Shown: piece after piece, positions 1 to 64,000 of the stretch
Layout of the letters: each line of letters opens with the position of its first letter
How positions within the stretch are numbered: the stretch's first letter is position 1
From: Agelas oroides
Lineage: Eukaryota > Porifera > Demospongiae > Agelasida > Agelasidae
Assembly: GCA_949130485.1 (NCBI GenBank)
Contig: OX422197.1
Location: 3,974,205-4,038,204, forward strand
Direction of reading: 5' to 3'
DNA length: 64,000 nt
Made by a program: the position numbers and the translations under genes
The notes under the pieces: generated by a model
Told to the model about the DNA's origin: nothing
What the model saw: only the letters and a program-made list of their open reading frames with translations
Database searches by the model: none

Positions 1-3000
1 AAAGCCGTTTTAACAGCTGAGAAAGTGCTGTGAAGCTCGTGTAAGCCTGTGTATGTGCGGGAATGACCCGGCAAAGACGTTTTAACCGCCGAGGAAGTGC
101 TGTGAATCTCGTGCAAGCCTGTTTATGTGCGGGAAAGACCTGATAAAGCCGTTTTAACTGCCGTTGAGGCGCTGCATGTGATGCACGTGCAAGTGCCAGG
201 AAAGATCGAGAAAGCACATTTCACCACTGTGGAGGCCTTGTGAAGCTCGTGCAAGCCTGTGTATGTGCGGGAAAGACTTGCTAAAACCGTTTTCACCGCC
301 GAGGAGGTGCAGTGAAGCTCTTGCAAGCCTGTTGATGTGCGGGAAAGACCTGATAAAGCCGTTTTAACCGCCGATAAGGTGCTGTGAAGCACGTGCAATC
401 CTGTTTATGTGCGGGAAAGACCTGATAAAGCCGTTTTAAACGCCGATGAGGAGCTGTGAAGCACGTGCAATCCTGTTTAAGTGCCGGGAAAGATAGAGAA
501 AGCAGTTTTCACCACTGTGAAGGTCCTGTGAAACTCGTGTAATCCTTTGTATATGCTGGAATGACCTGACAAAGTCATTTTAACTGCCGAGAATGTGCTG
601 TGAAGCCGTGGAGGCTGGTTTAAGTGTCCGGAAAGATCCTAAAAGCTGTTTTAACAACTGAGGAGGCCCTGTGATGCTTGTGCAAGCCTGTGTACGTGCG
701 GGGAAGACCTGACAAAGCCGTTTTGACCGCCGTAAAGGTGCTGTGAAGCTGCTGCAAGCCTGTGTACGTGCGGGGAAGACCTGACAAAGCCGTTTTTACC
801 GCCGTGAAGGTGCTGTGAAGCTGCTGCAAGCATGTTTATGTGCAGGAAAGACCTGATAAGGCCGTTTTAACCGCCGAGGAGGTGCTGTGAAGCACGTGCA
901 ATCTTGTTTAAGTGCTATGCAGGAAAGATCGAGAAAGCATTTTTCACCCTTGTGAAGCTCGTGCAAGCCTGTGTATGTGCGGGAAAGACTTGCTAAAGCC
1001 GTTTTCACCGCCGAGGAGGTGCAGTGAAGCTCTTGCAAGCCTGTTGATGTGCGGGAAAGACCTGATAAAGCCGTTTTAACCGCCGATGCATGAGGTGCTG
1101 TGAAGCACGTGCAATCCTGTTTAAGTGCCGGGAAAGATTGAGAAAGCAGTTTTCACAACTGTAAAGGTCCTGTGAAACTCGTGTAATCCTTTGTATATGC
1201 TGGAATGACCTGACAAAGTCATTTTAACTGCCGAGAATGTGCTGTGAAGCCCGTGGAGGCTGGTTTAAGTGTCAGGAAAGATCCTAAAAGCAGTTTTAAC
1301 AACTCAGGAGGCCCTGTGATGCTTGTGCAAGCCTGTGTATGTGCGGGAAAGACTTGCTAAAGCCGTTTTAAACGCCGAGGAGGTGCTGTGAAGCTCTTGC
1401 AAGCCTGTTTATGTGCGGGAAAGACCTGATAAAGCGGTTTTAACCGCCGATGAGGTGCTGTGATGCACGTGCAAGTGCCAGGAAAGATTGAGAAAGCACC
1501 TTTCACCACTGTGGAGGCCTTGTGAAGCTCGTGCAAGCCTGTGTATGTGCGGGAAAGACTTGCTAAAGCCGTTTTCACCGCCGATGAGGTGCTGTGAAGC
1601 TGCTGCAAGCCTGTTTATGTGCGGGAAAGACCAGATAAGGCCCTTTTAACCGCCGTTGCGGTGCTGTAATGCACGTGCAAGTGCCAGGAAAGATCGAGAA
1701 AGCACCTTTTACCACAGTGGAGGCCTTATGAAGCTCATGGAAGCCTGTGTATGTGCGGGAAAAACTTGCTAAAGCCGTTTTCACCGCCGATGAGGTGCTG
1801 TGAAGCTGCTGCAAGCCTGTTTATGTGCGGGAAATACCTGATAAGGCCGTTTCAACCCCCGAGGAGGTGCTGTGAAGCACGTGTAATCATGTTTAATTGC
1901 CAGGAAAGATCGACAAAGCAGTTTTCACCACTGTGGAGGCCTTGTGAAGCTCGTGCAAACCTGTGTATGTACGGGAAAGACTTGCTAAAGCTGTTTTCAC
2001 CGCCGAGGAGGTGCTGTGAAGCTTTTGCAAGCCTGTTTATGTGCGGGAAAGACCTGATAAAGCCGTTTCAACCGCCGATGAGGTGCTGTCAAGCACGTGC
2101 AATCCTGTTTAAGTGCCGGGAAAGATTGAGAAAGCAGTTTTCACCACTGTGAAGGTCCTGTGGAACTCGTGTAATCCTGTGCATATGCTGGAATGAACTG
2201 ACAAAGTGATTTTAACTGCCGAGAATGTGCTGTGAAGCCCGTGGAGGCTGGTTTAAGTGTCAGGAAAGATCAAAAAGCAGTTTTAACTACTGAGAAGGCC
2301 CTGTGATGCTTGTGCAAGCCTGTGTATGTGCGGGAATGACCTGACAAAGCCGTTTTGACCGCCGTGAAGGTGCTGTCAAGTTGCTGCAAGCCTGTTTATG
2401 TGCGGGAAAGACCTGATAAAGCCGTTTTAACCGCCGATTAGGTGCTGTGAAGCACGTGCAATCCTGTTTAAGTGCCAGGAAAGATCCAGAAAGCAGTTTT
2501 CACCACTGTGGAAGCCTTGTGAAGCTCGTGCAAGCCTGTGTATGTGCGGGAAAGACTTGCTAAAGGCGTTTTAACCATCGAGGAGGTGCTGTGAAGCTCT
2601 TGCAAGCCTGTTTATATACGGGAAAGACCTGATAAAGCCGTTTTAACCGCGGATATGGTGCTCTGATGCACGTTGAACCCTGTTTATGTGCGGGAAAGAC
2701 CTAATAAAGCCGTTTTAACCGCAGATGAGGTGCTGTGAAGCACGTGCAATCCTGTTTAAGTGGCGGGAAAGATTGAGAAAGCAGTTTTCACCACTGTGAA
2801 GGTCCTGTGGAACTCGTGTAATCCTGTGTATATGCTGGAATGACCTGACAAAGTGATTTTAACTGCCGAGAATGTGCTGTGAAGCCCGTGGAGGCTGGTT
2901 TAAGTGTCAGGAAAGATCAAAAAGCAGTTTTCACAACTGATAAGGCCCTGTGATGCTTGTGCAAGCATGTGTATGTGCGGGAAAGACTTGAAAAAGCCGT

Positions 3001-3282
3001 TTTGACCGCCGTGAAGGTGCTGTGATGCACGTTCAACCCTGTTTATGTGCGGGAAAGACTTGACAAAGCCGTTTTGACCGCCGTGAAGGTGCTGTGAAGC
3101 TGCTGCAAGCCTGTTTATGTGCGGGAAAGACCTGATAAGGCCGTTTTAACCGCCGATGAGGTGCTGTGAAGCACGTGCAATCCTGTTTAAGTGCCGGGAA
3201 AGATTGAGAAAGCAGTTCTCACCACTGTGAAGGTCCTGTGGAACTCGTGTAATCCTGTGTATATGCTGGAATGAACTGACAA

Positions 3283-4040
3283 AGTCATTTTAACTGCCGA
3301 GAATGTGCTGTGAAGCCCGTGGAGGCTGGTTTAAGTGTCAGGAAAGATCCTAAAAGCAGTTTTAACAACTGAAGAGGCCCTGTGATGCTTGTGCAAGCCT
3401 GTGTATGTGCGGGAAAGACCTGACAAAGCCTTTTTGACCGCCATGAAGGTGTTGTGAAGCCCGTGGAGGCTTGTCGAAGTGTCAGGAAAGATCTAAAATG
3501 CAGTTTTAACCACTGAAGAGCCCCTGTGTATGTGCAGGAATGACCTGACAAAGCCGTTTCAACCCCAGTAGAGGTCCTGTGAAGCTCCTTCAACCCTCTT
3601 TAAGTGTCATGGAAGATCTATAAAGCAGTTTTCACCACTGTGATGGTCCTGTGAAACACGTGTAATCCTTTGTATATGCTGGAATGACCTGACAAGTCAT
3701 TTTAACTGCCGAGAATGTGCTGTGAAGCCCGTGGAGGCTGGTTTAAGTGTCAGGAAAGATCCTAAAAGCAGTTTTAACAACTGAAGAGGCCCTGTGATGC
3801 TTGTGCAAGCCTGTGTATGTGCGGAAAAGACCTGACAAAGCCTTTTTGACCGCCGTGAAGGTGCTGTGAAGCCCGTGGAGGCTTGTCGAAGTGTCAGGAA
3901 AGACCTAAAATGCAGTTTTAACCACTGAGGAGCCCCTGTGTATGTGCAGGAATGACCTGACAAAGCCGTTTCAACCCCAGTAGAGGTCCTGTGAAGCTCC
4001 TTCAACTCTCTTTAAGTGTCATGGAAGATCTAGAAAGCAT
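3283..4040 (+). repeat. 412-bp higher-order repeat, two copies
   Basis: The variant order at 3,283-3,694 repeats at offset 412. For example, the TAACTGCCGAGAATGTGC segment occurs at 3,291 and again at 3,703. Both copies share the diagnostic AGGCTTGTCGAAGTGTC monomer and a shortened monomer ending CCCCTGTGTATGTGC. Differences between copies are few. 412 is not a multiple of 72 because the unit includes shortened monomers. Confidence 0.8.
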
Positions 4041-4079
4041 TTTTCACCACTGTGTAAGTCCTGTGAAGCTCGTGCAAGC

Positions 4080-5470
4080 CTGTGTATGTGCGGGAAAGAG
4101 CTGATAAAGCCGTTTTAACCGCTGTGAAGGTGCTGTGAAGTACGTGGTGGCTTGTTGAAGTGTCAGCAAATATCTAAAAACCAGTTTTCACCACTGTGGA
4201 AGTCCTGTGAAGCTCATGCAAGCCTGTGTATGTGTGGAAAGACCTGATAAAGCCGTTTTAACAGCTGAGAAAGTGCTGTGACGCACATGTAAGCCTGTTG
4301 ATGTGCGGCAAAGACCTGATAAAGCCGTTTCAACCACAGTAGAAGTCCTGTGAAGCTCCTGCAACCCTGTTTAAGTGTCAGCAAAGATCTAGAAGGCGGT
4401 TTTCACCACTGTGGAGGCCCTGTGAGGCTCGTGTAAGCCTGTATATGTGCGGGAATGACCCGGCAAAGACGTTTTAACTGCCGAGGAAGTGCTGTGAAGG
4501 TCGTGCAAGCCTGTGTATGTGCGGGAAAGACTTGCTAAAGACGTTTTCACCGCCGATGAGGTGCTGTGAAGATGCTGCAAGCCTGTTTATGTGAGGGAAA
4601 GATCTGATAAGGCCCTTTTAACCGCCGAGGAGGTGCTGTGAAGCACGTGTAATCATGTTTAAGCACCAGGAAAGATTGAGAAAGCAGTTTTCACCACTGT
4701 GAAGGTCCTGTGAAACTCGTGTAATCCTCTGTGTATGCAGGAATGACCTGACAAAGTCATTTTAACTGCCCTGAATGTGCTGAGAAGCCCGTGGAGGCTG
4801 GTTTAAATGTCAGGAAAGATCTAAACAGCAGTTTAAACTACTGAGAACGCCCTGTGATGCTTGTGCAAGTCTGTGTATGTGCGGGAAAGACCTGACAAAG
4901 GCGTTTTGACTGCCGTGAAGGTGCTGTGAAGCCCGTGGAGGCTTGTCGAAGTGTCAGGAAAGATCTAAAATGCAGATTTAACCAATGAGGAGGCCCTGTG
5001 TATGTGCAGGAATGACCTGACAAAGCCGTTTCAACCACAGTAGAGGTCATGTGAAGCACCTGCAACCCTCTTTAAGTGTCAGGAAAGATCATTTTTCACC
5101 ACTGTGTAAGTCCTGTGAAGCTCGTGCAAGCCTGTGTATGTGCGGGAAAGAGCTGATAAAGCCGTTTTAACCGCTGTGAAGGTGCTGTGAAGTACGTGGT
5201 GGCTTGTTGAAGTGTCAGCAAATATCTAAAAACCAGTTTTCACAACTGTGGAAGTCCTGTGGAAGTCCTGTGAAGCTCACGCAAGCCTGTGTATGTGTGG
5301 AAAGACCTGATAAAGCCGTTTTAACAGCTGAGTAAGTGCTGTGACGCACGTGTAAGCCTGTTGATGTGCGGAAAAGACCAGATAAAGTCGTTTCAACCAC
5401 AGTAGAAGTCCTGGGAAGCTCCTGCAACCCTGTTTAAGTGTCAGCAAAAAATCTAGAAGGCGGTTTTCAC
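4080..5470 (+). repeat. ~1,052-bp higher-order repeat pair (partial)
   Basis: A rare monomer variant with TACGTGGTGGCTTGTTGAAG occurs at 4,141 and again at 5,193. It is followed in both places by the same order of CAGCAAATATCTAAAAACC, TGTGTGGAAAGACC and CGTTTCAACCACAG variants. The second copy has a small local duplication of GTGGAAGTCCT near 5,248-5,269. Related copies appear near 36.0 and 37.7 kb. Confidence 0.65.
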
Positions 5471-6544
5471 TACTGTGGAGGCCATGTGAAGGTCGTGTAA
5501 GCCTGTGTATGTGCGGGAATGACCCGGCAAAGATGTTTTAACCGCCGAGGAAGTGCTGTGAAGCTAGTGCAAGCCTGTTTATGTGCGGGAAAGACCTGAT
5601 AAAGCCGTTTTAACCGCTGTCGAGGTGCTGTGATGCACGTGCAAGTGCCAGGAAAGATCGAGAAAGCACCTTTCACCACTGTGGAGGCCTTGTGAAGCTC
5701 ATGCTAACCTGTGTATGTGCGGGAAAGACTTGCTAAAGCCGTTTTCACCGCCGATAAGGTGCTGTGAAGCTGCTGCAAGCCTGTTTGTGTGCGGGAAAGA
5801 CCTGATAAGGCCGTTTTAACTGCCGAGGAGGTGCTGTGAAGCACGTGCAATCACGTTTAAGTGCCAGGAAAGATCGTGAAAGCAGTTTCACCACTGTAGA
5901 GGCTTTGTGAAGCTCGTGCAAACCTGTGTATGTGCGGGAAACACTTGCTAAAGCGGTTTTCACCGCAGAGGAGGTGATGTGAAGCTCTTGCAAGCCTGTT
6001 TATGTACGGGAAAGACTTGATAAAACCGTTTTAACCGCCGATGAGGTGCTGTGATGCACGTTCAACCCTGTTTATGTGCGGGAAAGACCTGATAAAGCCG
6101 TTTGAAACGTCGATGAGGAGCTTTGAAGAACGCGCAATCCTGTTCAAGTGCCTGGAAAGATAGAGAAAGCAGTTTTCACCACTGTGACGGTCCTGAGGAA
6201 CTCATGTAATCCTGTGTATATGCTGGAATCACCAGACAAAGTAATTTTAACGGCCGAGAATGTGCTGTGAAGCTCGTGGAGGCTGGTTTAAGGGTCAGGA
6301 AAGATCTAAAAAGCAGTTTGAACTACTGAGGAGGCCCTGTGATGCTTGTGCAAGCCTGTGTATGTGCGGGAAAGACTTACTAAAGCCGTTTTAAACGCCG
6401 AGGAGGTGCTGTGAAGCTCTTGCAAGCCTGTTTATGTGCGAGAAAGACCTGTTAAACCCGTTTGAACCGGCGACGAGGTGCTGTGATGCACGTGCAAGTG
6501 CCAGGAAAGATCGAGAAACTACCGTTCACCACTGTGGAGGCCTT

Positions 6545-7050
6545 GTGAAGCTCGTGCAAACCTGTGTATGTGCGGGAAAGACTTGCTAAAGCCGTTTTCA
6601 CCGCCGATGTGGTGCTGTAAAGCTCTTGCAAGCCTGTTTATGTGCGGGAAAGACCTGATAAAGCCGTTTTAACCGCCGATGAGGTGCTGTGATACACCTG
6701 CAAGTGGCAGGAAAGATCGAGAAAGCACCTTTTACCACAGTTGAGGCCTTGTGAAGCTCGTGCAAGCCTGTGTATGTGCGAGAAAGACTTGCTAAAGCCG
6801 TTTTCACCGCCGATGAGGTGCTGTAAAGCTCTTGCAAGCCTGTTTATGTGCGGGAAAGACCTGATAAAGCCGTTTTAACCGCCGATGAGGTGCTGTGATG
6901 CACGTGCAAGTGCCAGGAAAGATCGAGAAAGAACCTTTTACCACAGTGGAGGCCTTGTGAAGCTCGTGCAAGCCTGTGTATGTGCGTGAAAGACCTGATA
7001 AAGCCTTTTTTACCGCCGTGAAGGTGCTGTGAAGCTGCTGCAAGCCTGTT
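6545..7050 (+). repeat. 206-bp trimeric higher-order repeat
   Basis: Units made of two 72-bp monomers and one 62-bp short monomer repeat at exactly 206 bp (for example 6,598 and 6,804). The same trimer is found in four copies near 14.3 kb. Confidence 0.75.
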
Positions 7051-10050
7051 TATGTGCGGGAAAGACCAGATAAGGCCGTTTTAACCGCCGAGGAAGTGCT
7101 GTGAAGCACGTGCAATCATGTTTAAGTGCCAGGAAATATGGAGAAGGCACCTTTCACCGCAGTGGAGGCCTTGTGAAGCTCGTTCAAGCCTGTGTGTATG
7201 TGGGAAAGACAGCTAAAGCCGTTTTCACCGCCGATGAGGTGTTGCAAAGCTGCTTCAAGCCTGTTGATGGGCGGAAAGACCTGATAAGGCTGATTTAACC
7301 GCCGATTGTTGATGGGAGGAAGGACCTGATAAGGCTGTTTTAACCGCCGATGAGGTGCTGTGAAGCACGTGCAATCCTATTTAAGTGCCGGGAAAGATTG
7401 AGAAAGCAGTTCTCACCACTGTGAAGGTCCTGTGGAACTCGTGTAATCCTGTGTATATGCTGGAATGAACTGACAAAGTGATTTTAAGGGCCGACAATGT
7501 GCTGTGAAGCACGTGGAGGCTGGTTTAAGTGTCAGGAAAGATCTAAAAAGCAGTTTTATCAAGTGAGAGAGCCCTGTGATGCTTGTGCAAGCCTGTGTAT
7601 GTGCGGGAAGACCTGACAAAGCAGTTTTGAACGCCGTGAAGGTGCTGTGAAGCTGCCGCAAGCCAGTTAATGTGCGGGGAAGACCTGATAAAGCCGTTTT
7701 AACCGCCGATGAGGTGCTGTGAAGCACGTGCAATCCAGTTTAAGTGCCAGAAAGGATCGAGTAAGCAGTTTTTACCACTGTAGAAGCCTTGTGAAGCTCG
7801 TGAAAGCCTGTGTATGTGCGGGAATGACTTGCTAAAGCCGTTTTCACCATCGAGGAGGTGATGTGAAGCTCTTGCAAGCCTGTTTATGTGCTGGAAAGAT
7901 CTGATAAAGCCGTTTAAACCGCCGATGTGGTGCTCTGATGCACGTTGAACCATGTTTATGTGCGGGAAAGACCTGATAAAGCCGTTTTAACCGCCGATGA
8001 GGTGCTGTGAAGCTGCTGGAAGCCTGTTTTTGTGCGGGAAAGACCTGATAAGGCCCTTTTAACCGCCGATGAGGTGCTGTGATGGACGTGCAAGTGCAAG
8101 GAAAGATCGAGAAAGAACCTTTTACCACAGTGTAGGCCTTTTGAAGCTCGTGCAAGCCTGTGTATGTGCGGGAAAGACTTGCTAAAGCTGTTTTCACCGA
8201 CGATGAGGTGCTGTGAAGCTGCTGCAAACCTGTTTATGTGCGGGAAAGACCTGATAAGGCCGTTTTAAACCCCGAGGAGGTGCTGTGAAGCACGTGGAAT
8301 CATGTCTAAGTGCCAGGAAAGATCGAGAAAGCAGTTTTCACCACTGTGGAGACCTTGTGAAGCTCGTGCAAGCCTGTGTATGTGCGGGAAAGACTTGCTA
8401 AAGCCGTTTTCAACGTCGATGAGGTGCTGTGAAGCTGCTGCAAGCCTGTTTATTTGCGAGAAAGACCTCATAAAGCCGTTTTAACCGCCGATAAGGTGCT
8501 GTGATGCACGTGCATGTGCCAGGAAAGATCGAGAAAACGACTTACACCACTGTGAAGGCCTTGTGAAGCTCGTGCAAGTCTGTGTATGTGCGGGAAAGAC
8601 TTGCTAAAGCCGTTTTCACCGCCGATGAGGTGCTGTGAAACTGCTGAAAGCCTGTTTATGTGCGTCAATGACCTGATAAGGCACTTTTAACCGCCGATGA
8701 GGTGCTGTGATGCACGTTCAAGTGCCAGGAAAGATCGAGAAAGCACCTTTTACCACAGTGGAGGCCTTGTGAAGCTCGTGCAAGCCTGTGTATGTGCGGG
8801 AAAGACTTGCTAAAGCCGTTTTCACCGCCGATGAGGTGCTGTGAAGCTCCTTCAAGCGTGTTTATGTGTGGGAAAGACCTGATAAGGCCGTTTTAACCGC
8901 CGTTAAGGTGCTGTGAAGCCCGTGAAGGCTCGTTTAAGTGTCAGGAAAGATCAAAAAGCAGTTTTAACTACTGAGAAGGCCCTGTCATGCTTGTGCAAGC
9001 CTGTGTATGTGAGGGAAAGAACTGACAGCCGTTTTGACCGCCGTGAAGGTGCTGTGAAGCTGCTGCAAGCCTGTTCATGTGCGGGAAAGACCTGATAAGG
9101 CCGTTTTAACCGCCGATGAAGTGCTGTGAAGCACGTGCAATCCTGTTTAAGTGCCGGGAAAGATTTAGAAATCAGTTTTCACCACTGTGAAGGTCCTGTG
9201 GAACTCATGTAATCCTGTGTATATGCTGGAATGACCTGACAAAGTCATTTTAACTTCCGAGAATGTGCTGTGAAGCCCGTGAAAGGTGGTTTAAGAGTCA
9301 GGAAATATCTAAAAAGCAGTTTTAACAAGTGAGAAAGCCCTGTGATGCTTGTGCAAGCCTGTGTATGTGCGGGAATGACCTGACAAAGCCGTTTTGACCG
9401 CCGTGAAGGTGCTGTGAAGTTGCTGCAAGCCTGTTTATGTGCGGGAAAGACCTGATAAAGCCGTTTTAACCGCCGATGAGGTGCTGTGAAGCAAGTGCAA
9501 TCCTGTTTAAGTGTCAGGAAAGATCCAGAAAGCAGTTTTCACCACTGTGGAAGCCTTGTGAAGCTCGTGCAAGCCTGTGTATGTGCGGGAAAGACTTGCT
9601 AAAGGCGTTTTAACCATCGAGGAGGTGCTGTGAAGCTCTTGCAAGCCTGTTTATGTGCGGGAAAGACCTGATAAAGCCGTTTCAACCGCCGACGTGGTGC
9701 TGTGATGCACGTTCAACCCTGTTTATGTGCGGGAAAGACCTGATAAGGCCGTTTTACCCGCCGAGGAGGTGCTCTGAAGCACGTGTAATCATGTTTAAGT
9801 ACCAGGATAGATCAAGAAAGCAGTTTTCTCCACTGTGAAAGTCATGTGGAACTCGTGTAATCCTGTGTATATGCTGGAATGACCTGACAAAGTCATTTTA
9901 ACTGCCGAGAATGTGCTGTGAAGCCAGTGGAGGGTGATTTAAGCGTCAGGAAAGATCTAAAAAGCAGTTTTAACAAGTGAGAAAGCCCTGTGAAGCTCGT
10001 GCAAGCCTGTGTATGTGCGTGAAAGACTTGCTAAAGCCGTTTTCACCGCC

Positions 10051-10730
10051 GATAAGGTGCTGTGATGCACGTGCAAGTGGCAGGAAAGATCGAGAAATCA
10101 CCTTACACCACTGTGGAGGCCTTGTGAAGCTCGTGCAAGCCTGTGTATATGCGGGAAAGACTTGCTAAAGCCGTTTTCACCGCCGATGAGGTGCTGTGAA
10201 GCTGCTGAAAGCCTGTTTATGTGCGTCAATGACCTGATAAGGCCCTTTTAACCGCCGATGAGGTGCTGTGATGCACGTTCAAGTGCCAGGAAAGATCGAG
10301 AAAGCACCTTTTACCACAGTGGAGGCCTTGTGAAGCTCGTGCAAGCCTGTGTATGTGCGGGAAAGACATGCTAAAGCCGATTTCACCGCCGATAAGGTGC
10401 TGTGATGCACGTGCAAGTGCCAGGAAATATCGAGAAATCACCTTACACCACTCTGGAGGCCTTGTGAAGCTCGTGCAAGCCTGTGTATATGCGGGAAAGA
10501 CTTGTTAAAGCCGTTTTCACCGCCGATGAGGTGCTGTGAAGCTGCTGCAAGCCTGTTTATGTGCGTCAATGACCTGATAAGGCCCTTTTAACCGCCGATG
10601 AGGTGCTGTGATGCACGTTCAAGTGCCAGGAAAGATCGAGAAAGCACCTTTTACCACAGTGGAGGCCTTGTGAAGCTCGTGCAAGCCTGTGTATGTGCGG
10701 GAAAGACTTGCTAAAGCCTTTTTCACCGCC
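10051..10730 (+). repeat. 340-bp tandem duplication inside the satellite
   Basis: The segment starting GATAAGGTGCTGTGATGCAC at 10,051 repeats at 10,391. The GTGCGTCAATGACC marker repeats at 10,221 and 10,561, giving the same 340-bp offset. Scattered single-base differences indicate moderate age. The GTGCGTCAATG variant is also a marker for related segments near 8.66, 11.75, 17.1, 18.6, 19.9, 22.1 and 23.5 kb. Confidence 0.8.
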
Positions 10731-12129
10731 GATGAGGTGCTGTGAAGCTTCTTCAAGCGTGTTTATGTGTGGGAAAGACCTGATAAGGCCGTTTTAACCG
10801 CCGTTAAGGTGCTGTGAAGCCCGTGAAGGCTCGTTTAAGTGTCAGGAAAGATCAAAAAGCAGTTTTAACTACTGAGAAGGCCCTGTGATGCTTGTGCAAG
10901 CCTGTGTATGTGAGGGAAAGAACTGACAGCCGTTTTGACCGCCGTGAAGGTGCTGTGAAGCTGATGCAAGCCTGTTCATGTGCGGGAAAGACCTGATAAG
11001 GCCGTTTTAACCGCCGATGAAGTGCTGTGAAGCACGTGCAATCCTGCTCAAATGCCGGGAAAGATAGAGAAAGCAGTTTTCACCACTGTGAAGTTCCTGT
11101 GGAACGCGTGTAATCCTGTGTATATGCTGGAATGACCTGACAAAGTTATTTTAACTGCCGAGAATGTGCTGTGAAGCCCGTGGAGGCTGGTTTAAGTGTC
11201 AGGAAAGATCTAAAATGCAGTTTTAACTACTGAGGAGGCACTGTGATGCTTATGCAAGCCTATGTATGTGCGGGAAAGACTTGCTAAAGACGTTTTAAAC
11301 GCCGAGGCGATGCTGTGAAGCTCTTGCAAGCCTGTTTATGTGCGGGAAAGACCTGATATAGCCGTTTTAACCTCCGATGAGGTGCTGTGATGCAAGTGCA
11401 AGTGCCAGGAAAGATCGAGAAAGCACATTTCACCACTGTGGTGGCCTTGTGAAGCTCGTGCAAGACTGTGTATGTGCGGGAAAGACTTGCTAAAGACGTT
11501 TTCACCGCCGATGAGGTGCTATGAAGCTGCTGCAAGCCAGTTTATGTGCGGGAAAGACCTGATAAGGCCCTTTTAACCGCCGATGAGGTGCTGTGATGCA
11601 CGTGCTATTGCCAGGAAAGATCGAGAAAGCACCTTTCACCGCTGTGGAGGCCCTGTGAAGCTCGTGCAAGCCTGTGTATGTGCGGGAAAGACTTGTTAAA
11701 GCCGTTTTCACCGCGGATGAGGAGCTGTCAAGCTGCTGAAAGCCTGTTTATGTGCGTCAATGACCTGATAAGGCCCTTTTAAACGCCGATGAGGTGCTGT
11801 GATGCTCGTTCAAGTGCCAGCAAAGATCGAGAATGCACCTTTTACCACAGTGGATGCCTTGTGAAGCTCGTGCAAGCCTGTGTATGTGCGGGAAAGACAT
11901 GCTAAAGCCGTTTTCACCGCTGATGAGGTGCTGTGAAACTCCTTCAAGCGTGTTTATGTGTGGGAAAGACCTGATAAGGCCGTTTTAACAGCCGTGAAGG
12001 TGCTGTGAAGTCCGTGAAGGCTCATTTAAGTGTCAGGAAAGATCAAAAAGCAGTTTTAACTACTGAAAAGGCCCTGTGATGCTTATGCAAGCCTGTGTAT
12101 GTGAGGGAAAGACCTGACAGCCGTTTTGA

Positions 12130-14540
12130 CCGCCGTGAAGGTGCTGTGAAGCTGCTGCAAGCCTGTTCATGTGCGGGAAAGACCTGATAAGGCCGTTTTA
12201 ACCGCCGATGAGGTGCTGTGAAGCACGTGCAATCCTGTTTAAGTGCCGGGAAAGATTTAGAAATCAGTTTTCACCACTGTGAAGGTCCTGTGGAACTCAT
12301 GTAATCCTGTGTATATGCTGGAATGACCTGACTAAGTCATTTTAACTGCCGAGAATGTGCTGTGAAGCCCGTGAAGGGTGTTTTAAGAGTCAGGAAAGAT
12401 CTAAAAAGCAGTTTTAACAAGTGAGAAAGCCCTGTGATGCTTGTGCAAGCCTGTGTATGTGCGGGAATGACCTGACAAAGGCGTTTTGACCGCCGTGAAG
12501 GTGCTGTGAAGTTGCTGCAAGCCTGTTTATGTGCGGGAAAGACCTGATAAAGCCGTTTTAACCGCCGATGAGGTGCTGTGAAGCACGTGTAATCCTGTTT
12601 AAGTGCCAGGAAAGATCCAGAAAGCAGTTTTCACCACTGTGGAAGCCTTGTGAAGCTCGTGCAAGCCTGTGTATGTGCGGGAAAGACTTGCTAAAGCCGT
12701 TTTAACCATCGAGGAGGTGCTGTGAAGCTCTTCCAAGCCTGTTTATGTGCGGGAAAGACCTGATAAAGCCGTTTTAACCGCCGACGAGGTGCTGTGATGC
12801 ACGTTCAACCCTGTTTATGTGTGAGAAAGACCTGATAAGGCCGTTTTACCCGCCGAGGAGGTGCTGTGAAGCACGTGTAATCATGTTTAAGTACCAGGAT
12901 AGATCGAGAAAGCAGTTTTCTCCACTGTGAAAATCTTGTGGAACTTGTGTAATCCTGTGTATATGCTGGAATGACCTGACAAAGTCATTTTAACTGCCGA
13001 TAATGTGCTGTGAAGACAGAGGAGGGTGGTTTAAGCGTCAGGAAATATCTAAAAAGCAGTTTTAACAAGTGAGAAAGCCCTGTGAAGCTCGTGCAAGCCT
13101 GTGTATGTGCGGGAAAGACTTGCTAAAGCCGTTTTCACCGCCGATGAGGTGCTGTAAAGCTCTTTCAAGCCTGTTTATGTGCGGGAAAGACCTGATAAAG
13201 CCGTTTTAACCGCCGATGAGGTGCTGTGATACACGTGCAAGTGGCAGGAATGATCGAGAAAGCACCTTTTACCACAGTTGAGGCCTTGTGAAGCTCGTGC
13301 AAGCCTGTGTATGTGAGGGAAATACCTGACAGCCGTTTTGACCGCCGTGAAGGTGCTGTGAAGCTGCTGCAAGCCTGTTCGTGTGCGGGAAAGACCTGAT
13401 AAGGCCGTTTTAACCGCCGATGATGTGCTGTGAAGCACGTGCAATCCTGTTTAAGTGCCGGGAAAGATTTAGAAATCAGTTTTCACCACTGTGAAGGTCC
13501 TGTGGAACTCATGTAATCCTGTGCATATGCTGGAATGACCTGACTAAGTCATTTTAACTGCCGAGAATGTGCTGTGAAGCCCGTGAAGGGTGTTTTAAGA
13601 GTCAGGAAAGATCTAAAAAGCAGTTTTAACAAGTGAGAAAGCCCTGTGATGCTTGTGCAAGCCTGTGTATGTGCGGGAATGACCCGACAAAGACGTTTTG
13701 ACCGCCGTGAAGGTGCTGTCAAGTTGCTGCAAGCCTGTTTATGTGCGGGAAAGACCTGATAAAGCCGTTTTAACCGCCGATGAGGTGCTGTGAAGCACGT
13801 GTAATCCTGTTTAAGTGCCAGGAAAGATCCAGAAAGCAGTTTTCACCACTGTGGAAGCCTTGTGAAGCTCGTGCAAGCCTGTGTATGTGCGGGAAAGACT
13901 TGCTAAAGGCGTTTTAACCATCGAGGAGGTGCTGTGAAGCTCTTGCAAGCCTGTTTATGTGCGGGAAAGACCTGATAAAGCCGTTTTAACCGCCGACGAG
14001 GTGCTGTGATGCACGTTCAACCCTGTTTATGTGCGAGAAAGACCTGATAAGGCCGTTTTACCCGCCGAGCAGGTGCTGTGAAGCACGTGTAATCATGTTT
14101 AAGTACCAGGATAGATCGAGAAAGCAGTTTTCTCCACTGTGAAAATCATGTGGAACTCGTGTAATCCTGTGTATATGCTGGAATGACCTGACAAAGTCAT
14201 TTTAACTGCCGATAATGTGCTGTGAAGACAGTGGAGGGTGGTTTAAGCGTCAGGAAATATCTAAAAAGCAGTTTTAACAAGTGAGAAAGCCCTGTGAAGC
14301 TCGTGCAAGCCTGTGTATGTGCGGGAAAGACTTGCTAAAGCCGTTTTCACCGCCGATGAGGTGCTGTAAAGCTCTTGCAAGCCTGTTTATGTGCGGGAAA
14401 GACCTGATAAAGCCGTTTTAACCGCCGATGAGGTGCTGTGATACACGTGCAAGTGGCAGGAAAGATCGAGAAGGCACCTTTTACCACAGTCGAGGCCTTG
14501 TGAAGCTCGTGCAAGCCTGTGTATGTGCGAGAAAGACTTG
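12130..14540 (+). repeat. 1,212-bp higher-order repeat, two copies
   Basis: Three markers keep the same spacing of 1,212 bp: GATTTAGAAATCAG at 12,254 and 13,466, GAAGGGTGTTTTAAGAG at 12,373 and 13,585, and GGAGGGTGGTTTAAGCG at 13,021 and 14,233. The length corresponds to about 17 monomers, one of them short. Single-base differences are common, so this duplication is older than the 3,550-bp one. Confidence 0.85.
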
Positions 14541-15050
14541 CTAAAGCCGTTTTCACCGCCGATGAGGTGCTGTAAAGCTCTTGCAAGCCTGTTTATGTGT
14601 GGGAAAGACCTGATAAAGCCGTTTTAACCGCCGATGAGGTACTGTGATGCACGTGCAAGTGCCAGGAAAGATCGAGAAAGCACCTTTTACCACAGTTGAG
14701 GCCTTGTGGAGCTCGTGCAAGCCTGTGTATGTGCGAGAAAGACTTGCTAAAGCCGTTTTCACCGCCGATGAGGTGCTGTGAAGCTCTTTCCAGCCTATTT
14801 ATTTGCGTGAAAGACCTGATAAAGCCGTTTTAACCGCCGATGAGGTGCTGTGATGCACGTGCAAGTGCCAGGAAAGATCGAGAAAGCACCTTTTACCACA
14901 GTTGAGGCCTTGTGAAGCTCGTGCAAGCCTGTGTATGTGCGAGAAAGACTTGCTAAAGCCGTTTTCACCGCCGATGATGTGCTGTGAAGCTCTTTCCAGC
15001 CTGTTTATGTGCGGGAAACACCTGATAAAGCCGTTTTAACCGCCGATTAG
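14301..15050 (+). repeat. 206-bp trimeric higher-order repeat, four copies
   Basis: The marker TCGTGCAAGC occurs at 14,301, 14,507, 14,713 and 14,919, so the spacing is exactly 206 bp each time. Each unit is two 72-bp monomers plus a 62-bp monomer carrying AGCACCTTTTACCACAGT. Confidence 0.85.
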
Positions 15051-18000
15051 GTACGTGCAATCCTGTTTAAGTGCCGGGAAGAATTGAGAAAGCAGTTTTC
15101 ACCACTGTGAACGTCCTGTGGAACTCGTGTAATCCTGTGTATATGCTGGAATGACCTGACAAGGTCATTTTAAATGCCGAGAATGTGCTGTGAAGCCCGT
15201 GGAGGCTCGTTTAAGTGTCAGGAAAGATCTAAAAAGCAGTTTTAACAAGTGAGAAAGCCCTGTGAATTTTGTGCAAGCCTGTGTATGTGCGAGAAAGACC
15301 TGACAAAGCCGTTTTCACCGCCGTGAAGGTGCTGTGAAACTGCTGCAAGCCAGTTTATGTGCGGGAAAGACCTGATAAAGCCGTTTTAACCGCCGATGAG
15401 GTGCTGTGAAGCACGTGCAATCCTGTTTTAAGTGCCAGGAAGGATCGAGAAAGCAGTTTTCACCACTGTAGAAGCCTTGTGAAGCTCGTGCAAACCGGTG
15501 TATGTGTGGGAAAAACTAGCTAAAGCCGTTTTCACCATCGAGGAGGTGCTGTGAAGCTCTTGCAAGCCTGTTTATGTGCGGGAAATACCTGATAAAGCCG
15601 TTTTAACCGCCGATGTGGTGACCTGACGCACGTTGAACCCTGTTTATGTGCGGATAAGACCAGATAAAGCCGTTTTAACCGCCGATGAGGTGCTGTGATG
15701 CACGTGCAAGTGCCAGGAAAGATCGAGAAAGCACCTTTCAGCACTGTGGAGGCCTTGTGAAGCTCGTGCAAGCCTGTGTATGTGCGGGAAAGATTTGCTA
15801 AAGCCGTTTTCATCGCCGATGAGGTGCTGTGAAGATGCTGCAAGCCTGTTTATGTGCGGGACAGACCTGATAAGGCCCTTTTAAGCGCCGATGAAGTGCT
15901 GTGATGCACGTGCAACTGCTAGGAAAGAACGAGAAACCACCTTTTACCACAGTGGAGGCCTTGTGAAGCTCGTGCAAGCCTGTGTATGTGCGGGAAAGAC
16001 TTCCTAAAGCCGTTTTCACCGCCGATGAGGTGCTGTGAAGCTGCTGCAAGCCTGTTTATGTGCGGGAAAGACCTGATAAAGCCGTTTTAACCGGCGATGA
16101 GGTGCTGAGAAGCACGTGCAATCCTGTTTACGTGCCGGGAAAGATTGTGAAAGCACTTTTCACCACTGTGAAGATCCTGTGGAACTCGTGTATTCCTGTG
16201 TATATGCTGGAATGTCCTGAGAAAGTCATTTTAACTTCCGAGAATATGCTGTGAAGCCCGTGGAGGCTGGTTTAAGTGTCAGGAAAGATCTAAAAAGCAG
16301 TTTTAACTACTGAGGTGGCTCTGTGATGCTTGTGCAAGCCTGTGTATGTGCGGGAAAGACTTGCTAAAGACGTTTTAAACGCCGTGGCGGTGCTGTGAAG
16401 CTCTTGCAAGCCTGTTTATGTGCGGGAAGGACCTGATATAGCCGTTTTTACCGCCGATGAGGTGCTGTGAAGCTGCTGCAAGCCTGTTTATGTGCGGGAA
16501 AGACCTGATAAGGCCCTTTTAACCGCCGATGAGGTGCTGTGATGGACGTGCAAGTGCCAGGAAAGATCGAGAAAGAACCTTTTACCACAGTGTAGGCCTT
16601 TTGAAGCTCGTTCAAGCCTGTGTATGTGCTGGAAAGACTTGCTAAAGCCGTTTTCACCGTCGATGAGGAGCTGTGAAGCTGCTGCAAACCTGTTTATGTG
16701 CGGGAAAGACCTGATAAGGCCGTTTTAAACCCCGAGGAGGTGCTGTGTAGCACGTGGAATCATGTTTAAGTGCCAGGAAAGATCGAGAAAGCAGTTTTCA
16801 CCACTGTGGAGACCTTGTGAAGCTCGTGCAAGCCTGTGTATATGCGGAATGACTTGCTAAAGCCGTTTTCAACGTCGATGAGGTGCTGTGAAGCTGCTGC
16901 AAGCCGGTTTATGTGCGAGAAAGACCTCATAAAGCCGTTTTGACCGCCGATTAGGTGCTGTGATGCACGTGCATGTGCCAGGAAAGATCGAGAAAGCGCC
17001 TTACACCACTGTGGAGGCCTTGTTAATCTCGTGCAAGACTGTGTATGTGCGGGAAAGACTTGCTAAAGCCGTTTTCACCGCCGATGAGGTGCTGTGAAGC
17101 TGCTGAAAGCCTGTTTATGTGCGTCAATGACCTGATAGGGCTCTTTTAACCGCCGAAGAGGTGCTGTGATGCACGTTCAAGTGCCAGGAAAGATCGAGAA
17201 AGCATCTTTTACCACAGTGGAGGCCTTGTGAAGCTCGTGCAAGCCTATGTATGTGCGGGAAAGACTTGATAAAGCCGTTTTCACCGCCGATGAGGTGCTT
17301 TGAAGCTCCTTCAAGCGTGTTTATGTGTGGGAAAGACCTGATAAGGCCGTTTTAACCGCCGTTAAAGTGCTGTGAAGCCCGTGAAGGCTCGTTTAAGTGT
17401 CAGGAAAGATCAAAAAGCAGTTTTAACTACTGAGAAGACCCTGTGATGCTTGTGCAAGCCTGTGTATGTGAGGGAAAGACCTGACAGCCGTTTTAACCGC
17501 CGTGAAGGTGCTGTGAAGCTGCTGCAAGCCTGTTCATGTGCGGGAAAGACCTGATAAGGCCGTTTTAACCGCCGATGAAGTGCTGTGAAGCACGTGCAAT
17601 CCTGTTTAAGTGCCTGGAAAGATTTAGAAATCAGTTTTCACCACTGTGAAGCTCCTGTGGAACTCATGTAATCCTGTGTATATGCTGGAATGACCTGACA
17701 AAGTCATTTTAACTGCCGAGAATGTGCTGTGAAGCCCGTGAAGGGTGGTTTAAGAGTCAGGAAATATCTAAAAAGCAGTTTTAACAAATGAGAAAGCCCT
17801 GTGATGCTTGTGCAAGCCTGTGTATGTGCGGGAATGACCTGACAAAGCCGTTTTGACCGCCATGAAGGTGCTGTGAACTTGCTGCTAGCCTGTTTATGTG
17901 CGGGAAAGACCTGATAAAGCCGTTTTAACCGCCGACGAGGTGCTGTGATGCACGTTCAACCCTGTTTATGTGCGGGAAAGACCTGATAAGGCCGTTTTAC

Positions 18001-18259
18001 CCGCCGAGGAGGTGCTGTGAAGCACGTGTAATCATGTTTAAGTACCAGGATAGATCGAGAAAGCAGTTTTCTCCACTGTGAAAGTCATGTGGAACTCGTG
18101 TAATCCTGTTTATATGCTGGAATGACCTGACAAAGTCATTTTAACTGCCGAGAATGTGCTGTGAAGCCAGTGGAGGGTGATTTAAGCGTCAGGAAAGATC
18201 TAAAAAGCAGTTTTAACAAGTGAGAAAGCACTGTGAAGCTCGTGCAAGCCTGTGTATGT

Positions 18260-21200
18260 GCGGGAAAGACTTGCTAAAGCCGTTTTCACCGCCGATAAGG
18301 TGCTGTGATGCACGTGCAAGTGCCAGGAAAGATCGAGAAATCACTTTTCCCCACAGTGGAGGCCCTGTGAAGCTCGTGCAAGCCTGTGTATGTGCGGGAA
18401 AGACTTGCTGAAGCCGATTTCACCGCCGATAAGGTGCTGTGATGCACGTGCAAGTGCCAGGAAATATCGAGAAATCACCTTACACCACTCTGGAGGCCTT
18501 GTGAAGCTCGTGCAAGACTGTGTATATGCGGGAAAGACTTGCTAAAGCCGTTTTCACCGCCGATGAGGTGCTGTGAAGCTGCTGCAAGCCTGTTTATGTG
18601 CGTCAATCACCTGATAAGGCCCTTTTAACCGCCGTTGAGGTGCTGTGATGCACGTTCAAGTGCCAGGAAAGATCGAGAAAGCATCTTTCACCACAGTTGA
18701 GGCCTTGTGAAGCTCGTGCAAGCCTGTGGATGTGCGGGAAAGACTTGCTAAAGCCGTTTTCACTGCCGATGAGGTGCTGTGAAGCTTCTTCAAGCGTGTT
18801 TATGTGTGGGAAAGACCTGATAAGGCCGTTTTAACCGCCTTTAAGGTGCTGTGAAGCCCGTGAAGGCTCGTTTAAGTGTCAGGAAAGATCAAAAAGCAGT
18901 TTTAATACCTGAGAAGGCCCTGTGATGCTTGTGCAAGCTTGTTCATGTGCGGGAAAGACCTGATAAAGCCGTTTTAACCGCCGATGAGGTGCTGTGAAGC
19001 ACGTGTAATCCCGTTTAAGTGCCAGGAAAGATCCAGAAAGCAGTTTTCACCACTGGGGAAGCCTTGTGAAGCTCATGGAAACCTGTGTATGTGCGGGAAA
19101 GACTTGCTAAAGCCGTTTTAACCATCGAGGAGGTGCTGTGAAGCTCTTCCAAGCCTGTTTATGTGCGGGAAAGACCTGATAAAGCCGTTTTAACCGCCGA
19201 CGAGGTGCTGTGATGCATGTTCAACACTGTTTATGTGCGGGAAAGACCTGATAAGGCCGTTTTACCCGCCGAGGAGGTGCTGTGAAGCACGTGTAATCAT
19301 GTTTAAGTACCAGGATAGATAGAGAAAGCAGTTTTCTCCACTGTGAAAGTCATGTGGAACTCGTGTAATCCTGTGTATATGCTGGAATGACCTGACAAAG
19401 TCATTTTAACTGCCGATAATGTGCTGTGAAGACAGTGGAGGGTGGTTTAAGCGTCAGGAAATATCTAAAAAGCAGTTTTAACAAGTGAGAAAGCCCTGTG
19501 AAGCTCGTGCAAGCCTGTGTATGTGCGGGAAAGACTTGCTAAAGCCGTTTTCACCGCCGATGAGGTGCTGTAAAGCTCTTGCAAGCCTGTTTATGTGCGG
19601 GAAAGACCTGATAAAGCCGTTTTAACCGCCGATGAGGTGCTGTGATACACGTGCAAGTGGCAGGAAAGATCGAGAAAGCACCTTTTACCACAGTTGATGC
19701 CTTGTGAAGCTCGTGCAAGCCTGTGTATGTGCGAGAAAGACTTGCTAAAGCCGATTTCACCGCCGATAAGGTGCTGTGATGCACGTGCAAGTGGCAGGAA
19801 AGATCGAGAAATCACCTTACACCACTCTGGAGGCCTTGTGAAGCTCGTGCAAGCCTGTGTATGCGTGGGAAAGACTTGCTAAAGCCGTTTTCTCCGCCGA
19901 TGAGGTGATGTGAAGTTGCTGTAAGCCTGTTATGAGCGTCAATGACCTGATAAGGCCCTTTTAACCGCCGATGAGGTGCTGTGATGCACGTTCAAGTGCC
20001 AGGAAAGATCGAGAAAGCACCTTTTACCACAGTGGAGGCCTTGTGAAGCTCGTGCAAGCCTGTGTAAGTGCGAGAAAGACTTGCTAAAACCGTTTTCACC
20101 GCCGATGAGGTGATGTGAAGCTCCTTCAAGCGTGTTTATGTGTGGGAAAGACCTGATAAGGCCGTTTTAACCGCCGTGAAGGTGCTGTGAAGCCCGTGAA
20201 GGCTCATTTAAGTGTCAGGAAAGATCAAAAAGCAGTTTTAACTACTGAGAAGGCCCTGTAATGCTTGTGCAAGACTGTGTATGTGAGGGAAAGACCTGAC
20301 AGCCGTTTTGACCGCCGTGAAGGTGCTGTGAAGCTGCTGCAAGCCTGTTCATGTGCGGGAAAGACCTGATAAGGCCGTTTTAACCGCCGATGAGGTGCTG
20401 TGAAGCACGTGCAATCCTGTTTAAGTGTCGGGAAAGATTGAGAAATCAGTTTTCACCACTGTAAAGGTCCTGTGAAACTCGTGTAATCCTGTGTATATGC
20501 TGGAATGACCTGACAAAGTCATTTTAACTGCCGAGAATGTGCTGTGAAGCCCGTGGAGGTTGGTTTAAGTGTCAGGAAAGATCTAAAAAGCAGTTTTAAC
20601 AAGTGAGAAAGCCCTGTGAATCTTGTGCAAGCCAGAGTATGTGCGGGAAAGACCTGACAAAGCCGATTTGACCGCCGTTAAGGTGCTGTGAAGTTGCTGC
20701 CAGCCAGTTTATGTGCGGGAAAGACCTGATAAAGCCGTTTTAACCGCCGATGAGGTGCTGTGATGCACTTTCAACCCTGTTTATGTGCGGGAAAGACCTG
20801 ATAGAGCCGTTTTAAACGCCGATGAGGAGCTGTGAAGGACGTGCAATCCTGTTTAAGTGCCGGGAAATATTGAGAAAGCAGTTTTCACCACTGTGAAGGT
20901 CATGTGGAACTCGTGTAGTCCTGTGGAACTCGTGTAGTCCTGTGTATATTCTGGAATGACCTTACAAAGTCATTTTAACTGCCGAGAATGTGCTGTGAAG
21001 CACGTGGAGGCTGGTTTAAGAGTCAGGAAAGATCAAAATGCAGTATTAACTACTGAGAAGGCACTGTGATGCTTGTGCAAGCCTGTGTATGTGCGGGAAA
21101 GACTTGCTAAAGCCGTTTTCACCGCCGATGAGGTGTTGTAAAGCTGCTGCAAGCCTGTTGATGGGCGGAAAGACCTGATAAGGCCGTTTTAACCGCCGAT

Positions 21201-21809
21201 GAGGTGCTGTGAAGCACGTGCAATCCTGTTTAAGTGCCAGGAAAGATCCAGAAAGCAGTTTTCACCACTGTGGAAGCCTTGTGAAGCTCGTGCAAGCCTG
21301 TGTATGTGCGGAAGGACTTGCTAAAGCCGTTTTAACCATCGAGGAGGTGCTGTCAAGCTCTTGCAAGCCTGTTTATGTGCGGGAAAGACTTGATAAAGCC
21401 GTTTTAACCGCCGATGTGGTGCTCTAATGCACGTTGAACCTTCTTTATGTGCGGGAAAGACCTGACAAAGCCGTTTTAACCGCAGAGGAGGTGCTGTGAT
21501 GCACGTTCAACCCTGTTTATGTGCGGGAAAGACCTGATTAGGCGTTTTACCCGCCGAGGAGGTGCTGTGAAGCACGTGTAATCATGTTTAAGTACCAGGA
21601 TAGATCGAGAAAGCAGTTTTCTCCACTGTGAAAGTCCAGTGGAACTCGTGTAAACCTGTGTATACGCTGGAATGACCTGACAAAGTCATTTTAACTGCCG
21701 AGAATGTGCTGTGAAGTCCGTGGAGGGTAGTTTAAGTGTCAGGAAAGCTCTAAAAATCAGTTTTAACAAGTGAGAAAGCCCTGTGAACCTTGTGCAAGCC
21801 TGTGTATGG
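18260..21809 (+). repeat. 3,550-bp tandem duplication, copy 1
   Basis: The whole 3.55-kb block of satellite is repeated immediately downstream. All landmark variants are present at a constant +3,550 offset. By eye I found two substitutions: T at 19,462 versus G at 23,012, and T at 19,698 versus G at 23,248. Upstream, similarity drops to ordinary satellite divergence at about 18,259, where T pairs with G at 21,809. Confidence 0.92.
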
Positions 21810-24800
21810 GCGGGAAAGACTTGCTAAAGCCGTTTTCACCGCCGATAAGGTGCTGTGATGCACGTGCAAGTGCCAGGAAAGATCGAGAAATCACTTTTCC
21901 CCACAGTGGAGGCCCTGTGAAGCTCGTGCAAGCCTGTGTATGTGCGGGAAAGACTTGCTGAAGCCGATTTCACCGCCGATAAGGTGCTGTGATGCACGTG
22001 CAAGTGCCAGGAAATATCGAGAAATCACCTTACACCACTCTGGAGGCCTTGTGAAGCTCGTGCAAGACTGTGTATATGCGGGAAAGACTTGCTAAAGCCG
22101 TTTTCACCGCCGATGAGGTGCTGTGAAGCTGCTGCAAGCCTGTTTATGTGCGTCAATCACCTGATAAGGCCCTTTTAACCGCCGTTGAGGTGCTGTGATG
22201 CACGTTCAAGTGCCAGGAAAGATCGAGAAAGCATCTTTCACCACAGTTGAGGCCTTGTGAAGCTCGTGCAAGCCTGTGGATGTGCGGGAAAGACTTGCTA
22301 AAGCCGTTTTCACTGCCGATGAGGTGCTGTGAAGCTTCTTCAAGCGTGTTTATGTGTGGGAAAGACCTGATAAGGCCGTTTTAACCGCCTTTAAGGTGCT
22401 GTGAAGCCCGTGAAGGCTCGTTTAAGTGTCAGGAAAGATCAAAAAGCAGTTTTAATACCTGAGAAGGCCCTGTGATGCTTGTGCAAGCTTGTTCATGTGC
22501 GGGAAAGACCTGATAAAGCCGTTTTAACCGCCGATGAGGTGCTGTGAAGCACGTGTAATCCCGTTTAAGTGCCAGGAAAGATCCAGAAAGCAGTTTTCAC
22601 CACTGGGGAAGCCTTGTGAAGCTCATGGAAACCTGTGTATGTGCGGGAAAGACTTGCTAAAGCCGTTTTAACCATCGAGGAGGTGCTGTGAAGCTCTTCC
22701 AAGCCTGTTTATGTGCGGGAAAGACCTGATAAAGCCGTTTTAACCGCCGACGAGGTGCTGTGATGCATGTTCAACACTGTTTATGTGCGGGAAAGACCTG
22801 ATAAGGCCGTTTTACCCGCCGAGGAGGTGCTGTGAAGCACGTGTAATCATGTTTAAGTACCAGGATAGATAGAGAAAGCAGTTTTCTCCACTGTGAAAGT
22901 CATGTGGAACTCGTGTAATCCTGTGTATATGCTGGAATGACCTGACAAAGTCATTTTAACTGCCGATAATGTGCTGTGAAGACAGTGGAGGGTGGTTTAA
23001 GCGTCAGGAAAGATCTAAAAAGCAGTTTTAACAAGTGAGAAAGCCCTGTGAAGCTCGTGCAAGCCTGTGTATGTGCGGGAAAGACTTGCTAAAGCCGTTT
23101 TCACCGCCGATGAGGTGCTGTAAAGCTCTTGCAAGCCTGTTTATGTGCGGGAAAGACCTGATAAAGCCGTTTTAACCGCCGATGAGGTGCTGTGATACAC
23201 GTGCAAGTGGCAGGAAAGATCGAGAAAGCACCTTTTACCACAGTTGAGGCCTTGTGAAGCTCGTGCAAGCCTGTGTATGTGCGAGAAAGACTTGCTAAAG
23301 CCGATTTCACCGCCGATAAGGTGCTGTGATGCACGTGCAAGTGGCAGGAAAGATCGAGAAATCACCTTACACCACTCTGGAGGCCTTGTGAAGCTCGTGC
23401 AAGCCTGTGTATGCGTGGGAAAGACTTGCTAAAGCCGTTTTCTCCGCCGATGAGGTGATGTGAAGTTGCTGTAAGCCTGTTATGAGCGTCAATGACCTGA
23501 TAAGGCCCTTTTAACCGCCGATGAGGTGCTGTGATGCACGTTCAAGTGCCAGGAAAGATCGAGAAAGCACCTTTTACCACAGTGGAGGCCTTGTGAAGCT
23601 CGTGCAAGCCTGTGTAAGTGCGAGAAAGACTTGCTAAAACCGTTTTCACCGCCGATGAGGTGATGTGAAGCTCCTTCAAGCGTGTTTATGTGTGGGAAAG
23701 ACCTGATAAGGCCGTTTTAACCGCCGTGAAGGTGCTGTGAAGCCCGTGAAGGCTCATTTAAGTGTCAGGAAAGATCAAAAAGCAGTTTTAACTACTGAGA
23801 AGGCCCTGTAATGCTTGTGCAAGACTGTGTATGTGAGGGAAAGACCTGACAGCCGTTTTGACCGCCGTGAAGGTGCTGTGAAGCTGCTGCAAGCCTGTTC
23901 ATGTGCGGGAAAGACCTGATAAGGCCGTTTTAACCGCCGATGAGGTGCTGTGAAGCACGTGCAATCCTGTTTAAGTGTCGGGAAAGATTGAGAAATCAGT
24001 TTTCACCACTGTAAAGGTCCTGTGAAACTCGTGTAATCCTGTGTATATGCTGGAATGACCTGACAAAGTCATTTTAACTGCCGAGAATGTGCTGTGAAGC
24101 CCGTGGAGGTTGGTTTAAGTGTCAGGAAAGATCTAAAAAGCAGTTTTAACAAGTGAGAAAGCCCTGTGAATCTTGTGCAAGCCAGAGTATGTGCGGGAAA
24201 GACCTGACAAAGCCGATTTGACCGCCGTTAAGGTGCTGTGAAGTTGCTGCCAGCCAGTTTATGTGCGGGAAAGACCTGATAAAGCCGTTTTAACCGCCGA
24301 TGAGGTGCTGTGATGCACTTTCAACCCTGTTTATGTGCGGGAAAGACCTGATAGAGCCGTTTTAAACGCCGATGAGGAGCTGTGAAGGACGTGCAATCCT
24401 GTTTAAGTGCCGGGAAATATTGAGAAAGCAGTTTTCACCACTGTGAAGGTCATGTGGAACTCGTGTAGTCCTGTGGAACTCGTGTAGTCCTGTGTATATT
24501 CTGGAATGACCTTACAAAGTCATTTTAACTGCCGAGAATGTGCTGTGAAGCACGTGGAGGCTGGTTTAAGAGTCAGGAAAGATCAAAATGCAGTATTAAC
24601 TACTGAGAAGGCACTGTGATGCTTGTGCAAGCCTGTGTATGTGCGGGAAAGACTTGCTAAAGCCGTTTTCACCGCCGATGAGGTGTTGTAAAGCTGCTGC
24701 AAGCCTGTTGATGGGCGGAAAGACCTGATAAGGCCGTTTTAACCGCCGATGAGGTGCTGTGAAGCACGTGCAATCCTGTTTAAGTGCCAGGAAAGATCCA

Positions 24801-25373
24801 GAAAGCAGTTTTCACCACTGTGGAAGCCTTGTGAAGCTCGTGCAAGCCTGTGTATGTGCGGAAGGACTTGCTAAAGCCGTTTTAACCATCGAGGAGGTGC
24901 TGTCAAGCTCTTGCAAGCCTGTTTATGTGCGGGAAAGACTTGATAAAGCCGTTTTAACCGCCGATGTGGTGCTCTAATGCACGTTGAACCTTCTTTATGT
25001 GCGGGAAAGACCTGACAAAGCCGTTTTAACCGCAGAGGAGGTGCTGTGATGCACGTTCAACCCTGTTTATGTGCGGGAAAGACCTGATTAGGCGTTTTAC
25101 CCGCCGAGGAGGTGCTGTGAAGCACGTGTAATCATGTTTAAGTACCAGGATAGATCGAGAAAGCAGTTTTCTCCACTGTGAAAGTCCAGTGGAACTCGTG
25201 TAAACCTGTGTATACGCTGGAATGACCTGACAAAGTCATTTTAACTGCCGAGAATGTGCTGTGAAGTCCGTGGAGGGTAGTTTAAGTGTCAGGAAAGCTC
25301 TAAAAATCAGTTTTAACAAGTGAGAAAGCCCTGTGAACCTTGTGCAAGCCTGTGTATGGGCGGGAAAGACTTG
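21810..25373 (+). repeat. 3,550-bp tandem duplication, copy 2
   Basis: This is the near-identical second copy. It continues matching for about 14 bp past one full period and then diverges at 25,374, where TTGACAAAGT stands in place of TTGCTAAAGC. Both copies retain a rare internal micro-duplication of a GTGGAACTCGTGTAGTCCT segment (about 20,910-20,942 and 24,460-24,492). That places the micro-duplication before the 3.55-kb event. Confidence 0.92.
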
Positions 25374-28300
25374 ACAAAGTCGTTTTGACCGCCGTGAATG
25401 TACTGTGAAGCTGCTGCAAGCCAGTTTATGTGCGGGAAAGACCTGACAAAGCCGTTTTGACCGCCGTTAAGGTGGTGTGAAGTTGCTGCAAGCCTATTTA
25501 TGCAGTTTTAACCACTGAGGAGCCCCTGTGTATGTGTAGTAATGACCTGATAAAGCCCTTTTAACCGCCGATGAGGTGCTGTGAAGCACGTGCAATCCTG
25601 TTTAAGTGCCAGAAAAGATCGAGTAAGCAGTTTTCACCACTGTAGAAGCCTTGTGAAGCTCGTGCAAGCCTGTGTATGTGCGGGAATGACTTTCTAAAGC
25701 CGTTTTCACCATCGAGGAGGTGCTGTGAAGCTCTTGCAAGCCTGTTTATGTGCTGGAAAGACCTGATAAAGCCGTTTTAACTGCCGATGTGGTGCTCTGA
25801 TGCACGTTGAACCCTGTTTATGTGCGGGAAAGACCTGATAAAGCCGTTTTAAACCCCGAGGAGGTGCAGTGAAGCACGTGTAACCATGTTTAAGTGCCAG
25901 GAAAGATCGAGAAAGCAGTTTCCACCACTGTGGAGGCGTTGTGAAGCCCGTGCAAGCCTGTGTATGTGCGGGAAAGACTTGCTAAAGCCGTTTTCACCGC
26001 CGATGAGGTGCTGTGAAGCTGCTGCAGGCCTGTTTATGTGTGGGAAAGACGTGACAAAGCCGTTTTAACCGCCGATAAGGTGCTGTAATGCACGTGCAAG
26101 TGCCAGGAAAGATCGAGAAAGCACCTTACACCACTGTGGAGGCCTTGTGAAGCTCGTGCAAGCCTGTGTATGTGCGGGAAAGACTTGCTAAAGCCGTTTT
26201 CATCGCCGATGAGGTACTGTGAAGCTGCTGAAATCCTGTTTATGTGCGTCAATGACCTGATAAGGCCCTTTTAACCGCCGATGAGGTGCTGTGATGCTCG
26301 TTCAAGTGCCAGGAAAGATCGAGAAAGCAACTTTTACCACAGTGGAGGCCTTGTGAAGCTCGTGCAAGCCTGTGTATGTGCGGGAAAGACTTGCTAAAGC
26401 CGTTTTAACCGCCGATAAGGTGCTGTGAAGCTCCTTCAAGAGTGTTTATGTGTGGGAAAGACCTGATAAGGCCGTTTTAACCGCCGTTAAAGTGCTGTGA
26501 AGCCCGTGAAGGCTCGTTTAAGTGTCAGGAAAGATCAAAAAGCAGTTTTAGCTACTGAGAAGGCCCTGTCAGCTTGTGCAAGCCTGTGTATGTGAGGGAA
26601 AGACCTGACAAAGCCGTTTTGACCGACGTGAAGGTGCTGTGAAGCTGCTGCAAGCCTGTTCATGTGCGGGAAAGACCTGATAAGGCCGTTTTAACCGCCG
26701 ATGAGGTGCTGTGAAGCACGTGCAATCCTGTTTAAGTGCCGGGAAAGATTGAGAAAGCCACTGTGAAGGTCCTGTGGAACTCATGTAAACCTGTGTATAT
26801 GCTGGAATGACCTGACAAAGTCATTTTAACTGCCGAGAATGTGCTGTGAAGCCCGTGAAGGGTGGTATAAGAGTCAGGAAAGATCTAAAAAGCAGTTTTA
26901 ACAAGTGAGAAAGCCCTGTGATGCTTGTGCAAGCCTGTGTATGTGCGGGAATGATCTGACAAAGTCGTTTTCACTGCCGTGAAGGTGCTGTGAAGTTGCT
27001 GTGAAGTTGCTGCAAGCCTGTTTATGAGCGGGAAGGACCTGATAAAGCCGTTTTAACCGCCGATGAGGTGCGGTGAAGCACATGCAATCCTGTTTAAGTG
27101 CCAGGAAAGATCCGGAAAGCAGTTTTCACCACTGTGGAAGCCTTGTGAAGCTCGTGCAAGCCTGTGTATGTTCGGGAAAGACTTGCTAAAGCCGTTTTAA
27201 CCAACGAGGAGGTGCTTTGAAGCTCTTGCAAGCCTGTTTATGTGCGGGAAAGACCTGATAAAGCAGTTTTAACCGCCGATGTGGTGCTCTGATGCACGTT
27301 GAACCCTGTTTTATGTGTGGGAAAGACCTGATAAAGCCGTTTTAACCGCCGATGAGGTGCTGTGATGCAGGTGCAAGTGCCAGGAAAGATCGAGAAAGCA
27401 CTTTTCACCACTGTGGAGGCCTTGTGAAGCTCGTGCAAGCCTGTGTATGTGCGGGAAAGACTTGCTAAAGCCGTTTTCACCGCCGATGAGGTGCTGTGAA
27501 GATGCTGCAAACCTGTTTATGTGCGGGACAGACCTGATAAGGCCCTTTTAAGCGCCGATGAAGTGCTGTGATGCACGTGCAAGTGCCAGGAAAGATCGAG
27601 AAAGCACCTTTTACCACAGTGGAGGCCTTGTGAAGCTCGTACAAGCCTGTGTATGTGCGGGAAAGACTTGCTAAAGCCGTTTTCACCGCCGATGTGTTGC
27701 TGTGAAGCTGCTTCAAGCGTGTTTATGTGTGGGAAAGTCCTCATAAGGCCGTTTTAACCGCCGTTAAGGTGCTGTGAAGCCCGTGAAGGCTCGTTTAAGT
27801 ATCAAGAAAGATCAAAAAGCAGTTTTAACTACTGAGAAGGCCCTGTCATGCTTGTGCAAGCCTGTGTATGTGAGGGAAAGACCTGACAAAGCCGTTTTGA
27901 CCGCCGTGAAGGTGCTGTGAAGCTGCTGCAAGCCTGTTCATGTGCGGGAAAGTCCTGATAAGGCCGTTTTAACCGCCGATGTGGTGCTGTGAAGCACGTG
28001 CAATTCTGTTTAAGTGCCGGGAAAGATTTAGAAATCAGTTTTCACCACTGTGAAGGTCCTGTGGAACTCATGTAATCCTGTGTATATGCTGGAATGACCT
28101 GACAAAGTCATTTTAACTTCCGAGAATGTGCTGTGAAGCCCGTGAAGGGTGGTTAAAGAGTCAGGAAAGATCTTAAAAGCTGTTTTAACTAGTTAGAAAG
28201 CCCTGTGATGCTCGTGCAAGCCTGTGTATGTGCGGGAATGACCTGACAAAGCCGTTTTGACCGCCATGAAGGTGCTGTGAAGTTGCTGCAAGCCTGTTTA

Positions 28301-29436
28301 TGTGCGGGAAAGACCTGATAAAGCCGTTTTAACCGCCGATGACGTGCAGTGATGCACGTGCAATTCTGTTTAAGTGCCAGGAAAGATCCAGAAAGCAGTT
28401 TTCACCACTGTGGAAGCCTTGTGAAGCTCGTGCAAGCCTGTGTATGTGCGGGAAAGACTTGCTTAAGCCGTTTAAACCGCCGATGTGGTGCTCTGATGCA
28501 CGTTGAACCTTGTTTATGTGCGGGGAAGAGCTGATAAAACCGTTTTAACCGCCGATGAGGTGCTGTGATGCACGTTCAACCCTGTTTATGTGCGGGAAAG
28601 ACCTGATAAGGCCGTTTTACGCGCCAAGGAGGTGCTGTGAAGCACGTGTATTCATGTTTAAGTACCAGGATAGATCGAGAAAGCAGTTTTCTCCACTGTG
28701 AAAGTCATGTGGAACTCGTGTAATCCTGTGTATATGCTGGAATGACCTGACAAAGTCATTTTAAATTCCGAGAATGTGCTGTGAAGCCCGTGGTGGGTGG
28801 TTTAAAGCGTCAGGAATGATCTAAAAAGCAGTTTTAACAAGTGAGAAAGCCCTGTGAATCTTGTGCAAGCCTGTATATGTGCGGGAAAGAACTGACAAAG
28901 CCGTTTTGACAGCCGTAAAGGTGCTGTGAAGTTGCTGCAAGCCAGTTTATGTGCGGGAAAGACCTTATAAAGCCGTTTTAACCGCCGATGAGGTGCTGTG
29001 ATGCACGTCCAACCCTGTTTGTGTGCGGGAAAGACCTGATAAAGCCGTTTTAAACGCCGATGAGGAGCTGTGAAGGACGTGCAATCCTGTTTAAGTGTCG
29101 GGAAAGATTAAGAAAGCAGTTCTCACCACTGTGAAGGTCCTGTGGAACTCGTGTAATCCTATGTATATGCTGGAATGACCTTACAAGGTCATTTTAACTG
29201 CCGAGAATGTGCTGTGAAACCCGTGGAGGCTGGTTTAAGTGTCAGGAAAGATCAAAAAGCAGTTTTAACTGCTGAGAAGGCACTCTGATGCTTGTGCAAG
29301 CCTGTGTATGTGCGGGAAAGACCTGACAAAGCCGTTTTGACCGCCGTGAAAGTGCTGTGAAGCTGCAGCAAGCCTGTTTATGTGCGCGGGAAAGATCTGG
29401 TAAGGCCGTTTTAACCGCCGATGAGGTGCTGGGAAG

Positions 29437-29711
29437 CGGGAATACGCTAAATTCACCCGGTTTGAAACCTTATGAATAATTAATCAGTACGTTTAACCCC
29501 TTTGATACGAGTAAGCAAATGTCATGAAGAAAGCTATATCAGTCACAGAACGAGATTCACTTGCCATGTATTGGTCTTCTCCATCTGCTACAATACTGGC
29601 ACTGAGATAGCAGGTAAGGCTGTTCAGGGAGGTACTTTGAAATGGCCATTTTGAAGCCTCTGCCATTTCAAAGCCTCTGGGCATGGAATGGATCAGCTGG
29701 CTATACATATA
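29437..29711. other. Unique 275-bp patch interrupting the satellite
   Basis: The satellite stops within a monomer at about 29,436 and resumes at about 29,712 in a different monomer phase. The patch has no resemblance to the 72-bp unit. It contains a perfect 12-bp stem, CTTTGAAATGGC at 29,635-29,646 and GCCATTTCAAAG at 29,662-29,673, with a 15-nt loop. A minus-strand open frame runs through it but is partly satellite-derived, and I recognise no protein family. No target-site duplication is evident. It could be a fragment of a mobile element or of flanking unique DNA. Confidence 0.7.
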
Positions 29712-32700
29712 CTGACAAAGTGATTTTAAGGGCAGAGAATGTGCTGTGAAGCACGTGGAGGCTGGTTTAAGTGTCAGCAAAGATCAAAAGGCAGTTTTAA
29801 CTGCTGAGAAGGCCCTATGAAGCTTGTGCAAGCCTGTGTATGTGCGGGAAAGGCCTGACAAAGCCATTTTGACCGCTGTGAATGTGCTGTGAAGCTGCTG
29901 CAAGCCTGTTTATGTCCGGGAAAGACCTGATAAGGCCGTTTTAAACCCCGAGGAGATGCTGTGAAGCACATGTAATCATGTTTAAGTGCCAGGAAAGATC
30001 GAGAAAGCAGTTTTCACAACTGTGGAGGCCTTGTGAAACTCGTGCAAGCCTGTGTATGTGCGGGAAAGACTTGCTAAAGCCGTTTTCACCGCCGATGTGG
30101 TGCTGTGAAGCTGCTGAAAGCCTGTTGCTGGGTAGAAAGACCTGATAAGGCCGTTTTAACCGCCGATGCGGTGCTGTGAAGCACGTGGAATCCTGTTTAA
30201 GTGCCAGGAAAGATTGTGAAAGCAGTTTTCACCACTGAGAAGATCCTGTGGAACTGGTGTAATCCTGTGTATATGCAGGAATGACCTGACAAAGTCATTT
30301 TAACTTCCGAGAATGTGCTGTGACGCCCGTGGAGGCTGGTTTATGTGTCAGGAAAGATCTGAAAAGCAGTTTTAACTACTGAGAAGGCCCTGTGAAGCTT
30401 GTACAAGCCTGTTTATGTGCGGAAAACACCTGACAAAGCCATTTTGACCGCCGTGAAGGTGCTATGGAGCTGCTGGAAGCCTGTTTATGTGCGGGAATGA
30501 CCTGATAAGGCCGTTATAAACTCCGAGGAGGTGCTGTGAAGCACGTGTAATCATGTTTAAGTGCCAGGAAAGATCGAGAAAGCAGTTTTCACCACTGTGG
30601 AGGCGTTGTGAAGCTCGTGCAAGCCTGTGTATGTGCGGGAAAGACTTGCTAAAGCCGTTCTCACTGCCGAGGAGGTGTTGTAAAGCTGCTGCGAGCCTGT
30701 TGATGGGTGGAAAGACCTGATAATGCCGTTTTAACCGCCGATGAGGTGCTGTGAAGCACGTGGAATCCTGTTTAAGTGCCGGGAAAGATTGAGAAAGCAG
30801 TTCTCACCACTGTGAAGGTCCTGTGGAACTCGTGTAATCCTGTGTATATGCTGGCATGACCTTACAAAGTCATTTTAACTGCCGAGAATGTGCTGTGAAT
30901 CCCGTGGAGGCTGGTTTAAGTGTCAGGAAAGATCAAAAAGCAGTTTTAACTACTGAGAAGGCACTGTGATGCTTGTGCAAGCCTGTGTATGTGCGGGAAA
31001 GACCTGACAAAGCCGTTTTGACCGCCGTGAAGGTGCTGTGAAGCTGCTGCAAGCCTGTTTATGTGCGTGGGGAAGACCTGAGAAGGCCATTTTAACGCCG
31101 ATGAAGTGCTGTAAAGCTCTTGCAAGCCTGTTGATGTGCGGGAAAGACCTGATAAAGCCATTTTAACCGCCGATGAGGTGCTGTGAAGCACGTGCAAGCC
31201 TGTTGATGTGCGGGAAAGACCTGATAAAGCACGTTTAACCGCGGATGAGGTGCTGTGAAGCACGTGCAATCCTGTTTAAGTGCCGGGAAAGATTGAGAAA
31301 GCAGTTCTCACCACTGTGAAGGTCCTGTGGAACTCGTGTAATCCTGTGTATATGCTGGAATCACCTGACAAAGTCATTTTAACTGCCGAGAATGTACTGT
31401 GAAGCCCGTGGAGGCTGGTTTAACTCTCAGGAAAGATGTAGAAAGCAGTTTTAACTACTAAGGCGGCCCTGCGATGCTTGTGCAAGCTTGTGTATGTGCG
31501 GGATAGACTTGCTAAAGACGTTTTAAACGCCGAGGCGGTGCTGTGAAGCTCTTGCAAGCCTGTTTATGTGCGGGAAAGACCTGATATAGCCGTTTTAACC
31601 GCCAATGAGGTGTTGTGATGCACGTGCAAGTGCCAGCAAAAATGGAGAAAGCACGTTTCACCACTGTGGAAGCCTTGTGAAGCTCGTGCAAGCCTGTGTA
31701 TGTGCGGGAAAGACTTGCTAAAGCTGTTTTCATCGCCGATGAGGTGCTGTGAAGCAGCTGCAAGCCTGTATATCTGCGGGAAAGACCTGATAAGGCCGTT
31801 TTAAACCCCGAGGAGGTGCTGTGAAGCACATGTAATCATGTTTAAGTGCCAGGAAAGATCGAGAAAGCAGTTTTTACCACTGTGGAGGCCTTGTGAAGCT
31901 CGTGCAAACCTGTGTATGTGCGGGAAAGACTTGCTAAAGCCGTTTTCACCGCCGATGAGGCGCTGTGAAGATGCTGCAAGCCTGTTTATGTGCGGGAAAG
32001 ACCTGATAAAGCCGTTTTAACCGCAGATAAGGTGCTGTGATGCACGTGCAAGTGCAAGGAAAGATCGAGAAAGCACCTTACACCACTGTGGAGGATTTGT
32101 GAAGCTCGTGCAAGCCTGTGTATGTGCGGGAAAGACTTGCTAAAGCCGTTTTCACCGCCGATGCGGTGCTGTGAAGCTGCTGAAAGCCTGTTAATATGCG
32201 TCAATGACCTGATAAGGCCCTTTTAACCGCCGTTAAGGTGCTGTGATGCACGTTCAAGTGCCAGGAATAATCGAGAAAGCACCTTTTACCACAGTGGAGG
32301 CCTTGTGAAGCTCGTGCAAGCCTGTGTATGTGCGGGAAAGACTTGCTAAAGCCGTTTTCACCGCCGATGAGGTGCTGTGAAGCTCCTTCAAGCGTGTTTA
32401 TGTGTGGGAAAGACCTGTTTTAACGGCCGTGAAGGTGCTGTGAAGCCCGTGAAGGCTCGTTTAAGTTTTAGGAAAGATCAAAAAGCAGTTTTAACTACTG
32501 AGAAGTCCCTGTGATGCTTGCGCAAGCCTGTGTATGTGAGGGAAAGACTTGACAAAGCTATTTTGACCGCCGTGAATGTGCTGTGAAGCTGCTGCAAGCC
32601 TGTTCATGTGCGGGAAGGATCTGATAAGTCCGTTTTAACCGCTGATGAGGGGCTGTGAAGCAAGTGCATCCTGTTTCAGTGCCGGGAAAGATTGAGAAAG

Positions 32701-34944
32701 CAGTTTTCACCACTGTGAAGGTCCTGTAGAACTCATGTAATCCTGTGTATATGCTGGAATGACCTGACAAAGTCATTTTAACTGCCGAGAATGTGCTGTG
32801 AAGCCCGTAGCGGGTGGTTTAAGTGTCAGGAAAGATCAAAAAAGCAGTTTCAACAAGTGGGAAAGCCCTGTGAATCTTGTGCAAGCCTGTGTATGTGCGG
32901 GAAAGACCTGACAAAGCCATTTTCACCGCCGTTAAGGTGCTGTGAAGCTGCTGCAAGCCGGTTTATGTGCGGGAAACACCTGATAAAGCCGTTTTAACCG
33001 CCGATGAGGTGCTGTGAAGCACGTGCAATCCTGTTTAAGTGCCAGGAAAGATCGAGAAAGCAGTTTTCACCACTGTAGAAGCCTTGTGAAGCTCGTGCAA
33101 GCCTGTGTATGCGCGGGAAACACTTGCTAAAGCCGTTTTCACCATCGAGGAGGCGCTGTGAAGCTCTTGCAAGTCTGTTTATTTGAGGGAAAGACCTGAG
33201 AAAGCCGTTTTAACCGCAGATGTGGTGCTCTGATGCACGTTCAACCCTGTTTATGTGCGGGACAGACCTGATCAGGCCCTTTTGAGCGCCGATGAAGTGC
33301 TGTGATGCACGTGCAAGTGCCAGGAAAGATCGAGAAAGCACCTTTTACCACACTGGAGGCCTTGTGAAGCTCGTGCCAGCCTATGTGCGGGAAAGACTTG
33401 CTAAAGCCGTTTTCACCGCCGATGAGCTGCTGTGAAGCTGCTGCAAGCATGTTTATGTGTGGGAAAGACCTGATAAAGCCGTTTTAACCGTCGATGAGGT
33501 GCTGAGAAGCATGTGCAATCCTGTTAAAGTGCCGGGAAAGATTGTGAAAGCAGTTTTCACCACTGTGAAGATCCTGTGGAACTCGTGTAATCCTGTGTAT
33601 ATGCTGGAATGACCTGACAAAGTCATTTTAACTGCCGAGAATGTGCTGTGAAGCCCGTGGAGGCTGGTTTAAGTGTCAGGAAATATCTAAAAAGCAGTTT
33701 TAACTACTGAGAAGGCCCTGTGAAGCTTGTGCAAGCTTGTGAATGTGCGGGAAAGACCTGACAAAGCTGTTTTGACCGCCGTGAAGGTGCTGTGGAGCTG
33801 CTGGAAGCCTGTTTATGTGCGGGAATGACCTGATAAAGCCGTTTTGACCGCCGTGAAGGTGCTGTGAAGCTGCTGCAAGCCTGTTTATGTGCGGGAAAGA
33901 CCTGATAAGGCCGTTTTAACCGCCGAAGAAGTGCTGTGAAGCACGTGTAATCCTGTTTAAGTGCCAGGAAAGATTGAGAAAGCAGTTCTCACCACTGTGA
34001 AGGTCCTGTGGAACTCGTGTAATCCTGTGTATATGCTGGAATGACCTGACAAAGTCATTTTACCTGCCTAGAATGTGCTGTGAAGCTCGTGGAGGGTGGT
34101 TTAAGTGTCAGGAAAGATCTAAAAAGCAGTTTGAACAAGTGAGAAAGCCCTGTGATGCTTGTGCAAGCCTGTGTATATGCGGGAAGACCTGACAAAGCCG
34201 TTTTGACCGCCGTGAAGGTGCTGTGAAGTTGCTGCAAGCCTGTTTATGTGCGGGAAAGACCTGATAAAGCCGTTTTGACCGCCGTGAAGGTGCTGTGAAG
34301 CTGCTGCAAGCCTGTTTATGTGCGGGAAAGACCTGATAACGCCGTTTTAACCGCAGAGGAAGTGCTGTGAAGCACGTGTAATCATGTTTAAGTGCCAGGA
34401 AATATGGAGAAGGCACCTTTCACCGCAGTGGAAGCCTTGTGAAGCTCGTTCAATCCTGTGTGTATGTTGGAAGGACTTGCTAAAGCAGTTTTCACCGCCG
34501 ATGAGGTGTTGTAAAGCTGCTGCAAGCCTGTTGATGGGCGGAAAGACCTGATAAGGCCGTTTTAACCGCCGATGAGGTGCTGTGAAGCACGTGCAAACCT
34601 GTTTAAGTGCCGGGAAAGATTGAGAAAGCAGTTCTCACCACTGTGAAGGTCCTGTGGAACTCGTGTAATCCTGTGTATATGCTGGAATGACCTGACAAAG
34701 TCATTTTACCCGCCTAGAATGTGCTGTGAAGTTCGTGGAGGGTGGTTTAAGTGTCAGGAAAGATCTGAAAAGCAGTTTTAACAAGTGAGAAAGCCCTGTG
34801 ATGCTTGTGCAAGCCTGTGTATATGCGGGAAGACCTGACAAAGCCGATTTCACCGCCGTGAAGGTGCTGTGAAGTTGCTGCAAGCCTGTTTATGTGCGGT
34901 AAAGACCTGAGAAAGCCGTTTTAACCGCCGATGGAGTGCTCTGA
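29712..34944 (+). repeat. 72-bp satellite array, second part
   Basis: Same monomer family, orientation and variant set as the first part. Divergence between neighbours is similar to that in the first 18 kb. No gene is seen. Confidence 0.96.
34936..34944 (+). repeat. 9-bp target-site duplication, left
   Basis: GTGCTCTGA here and GTGTTCTGA at 35,395-35,403 flank the TIR element, with one mismatch. Joining the flanks restores a normal monomer end and the following GAAGCACG. Confidence 0.8.
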
Positions 34945-35394
34945 TAGCCTCGTTCCCAGGCCCGCGCCCAGCTTCCCGTCGCTTGCCGTACGGTTAAGCG
35001 GGAGAGGGACTGGTACATTTTCTCACGTGAGTGACGTCACGGGTAGAAAGGCGGTAGAAAGACTTCAATTGAACGTGGGCGAGCACGACTAAATTGCTCA
35101 CTGATTGCTGGTGTGTGTCTTCACTGTTTTGGCTCGGTAAAACTCTCTGTCCTCCCAACTGTCTCGTGAATAGCGACATAAAAGCGCCTTCGTGCGCTGC
35201 CATCTTTCGACTCGGAATAGTCGCGCTACAGTGCGTGCGTGCAAGCGAAGTGTTTTGTGGTTTACATGACGCCCACGTTCGCATAATTTGCCCTGTCCGT
35301 GACGTCACTCACGTGAGGAAATGTACCAGGCCCTCTCCCGCTTAACCGTCCTGCAAGCGCCGGGAAGCTGGGCGAGGGCCTGGGAACGAGGCTA
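34945..35394. mobile_element. TAGCCTCG-ended TIR element (MITE-like), 450 bp
   Basis: The ends are long inverted repeats. The left begins TAGCCTCGTTCCCAGGCC and the right ends GGCCTGGGAACGAGGCTA, and similarity continues inward past CTCCCGCTTAACC-type sequence to CACGTGAGTGACGTCAC. A 9-bp target-site duplication flanks it inside a satellite monomer. Two overlapping open frames (104 codons minus, 83 codons plus) exist only because the arms are complementary, and no transposase motif is seen. A 9-bp duplication would fit Mutator-like or related cut-and-paste superfamilies, but the family is not assigned. Confidence 0.88.
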
Positions 35395-35403
35395 GTGTTC
35401 TGA
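35395..35403 (+). repeat. 9-bp target-site duplication, right
   Basis: GTGTTCTGA, one mismatch from the left copy at 34,936-34,944. The satellite continues directly from here. Confidence 0.8.
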
Positions 35404-38400
35404 AGCACGTTCAATCCTGTTTAAGTGCCAGGAAAGATTGAGAAAGCAGTTTTCACCACTGTGAAGGTCTTGTGAAACCTGTCTAATCCAGTGTATATGC
35501 AGGAATGACATGACAAAATCGTTTTAACTGCCGAGAATGTGCTGTGAAGCCCGTGCAGGCTGGTTTAAGTGTCAGGAAAGATCTAATAAACAGTTTTAAC
35601 TACTGAGAACGCCATCTGATGCTTGTGCAACTCTGTGTATGTGCGGAAAAGACCAAACAAAGCCGTTTTTACTGCCGTGAAGGTGCTGTGAAGCCCGTGG
35701 AGGCTTGTCGAAGTGTCAGGAAAGATCTAAAATGCAGTTTTAACCACTGAGGAGCCCCTGTATATGTGCAGGAATGACCTCACATAGCCGTTTCAACCAC
35801 AGTAGAGGTCCTGTGAAGCTCCTGCAACCCTCTTCAAGTGTCAGGAAAGATCTAGAAGGCGGTTTTCACTACTGTGGAGCCCCTGTAAAGCTCGTGCAAG
35901 CCTGTGTATGTGCGGGAAAGATCGTTTTCACCGCCGATGAGGTGCTGTGATGCACGTGCAAGTGCCAGGAAATATCTAAAAACCAGTTTTCACCACTGTG
36001 GAAGTCCTGTGAAACTCATGCGAGCCTGTGTATGTGTGGAAAGACCTGATAAAGCCGTTTTAATCGCTGAGAAAGTGCTGTGACGCACATGTAAGCCTGT
36101 TGATATGCGGCAAAGACCTGATAAAGCCGTTTCAACCACAGTAGAAGTCCTGTGAAGCTCCAGCAACCCTGTTTAAGTGTTAGGAAAGATCTAGAAGGCG
36201 GTTTTCACTACTGTGGAGGCCCTGTAAAGCTCGTGCAAGCCTGTGTATGAGCGGGAAAGACTTGCTAAACCCGTTTTCACCGCCGAGGAGGTGCTGTGAA
36301 GCTCTTGCAAGCCTGTTAATGTGCGGGAAAGACCTGATAAAGCCGTTTTAACCGCCGATGAGGTGCTGTGATGCACGTGCAACACTGTTTATGTGCGGTA
36401 AAGACCTGATAAAGCAGTTTTAACCACCGTTGAAGTGCTCTGAAGCACGTGCAATCCTGTTTAAGTGCCAGGAAAGATTGAGAAAGCAGTTTTCACCACT
36501 GTGAAGGTCTTGTGAAACCTGTGTAATCCAGTGTATATGCAGGAATGACATGACAAAGTCGTTTTAACTGCCGAGAATGTGCTGTGCAGCCCGTGGAGGC
36601 TGGTTTAAGTGTCAGGAAAGTTCTAATAAACAGTTTTAACTACTGAGAACGCCATCTGATGCTCATGCAAGCCTGTGTATGTGTGGAAAGACCTGATAAA
36701 GCCGTTTTAATCGCTGAGAAAGTGCTGTGACGCACGTGTAAGCCTGTTGATGTGCGGCAAAGACCTGATAAAGCCGTTTCAACCACAGTAGAAGTCCTGT
36801 GAAGCTCCAGCAACCCTGTTTAAGTGTCAGGAAAGTTTTGGAAGGCGGTTTTCACTACTGTGGAGGCCCTGTAAAGCTCGTGTAAGCCTGTGTATGTGCG
36901 GGAAAGACTTGCTAAAGCAGTTTTTACTGCCGAGGAAGTGCTGTGAAGCTCTTGCAAGCCTGTTTATGTGCGGGAAAGACCTGATAAAGCCGTTTTAACC
37001 GCCGATGAGGTGCTGTGATGCACGTGCAACACTGTTTATGTGCGGTAAAGACCTGGTAAAGCCGTTTTAACCGCCGATGAAGTGCTCTGAAGCACGTGCA
37101 ATCCTGTTTAAGTGCCAGGAAAGATTGAGAAAGCAGTTTTCACCACTGTGAAGGTCTTGTGAAACCTGTGTAATCCAGTGTATATGCAGGAATGACATGA
37201 CAAAGTCGTTTTAACTGCCGAGAATGTGCTGTGAAGCCCGTGGAGGCTGGTTTAAGTTTCAGGAAAGATCAAAAAGCAGTTTTAACTGCTGAGAGGGCAC
37301 TCTGATGCTTGTGCAAGCCTGTGTATGTTCGGGAAAGACCTGACAAAGCCGTTTTGACCGCCGTGAAGGTGCTGTGAAGCACGTGCAATCCTGTTTAAGT
37401 GCTGGGAAAGATTGAGAAAGCAGTTTTCACCACTGTGAAGGTCCTTTGGAACTCGTGTGTATATGCTGGAATGACCTGACAAAGTCATTTTAACTGCCGA
37501 GATTGTGCTGTGAAGCCCGTGGAGGCTGGTTTAAGTGTCAGGAAAGATCTAAAAAGCAGTTTTAACTACTAAGAAGGCCCTGTAATGCTTGTGCAAGCCT
37601 GTGTATGTGCGGGAAAGACCTGATAAAGCCGTTTTAACCGCTGTGAAGGTGCTGTGAAGTACGTGGTGGCTTGTTGAAGTGTCAGGCAATATCTTAAAAC
37701 CAGTTTTCACCACTGTGGAAGTGCTGTGAAGCTCACGCAAGCCTGTGTATGTGTGGAAAGACCTGATAAAGCCGTTTTAACAGCTGAGAAAGTGCTGTGA
37801 CGCACGTGTAAGCCTATTGATGTGCGGCAAAGACCTGATAAAGCCGTTTCAACCACAGTAGAAGTCCTGTGAAGCTCCTGCAACCCTGCTTAAAAGATCT
37901 AGAAGGCGGTTTTCACTACTGCATGTGGAGGCCCTGTGAAGCTCGTGTAAGCCTGTGTATGTGCGGGAATGACCCTGCAAAGACGTTTTAACCGCCGAGG
38001 AAGTGCTGTGAAGCTCGTGCAAGCTTGTGTATGTGCGGGAAAGACTTGCTAAAGCCTTTTTCACCGCCGATGAGGTTCCGTTTCAACCACAGTAGAAGTC
38101 CTGTAAAGCTCCTGCAACCCTGTTTAAGTGTCAGGAAGGATCTAGAAGGCGGTTTTCAATACTGTGGAGGCCCTATAAAACTCGTGCAAGCCTGTGTATG
38201 TGCGGGAAAGACTTGCTAAAGCCGTTTTCACCGCCGATGAGGTGCTGTGAAGCTCTTCCAAGCCTGTTTATGTGCGGGAAAGACCTGATAAAGCCGTTTT
38301 AACCGCCGATGAGGTGCTGTGATGCATGTGCAAGTGCCAGGAAATATGGAGAAAGCACCTTTTACCACTGTGGAGGTCTTGTGAAGCTCGTGCAAGCCTG

Positions 38401-41400
38401 TGTATGTGCGGGAAAGACTAGCTAAAGCCGTTTTCACCGCCGATGAGGTGCTGTGCAGCTCTTGCAAGCCTGTTTAAGTGCGGGAAAGACCGGATAAAGC
38501 CGTTTTAACTGCCGATTTAGCGCTGTGATGCACGTGCAACCCTGTTTATGTTCGGGAAAGACCTGATAAAGCCTTTTTTAACCGCCAATGAGGTGCTGTG
38601 AAGCACGTGCAATCCTGTTTAAGTGCCAGGAAAGATTGAGAAAGCAGTTTTCACCAATGTGAAAGTCCTCTGAAACTCGTGTAAACCTGTGTATATCCAG
38701 GAATGACCTGACAAAGACATTTTAACTGCCGAGAATGTGCTGTGAAGCCCGCGGAGGCTGGTTTAAGTGTCATGTAAGATCAAAAAAGCAGTTTTAACTA
38801 CTGAGGAGACCCTGTGATACTTGTGCAATCCTGTGTATGTGCAGGAAAGACCTGACAAAGCCGTTTTGACCACCGTGAAGGTTCTGTGAAGCTGCTGCAA
38901 GTCTGTTTATGTGCGGGAAATACCTGATAACGCCGTTTTAACCGCCGAGGAGGTGCTGTGAAACACGTACAATCCTGTTTAAGTGTCAGGAAGGTGCGGT
39001 AAAGCAGTTTTCACCACTGTGGAGGCCTTGTGAAGCTCGTGCAAGCCTGTGTATGCGTTGGAAAGACTTGCTAAAGCCGTTTTCACCGCCGATGAGGTGC
39101 TGTGATGTACGTGCAAGTGCCAGGAAAGATCGAGAAAGCACCTTTCACCACTGTGGAGGCCTTGTGAAGCTCGTGCAAGCCTGTGTATGTGCGGGAAAGA
39201 CTTGCTAAAGCCATTTTCACCGCCGATGAGGTGCTGTGAAGCTGCTGCAAGCCTTTTTATGTGCGGGAAAGACCTGATAAAGCCATTTTAACCGCCGATG
39301 GGGTGCAGTGAAGCACGTGCAATCCTGTTTAAGTGCCAGGAAAGATCGAGAAAGCAGTTTTCACAACTGTGGAAGCCTTGTGAAGCTCGTGCAAGCCTGT
39401 GTATGTGCGGGAAAGACTTGCCAAAGCCGTTTTCACCAACGAGTGAGTGCTGTGTAGCTCTTACAAGCCTGTTCATGTGCGGGAGAGACCTGATAAAGCC
39501 GTTTTAACCGCAGGTGTGGTGCTCTGATGCACGTTGATCCCTGTTTATGTGCGGGAAAGACCTAATAAGGCCATTTTAACCGCCGATGAGGTGCTGTGGT
39601 GCACGTTTAACCCTGTTTCTGTGCGGGAAAGACCTGATATAACCGTTTTAAAAGCCGATGAGGAGCTGTGAAGGACGTGCAATCCTGTTTAAGTGCCGGG
39701 AAAGATACACAGTTTTCACCACTGTGAAGGTCCTGAGGAACTCGTGTAATCCTGTGTATATGCTGGAATCACCTGACAAAGTCATTTTAACTGCCGAGAG
39801 TGTGCTGTGAAACGGGTGGAGGCTGGTTTAAGTGTCAGGAAAGATCTAAAAAGCAGTTTTAACTACAGAGGAGGCCCTGTGATGCTTGTGCAAGCCTATG
39901 TATGTGCGGGAAAGTCTTGCTAAAGCCGTTTTAAACGCCGATGAGTTGCTGTGATGCACGTGCAAGTGCCAGGAAAGATCGAGAAAGCAGTTTTCACCAC
40001 TGTGGAGACCTTGTCAAGCTCGTGCAAACTTGTGTATGTGCGGGGAAGACCTGATAAGGCCGTTTTCACCGCCGAGGAGGTGCTGTGAAACACGTGTAAT
40101 CATGTTTAAGTGCTAGGAAGGAGCGGTAAAGCAGTTTTCACCACTGTGGAGGCCTTCTGAAGCTCGTGCAAGCCTATGTATGCGTTGGAAACACTTGCTA
40201 AAGCCATTTTCACCGCCGATGAAGTGCTGTGATGTACGTGCAAGTGCCAAGAAAGATCGAGAAAGCACCTTTCACCACTGTTGAGGCCTTGTGAAGCTCG
40301 TGCAAGCCTGTGTATGTGCGGGAAAGACTTGCTAAAGCCGTTTTCACCGCCGAGGAGGTGCTGTGAAGCTCTTCCAAGCCTGTTTATGTGCGGAAAAGAC
40401 CTGATAAAGCCGTTTTAACCGCCAATGAAGTGCTGTGAAGCACGTGCAATCCTGTTTAAGTGCCCGGAAGGATTGAGAAAGCAGTTTTCAATACTGTGAA
40501 GGTTCTGTGGAACTCATGTAATCCTGTGGATGTGGTGGAATTACCTGACAAAGTCGTTTAAACTGCCGAGAATGTGCTGTGAAGCCCGTGGAGGGTGGTT
40601 TAAGTGTCAGGAAAGATCTAAAAAGCAGTTTTAACAAGTGGGAAAGCCCTGTGATGCTTGTGCAAGCCTGTGTATGTGCGTGAAAGACCTGACAAAGTCA
40701 TTTTGACCGCCGTGAAGGTGCTGTGAAGCTGCTTCAAGCCTGTTTATGTTCGGGAAAGACCTGATAAAGCCGTTTTAACCGTCGATGAAGTGCTGTGAAG
40801 CACGTGCAATCGTGTTTAAGTGCCAGGAAAGATCGAGAAAGCAGTTTTCACCACTGTGGAAGCCTTGTGAAACTCGTGCAAGCCTTTTTATGTACGGGAA
40901 AGACCTGATAAAGCCGTTTTAACCGCCGATAAGGTGCTGTGATGCACGTTCAACACTGTTTATGTGCGGGAAAGGCCTGATAAAGCCGTTTTAAACGCCG
41001 ATGAAGAGCTGTGAAGGACGTTCAATCCTGTTAAATGCCGGGAAAGATAGAGAAAGCAGTTTTCACCACTGTGAAGGTCCTGAGGAACTCGTGTAATCCT
41101 GTGTATATGCTGGAATCACCTGACAAAGTCATTTTAACTGCCGAGAATGTGGTGTGAAGCCCGTGGAGGCTTGTTTAAGTGTCAGGAACGGTCTAAAAAC
41201 CAGTTTTAACTACTGAGGAGTCCCTGTGATGCTTGTGCAAGCCTGTGTAAGTGCGGGAAAGACATGACAAAGCCGTTTTGACCGCCATGAAGGTGCTGTG
41301 ATGCTGCTGTAAGCCTGTTTATGTGCGGGAAATACCTGATAAGGCCGTTTTAACCGCCGAGGAGGTGCTGTGAAGCACGTGCAATCTTGTTTAAGAGCCA

Positions 41401-41822
41401 GGAAAGATCAAGAAAGCAGTTTTCACCACTGTGGAAGCCTTAATTGTGAAGCTCTTGCAAGCCTGTCTATGTGCGGGAAAGACTTGCTAAAGCCGTTTTC
41501 ACAGCCGAGGAGGTGCTGTGGAGCTCTTGCAAGCCTGTTTATGTGCGGGAAAGACCTGATAAAGCCGTTTTAACCGCGGATGAGGTGATGTGAAGCACGT
41601 GCAATTCTGTTTATGTGTGGGAATGACCTGATAAAGCCGTTTTAAATGCCGATGAAATTCTCTGAATCACGTGGAATCCTGTTTAAGTGCCAGGAAAGAT
41701 TGAGAAAGCAGTTTTCTCCACTGTGAAGGTCCTGTGAAACTCGTGTAATCCTGTGTATATGCAGGAATGACCTGATAAAGTCATTTTAACTGCCCTGAGT
41801 GTGCTGTGAAGCCCGTGGAAGG
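35395..41822 (+). repeat. 72-bp satellite array, third part
   Basis: Same family and orientation. This part is rich in the CGTTTCAACCACAGTAGAAG and TGTGTGGAAAGACC variants also seen at 4-5.5 kb. Two blocks with the GTGAAACCTGTGTAATCCAG variant lie 647 bp apart (36,453 and 37,100), and a third lies at 35,413. Confidence 0.95.
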
Positions 41823-41918
41823 CGAATTTTTTTTTTTGACGAGGTTTGGCAACTTAGTCGCAAAACGACGGAAAATTAATGGTAGGGTTGTACCCATTCT
41901 CGTAGCTGTACGTCTATC
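41823..41918 (-). mobile_element. Short insertion with T11 run, possible retroposon fragment
   Basis: About 95 bp of non-satellite DNA replaces most of one monomer. A run of 11 T lies near its left end (41,827-41,837), so on the minus strand the segment ends in an A-run. That is compatible with a truncated, A-tailed retroposon. No clear target-site duplication or internal polymerase III box is visible, so the class is uncertain. Confidence 0.4.
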
Positions 41919-43029
41919 TGTGATGCTTGTGCAAGCCTGTGTATGTGCGGGAAAGACCTGACAAAGCCGTTTTGACCGCCGTGAAGGTGCTGTAAAGCTG
42001 CCGCAAGCCTGTTTATGTGCGGGAATGACCAGATAAAGCCGTTTTCACCGCCGATGAGGTGCTATGAAGCACGTGCAATCCTGTTCAAGTGCCAGGAAAG
42101 ATTGAGAAAGCAGTTTTCACCACTGTGGAAGCCTTGCGAAGCTCGTGCAAGCCTGTGTATGTGCGGGAAAGACTTGCTAAAGCCGTTTTCACCATCGAGG
42201 AGGTGCTCTGATGCACGTTGAACCCTGTTTATGTGCTGGAAAGACCTGATAAACCCGTTTCAACCGCCGATGAGGTGGTGTGATGCACGCTCAACCCTGT
42301 TTAAGTGCCGGGAAAGATTGAGAAAGCAGGTTTCACCACTGTGAACGTCCTGTGGAACTCGTGTAATCCTGTGTATATGCTGGAATGACCTGACAAAGTC
42401 ATTTTAACTGCTTAGAATGTGCTGTGAAGCCCGTGGAGGCTGGTTTAAGTGTCAGGAAAGATCTGAAAGCAGTTTTAACTGCTGAGAAGGCCCTGTGATG
42501 CTTGTGCAAGCCTGTGTAAGTGCGGGAAAGACATGACAAAGCCGTTTTGACCGCCGTGAAGGTGCTGTGATGCTGCTGCAAGCCTGTTTATGTGCGGGAA
42601 ATACCTGATAAGGCCGTTTTAACCGCCGAGGAGGTGCTGTGAAGCACGTTCAATCTTGTCTAAGAGCCAGGAAAGATCAAGAAAGCAGTTTTCACCATTG
42701 TGGAGGCCTTGTGAAGCTCGTGCAAGTCTGTCTATGTGTGGGAAAGACTTGCTAAAGCCGTTTTCACAGCCGAGGAGGTGCTGTGGAGCTCTTGCAAGCC
42801 TGTTTATGTGCGGGAAAGACCTGATAAGGCCGTTTTAACCGCCGATGAGGTGCTGTGAAGCACGTGCAATTCTGTTTATGTGTGGGAATGACCTGATAAA
42901 GCCGTTTTAAATGCCGATGAAATTCTCTGAAGCACGTGGAATCCTGTTTAAATGCCAGGAAAGATTGAGAAAGCAGTTTTCTCCACTGTGAAGGTCCTGT
43001 GAAACTCGTGTAATCCTGTGTATATGCAG

Positions 43030-46000
43030 GAATGACCGGATAAAGTCATTTTAACTGCCGAGAATGTGCTATTAAACCCGTGGAGGCTGGTTGAAGTGTC
43101 AGGAAAGATCTAAAAAGCAGTTTTAACTACTGAGGAAGCCCTGTGATGCTTGTGCAAGCCTGTGTATGTGCGGGAAAGACCTGACAAAGCCGTTTTGACC
43201 GCCGTGAAGGTGCTGTGAAGCACGTGGAAGCTTGTCGAAGTGTCAGGAAAGATCTAAAATGCAGTTTTAACCACTGAGGAGCCCCTGTGCATGTGCAGGA
43301 ATAACCTGACAAAGCCGTTTCAGCCCCAGTAGAGGTCCTGTGAAGCTCCTGCAACCCTCCTTAAGTGTCAGGAAAGACCTAGAAACACTTTTCATCACTG
43401 AGTAAGTCCTGTGAAGCTCGTGCAAGCCTGTGTATGTGCTGGAAAGACTTGCTAAAGCCGTTTTCACAGCTGATGAGGTGCTGTGAAGCTGCTGCAAGCC
43501 TGTTTATGTGCGGGAAAGACCTGATACGGCCGTTTTAACCGCCGGGGAGGAGCTATGAAGCACATGTAATCATCTTTAATTGCCAGGAAAGATAGAGAAA
43601 GCAGTTTTCACCACTGTTGGGGCCTCCTGACGCTCTTGCAGACCTGTGTATGTGCGGGAAAGACTTGCTAATGCCGTTTTCATCGCCGAGGAGGTGCTGT
43701 GAAGCTCTTGCAAGCCTGTTTATGTACGGGAAAGACCTGATAAAGCCATTTTAACCGACGATGAGGTGCTGTGATGCACGTTGAACCCTGTTTATGTGCG
43801 GGAAAGACCTGATAAAGCCGTTTTAACCGACGATGAGGTGCTATGAAGCACGTGCAATCCTGTTTAAGTGCCGGGAAAGATTGAGAAAGCAGTTTTCACC
43901 ACTGTGAAGGTCCTGTGGAACTCGTGTAATCCTGTATATGCTGGAATGACCTGACAAAGTCATTTTAACTGCTGAGAATGTGCTGTGAAGCCCGTTGAGG
44001 CTGGTTTAAGTGTCAGGGAAGATCTGAAAGCAGTTTTAACTACTTAGAAGGCCCTGTGATGCTTGTGCAAGCCTGTGTATGTGCGGAAAAGACCTGACAA
44101 AGCCGTTTTGACCGCCGCGAAGGTGCTGTGATGCTGCTGCAAGCCTGTTTATGTGCGGGAAATACCTGATAAGGCCGTTTTAACCGCCGAGGAGGTGCTG
44201 TGAAGCACGTGCAATCTTCTTTAAGAGCCAGGAAAGATCAAGAAAGCAGTTTTCACCACTGTGGAGGCCTTGTGAAGCTCGTGCAAGCCTGTGTATGTGC
44301 GGGAAAGACTTGCTAAAGCCGTTTTCATCGCCGAGGAGGTGCTGTGAAGCTCTTGCAAGCCTGTTTATGTACGGGAAAGACCTGATAAAGCCGTTTTAAC
44401 CGACGATGAGGTGCTGTGATGCACGTTGAACCCTGTTTATGTGCGGGAAAGACCTGATAAAGCCGTTTTAACCGACGATGAGGTGCTATGAAGCACGTGC
44501 AATCCTGTTTAAGTGCCGGGAAAGATTGAGAAAGCAGTTTTCACCACTGTGAAGTTCCTGTGGAACTCGTGTAATCCTGTGTATATGCTGGAATGACCTG
44601 ACAAAGTCATTTTAACTGCTGAGAATGTGCTGTGAAGCCCGTTGAGGCTGGTTTAAGTGTCAGGGAAGATCTGAAAGCAGTTTTAACTACTGAGAAGGCC
44701 CTGTGATGCTTGTGCAAGCCTGTGTATGTGCGGAAAAGACCTGACAAAGCCGTTTTGACCGCCGCGAAGGTGCTGTGATGCTGCTGCAAGCCTGTTTATG
44801 TGCGGGAAATACCTGATAAGGCCGTTTTAACCGCCGAGGAGGTGCTGTGAAGCACGTGCAATCTTCTTTAAGAGCCAGGAAAGATCAAGAAAGCAGTTTT
44901 CACCACTGTGGAGGCCTTGTGAAGCTCGTGCAAGCCTGTGTATGTGCGGGAAAGACTTGCTAAAGCCATTTTCATCGCCGAGGAGGTGCTGTGAAGCTCT
45001 TGCAAGCCTGTTTATGTACGGGAAAGACCTGATAAAGCCGTTTTAACCGACGATGAGGTGCTGTGATGCACGTTGAACCCTGTTTATGTGCGGGAAAGAC
45101 CTGATAAAGCCGTTTTAACCGACGATGAGGTGCTATGAAGCACGTGCAATCCTGTTTAAGTGCCGGGAAAGATTGAGAAAGCAGTTTTCACCACTGTGAA
45201 GGTCCTGTGGAACTCGTGTAATCCTGTGTATATGCTGGAATGACCTGACAAAGTCATTTTAACTGCTGAGAATGTGCTGTGAAGCACGTTGAGGCTGGTT
45301 TAAGTGTCAGGGAAGATCTGAAAGCAGTTTTAACTACTGAGAAGGCCCTGTGATGCTTGTGCAAGCCTGTGTATGTGCGGAAAAGACCTGACAAAGCCGT
45401 TTTGACCGCCGCGAAGGTGCTGTGATGCTGCTGCAAGCCTGTTTATGTGCGGGAAATATCTGATAAGGCCGTTTTAACCGCCGAGGAGGTGCTGTGAAGC
45501 ACCTGCAATCTTCTTTAAGAGCCAGGAAAGATCAAGAAAGCAGTTTTCACCACTGTGGAGGCCTTGTGAAGCTCGTGCAAGCCTGTGTATGTGCGGGAAA
45601 GACTTGCTAAAGCCGTTTTCACTGCCGAGGAGGTGCTGTGAAGCTCTTGCAAGCCTGTTTATGTACGGGAAAGACCTGATAAAGCCGTTTTAACCGCCGG
45701 TGAGGTGCTGTGATGCACGTTGAACCCTGTTTATGTGCGGGAAAGACCTGATAAAGCCATTTTAACCGCCGTTGCAGGGAAAGATTGAGAAAGCAGTTTT
45801 CACCACTGTGAAGGTCTTGTGGATCTCGTGTAATCCTGTGTATATGCAGGAATGACCTGATAAAGTCATTTTAACTGTCGGCCAGAATGTGCTATTAAAC
45901 CCGTGCAGGCTGGTTGAAGTGTCAGGAAAGATCTAAAAAGCAGTTTTAACTACTGAGGAAGCCCTGTGATGCTTGTGCAAGCCTGTGTATGTGCGGGAAA

Positions 46001-46610
46001 GACCTGACAAAACCGTTTTGACCGCCGTGAAGGTGGTTTGAAGCACGTGGAGGCTTGTCGAAGTGTCAGGGAATATCTAAAATGCAGTTTTAACCACTGA
46101 GGAGCCCCTGTGTATGTGCAGGAATGACCTGACAAAGCCGTTTCAACCACAGTAGAGGTCCTGTGAAGCTCCTGCAACCCTCCTTAAATGTCAGGAAAGA
46201 TCTAGAAATACTTTTCACCACTGTGTAATTCCTGTGAAGCTCGTGCAAGCCTGTGTATGTGCTGGAAAGACTTGCTAAAGCCATTTTCACCGCAGATGAT
46301 GTGCTGTGAAGCTGTTGCAAGCCTGTTTATGTGCGGGAAAGACCTGATACGGACGTTTTAACCGCCGGGGAGGTGCTATCAAGCACATGTAATCATGTTT
46401 AATTGCCAGGAAAGATCGAGAAAGCAGTTTTCACCATTGTGGAGGTCTCCTGACGCTCTTGCAGACCTGTGTATGTGCGGGAAAGACTTGCTAAAGCGGT
46501 TTTCATCGCCGAGGAAGTGCTGTGAAGCTCTTGCAAGCCTGTTTATGTACGGGAAAGAGATAAAGCCGTTTTAACCGACGATGAGGTGCTGTGATGCACG
46601 TGCAACCCTG
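43030..46610 (+). repeat. ~2,823-bp higher-order repeat pair flanking a local expansion
   Basis: Segments 43,030-43,790 and about 45,860-46,610 align at an offset of 2,823 bp. They share the CTATTAAACCCGTG monomer, the AGGCTTGTCGAAGTGTC type and the TCCTGACGCTCTTGCAGACC monomer. The 647-bp repeats lie between them. Confidence 0.75.
43686..45770 (+). repeat. 647-bp higher-order repeat, about 3.2 copies
   Basis: The CCGAGGAGGTGCTG marker falls at 43,686, 44,331, 44,978 and 45,625, giving spacings of 645, 647 and 647. AATCTTCTTTAAGAGCC occurs at 44,213, 44,860 and 45,507, again 647 bp apart. The 645 spacing is explained by loss of GT in the TATATGCTGG monomer near 43,933. The unit is nine monomers with one net base missing. 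Copies differ by only a few substitutions. Confidence 0.92.
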
Positions 46611-47952
46611 TTTAAGTGCCGGGAAAGATTGAGAAAGCAGGTTTCACCACTGTGAACGTCCTGTGGAACTCGTGTAATCCTGTTTATATGCTGGAATGAC
46701 CTGACAAAGTCATTTTAACTGCTTAGAATGTGCTGTGAAGCCCGTGGAGGCTGGTTTAAGTGTCAGGAAAGATCTGAAAGCAGCTTTAACTGCTGAGAAG
46801 GCCCTGTGATGCTTGTGCAAGCCGGTTTATGTGCGGAAAATACCTGTTAAGGCCGTTTTAACCGCGGAGGAGGTGCTGTGAAGCACGTGCAATCTTGTTT
46901 ATGAGCCAGGAAAGATCAAGAAAGCAGTTTTCACCACTGTGGAGGCCTTGGGAAGCTCGTGCAAGCCTGTGCATGTGCGGGAAAGACTTGCTAAAGCCAT
47001 TTTCACCGCCGAGGAGGTGCTATGGAGCTCTTGCAAGCCTGTTTATGTACGGGAAAGACCTGATAAAGCCGTTTTAACCGCCGGTGAGGTGCTGTGATGC
47101 ACGTTGAACCCTGTTTATGTGCGGGAAAGACCTGATAAAGCCATTTTAACCACCGATGAGGTGCTGTGATGCACGTGCAATCCTGTTTATTTGCCTGGAA
47201 AGATTGAGAAAGCAGTTTTCACCACTGTGAAGGTCCTGTAGAACTCGTGTAATCCTGTGTATATGCTGGAATGACCTGACAAAGTCATTTTAACTGCCGA
47301 GAATGTGCTGTGAAGCCCGTGGAGGCTGGTTTAAGTGTCAGGAAAGATCTAAAAAGCAGTTTTAACTGCTGAGAAGGCCCTGTGATGCCTGTGCAAGCCT
47401 GTGTATGTGTGGGAAACACCTGACAAAGCGGTTTTGACCGCCGTGAAAGAGCTGTGAAGCTGCTGCAAGCCTGTTTATGTGCTGGAAAGACCTGATAAGG
47501 CCGTTTTATCCGCCGAGGAGGTGCTGTGAAGCACGTGCAATGTTGTTTAAGTGCCAGTTTTCACCACTGTGGAGGCCTTGTGACGCTAGTGCAAGCCTGT
47601 GTATGTGCGGGAAAGACTTGCTAAAGCCGTTTTCACCGCAGAGGAGGTGCTGTGGAGCTCTTGCAAGCCTGTGTATGTCCGGGAAAGACCTGATAAAGCC
47701 GTTTTAACCGCCGATGTGGTGCTGTGATACACGTTCAACCCTGTTTATGTGCGGGAAAGACGGGATAAAGCCGTTTTAACCGCCGATGAGGAGCTGTGAA
47801 GGATGTGATGCATGTGCAAGTGCCAGGAAAGATCGAGAAAGCACCTTTCACCACTGTGGAGGCCTTGTGAAGCTCATGCCAGCCTGTTTAAGTGCCGGGA
47901 AAGATTGAGAAAGCAGTTTTAACCACTGTGAAGGTCCTGTGGACCTCGTGTA

Positions 47953-48498
47953 GGGTAGATGCAGGTATTATGAGTCAGAGGGTATTATGGGTTCACATGT
48001 AACTTTTACTCCAAAAATTTCCAAACTCGACGTCCATTTAGAGTACATACGGGTGCCATTATATAGCAACTTTCCCATCAAAATGTGTTTACTCTGTAGT
48101 ATTTTTCAAGGTTTGATGATTTTAGGGATCCCAAACTATGAACCCTGAACAGTGTATGTTAACATTAATACCATGTTAGAATGGATGGTGCTCTAGTGAA
48201 GAAAAATTACTGGTAGCACAAACAGAGGTTATTAAATGCTAGGATACAGTTTGAACTCCAACTGAAAATGTTTCAATTAACAAACAACGTAACAGGTGAC
48301 TCATAATACCAGCACTCGACTCATAATACATGCAAGAGTGATTTTCATAGGTTCTTACTTTTAGAACCACAGCCTAGGAGGAAAAATACGAATTTTATTT
48401 TACAAGTGGTACATTCTCAGGAGAAATGTTTCAAACCTTTAGATGGAACTGCAAAAATACATTACACTAATTCTGTCTCATAATACCAGCATCTACCC
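47953..48498. mobile_element. 546-bp TIR element in a TA target (MITE-like)
   Basis: It starts GGGTAGATGCAGGTATTATG and ends CATAATACCAGCATCTACCC, an inverted repeat of more than 20 bp with few mismatches. TA flanks both ends (47,951-47,952 and 48,499-48,500). Removing the element and one TA restores CTCGTG-TA-ATCCTGTG, exactly the sequence of sister monomers. The interior is AT-rich, includes further copies of the CATAATACCAGCA end motif near 48,300, and has no open frame of note. The TA target and GGG termini do not let me name a superfamily with confidence. Confidence 0.92.
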
Positions 48499-50116
48499 TA
48501 ATCCTGTGTATATGCTGGAATGATCTGACAAAGTCATTTTAACTGCCGAGAATGTGCTGTGAAGCACGTGGAATCTGGTTTAAGTGTCAGGAAAGATCTG
48601 TGATGCTTGAGCAAGGCTGTGTATGTGCGGGAAAGACTTACTAAAGCCGTTTTTACCGCCGAGGAGGTGCTGTGAAGCTCTTGCAAGCGTGTTTAGTGCG
48701 GGAAAGACCTGATACAGTCGTTTTAACCGCCGATGAGGTGCTGTGATGCACGTTCAACCCTGTTTATGTGCGGGAAAGACCAAATAAAGCCGTTTTAACC
48801 GCTAAGAAAGTGCTGTGACGCACGTCTAACACTGTTGATGTGCGGCAAAGACCTGATAAAGCCGTTTCAACCACAGTAGAAGTCCTGTGAAGCTCCTGCA
48901 ACTCTGTTTAAGTGTGAGGAAAGATCTAGAAGGCGGTTTTTACTACTGTGGAGGCCCTGTGAAGCTCGTTTAAGCCTGTGTGTGTGCTGGAATGACCCCG
49001 CAAAGACGTTTCAACCGCCGAGGAAGTGCTGTGAAGCTTTTGCAAGCCTGTTTATGTGCGGGAAAGACCTGATAAAGCCGTTTTAACCGCCGATGAGGTG
49101 CTGTGATGCACTGCAATCCTGTTTAAGTGCCAGGAAAGATTGGGAAAGCAGTTTTCACCACATTGAAAGTCCTGTGAAACTCGTGTAATCCTGTATATAT
49201 CCAGGAATGACCTGACAAAGTCATTTTATCTGCTGAGAATGTGCTGTGAAGCCGGCGGAAGCTGGTTTAAGTGTCAGGAAAGATCAAAAAAGCAGTTTTA
49301 ACTACTGAGGAGTCCCTGTGATTCTTGTGCAAGCCTGTGTATGTGCGGGAAAGACCTGAAAATCCCATTTTGACCGCCGTGAAGGCGCTGTGAAGCTGCT
49401 GCAAGCATGTTTAAGTGCCTGGAAAGAGCGGGAAAGCAGTTTTCACCACTGTGGAGGCCTTGTGAAGCTGGTGCAAGCCTGTGTATGCGAGGGAAAGACT
49501 TGCTAAAGTGTTTTCAACGCCGATGAGGTGCTATGAAGCTGCTACAAGCCTGTTTATATGCGGGAAAGACCTGATAAAGCCGTTTTAACAGCCGATGAAG
49601 TGCTGTAATGCACGTGCAATCCTGTTTAAGTGCCGGGAAGGATTGAGAAAGCAGTTTTCACTGCTGTGAAAGTCCTGTGGAACTCGTGTAATCCTGTGTA
49701 TGTGATGGAATGACCTGAGAAAGTCATTTTAACTGCCGAGAATGTGGTGTGAAGCCCGTGGAGGCTGGTTTAAGTGTAAGCAAAGCTCTAAAAAGCAGTT
49801 TTAACTACTGAGGAGGCCCTGTGGTGCTTGTGCAAGCATGTGTACTTGCGGGAAAGACCTGACAAAGCCGTTTTGACCGCCGTGAAGGTGCTGTAAAGCC
49901 CGTGGAGGTGGCAGGAAAGATCTGAAATGCAGTTTTTAACACTTAGGAATCCCTGTGTATGTGCAGGAATGACCCACAATAATGAAGTTCGTGCAACCCT
50001 CTTTAGGAAAGATCTAGAAGCATTTTGCACCACTGTGTGAAGCTCGTGCAAGCCTGTGTATGTGAATGAAAGACCATTTTTTCACCGCCGATGAGGTGCT
50101 GTGATGCACGTGTAAG
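48499..50116 (+). repeat. 72-bp satellite array, fifth part and right edge of main block
   Basis: The satellite resumes in phase after the TA-flanked element. Monomers become more irregular toward the right, with shortened copies at about 49,940-50,090. The block ends abruptly at the TAGCCTCG end of the next element. Confidence 0.93.
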
Positions 50117-51410
50117 TAGCCTCGTTCCCAGGCCTTCCCCGGTTCCAGTTTTTGATCGCTTGCAGTATGCAAAAACGGACGGAGAAGGCCTGGTGAATCT
50201 TACCACGAGATACTCGACACAGGCGTCGCATGTCGTCACGCTCTCATATGTATAGCCATGCTGGGCGAAGACCGATCTTGCGTTCTGTACTTGCTGACGG
50301 AGAACAGCATCAAGCGTAAAAAACATATCCGAGCTAGAAGGAATAGCTCCGAAGGGTTGCCGAACGACATGCGTGAAATATCTACAGTGACAAATTTTAG
50401 CTAGCGTAGCGAAAAAGCATCCGCTTTTGGATTTGCAACTCTTGCAGCGGTACCGTCCTTCAGCGGTTCTGCTTCAGACTCGGGTAGCCTCGTCCCAGGC
50501 TCCTCCCCTACAGAAAAACGGGGAGAGAGCCTGGAAGATCTGATCACGTGCCCCGTGACGTACTATGGGTGGTTTTATGAGTGGTTTTGATAATCGAATT
50601 ATTGCCCACGCAGTCCGTACTAAGCGGTACTCGTGCTGTTATTGGAGTTCTGGATGTCTCTGAGACTACAGATGGGCACTGGAAGGCTGTTTCACTGTTT
50701 TCTAGCTAGCTGGTAAGCAGTGTAGCTTCTACACTACACATCTCTATTCCGCCCAAACAGCGCTAGAAGGTAGTCGCTTTAGCGACGTTCTCAACGCTGG
50801 CTACCGCTCACTATGACAGCACACCAGGTGTATTCACAACTCACAGCTGTTCACAGAGGCATTCCAAAGACTCCTTGCGGACATAGTGAGCGACAGCCAA
50901 CGCTGTCAACGTCGATAAGGCGACTGCCTCCTACGCCGTTTGAACGAAACGTCGTGGCAGCGTAAAACTTGGCGCTGCAGTAGAAGCTATACTTGAAATA
51001 TCATAGTAGGAGCTTGAGTCTAGCTAGAAATGGTGAAAGTCTTTCAGTGCCGATCTGTAGTTGACAACGGCCGTGTCAGCACTGAGAACGGACTGCGTGG
51101 GCAATAATTCGATTATCAAAACCACGCATAAAACCACGCATAGCACGTCACGGGGCACGTGATCAGATCTTCCAGGCTCTCTCCCTGTTTTTCTGTAGGG
51201 GAGGAGCCTGGGTACGAGGCTAGACTCGGGTATGTTCTGGAGGTAAGACTTGTCTTTCTGCTCGAACTTGTCTTGTTTCTCTAGCTTCTCTGTAGCTGGA
51301 GATATAAATGTGAATATTTCTTCGCGTCTTGAACCTGTGACGTCATGTTTGCCGCGGATCACGTGGTAAGATTCACCGGGCCTTCTCCGTCCGTTTTTGC
51401 ATACTGCAAG
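50117..51410. mobile_element. TAGCCTCG-family element, right end lost, with nested insertion
   Basis: The left end is TAGCCTCGTTCCCAGGCC at 50,117. The inner arm GGAGAAGGCCTGGTGAATC is matched in reverse at about 51,365-51,395 as GATTCACCGGGCCTTCTCC. The outer 40 bp or so of the right arm is missing: after CATACTGCAAG the sequence enters module X. A separate element occupies 50,485-51,222. Without it, the host element is about 556 bp. No right-hand target-site duplication can be identified because the end is lost. Confidence 0.75.
50485..51222. mobile_element. Nested TAGCCTCG-family fold-back element, 738 bp
   Basis: It begins TAGCCTCGTCCCAGGCTCC and ends with a matching CCTGGGTACGAGGCTA. 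It is flanked by GACTCGGG at 50,477-50,484 and 51,223-51,230 (8 bp, arguably 9 with the shared A). The arms are very long: CACGTGCCCCGTGACGT near 50,545 is mirrored near 51,150, and ATTATTGCCCACGCAGTCCG near 50,599 is mirrored near 51,090. Nearly the whole element is therefore self-complementary. The 208-codon minus frame across 51,024-51,650 spans this arm and module X and is not a convincing gene. Confidence 0.85.
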
Positions 51411-51605
51411 GGGGCGCGCTAAGTTCACAACATCTTTTGCCCATGACGTCATTGCAATTACATCACCACAGAAGAATGACCTTTGTACCGAAGAGCTACG
51501 AGACAGAGCATAAATTGCAAAGTCACTGGACGAAAGGGGACTCTGGAGCTGACAAAATTTCACCTTGGGAGGCTGTTCTAGTCTTGGATGAAAGTCCATG
51601 CTGAC
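51411..51605 (-). other. Module X, copy 1 (195 bp), short conserved minus-strand frame
   Basis: The segment starting GGGGCGCGCTAAGTT is repeated at 56,221-56,478, mostly identical apart from two insertions there. On the minus strand both copies stay open and encode a similar stretch containing FHPRLEQPPKVKF and SSDFAIYALSRSSS. The substitutions change several residues and both strands are open, so coding is unproven. It may be part of a larger transposon or a captured fragment. No known domain is recognised. Confidence 0.6.
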
Positions 51606-51781
51606 ATCAGCCTGGTACTCGGCCTGGTATGCTTTTATGAAAAACACCATCTGGAGCTATCTGCAAGTGAGCTATATACTGCTGAGGTAGGCATACATAG
51701 CTAACACTACAAGTGCAACAGCTTCATTCAAGTTCACATACAAGGCAATGAGTGATGTGGAAGACCTCCCCCTCCCCCACC
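51606..51781. other. Unassigned spacer
   Basis: About 175 bp of unique sequence between module X and the alternating CA tract. No gene, inverted repeat or satellite unit is seen. Confidence 0.5.
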
Positions 51782-51850
51782 CACACACACACGCGTGCGC
51801 ACACGCACATGTACGTACACACACATGCGCGTACACACATGCACACGTAC
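51782..51850. repeat. 69-nt perfectly alternating purine-pyrimidine tract
   Basis: Every base from 51,782 to 51,850 alternates pyrimidine and purine. The tract mixes CA, CG and TA steps (CACACAC, CGCGTGCGC, GTACGTAC). Such tracts are the classic Z-DNA-forming class. It is an imperfect CA microsatellite flanked by a C-rich run. Confidence 0.9.
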
Positions 51851-51918
51851 AAGCATCTATGTTGATGAGACTTTCTAAGATCATATAACTGTAGCCTCGT
51901 TGCCAGGCCCCTGTTCAG

Positions 51919-52304
51919 CAGGGTTGTAGTAATTGAATTCTGGCATGGTTTTATTGATTACAATTACTTGAACCTGAATCTTCAATTAGTACCCAGTACA
52001 ATTACCAAGGTTGCTTACGAGTAATGATTACAATTACAGAAAAATGACAAATTACATGAATTGGTTTTAATGTAAATGTGCTGACAAAGCATGCTCTTGC
52101 CAAGTGTTGAACAGCACGTAGTCAGCTGAGTTTGCCAGTATTGTAATTGAACTTGTAATTGGTATTTTACAACCCCCTGCAAACAATTACATGCCTTTTG
52201 TTCAGCATTACAAATTACATCAGTTTTTGTGAAGTGAAATTGCAATTACAAATTACGGTGTTCAAAGAGTCATTACATTTGGTTTTTCAATTACTACAAC
52301 CCTG
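51919..52304. mobile_element. 386-bp TIR element with CAGGGTTGTAGTAATTGAA ends
   Basis: The left end reads CAGGGTTGTAGTAATTGAA and the right end TTCAATTACTACAACCCTG, a perfect 19-bp inverted repeat. The interior is AT-rich with many ATTACAATTAC or GTAATTG repeats and no transposase frame. CAG-ended inverted repeats are common in hAT-type non-autonomous elements, but I see no clean 8-bp target-site duplication (CTGTTCAG left, TTGTATAC right), so the family is open. Confidence 0.85.
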
Positions 52305-52307
52305 TTG

Positions 52308-52346
52308 TATACACAACCTCGTGCCTGCGGCACTCAGTTGTGTATA
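52308..52346. repeat. 39-nt near-perfect hairpin
   Basis: Outer stem TATACACAAC (52,308-52,317) pairs with GTTGTGTATA (52,337-52,346). Inner stem GTGCC (52,321-52,325) pairs with GGCAC (52,329-52,333) around a TGC loop. It lies directly next to the CAGGG-ended element. Confidence 0.8.
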
Positions 52347-52654
52347 TCCCCGTAGAGACCTCCACCTCGTTGTATAACCAGCTAAAAGAAGGTACAGCAA
52401 ACCCTACCACTCACCCTAACCCTCACCCCATCACCCTCACACTCCATACTGAGATGCTAGTCTGTTTTGCCCTACAGAGTTGCCAGAAATGCATCCCTTC
52501 TCTGTTTATTACGTCTGGACCGAGCTGCACGATCTACATATAGGCGGATAGTCTCAGAAAAAATGCACAAAATATCCTGTCTCTACCAATAAAAGCAAGC
52601 CTAAAATTTCGAATTTACTCAGGTACAGTTCAGGGAGCTGAGAGCAGTACAACA

Positions 52655-52995
52655 GCAACCCTCACCCTCACCCCCTCACCCCTCACCATCACCCTCCCTA
52701 TCACCTCCCTCATCCCCTCAACCATCACCCTCACCCTCACTCCCGCACCCCTCACTCCCTCCCCTCCACCCCTCACCCTCAACCCCTCAACCTCATCCCC
52801 TCACCCCCTCACCCACTCACCTCACCCCCTCACCGCCTTACCCCCTCAACCATCACCCTCACCTCTCACCCCTTCACCCTCACCCTCACCCCTCACCCTC
52901 ACTCTCACCCCTCACCCTCACCCCCTCACCCCCTACCCTCACCTTCACCTTCATCCCCTCACCCTCACATCACCCTCACCTCACCCTCACCCTCT
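52655..52995 (-). repeat. G-rich minus-strand tract (TGAGGG variants)
   Basis: About 340 bp of CCCTCA, CCCCTCA and related steps with almost no other sequence. The minus strand has dozens of GGG runs and is therefore a candidate for G-quadruplex formation. A further tract is at 53,515-53,665, which starts with CCCTAAACCTAACCCT, close to metazoan telomere repeats. Confidence 0.85.
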
Positions 52996-53893
52996 CCATA
53001 CTGATCACCTTGGGTGTAAGAGCTGCTCTGAAATGTTAGTCTGTTTTGCACTATAGAGCTGCCAGAAATGTATCCCTTCTCTGACTGTTACGCCTGCACG
53101 ATCTACATATCGGCGTATAGTCCCAGAAAAACTGCACAAAATATGTAAATTCAGCCTATCTCTACCACTAAAAGCAAGCCTAAAATTTCGCGTTCACATG
53201 CATGTAGACAGGCCTCAGGTACAGTTCAGGGAGCTTAAAGAAGTCGATATAAGCTAAAAGTAGGTAACAGCAAACCCTTCCCTCTTGACCAAACTCACCC
53301 TCACCCCCTCGCCCCCACACCCTCCCCCTCCACTCATCCCCTCACCCTCACACTCACCCTCCGTACTGATCACCTTGGGTGTGAGCTGAGATGTTGGTCT
53401 GCCAGAAATACATCTGACTGCACCAGAAATGGGCCTGTCTCTACCACTAAAAGCAAGCTGAAAGTCGATATAAGCTAAAAGAAGGTAACAGCAAACCCTA
53501 AACCTAACCCTTACCCTCACTCCCTCACTCCCCCTCAACCCCTCACCCTCACCCCCTCACCCCCTCATCCTCACTCCCTCACCCTCACCTCCTCACCCTC
53601 ACCCTCACCCTCCCCCTCATTCCCTCACCCCCACCATCACCCTCACCCTCACCTCACCCTCACCCTCCATGCTGTGGTTGAAACCTTGGGTCTGTTTTGC
53701 CCTATAGAAATGCATCCCTTCTCTGACAGTTACGCATGCACGATCTACATATCGGCGTATAGTCCCAGAAAAACTGCACAAAATATGTAAAAATCGGACT
53801 ATCTCTACCACTAAAAGCAAGCATAACATTTCGCGTTCACGTGCATGTAGCTCTTCCGCCTCCGTGTATTATATTGAACGCAAACCGCCGAAG

Positions 53894-53927
53894 AACAAAA
53901 AACGGGGTAGGCCTGGGAACGAGGCTA
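53894..53927. mobile_element. Right-end remnant of TAGCCTCG-family element
   Basis: AAAACGGGGTAGGCCTGGGA followed by ACGAGGCTA matches the right terminus of the family. No matching left arm was found nearby, and the remnant sits within the compound repeat. Confidence 0.65.
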
Positions 53928-54074
53928 ACCCTCACCCTCCTGAGAGCTGTTAGTCTGTTTTACCCCCTACTCTGGACCGAGCTGCACGATCTACATATCG
54001 GCGGATAGAACTGCACAAAATATGTAAAATGGGCCTGTCTCTAGATGCACATGATTGTGAATGATGAACAACTG

Positions 54075-54165
54075 TAGCCTCGGATATTCGTATTTGATCA
54101 CTTATGGTGTCATACCGTAAATGCTGGAAAGGGGGAAGGTCTGGGAAAGAGTAGGAACAAGGCTA
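54075..54165. mobile_element. Degenerate ~91-bp TAGCCTCG/CAAGGCTA element
   Basis: It starts TAGCCTCGGATATTCG and ends GTAGGAACAAGGCTA. Only the outer bases and the AAGGTCTGGGAA-like inner part resemble the family. No target-site duplication is seen, so this could be a decayed internal-deletion copy. Confidence 0.4.
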
Positions 54166-54500
54166 TGGTTGACAGCTGCACGTATACAATTTAGTTGCGT
54201 CCATCCTCCTTCACTGAGTCACCTCTCCTGTGAAATCAATGGTACTTGCACTTTCTGGCAGTGGCAGATGATTCTCCATGTTGATTTCTTCACTTCAGTG
54301 GCAGTGCCTTCATGGATAGATTCAATCTGGAGTCTTGCTGGCGTCGTTTTCAAAACTCAGCTGTCATCATGGCCATTCGTCAAGTACACAGAGGGTGTGG
54401 CAGGACGCATTCAAAATGTTGCAATTATGACATAACCGTTTCAAACGGTGTGAACTTATGCCATCCCATCCCGTAAGAGTGTGTAGTCCGGGAAAAATTA
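54166..54500. other. Unique stretch with no recognised gene
   Basis: A plus-strand open frame of 104 codons covers 54,121-54,435, beginning within the degenerate element. It shows no domain, signal or repeat that I recognise, and its start lies inside repeat-derived DNA. I do not call it a gene. Confidence 0.4.
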
Positions 54501-54504
54501 TTAG

Positions 54505-54650
54505 ATCTAGAAAGCAATTTTGTGGTGGAGGTACGTACAAGCAAAAGCCGTTTAAACCGCCGTGGAAGTACGTGCAAGCAAAAGCCGTTTAAACCGCCAT
54601 GGAGGTGCTGTTTAAGTCGATGAAGGTCTCCTGTGAATCTCGTGCAAGCC
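54505..54650 (+). repeat. Degraded satellite relic
   Basis: Fragments such as AAAGCCGTTTAAACCGCC (twice, about 41 bp apart), GGAGGTGCTG and CTCGTGCAAGCC match pieces of the 72-bp monomer in main-block orientation. Spacing is irregular, consistent with decay of a small isolated satellite piece. Confidence 0.75.
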
Positions 54651-54659
54651 TTCTTATAA

Positions 54660-55277
54660 TAGCCTCGTCCCCATGCCCGTTCGAAAAATCGGAGAAGAGG
54701 GCCTGGTATCCACTGTTTGCGCATGCGCTTAATTTCCCGACATTCCGGGAATTCCGGATAATACCGTTTTACCTCCGCGTGCCGTGACGTCAGGTACATG
54801 TATTTGCCGTATATTTAATCGTTCACTGCTGACAATGGCTATTTCTGTGCAAGGCCTTAATTCTGCCTTGTTGTATGCCTTCCTGCGACTTCGAGGCGAA
54901 GCGACGGCGCTAAAACACGACAAGAAAGCATCATTGAAGCATCTATGCTTGTATCTTATGGGTTTTGGCAAGTTATAATTCGTGTTACGAAGTTATGAAG
55001 ATGGTACTGCGTCGATAGCGCAGTTCAAGCGATAAGTTCTGGGGTCAGAAGGCCTGGGCAAAGGGCTAGGAGAGCAGCGCTCGCCTCTTTGGCGTTATAT
55101 TATTAAAGCGTATCTGCCAAATATGAACGTCATAGTTCGTAACCACATGATGTTGGCCGTCATTTGACACATCCTTGCAAATTTCACGTGAACTGTACGC
55201 ACTAATTAAGCGCATGCGCGAACCGTGGATACCAGTCCCTCTTCTCCGATTTTTCAAACGCGCCTGGGGACGAGGCG
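54660..55277. mobile_element. TAGCCTCG-family TIR element, ~618 bp
   Basis: The left arm TAGCCTCGTCCCCATGCCCG and inner GGAGAAGAGGGCCTGGTATCC are mirrored at 55,220-55,277, ending GCCTGGGGACGAGGC. Inner arms also pair, for example CGCATGCGCTTAATT with AATTAAGCGCATGCG. A TGACGTCA-like site lies near 54,785 and CACGTG near 55,186. Flanks TTCTTATAA and GGAAAATGT do not match, so the target-site duplication is lost or the right end is mutated. Several short frames inside have no recognised domain. Confidence 0.8.
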
Positions 55278-55304
55278 GAAAATGTTTAGAGATAAGCAGT
55301 TTTA

Positions 55305-55365
55305 GAGACTCGTTCCCAGGCTGTTTAAGTGCCAGGAAAGATCTATAAATGTCCTGTGAAGTCCG
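55305..55365 (+). repeat. Satellite relic fused to a TIR-like fragment
   Basis: ACTCGTTCCCAGGCT, resembling the element terminus, runs directly into GTTTAAGTGCCAGGAAAGAT and GTCCTGTGAAG of the satellite. This suggests a rearrangement joint between an element end and a monomer. Confidence 0.6.
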
Positions 55366-55501
55366 TAGCTGTTGACAAAACGCCTAGGCAAGCTTTACTA
55401 TTCGATCGCTAGCTGTATTGGCCGCATATTGCGTGGACACGTTGCCATCATTACGAAACCGAGTCCACCATTTCCCGTTCCTACTTTTAGTACCAAGTCG
55501 C

Positions 55502-55789
55502 TAACGAAGGATGTGTAGACGTAAGTGGAAGGCGTTATGCGTGTACCAGCAGGCTGAGGGCAAGCTCGTCGCTCCGTGTCAAAGTAAGTGACTGCACTCG
55601 GACCACTATCCTCAGGGAGGCTCCAGAGCCAGGGCTTAACGGCTTAATAACTTGTACATACCTTGAGGATGGTGGCCCGAGTGTAGAGACTTGTTTGACA
55701 CTGAGCGACGCGCTTCTACTCAGCCTGCTGCTTTCCTAGTCGACGTACACGCATAACGCCTTCCACTTACGTCTATACATCCTTCGTTA
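55502..55789. mobile_element. Fold-back element or large inverted repeat
   Basis: The outer 45-bp arms (55,502-55,546 and 55,745-55,789) match with a single mismatch. They begin TAACGAAGGATG and end CATCCTTCGTTA. Inner pairs follow, CAGCAGGCTGAG with CTCAGCCTGCTG and TCGGACCACTATCCTCAGG-like sequence with its complement, so the arms extend about 120 bp with interruptions. No coding capacity and no clear target-site duplication were found. Confidence 0.8.
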
Positions 55790-55888
55790 CAGTGAATTTC
55801 GATTGCGTTCGAAAATTCCGTAACCCGTAGCGCGCTCGCGTAATGCGTGTATGGCATCTGAGCTGCATTGTGCGTGCTCACATTTTCA

Positions 55889-56168
55889 CACCTCATCGGC
55901 GGTGAAAACGGCTTTAGCAAGTCTTTCCCGCACATACACAGGCTGCTTCACAATGAGTGAAAACCGCCTTCTAGACACTTGAAAAGGATTGCAGGAGCTT
56001 CACAGGACTTCTACTGTGGTTGAAACGGCTTTATCAGGTCTTTGCCGCACATCAACAGGCTTACTCGTGCGTCACAGCACCTGCGGTTAAAACGGCTTTA
56101 CCAGGTCTTTCCACACATACACAGGCTCGCACAGTGGTGAAAACTGGTTTTTAGATATTTCCTGCACG
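55889..56168 (-). repeat. Satellite piece in inverted orientation
   Basis: About 280 bp reading CACCTCATCGGCGGTGAAAA, CTTTCCCGCACATACACAGG and similar, the reverse complement of the main-block monomer. One monomer is shortened. The piece ends directly at a TAGCCTCG terminus, as the main block does at 50,117. Confidence 0.92.
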
Positions 56169-56220
56169 TAGCCTCGTTCCCAGTCCTTCCCTGGCTCCAG
56201 TTTTTGATCGCTTGCAGTAT
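56169..56220. mobile_element. Left-terminal fragment of TAGCCTCG-family element
   Basis: TAGCCTCGTTCCCAGTCC through CGCTTGCAGTAT matches the first 52 bp or so of the element at 50,117. It then breaks into module X at GGGGCGC. Confidence 0.8.
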
Positions 56221-56478
56221 GGGGCGCACTAAGTTGACAACATCTGGTGCCCATGACGTAATTGCAATTACATCACCACAGAAGAATGACCTTTGTACCG
56301 AAGAGCTACGAGACAGAGCATAAATTGCGAAGTCACTGGACGAGGTCAGTCTACCACTTAGAAAAGCTAGATTCGGTTGTTTATTTTTTAGGTAGAGAAA
56401 GGGGACTCTGGAGCTGACTCTGGCATAAAATTTCACCTTGGGAGGCTGTTCTAGTCTTGGATGAAAGTGCATGCTGAC
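56221..56478 (-). other. Module X, copy 2 (258 bp)
   Basis: Homologous to 51,411-51,605, with an extra ~54 bp at about 56,344-56,397 and an extra ~8 bp near 56,420. The minus-strand frame remains open across the larger insertion. On the plus strand the extra piece begins GTCAGT and ends TTTTTTAG, which looks intron-like, but the joint is not exact. Whether copy 1 lost it or copy 2 gained it is not clear. Confidence 0.6.
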
Positions 56479-57414
56479 CTGTATAATTTCTTAGGTCCAG
56501 ATATAGTGAAATATCCTTGGAAACTGTCTCAACCAACAGAAGTGGGATCTGCATTTGACACTTGAGGGTTATTAAGTATTTAAAAGCCTCACGTCAGTGC
56601 CTCCACCTCAAGCTTTGTTGCTTGAAGTAATTTGTGATGTGAATTGCACCACCTTGAATGTCACATAGTTTTCATAATACAATGTCTCAGATACAGCAAT
56701 TTTGATGTAGCAAAGGTCAATGCCACAGTTGATCTGAAATCTTTTAGGTATAGAGGACACTTAAGAAACATTTCACTCTTATTGCGCACACAGAGATCCT
56801 AGGATAGGTGCGCTATAATCAACGTAAATAAATTTTCGCCACTAGTTGGCCCAAGTGGCATATATAAATGTTCAAAACCAGTTCTAACAAATACCAGTGT
56901 AAGTTGTTTTCACCGTATGCAGGCTCACATGCAGTGCCTCTGATGTAACTATAGTTTAGTATGTCAAATGTGACGTAAATTAGTTCTTTGATCCAGATCT
57001 ATCCAATTATATTTGTTTCCATTCCTTTTGTTTTAATTCTGTAGTGGGAGAAGGACTGAAAATGAGGATCATCCTGTTAGTTCAAGATCAGAATTCTTAA
57101 TTTATGTGACTTAATTTTATGAAGACTTGGTGTAGCCCTGCTCTCAGACTGCATTTTGTTTCTTGCAGTATGTACTGTACCATAGAGACCAAAACCGAGT
57201 TGTATAACCGACTTGTACAATGGGGCATAGCAACGATCTTACGTAGTAAAAAGCGGACAGTTTGTCATGCGCTACAATAATTTTTGCAGTTCTATAAACA
57301 CAGCCAAAAATATTCTGACCCGATACAGTTTCGTTGCCAAAAAGTTCTGTTACGGGCGTATTTTCGGAACTGAACCAGTATCGCAGTAGCATCAGGACAG
57401 TATCAGATCATTAC
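56479..57414. other. AT-rich unique region without recognised genes
   Basis: About 940 bp of AT-rich single-copy-looking sequence. No frame longer than about 80 codons is seen and none is recognisable. CGTTGCCAAAAAGTTC near 57,332 recurs near 57,871 on the other side of the next element, so a small local repeat predates that insertion. Confidence 0.6.
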
Positions 57415-57423
57415 GCACATATC
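57415..57423 (+). repeat. 9-bp target-site duplication, left
   Basis: GCACATATC, identical to 57,815-57,823. Confidence 0.92.
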
Positions 57424-57814
57424 TAGCCTCATTCCCAGGCCGTTCCCGGCTCCAGTTTTAAGTATAAAAACGGAGGGGAAGGCCTGGGAGAAAGAGTCAC
57501 GTGTATGACGACAGGTAGACGTGAGGGGGGCGGTGTCCGATCGTAGTAACTCACAAACTTTGCGTTGATCAGCCTCGAGTCTACCAAACAACGAGCTGTA
57601 TTGACGCTGTATTTCGAATGTTACAGTCTCAAGTTCTTGGACAAGTTATTACAGGAAGGACCTCAAGATTCTTCGTCGGGCACCACCCCCCCTCACGTCT
57701 ACCCTCACGTATACCTGACGTCGCGCACGTGACTCTTTCTCCCAGCCCTTCCCCTCCGTTTTTATACTGCAAGCGATCAAAACTGGAGCCGGGAATGGCC
57801 TGGGAACGAGGCTA
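57424..57814. mobile_element. TAGCCTCG-family TIR element, 391 bp, perfect 9-bp TSD
   Basis: The left end TAGCCTCATTCCCAGGCCG and right end GGCCTGGGAACGAGGCTA are inverted repeats. They extend inward through CGGAGGGGAAGGCCTGGGAG to AGAGTCACGTG, with TGACG beyond. GCACATATC flanks both sides perfectly. This copy fixes the element boundaries and the 9-bp target-site duplication length for the family. No transposase frame is present, so it is non-autonomous. Confidence 0.95.
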
Positions 57815-57823
57815 GCACATATC
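57815..57823 (+). repeat. 9-bp target-site duplication, right
   Basis: GCACATATC, identical to the left copy. Confidence 0.92.
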
Positions 57824-57949
57824 TGTATCAGACCAGCTGATACACATCCGATTTACAGTTCGGTATCAGACCCGTTGCCAAAAAGTTCCGTTGCGTTTCA
57901 GATCTGGATCAGATTGGTTCCAGTTCTGATTCAAAACGTACGATTTTGC

Positions 57950-58075
57950 TAGCCTCGTACCAAGGCCCCGCCCAGCTTTCCGTCGCTTGCAGTACGGAAA
58001 AGCGGTAGAAGGCCTGGAATAATTCATCACGTGAGTGACGTAGGGGTGGAGAGAAGTGTAGAGAGGACCTCGGGT
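57950..58075. mobile_element. Left half of a TAGCCTCG-family element
   Basis: TAGCCTCGTACCAAGGCC through CGCTTGCAGTACGG to CATCACGTGAGTGACGT resembles the left arm at 34,945 more than other copies. No right arm is found before the next repeat cluster, so it is truncated. Confidence 0.7.
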
Positions 58076-58620
58076 CTATTTTCACAGTGCAACAACGGTG
58101 TAAACATCTCCTGTATACAATCTTAGCTTACTGCATACTTACATTATACTTACATTAGCTTGCTGCTGTATACATGTTCAAGTTTTATTGACAGTAAATG
58201 TGATTGCTTGTACAGGTGAATAAGTTAGCAGACGAGGTGAATAAGTTGGTATGAGATTTATTAACCTGATATAAAGCAATCTGATTAAAACCATGGTACA
58301 ATCTTATAAATTATAGCTGAGTTTATATTAATGACCTTTAAATGTAATAAATATACCTTATTAGGGTGCAATATCGCGAGTTATTGTACGATTGGGCGTG
58401 GTATTTTCATGAAAAAAAATCCACGAGGGTAATAAAATCATTACTACAGAACCAAGTAACTCGCTGTTCGAACGCACCTTTTCTAATTAAAGCGCATCAT
58501 GGTTGCTAGGATACCGCGTAGTTCCGCCCGTGCAATAACATCCACCCGTGCACAATATCGTGTGATATTGCACGGCATGGGAATAGGAAAATACTGGATA
58601 ATAACAGAACCTTTCTCCAA
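58076..58620. other. Unique AT-rich stretch
   Basis: No gene is seen. GTGCAATATCGCGAG near 58,367 and CGTGTGATATTGCACG near 58,558 form a loose inverted pair. The latter is itself a short palindrome around CAATATCG/TGATATTG. Confidence 0.5.
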
Positions 58621-59460
58621 AGTCGATATAAGCTAAAAGAAGGTACAGCAAACCCTTCCCCTCACCATAACCCTCACCCTCACCCTCACCCTCACCTTCA
58701 CCCCCTCATCCTCACCCTCCCCCTCACCCTCACCTTCACCCCCTCATCCTCACCCTCCCCCTCCCCCTCACCCTCCATACTGATCACCATGGGTGTGATG
58801 TTACTGCCAGAAATGCATCCCTTCTCTGACTGCACGATCTACATAGCGGCGGATAGTACCAGAAAAACTGCACAAAATATGTAAAATGGGCCTGTCTACC
58901 ACTAAAAGTAAGCCTAAAAGTTCACGTTCATGTGCATGTGGACAGGCCTCAGCTACAGTTCGGTAAGCTGAAAGAAGTCGATATAATCTAAAAGAAGGTA
59001 ATAGCAAACCCTAAACCTGACCCTCACCCTCATCCCCTCACCCCTCACTTCTCCCCCTCACCCCCTCACCCTCGCCCCTCACCCACTTCACCCTCACCCC
59101 CACCCCCACCTCTCACCCTCACCTCACTCTCACCTGAGCCTCCACCCTCACTCTCACTCTCATCACCACCCTAACTCTGACACCCCATAAACCTAACCCT
59201 GACACCCTCACTATCACCCTCACCCTCACCATAACCCTCACCCTCAGCGCCTCATTTTTACCCTCCTTACTAATCACCTTGGCTGTGAGAGCGGTTAGTC
59301 TGTTTTGCCCTACAAAGTTGCCACAACTGCATCCCTTCTACGCCTGGATCGAGCTGCACGATTTACATATCGGCGGATAGTCCCAGAAAAGCTGCACAAA
59401 ATATAAAATCAAGCCTAAAATTTCGCGATCACGTGCATGTAGTCAGGGAGCTGAAGAAGT
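58621..59460. repeat. Compound repeat with (CCCTCA)n tracts, cluster 2
   Basis: Same landmarks as cluster 1: AGTCGATATAAGCTAAAAG, C-rich tract, GATCACCATGGGTGTGA, GCCAGAAATGCATCCCTTCT, GCACAAAATAT near 58,870 and 59,396. The C-rich tracts are at 58,655-58,775 and 59,015-59,265. They include telomere-like steps such as CCCTAAACC and AAACCTAACCCT. Confidence 0.85.
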
Positions 59461-59484
59461 ATAGTTGATATGCAGCACTTGCTC

Positions 59485-59679
59485 AAGAGGTAGGAATGAT
59501 CTACAAAGCACTTTTCACCACTCTGGGGTCCCTGTGAAGCTTGTGCAAGCCTGTGTATGAGCTGGTAAGACCTGACAAAGCCGTTTTAACCAGTTAGGAG
59601 GTACTGTGAAGCACGTGCAGGCCTGCTTATATGCCATGGAAAATCGAGAAAGCAATTTTCACCCATGTAAAGCTCCTCC
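59485..59679 (+). repeat. Satellite monomers, main-block orientation, left arm of inversion
   Basis: About 195 bp of 72-bp-type satellite reading AGGAATGATCTACAAAGCAC, CTGTGAAGCTTGTGCAAGCC and AGGTACTGTGAAGCACGTGC. Its variants match the right-hand array when that array is read on the other strand, so it belongs to that family branch. Confidence 0.88.
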
Positions 59680-59778
59680 TAGCCTCGGAGGACCTTTACA
59701 TGGGTGAACACTGCTTTCACGACCTTCCATGGCATATAAGCAAGCCTGCACGTGCTTCACAGTACCTCCTAGCTGGTT
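59588..59778. repeat. ~92-bp-arm satellite hairpin (inversion junction)
   Basis: 59,588-59,679 and 59,687-59,778 are reverse complements with a handful of mismatches. They run from CCAGTTAGGAGG to CACCCATGTAAAG and back through CTTTACATGGGTG to CCTCCTAGCTGG. The spacer is only about 7 nt (TAGCCTC). Confidence 0.9.
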
Positions 59779-59780
59779 AA
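59777..59780 (+). repeat. TTAA target site, left copy
   Basis: TTAA immediately before the element. The matching TTAA is at 60,400-60,403. Confidence 0.85.
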
Positions 59781-60399
59781 CCCTTTAACCCCTACGCGCA
59801 TGCGCAGAAATCGATCGCGTGGTTACGAGAGAAGCTAATAAAAAATGGTGATTTTGTGAAGTGTTGACTCATTGTGTTATATCTTGTAAAATAGCTAAGT
59901 TCAGGCAATGATAGTTAGGCTTAGCTTAGTTGAAAACAAACCTGCTTTACTCAGAACGTAGTCAGAAGATCTGCTAGTAAAGTCCGAAGAAGCTACAACG
60001 GTTGAAACGTAGGTACCCGCTGTGTACCTGAAAATGACCGATAACACACGGCAAAAGTTGGCAGACAGTTTCAGCGAAGGTACGTTTCAACCGTCTATGA
60101 CATGATTAGATAGTATATAGACGATAGAACATGTAGCGTGTTGATATAAGATGTACTGTGGCTAACTACGATCGGCAGGCAAACTTCGAACGGGATTTTG
60201 AGGGGAAGTCCCTATAGGACACCGCAGCTAATTATGCTTAGATTGACTTCCTGTTACACGTAACAACTAACTCCAAGTCCAAAAAGGCACAGCGATCACG
60301 ATAAATAGCGGAAGCGAAGTGCGGGCGCATTTGGCCGCTATCGGGTGTAACGGACAAGAAATTTCACGGGCGCATTTGGCCGCTATCGGGTGTAATGGG
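59781..60399. mobile_element. 619-bp element in a TTAA target (piggyBac-like or Kolobok-like MITE)
   Basis: The satellite sequence AGCTGG-TTAA-AACGG is split at TTAA, with TTAA on both sides of the insert. Sister monomers such as 63,090-63,105 show the empty site. The insert starts CCCTTTAACCCCTACG and ends GGTGTAATGGG, short imperfect inverted ends (CCC...GGG). Near the right end a segment of about 30 bp, CGCATTTGGCCGCTATCGGG plus flanks, is present twice (60,327 and 60,371). TTAA targeting and CCC termini are typical of piggyBac-type elements. No transposase frame is present, so it would be non-autonomous. Confidence 0.88.
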
Positions 60400-60430
60400 T
60401 TAAAACGGCTTTCTCATTTCCAGCTCATAC

Positions 60431-61930
60431 ACGAGCTTCACAGAGCCTCCACAGTGGAGAAAAGTGCTTTCTCGATCATTCCTGACACTTCAACAAGCCA
60501 CCACGTGCTTCACAGCACCTTCACGGCGGTTAAAACGGCTTTGTGAGGTCTTCCCGCACATACACAGGCTTGCACGAGCTTCACAGGACTTACACAGTGG
60601 TGAAAACTGTTTTCTAGATCTTTCCTGACAATTAAAGAGGGTTGCAGGAGCTTCACAAGACCTCTACTGTGGTTGAAACGGCTTTCTCATTACATTCCGG
60701 CACATACAGGCTTGAACGAGATTCACATGTCATTCTCGGTGGTTAAAACAGCTTTTTAGATCTTTCCTGGCTCTTAAACAAGCCTCCACGGGCTTCACAG
60801 CACATCCTTGGCAGTTAGAATGACTTTGTCAGGTCATTCCTGCATATACACAGGATTACACGAGTTTCACAGGACCTTGACAGTGGTGAAAACTACTTTC
60901 TCAATCTATCCTGGCACTTAAACAGGCCTGCACGAGCTTCATAGCTACTGCACAGCGGTTAAAACAGCATTTTCAGACTTCTACCGCACTTAAATAGGCT
61001 TGCACGAGCTTCACAGGACTTACACAGTGGTGAAAACTGCTTAATAGATCTTTCCTGACCCTTAAAGAGGATTGCAGGTGCTTCACAGGACCTCTACTGT
61101 GGTTGAAACGGCTTTGTCAGGTCTTTCCCGCACATCAGCAGGCTTGCACGAGCTTCACAGGGCCTCCACAGTGGTGAAAACTGCCATTTTGATATTTCCT
61201 GACACTTAAAGAGGCTTGGAGGAGGTTCACATGGGTGAAAACTGCTTTCTCGATCTTCCCTGGTACAAAAGCAGGCCTCGTGCTTCACAGTACCTCCTAG
61301 CTGGTCTTTCCAGCTCATACACAGTCTTGCACGAGCTTCACAGGGCCTCCACAGTAGTGAAAAGTGCTTTCTCGATCTTTCCTGACACTTCAACATGCCA
61401 CCACGTGCTTCACAGCAACTTCACGGAGGTTAAAACGGCTTTGTCAGGTCTTTCCGCACATACACAGGCTTGCACGAGCTTCACAGGACTTACACAGTGG
61501 TGAAAACTGCTTTCTAGATCTTTCCTGACACTTAAAGAGGGTTGCAGGAGCTTCACAGGACCTCTACTGTGGTTGAAACGGCTTTGTCAGGTCATTCCTG
61601 CACATACAGGCTTGAACGAGATTCACAGGGCTTCCTCAGTGGTGAAAACTGCTTTTCAGATCTTTCCTGTCACTTAAACAAGCCTCCACGGGCTTAACAG
61701 CACATTCTTGGCAGTTAGAATGACTTTGTCAGGTCATTCCTGCATATACACAGGATTACACGAGTTTCACAGGACCTTGACAGTGGTGAAAACTACTTTC
61801 TCAATCTATCCTGGCACTTAAACAGGCCTGCACGAGCTTCATAGCTACTGCACAGCGGTTAAAACAGCATTTTTAGACTTCTACAGCACTTAAATAGGCT
61901 TGCACGAGCTTCACAGGACTTACACAGTGG
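60431..61930 (-). repeat. 900-bp higher-order repeat in the inverted block
   Basis: Markers align at exactly 900 bp: GCAGTTAGAA at 60,811 and 61,711, and TCAATCTATCCTGGCACTTA at 60,901 and 61,801. The aligned part covers about 600 bp (60,431-61,030 with 61,331-61,930). A third related copy lies at about 63,150-63,840. Confidence 0.85.
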
Positions 61931-63460
61931 CGAAAACTGCTTACTACATCTTTCCTGACACTTCAACACGCCTCCACGTGCTTCACAGCACTTTCTAGGC
62001 GGTTAGAACGGCTTTGTCAGGTCATTCCCGCACATACACACGCTTGCACGAGCTTCACATTGCCCCCAGAGTGGTGAAAATTGCTTTGTAGATGTTTCCT
62101 AGCTCTTCAGCAGGCTTGCACGAGCTTCACAGGGCCTCCACAGAGGTGAAAACTGCTTTTTTGATATTTTCTGACACTTAAAGAGGCTTGGAGGAGCTTT
62201 ACATGGGCTTCCATAGCACGTAAGCAGGCCTGCACGTGCTTCACAGTACCTCCTAGATGGTTAAAACGGCTTTGTCAGGTCTTTCCAGCCCATACACAGT
62301 CTTGCACGAGCTTCACAGGGTCTCCACTGTGGTGAAAAGTGCTTTCTCGATCTTTCCTGACACTTCAACAAGCCACCACGTGCTTAACAGTACCTTCAAG
62401 GCGGTTAAAACGGCTTTGTCAAGTCTTTCCGCACATACACAGGCTTGCACGGGCTTCACAGGACTTACACAGTGGCGAAAACTGCATACTAGATCTTTCC
62501 TGACACTTCAACACGCCTCCATGTGCTTCACAGCACCTTCTCGGCGGTTAAAACGGCTTTGTCAGGTCATTCCCGCACATACACAGGCTTGCACGAGCTT
62601 CAAAGGGACCCCAGAGTGGTGAAAAGTGCTTTGTAGATCAATCCTACCTCTTGAGCAGGCTTGCACGAGCTTCACAGGACCTCCACAGTGGTGAAAACTG
62701 CCTTTTTGATATTTCCTGACACTTAAAGAGGCTTGGAAGAGGTTCACATGGGTGAAAACTGCTTTCTCGTTCTTCCCTGGCACATAAGCAGACCTCGTTC
62801 TTCACAGTACCTCCTAGCTCGTTAAAACGGCTTTGTCAGGTCTTTCCAGCACATACACAGTCTTGCACGAGCTTCACAGGGCCTCCACAGAGGTGAAAAG
62901 TGCTTTGTAGATCAATCCTACCTCTTGAGCAGGCTTGCACGAGCTTCACAGGACCTCCACAGTGGTGAAAACTGCCATTTTGATATTTCCTGACACTTAA
63001 AGAGGCTTGGAGGAGGTTCACATGGGTGAAAACTGCTTTCTCGATCTTCCTGGCACATAAGCAGGCCTCGTGCTTCACAGTACCTCCTAGCTGGTTAAAA
63101 CGGCTTTGTCAGGTCTTTCTAGCTCATACACAGTCTTGCACGACAGTAGTGAAAAGTGCTTTCTCGATCTTTCCTGACACTTCAACAAGCCACCACGTGC
63201 TTCGCAGCACCTTCACGGCGGTTAAAACGGCTTTGTCAGGTCTTCCCGCACATACACAGGCTTGCACGAGCTTCGCAGGACTTACACAGTGGTGAAAACT
63301 GCTTTCTAGATCTTTCCTGACACTTAAAGAGGGTTGCAGGAGCTTCACAGGACCTCTGCTGTGGTTGAAACGGCTTTGTCAAGTGATTCCTGCACATACA
63401 GGCTTGAACGAGATTCACAGGGCTTCCTCAGTGGTGAAAACTGCTTTTTAGATCTTTCCT

Positions 63461-63636
63461 GGCACTTAAACAAGCCTCCACGGGCTTCACAGCACATTCT
63501 TGGCAGTTAGAATGACTTTGTCAGGTCATTCCTGCATATACACAGGATGGCACTTAAACAAGCCTCCACGGGCTTCACAGCACATTCTTGGCAGTTAGAA
63601 TGACTTTGTCAGGTCATTCCTGCATATACACAGGAT
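63461..63636 (-). repeat. Exact 88-bp tandem duplication out of satellite register
   Basis: 63,461-63,548 is repeated without any difference at 63,549-63,636. Both start GGCACTTAAACAAGCCTCC and end ATACACAGGAT. 88 is 72 plus 16, so the duplication joins two different points of the monomer. Confidence 0.92.
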
Positions 63637-64000
63637 TACACGAGTTTCACACGACTTTGACAGTGGTGAAAACTACTTTCTCAATCTATCCTGGCACTTA
63701 AACAGGCCTGCACGAGCTTCATAGCTACTGCACAGCGTTTAAAACAGCATTTTCAGACTTCTACCGCACTTAAATAGGCTTGCACGAGCTTAACAGGACT
63801 TACACAGTGGCGAAAACTGCTTACTAGATCTTTCCTGACACTTCAACACGCCTCCACGTGCTTCACAGCGCCTTCTCGGCGGTTAAAACGGCTTTGTCAG
63901 GTCATTCCCGCACATACACAGGCTTGCACGAGCTTCACATTGCCCCGAGAGTGGTGAAAATTGCTTTGTAGATGTTTCCTAGCCCTTCAACAGGCTTGCA

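What the first reader, a model, noticed from the sequence alone, without database searches (positions are those of the whole stretch)
18260..25373. 3,550-bp satellite block duplicated in tandem with almost no divergence
Neighbouring monomers differ at many positions, yet these two 3.55-kb blocks differ at only two sites that I could find. This means very recent unequal exchange, ongoing homogenisation, or an assembly duplication (for example two haplotypes placed in series).
Basis: seen in the sequence. Interest (0 to 1): 0.72.

Follow-up and report, generated by a model that had tools for sequence, protein, structure and literature searches.

The report
Recent duplication in candidate centromere satellite
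A 3.55-kb block of a 72-base tandem repeat has recently been copied side by side, an ordinary event for such repeats, but the repeat array looks like part of a centromere and faces a reversed array across a stretch of DNA related to that on two other chromosomes.

Summary
Copies 18,260-21,809 and 21,810-25,359 (lag 3,550) differ at exactly two sites, both T in copy 1 and G in copy 2; 14 further bases (25,360-25,373) are shared. Each copy holds 50 monomers of a ~72-bp satellite whose monomers otherwise agree at ~75%.

The new junction is in register inside one monomer, has 14 bp of shared sequence, and ends a ~360-bp tract of ~94% homology, as in-register unequal exchange would leave. Random joins at 3-4 kb lag are in register 1.4% of the time. 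Similar duplications occur elsewhere on C15 and on C1, so the block is not unusual in kind. An assembly artefact is unlikely but no reads were available.

The setting is more interesting. In the one large complete hit list, 59 of 61 satellite hits lie at one internal place per contig in a 259-Mb genome, so this is a candidate centromeric satellite. In the three cores read (C5, C11, C15), plus and minus satellite arms face each other across 10-14 kb carrying a related repeat. Centromere function was not testable.

The parts
18260..21809 (+). copy 1 of the 3,550-bp tandem duplication (50 satellite monomers); T at 19,462 and 19,698
21810..25359 (+). copy 2 of the duplication (50 monomers); G at 23,012 and 23,248
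21781..21851 (+). recombinant monomer at the new junction: left part as in monomer 25,331-25,400, right part as in monomer 18,231-18,301; the exchange lies within the 14 bp at 21,810-21,823
25360..25373 (+). 14 bp after copy 2 identical to the first 14 bp of each copy (junction homology)
17900..18259 (+). left flank, about 94% identical over roughly 360 bp to the end of the block (about 21,450-21,809)
   Evidence: alignment, identity counted by eye from it; limits approximate
28..50097 (+). plus-strand satellite arm of ~72-bp monomers; 28-47,935 and 48,598-50,097 in the HMM map
50098..60397 (.). 10.3-kb core without a satellite array (short groups of 2-3 monomers at 55,890-56,077 and 59,532-59,671), with inverted-repeat elements and (CCCTCACC)n tracts, between arms of opposite orientation
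52451..54043 (+). degenerate core-element copies (best 53,030-53,277) alternating with (CCCTCACC)n; related copies in the C11 and C5 cores
58802..59460 (+). second group of core-element copies (58,802-59,012 and 59,290-59,460)
59586..59780 (.). satellite fold-back palindrome, 97-nt arms 1 nt apart, 91% complementary, in the short satellite patch before the minus arm
   Evidence: sequence read
60398..64000 (-). minus-strand satellite arm (goes on beyond the window to C15:4,051,795 with two short plus-strand patches)

Best explanation
The block is a real, very recent tandem segmental duplication in a ~72-bp satellite array. Two homologous but non-allelic sites about 3.55 kb apart paired (on sister chromatids or homologues) and exchanged inside one monomer, turning L-B-R into L-B-B-R; the other product would carry a deletion. 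SHOWN: two copies, two differences, an in-register recombinant monomer, 14 bp of junction homology at the end of a ~94% identical tract, and other near-identical repeats at lags from about 0.6 to 14 kb with 0-4% divergence. INFERRED: crossover rather than a replication-based route, and that the duplication is not an assembly product. The array is most likely part of its chromosome's centromere or pericentromere, where such exchanges make and homogenise satellite; that role rests on map position only.
For: Exact limits and two differences. Monomers 18,231-18,301, 21,781-21,851 and 25,331-25,400 have the same phase and type. Left-flank homology of ~94% over ~360 bp up to the junction, divergence at once on the right. 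Of 179,672 simulated joins at 3-4 kb lag, 1.4% were in register and 0.18% shared at least 14 bp. Comparable repeats: C15 lag 7,575 (17 differences in 7,264 bp), lag 2,585 (9 in 1,584), lag 980 (0 in 940), lag 647 (11 in 1,175), lag 1,212 (18 in 1,224); C1 lags 14,034 (8 in 4,932), 14,033 (11 in 5,046), 13,750 (8 in 5,128). Map position.
Against: No read depth or spanning reads, so a false duplication is not excluded; the comparable repeats come from the same assembly. The exchange sits at the right edge of the homology tract, which also fits microhomology-mediated template switching. No CENP-A, FISH or Hi-C evidence for a centromere; no CENP-B box (motif recalled, not universal). Two satellite hits lie outside the clusters.
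Confidence: 0.85

Rival explanations
1. Assembly duplication: the assembler placed two haplotypes, or the same reads twice, in series.
For: Only two differences in 3,550 bp, a level that haplotypes or residual errors could give; both are G/T. Satellites are where assemblers fail.
Against: No N in the window. The breakpoint is in register at a homologous site, with only 14 identical bases across it, short for a read overlap. Other repeats on C15 and C1 span 0-4% divergence, though they come from the same assembly.
Confidence: 0.08
2. Replication-based duplication (template switching or break-induced replication at the 14-bp homology) rather than crossover.
For: Short perfect homology at the junction and immediate divergence on its right. 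A fold-back palindrome in the core suggests that inverted template switching also happens here.
Against: A ~360-bp tract of ~94% identity adjoins the junction and register is kept, as homologous exchange predicts. The product is the same, so sequence alone does not decide.
Confidence: 0.3
3. The array is a non-centromeric heterochromatic satellite (knob, piRNA locus, or pericentromere only), and the duplication has no link with a centromere.
For: No functional mapping. Strays at C9:4,165,033 and C12:7,569,453. Contigs C6, C8, C10, C13, C17 and C21 gave no listed hit, and C2, C7, C19 and C23 only one place each.
Against: 59 of 61 hits of the complete exact list lie at one place per contig. Spans of 138-387 kb at relative positions 0.35-0.82 on ten contigs.
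Confidence: 0.25

Closest known systems
Human alpha-satellite arrays: unequal crossing-over and saltatory amplification (PMC11062924; passages seen)
   Same: Tandem monomers, recent multi-kb amplification, large inversions reported across some primate arrays, internal position on the chromosome.
   Different: Monomer ~72 bp against ~171 bp; two monomer types that alternate loosely, without a uniform higher-order array in the window; spans of a few hundred kb; no CENP-B box.
Candida tropicalis and fission-yeast inverted-repeat centromeres (PMC4741521; passages seen)
   Same: Flanks of opposite orientation around a core that shares sequence between chromosomes; at C11 the arms are near-identical inverted repeats.
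   Different: Here the arms are tandem satellite arrays, which that paper says repeat-associated fungal centromeres lack; arms on C15 and C5 are not near-identical; kinetochore binding is unknown.
Candidate centromere tandem repeats of 282 animals and plants (PMC4053949; passages seen)
   Same: Abundant tandem repeat; monomer length and GC vary between species; dimer-type higher-order structure is common.
   Different: 'sponge' and 'Amphimedon' do not occur in its main text; the species here is unnamed, so no match could be tested.

Membership tests
Tandem segmental duplication by unequal exchange in a satellite | two adjacent near-identical copies | tested here: met
   2 differences in 3,564 aligned bp
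Tandem segmental duplication by unequal exchange in a satellite | junction in register within a monomer, at homologous sequence | tested here: met
   monomers at 18,231, 21,781 and 25,331 same phase and type; 1.4% of random joins are in register
Tandem segmental duplication by unequal exchange in a satellite | reciprocal deletion product | not testable with these tools
   needs other haplotypes
Centromeric satellite | one internal cluster on every chromosome | tested here: inconclusive
   59 of 61 exact hits at one place per contig on 12 contigs; listed hits on 17 contigs over all pattern searches, but C6, C8, C10, C13, C17 and C21 gave none, four listings were cut, and four contigs had a single place
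Centromeric satellite | CENP-A / kinetochore occupancy | not testable with these tools
   no chromatin data
CENP-B-box satellite | NTTCGNNNNANNCGGGN motif (recalled) | tested here: not met
   0 in the window array and 0 in 264 kb; with one mismatch 1 per strand in the window array against 6.35 in base shuffles
Inverted-repeat (fission-yeast-like) centromere | arms of opposite orientation around a core | tested here: met
   3 of 3 cores read (C5, C11, C15), two of them chosen for their hits; of 11 contigs with at least 5 listed hits, 6 are mainly plus then minus by eye, 5 mixed or one-sided; C18 (4 hits) is minus x3 then plus
Inverted-repeat (fission-yeast-like) centromere | near-identical arms | tested here: inconclusive
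   met on C11 (6,955 bp at 99.9%, outer pieces 98.6-99.4%); not on C15 (at most 424 bp between satellite stretches in the 45 rows printed) or C5 (at most 340 bp at 91.8%)
Inverted-repeat (fission-yeast-like) centromere | kinetochore on the core | not testable with these tools
   no chromatin data

The most novel reading that the evidence does not exclude
The satellite marks a regional centromere with a compound layout that I did not see in the listings: long tandem-satellite arms facing each other across a 10-14 kb core with a shared, transposon-derived repeat, the arms being renewed by segmental exchange (as in the 3.55-kb block) and, on C11, by arm-to-arm copying. It would join the fission-yeast-type inverted layout to a satellite centromere.
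Probability: 0.25. Interest if true: 0.75.

Novelty: new member of a known kind. Interest (0 to 1): 0.38.

Why it matters
The duplication is a clean case of the exchange that builds satellite arrays: both parental monomers and the recombinant one can be read in one sequence. If the array is the centromere, this genome offers centromeres of only a few hundred kb (one 200-N gap in the 264 kb of C15 read) in which the relation between satellite, inverted layout and a shared core can be tested directly.

Tried and rejected
CENP-B box: not found. Protein genes in the core: three ORFs of 124-208 aa gave no Pfam match above the curated cut-off, one sub-threshold match (17 against 27 bits). RNA families: 0 Rfam matches in the window at gathering scores. 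A C15 palindrome like that of C11: not seen. The two longest inverted matches in 264 kb, 1,505 bp (3,834,209/3,872,292) and 673 bp (3,924,761/3,945,168), have both arms outside the satellite blocks; in satellite the largest of the 45 rows printed is 424 bp, between the minus arm and its short plus patches. A core-only element: a 32-mer at up to 1 mismatch hit only the C11 and C15 cores (5 of 5), but a 26-mer at up to 3 mismatches gave 28 hits, 18 of them away from the clusters, eight of these as four inverted pairs 0.7-2.7 kb apart (C3, C8, C9, C11), so the core unit is better read as a derivative of a dispersed inverted-repeat element. BLAST of the C11 spacer against the C15 core was run without low-complexity filter, so many of its rows are only (CCCTCACC)n; the shared element rests. 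The thought that it is a marine sponge is recalled from the style of its short inverted-repeat elements and comes from no call. Sponge centromere satellites in print: none seen in the listings (20 of 1,081 papers listed; 20 of 33; 15 of 27); one passage of PMC7385117 mentions a centromere. Solved-structure search with one flank ORF: 0 matches.

Full report
OBSERVATION. At lag 3,550 the window matches itself almost perfectly from 18,260 to 21,823 (against 21,810-25,373). Only 19,462/23,012 and 19,698/23,248 differ; mismatches begin at 18,259/21,809 on the left and 21,824/25,374 on the right. That is 2 differences in 3,564 aligned bases. Both are T in copy 1 and G in copy 2. G agrees with the TRF consensus units for these contexts, so both changes probably lie in copy 1.

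THE ARRAY. The window is G000:C15:3,974,205-4,038,204 of a 259.3-Mb genome in 141 contigs; C15 is 8.72 Mb. Of the 20 contig starts read (C1-C20), 11 hold CCCTAA repeats, so the assembly is near chromosome scale. The satellite unit is about 72 bp. In the 264 kb of C15 read, a profile HMM gives 1,974 hits, 1,882 of them near full length (1,624 plus, 258 minus). For typing, 1,796 of 1,953 aligned monomers (those with fewer than 12 gaps) were clustered in two. Neighbours are of different type in 1,363 of 1,648 adjacent pairs (687 + 676, against 66 + 219 same-type): a loose dimer structure. In the window alternation is visibly weaker, with runs of one type; 45 of the 50 monomers of copy 1 were in the clustered set.

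THE JUNCTION. Each copy contains 50 monomers. Monomers 18,231-18,301, 21,781-21,851 and 25,331-25,400 have the same phase and type. The middle one joins the left part of the third to the right part of the first, the exchange lying in 14 shared bases. To the left, the flank of copy 1 is about 94% identical over some 360 bp to the end of the block; to the right similarity falls at once. In 179,672 simulated joins at 3-4 kb lag, 1.4% were in register and 0.18% shared at least 14 bp. This is what unequal exchange between paralogous monomers leaves behind. Template switching at microhomology would give the same product and is kept as a rival.

NOT UNIQUE. Near-identical repeats recur. On C15: 7,264 bp at lag 7,575 (17 differences), 1,584 at lag 2,585 (9), 940 at lag 980 (0), 1,175 at lag 647 (11), 1,224 at lag 1,212 (18). 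On C1, in 36 kb read, a ~14-kb period: 8 differences in 4,932 bp and 11 in 5,046 at lags 14,034 and 14,033, 8 in 5,128 at lag 13,750. Among repeats over 1 kb in the sequence read, the 3.55-kb block is the least diverged. The own-genome DNA search, which scored one candidate only, reported 75-79% matches near C15:4.24 Mb.

ARTEFACT? No N lies in the window; in the 264 kb of C15 there is one 200-N gap, at 4,060,293-4,060,492. Two haplotypes in series would not be expected to break in register at a homologous site. The recurring repeats come from the same assembly, so they support but do not prove a biological process. Reads are needed.

GENOME-WIDE POSITION. An exact 41-mer across a monomer border has 61 hits, all listed; the control (pattern read backwards) has 0. 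59 of 61 lie at one place per contig on 12 contigs (four of these, C5, C16, C22 and C23, with one hit each in this list); strays are C9:4,165,033 and C12:7,569,453. Adding the other patterns gives 17 contigs: C1-C5, C7, C9, C11, C12, C14-C16, C18-C20, C22, C23. C2, C7, C19 and C23 have a single place each; C6, C8, C10, C13, C17 and C21 have no listed hit. Listings 10, 24, 32 and 33 were cut by the tool, and not only at the end: one search lists 26 exact hits on C15 where a script finds 53 in 264 kb of C15. Spans of 138-387 kb at relative positions 0.35-0.82 are seen on C1, C3, C4, C5, C9, C11, C12, C14, C15 and C20. This suits a centromeric or pericentromeric satellite. Of 22 long flank ORFs listed I searched 10 (leaving out 11 in the 57-bp repeat of L005, and L009:5,723-6,289): 3 match a tyrosine-recombinase family, 1 matches BED/Hermes DNA-binding domains, 6 match nothing.

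ORIENTATION AND CORE. In the window the plus arm ends at 50,097 and a minus arm starts at 60,398, with a 10.3-kb core between. C11, read because mirrored hit spacings suggested a palindrome, has 6,955-bp arms at 99.9% identity and outer pieces at 98.6-99.4% around a 5.3-kb spacer, with 13.5 kb between its satellite arms. A degenerate core element alternating with (CCCTCACC)n is shared by the C15 and C11 cores. A 26-mer from it at up to 3 mismatches has 28 hits: 9 inside satellite clusters (C15 4, C11 2, C5 2, C9 1), one 7.5 kb beyond the last listed C22 hit, 18 elsewhere. The cluster spans make up about 1.2% of the genome, so 0.35 would be expected; hits in one core are not independent, so this overstates the support. 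Because of its hits I read C5:7,076,001-7,094,000: plus satellite to 7,079,088, then 10.9 kb with core units and a few monomers, then mainly minus satellite from 7,090,040, continuous from 7,090,639. So 3 of 3 cores read share the layout, but they are not a random sample.

ORIENTATION ELSEWHERE. Judged by eye from listed hits on the 11 contigs with at least five: C1, C5, C9, C11, C12 and C20 are mainly plus then minus, with small reversed patches on several; C15 is plus-minus-plus; C3, C4, C14 and C22 are mixed or one-sided. C18, with four hits, is minus three times and then plus, against the trend. Six to none gives a two-sided sign test of 0.03; counting C18 it is six to one, about 0.13. The layout as a general rule is therefore not established.

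COMPARISON. It works like the expansion of human alpha satellite by unequal exchange and saltatory amplification (PMC11062924, passages). The layout recalls the inverted-repeat centromeres of Candida tropicalis and fission yeast (PMC4741521, passages), which by that paper lack tandem arrays. Membership in either is not claimed; kinetochore evidence could not be tested.

VERDICT. The finding is real and correctly measured; by itself it is an ordinary, very recent tandem duplication in a satellite. The candidate centromere layout around it is the part worth following.

Noticed in passing
G000 C11:4,658,345-4,686,000 (L047-L049): Large near-perfect palindrome in the satellite cluster: 6,955-bp arms at 99.9% around a 5.3-kb spacer, outer pieces at 98.6-99.4% up to the right end of the fetched stretch, so its full extent is unknown.
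   Followed up: partly
window 52,451-54,043 and 58,802-59,460; C11 4,669,502-4,671,757; C5 7,081,256-7,087,518: Core element in three inversion cores, related to a dispersed element seen as inverted pairs 0.7-2.7 kb apart on C3, C8, C9 and C11.
   Followed up: partly
window 59,586-59,780: Satellite fold-back palindrome (97-nt arms, 1 nt apart) where orientation flips, a likely fold-back inversion junction.
   Followed up: partly
window 50,159-51,410, 54,662-55,276, 57,423-57,815: Short inverted-repeat elements, some with ends like TAGCCTCGTTCCCAGGCC; the motif also recurs in the C15 flanks.
   Followed up: no
G000 C1:26,850,001-26,886,000 (L043-L046): ~14-kb tandem period in the same satellite, copies about 99.8% identical, a larger counterpart of the 3.55-kb block.
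   Followed up: partly
C15:3,861,637-3,863,174 (L005): Separate tandem repeat of 57-bp period, about 99% identical between copies, about 65 kb upstream of the satellite, open in several frames.
   Followed up: no
C15:3,834,209-3,835,713 and 3,872,292-3,873,796: Inverted pair of 1.5-kb segments at 99.1%; ORFs L003:494-1,327 and L006:8,462-9,103 within them match DUF3504 and a tyrosine-recombinase family.
   Followed up: no
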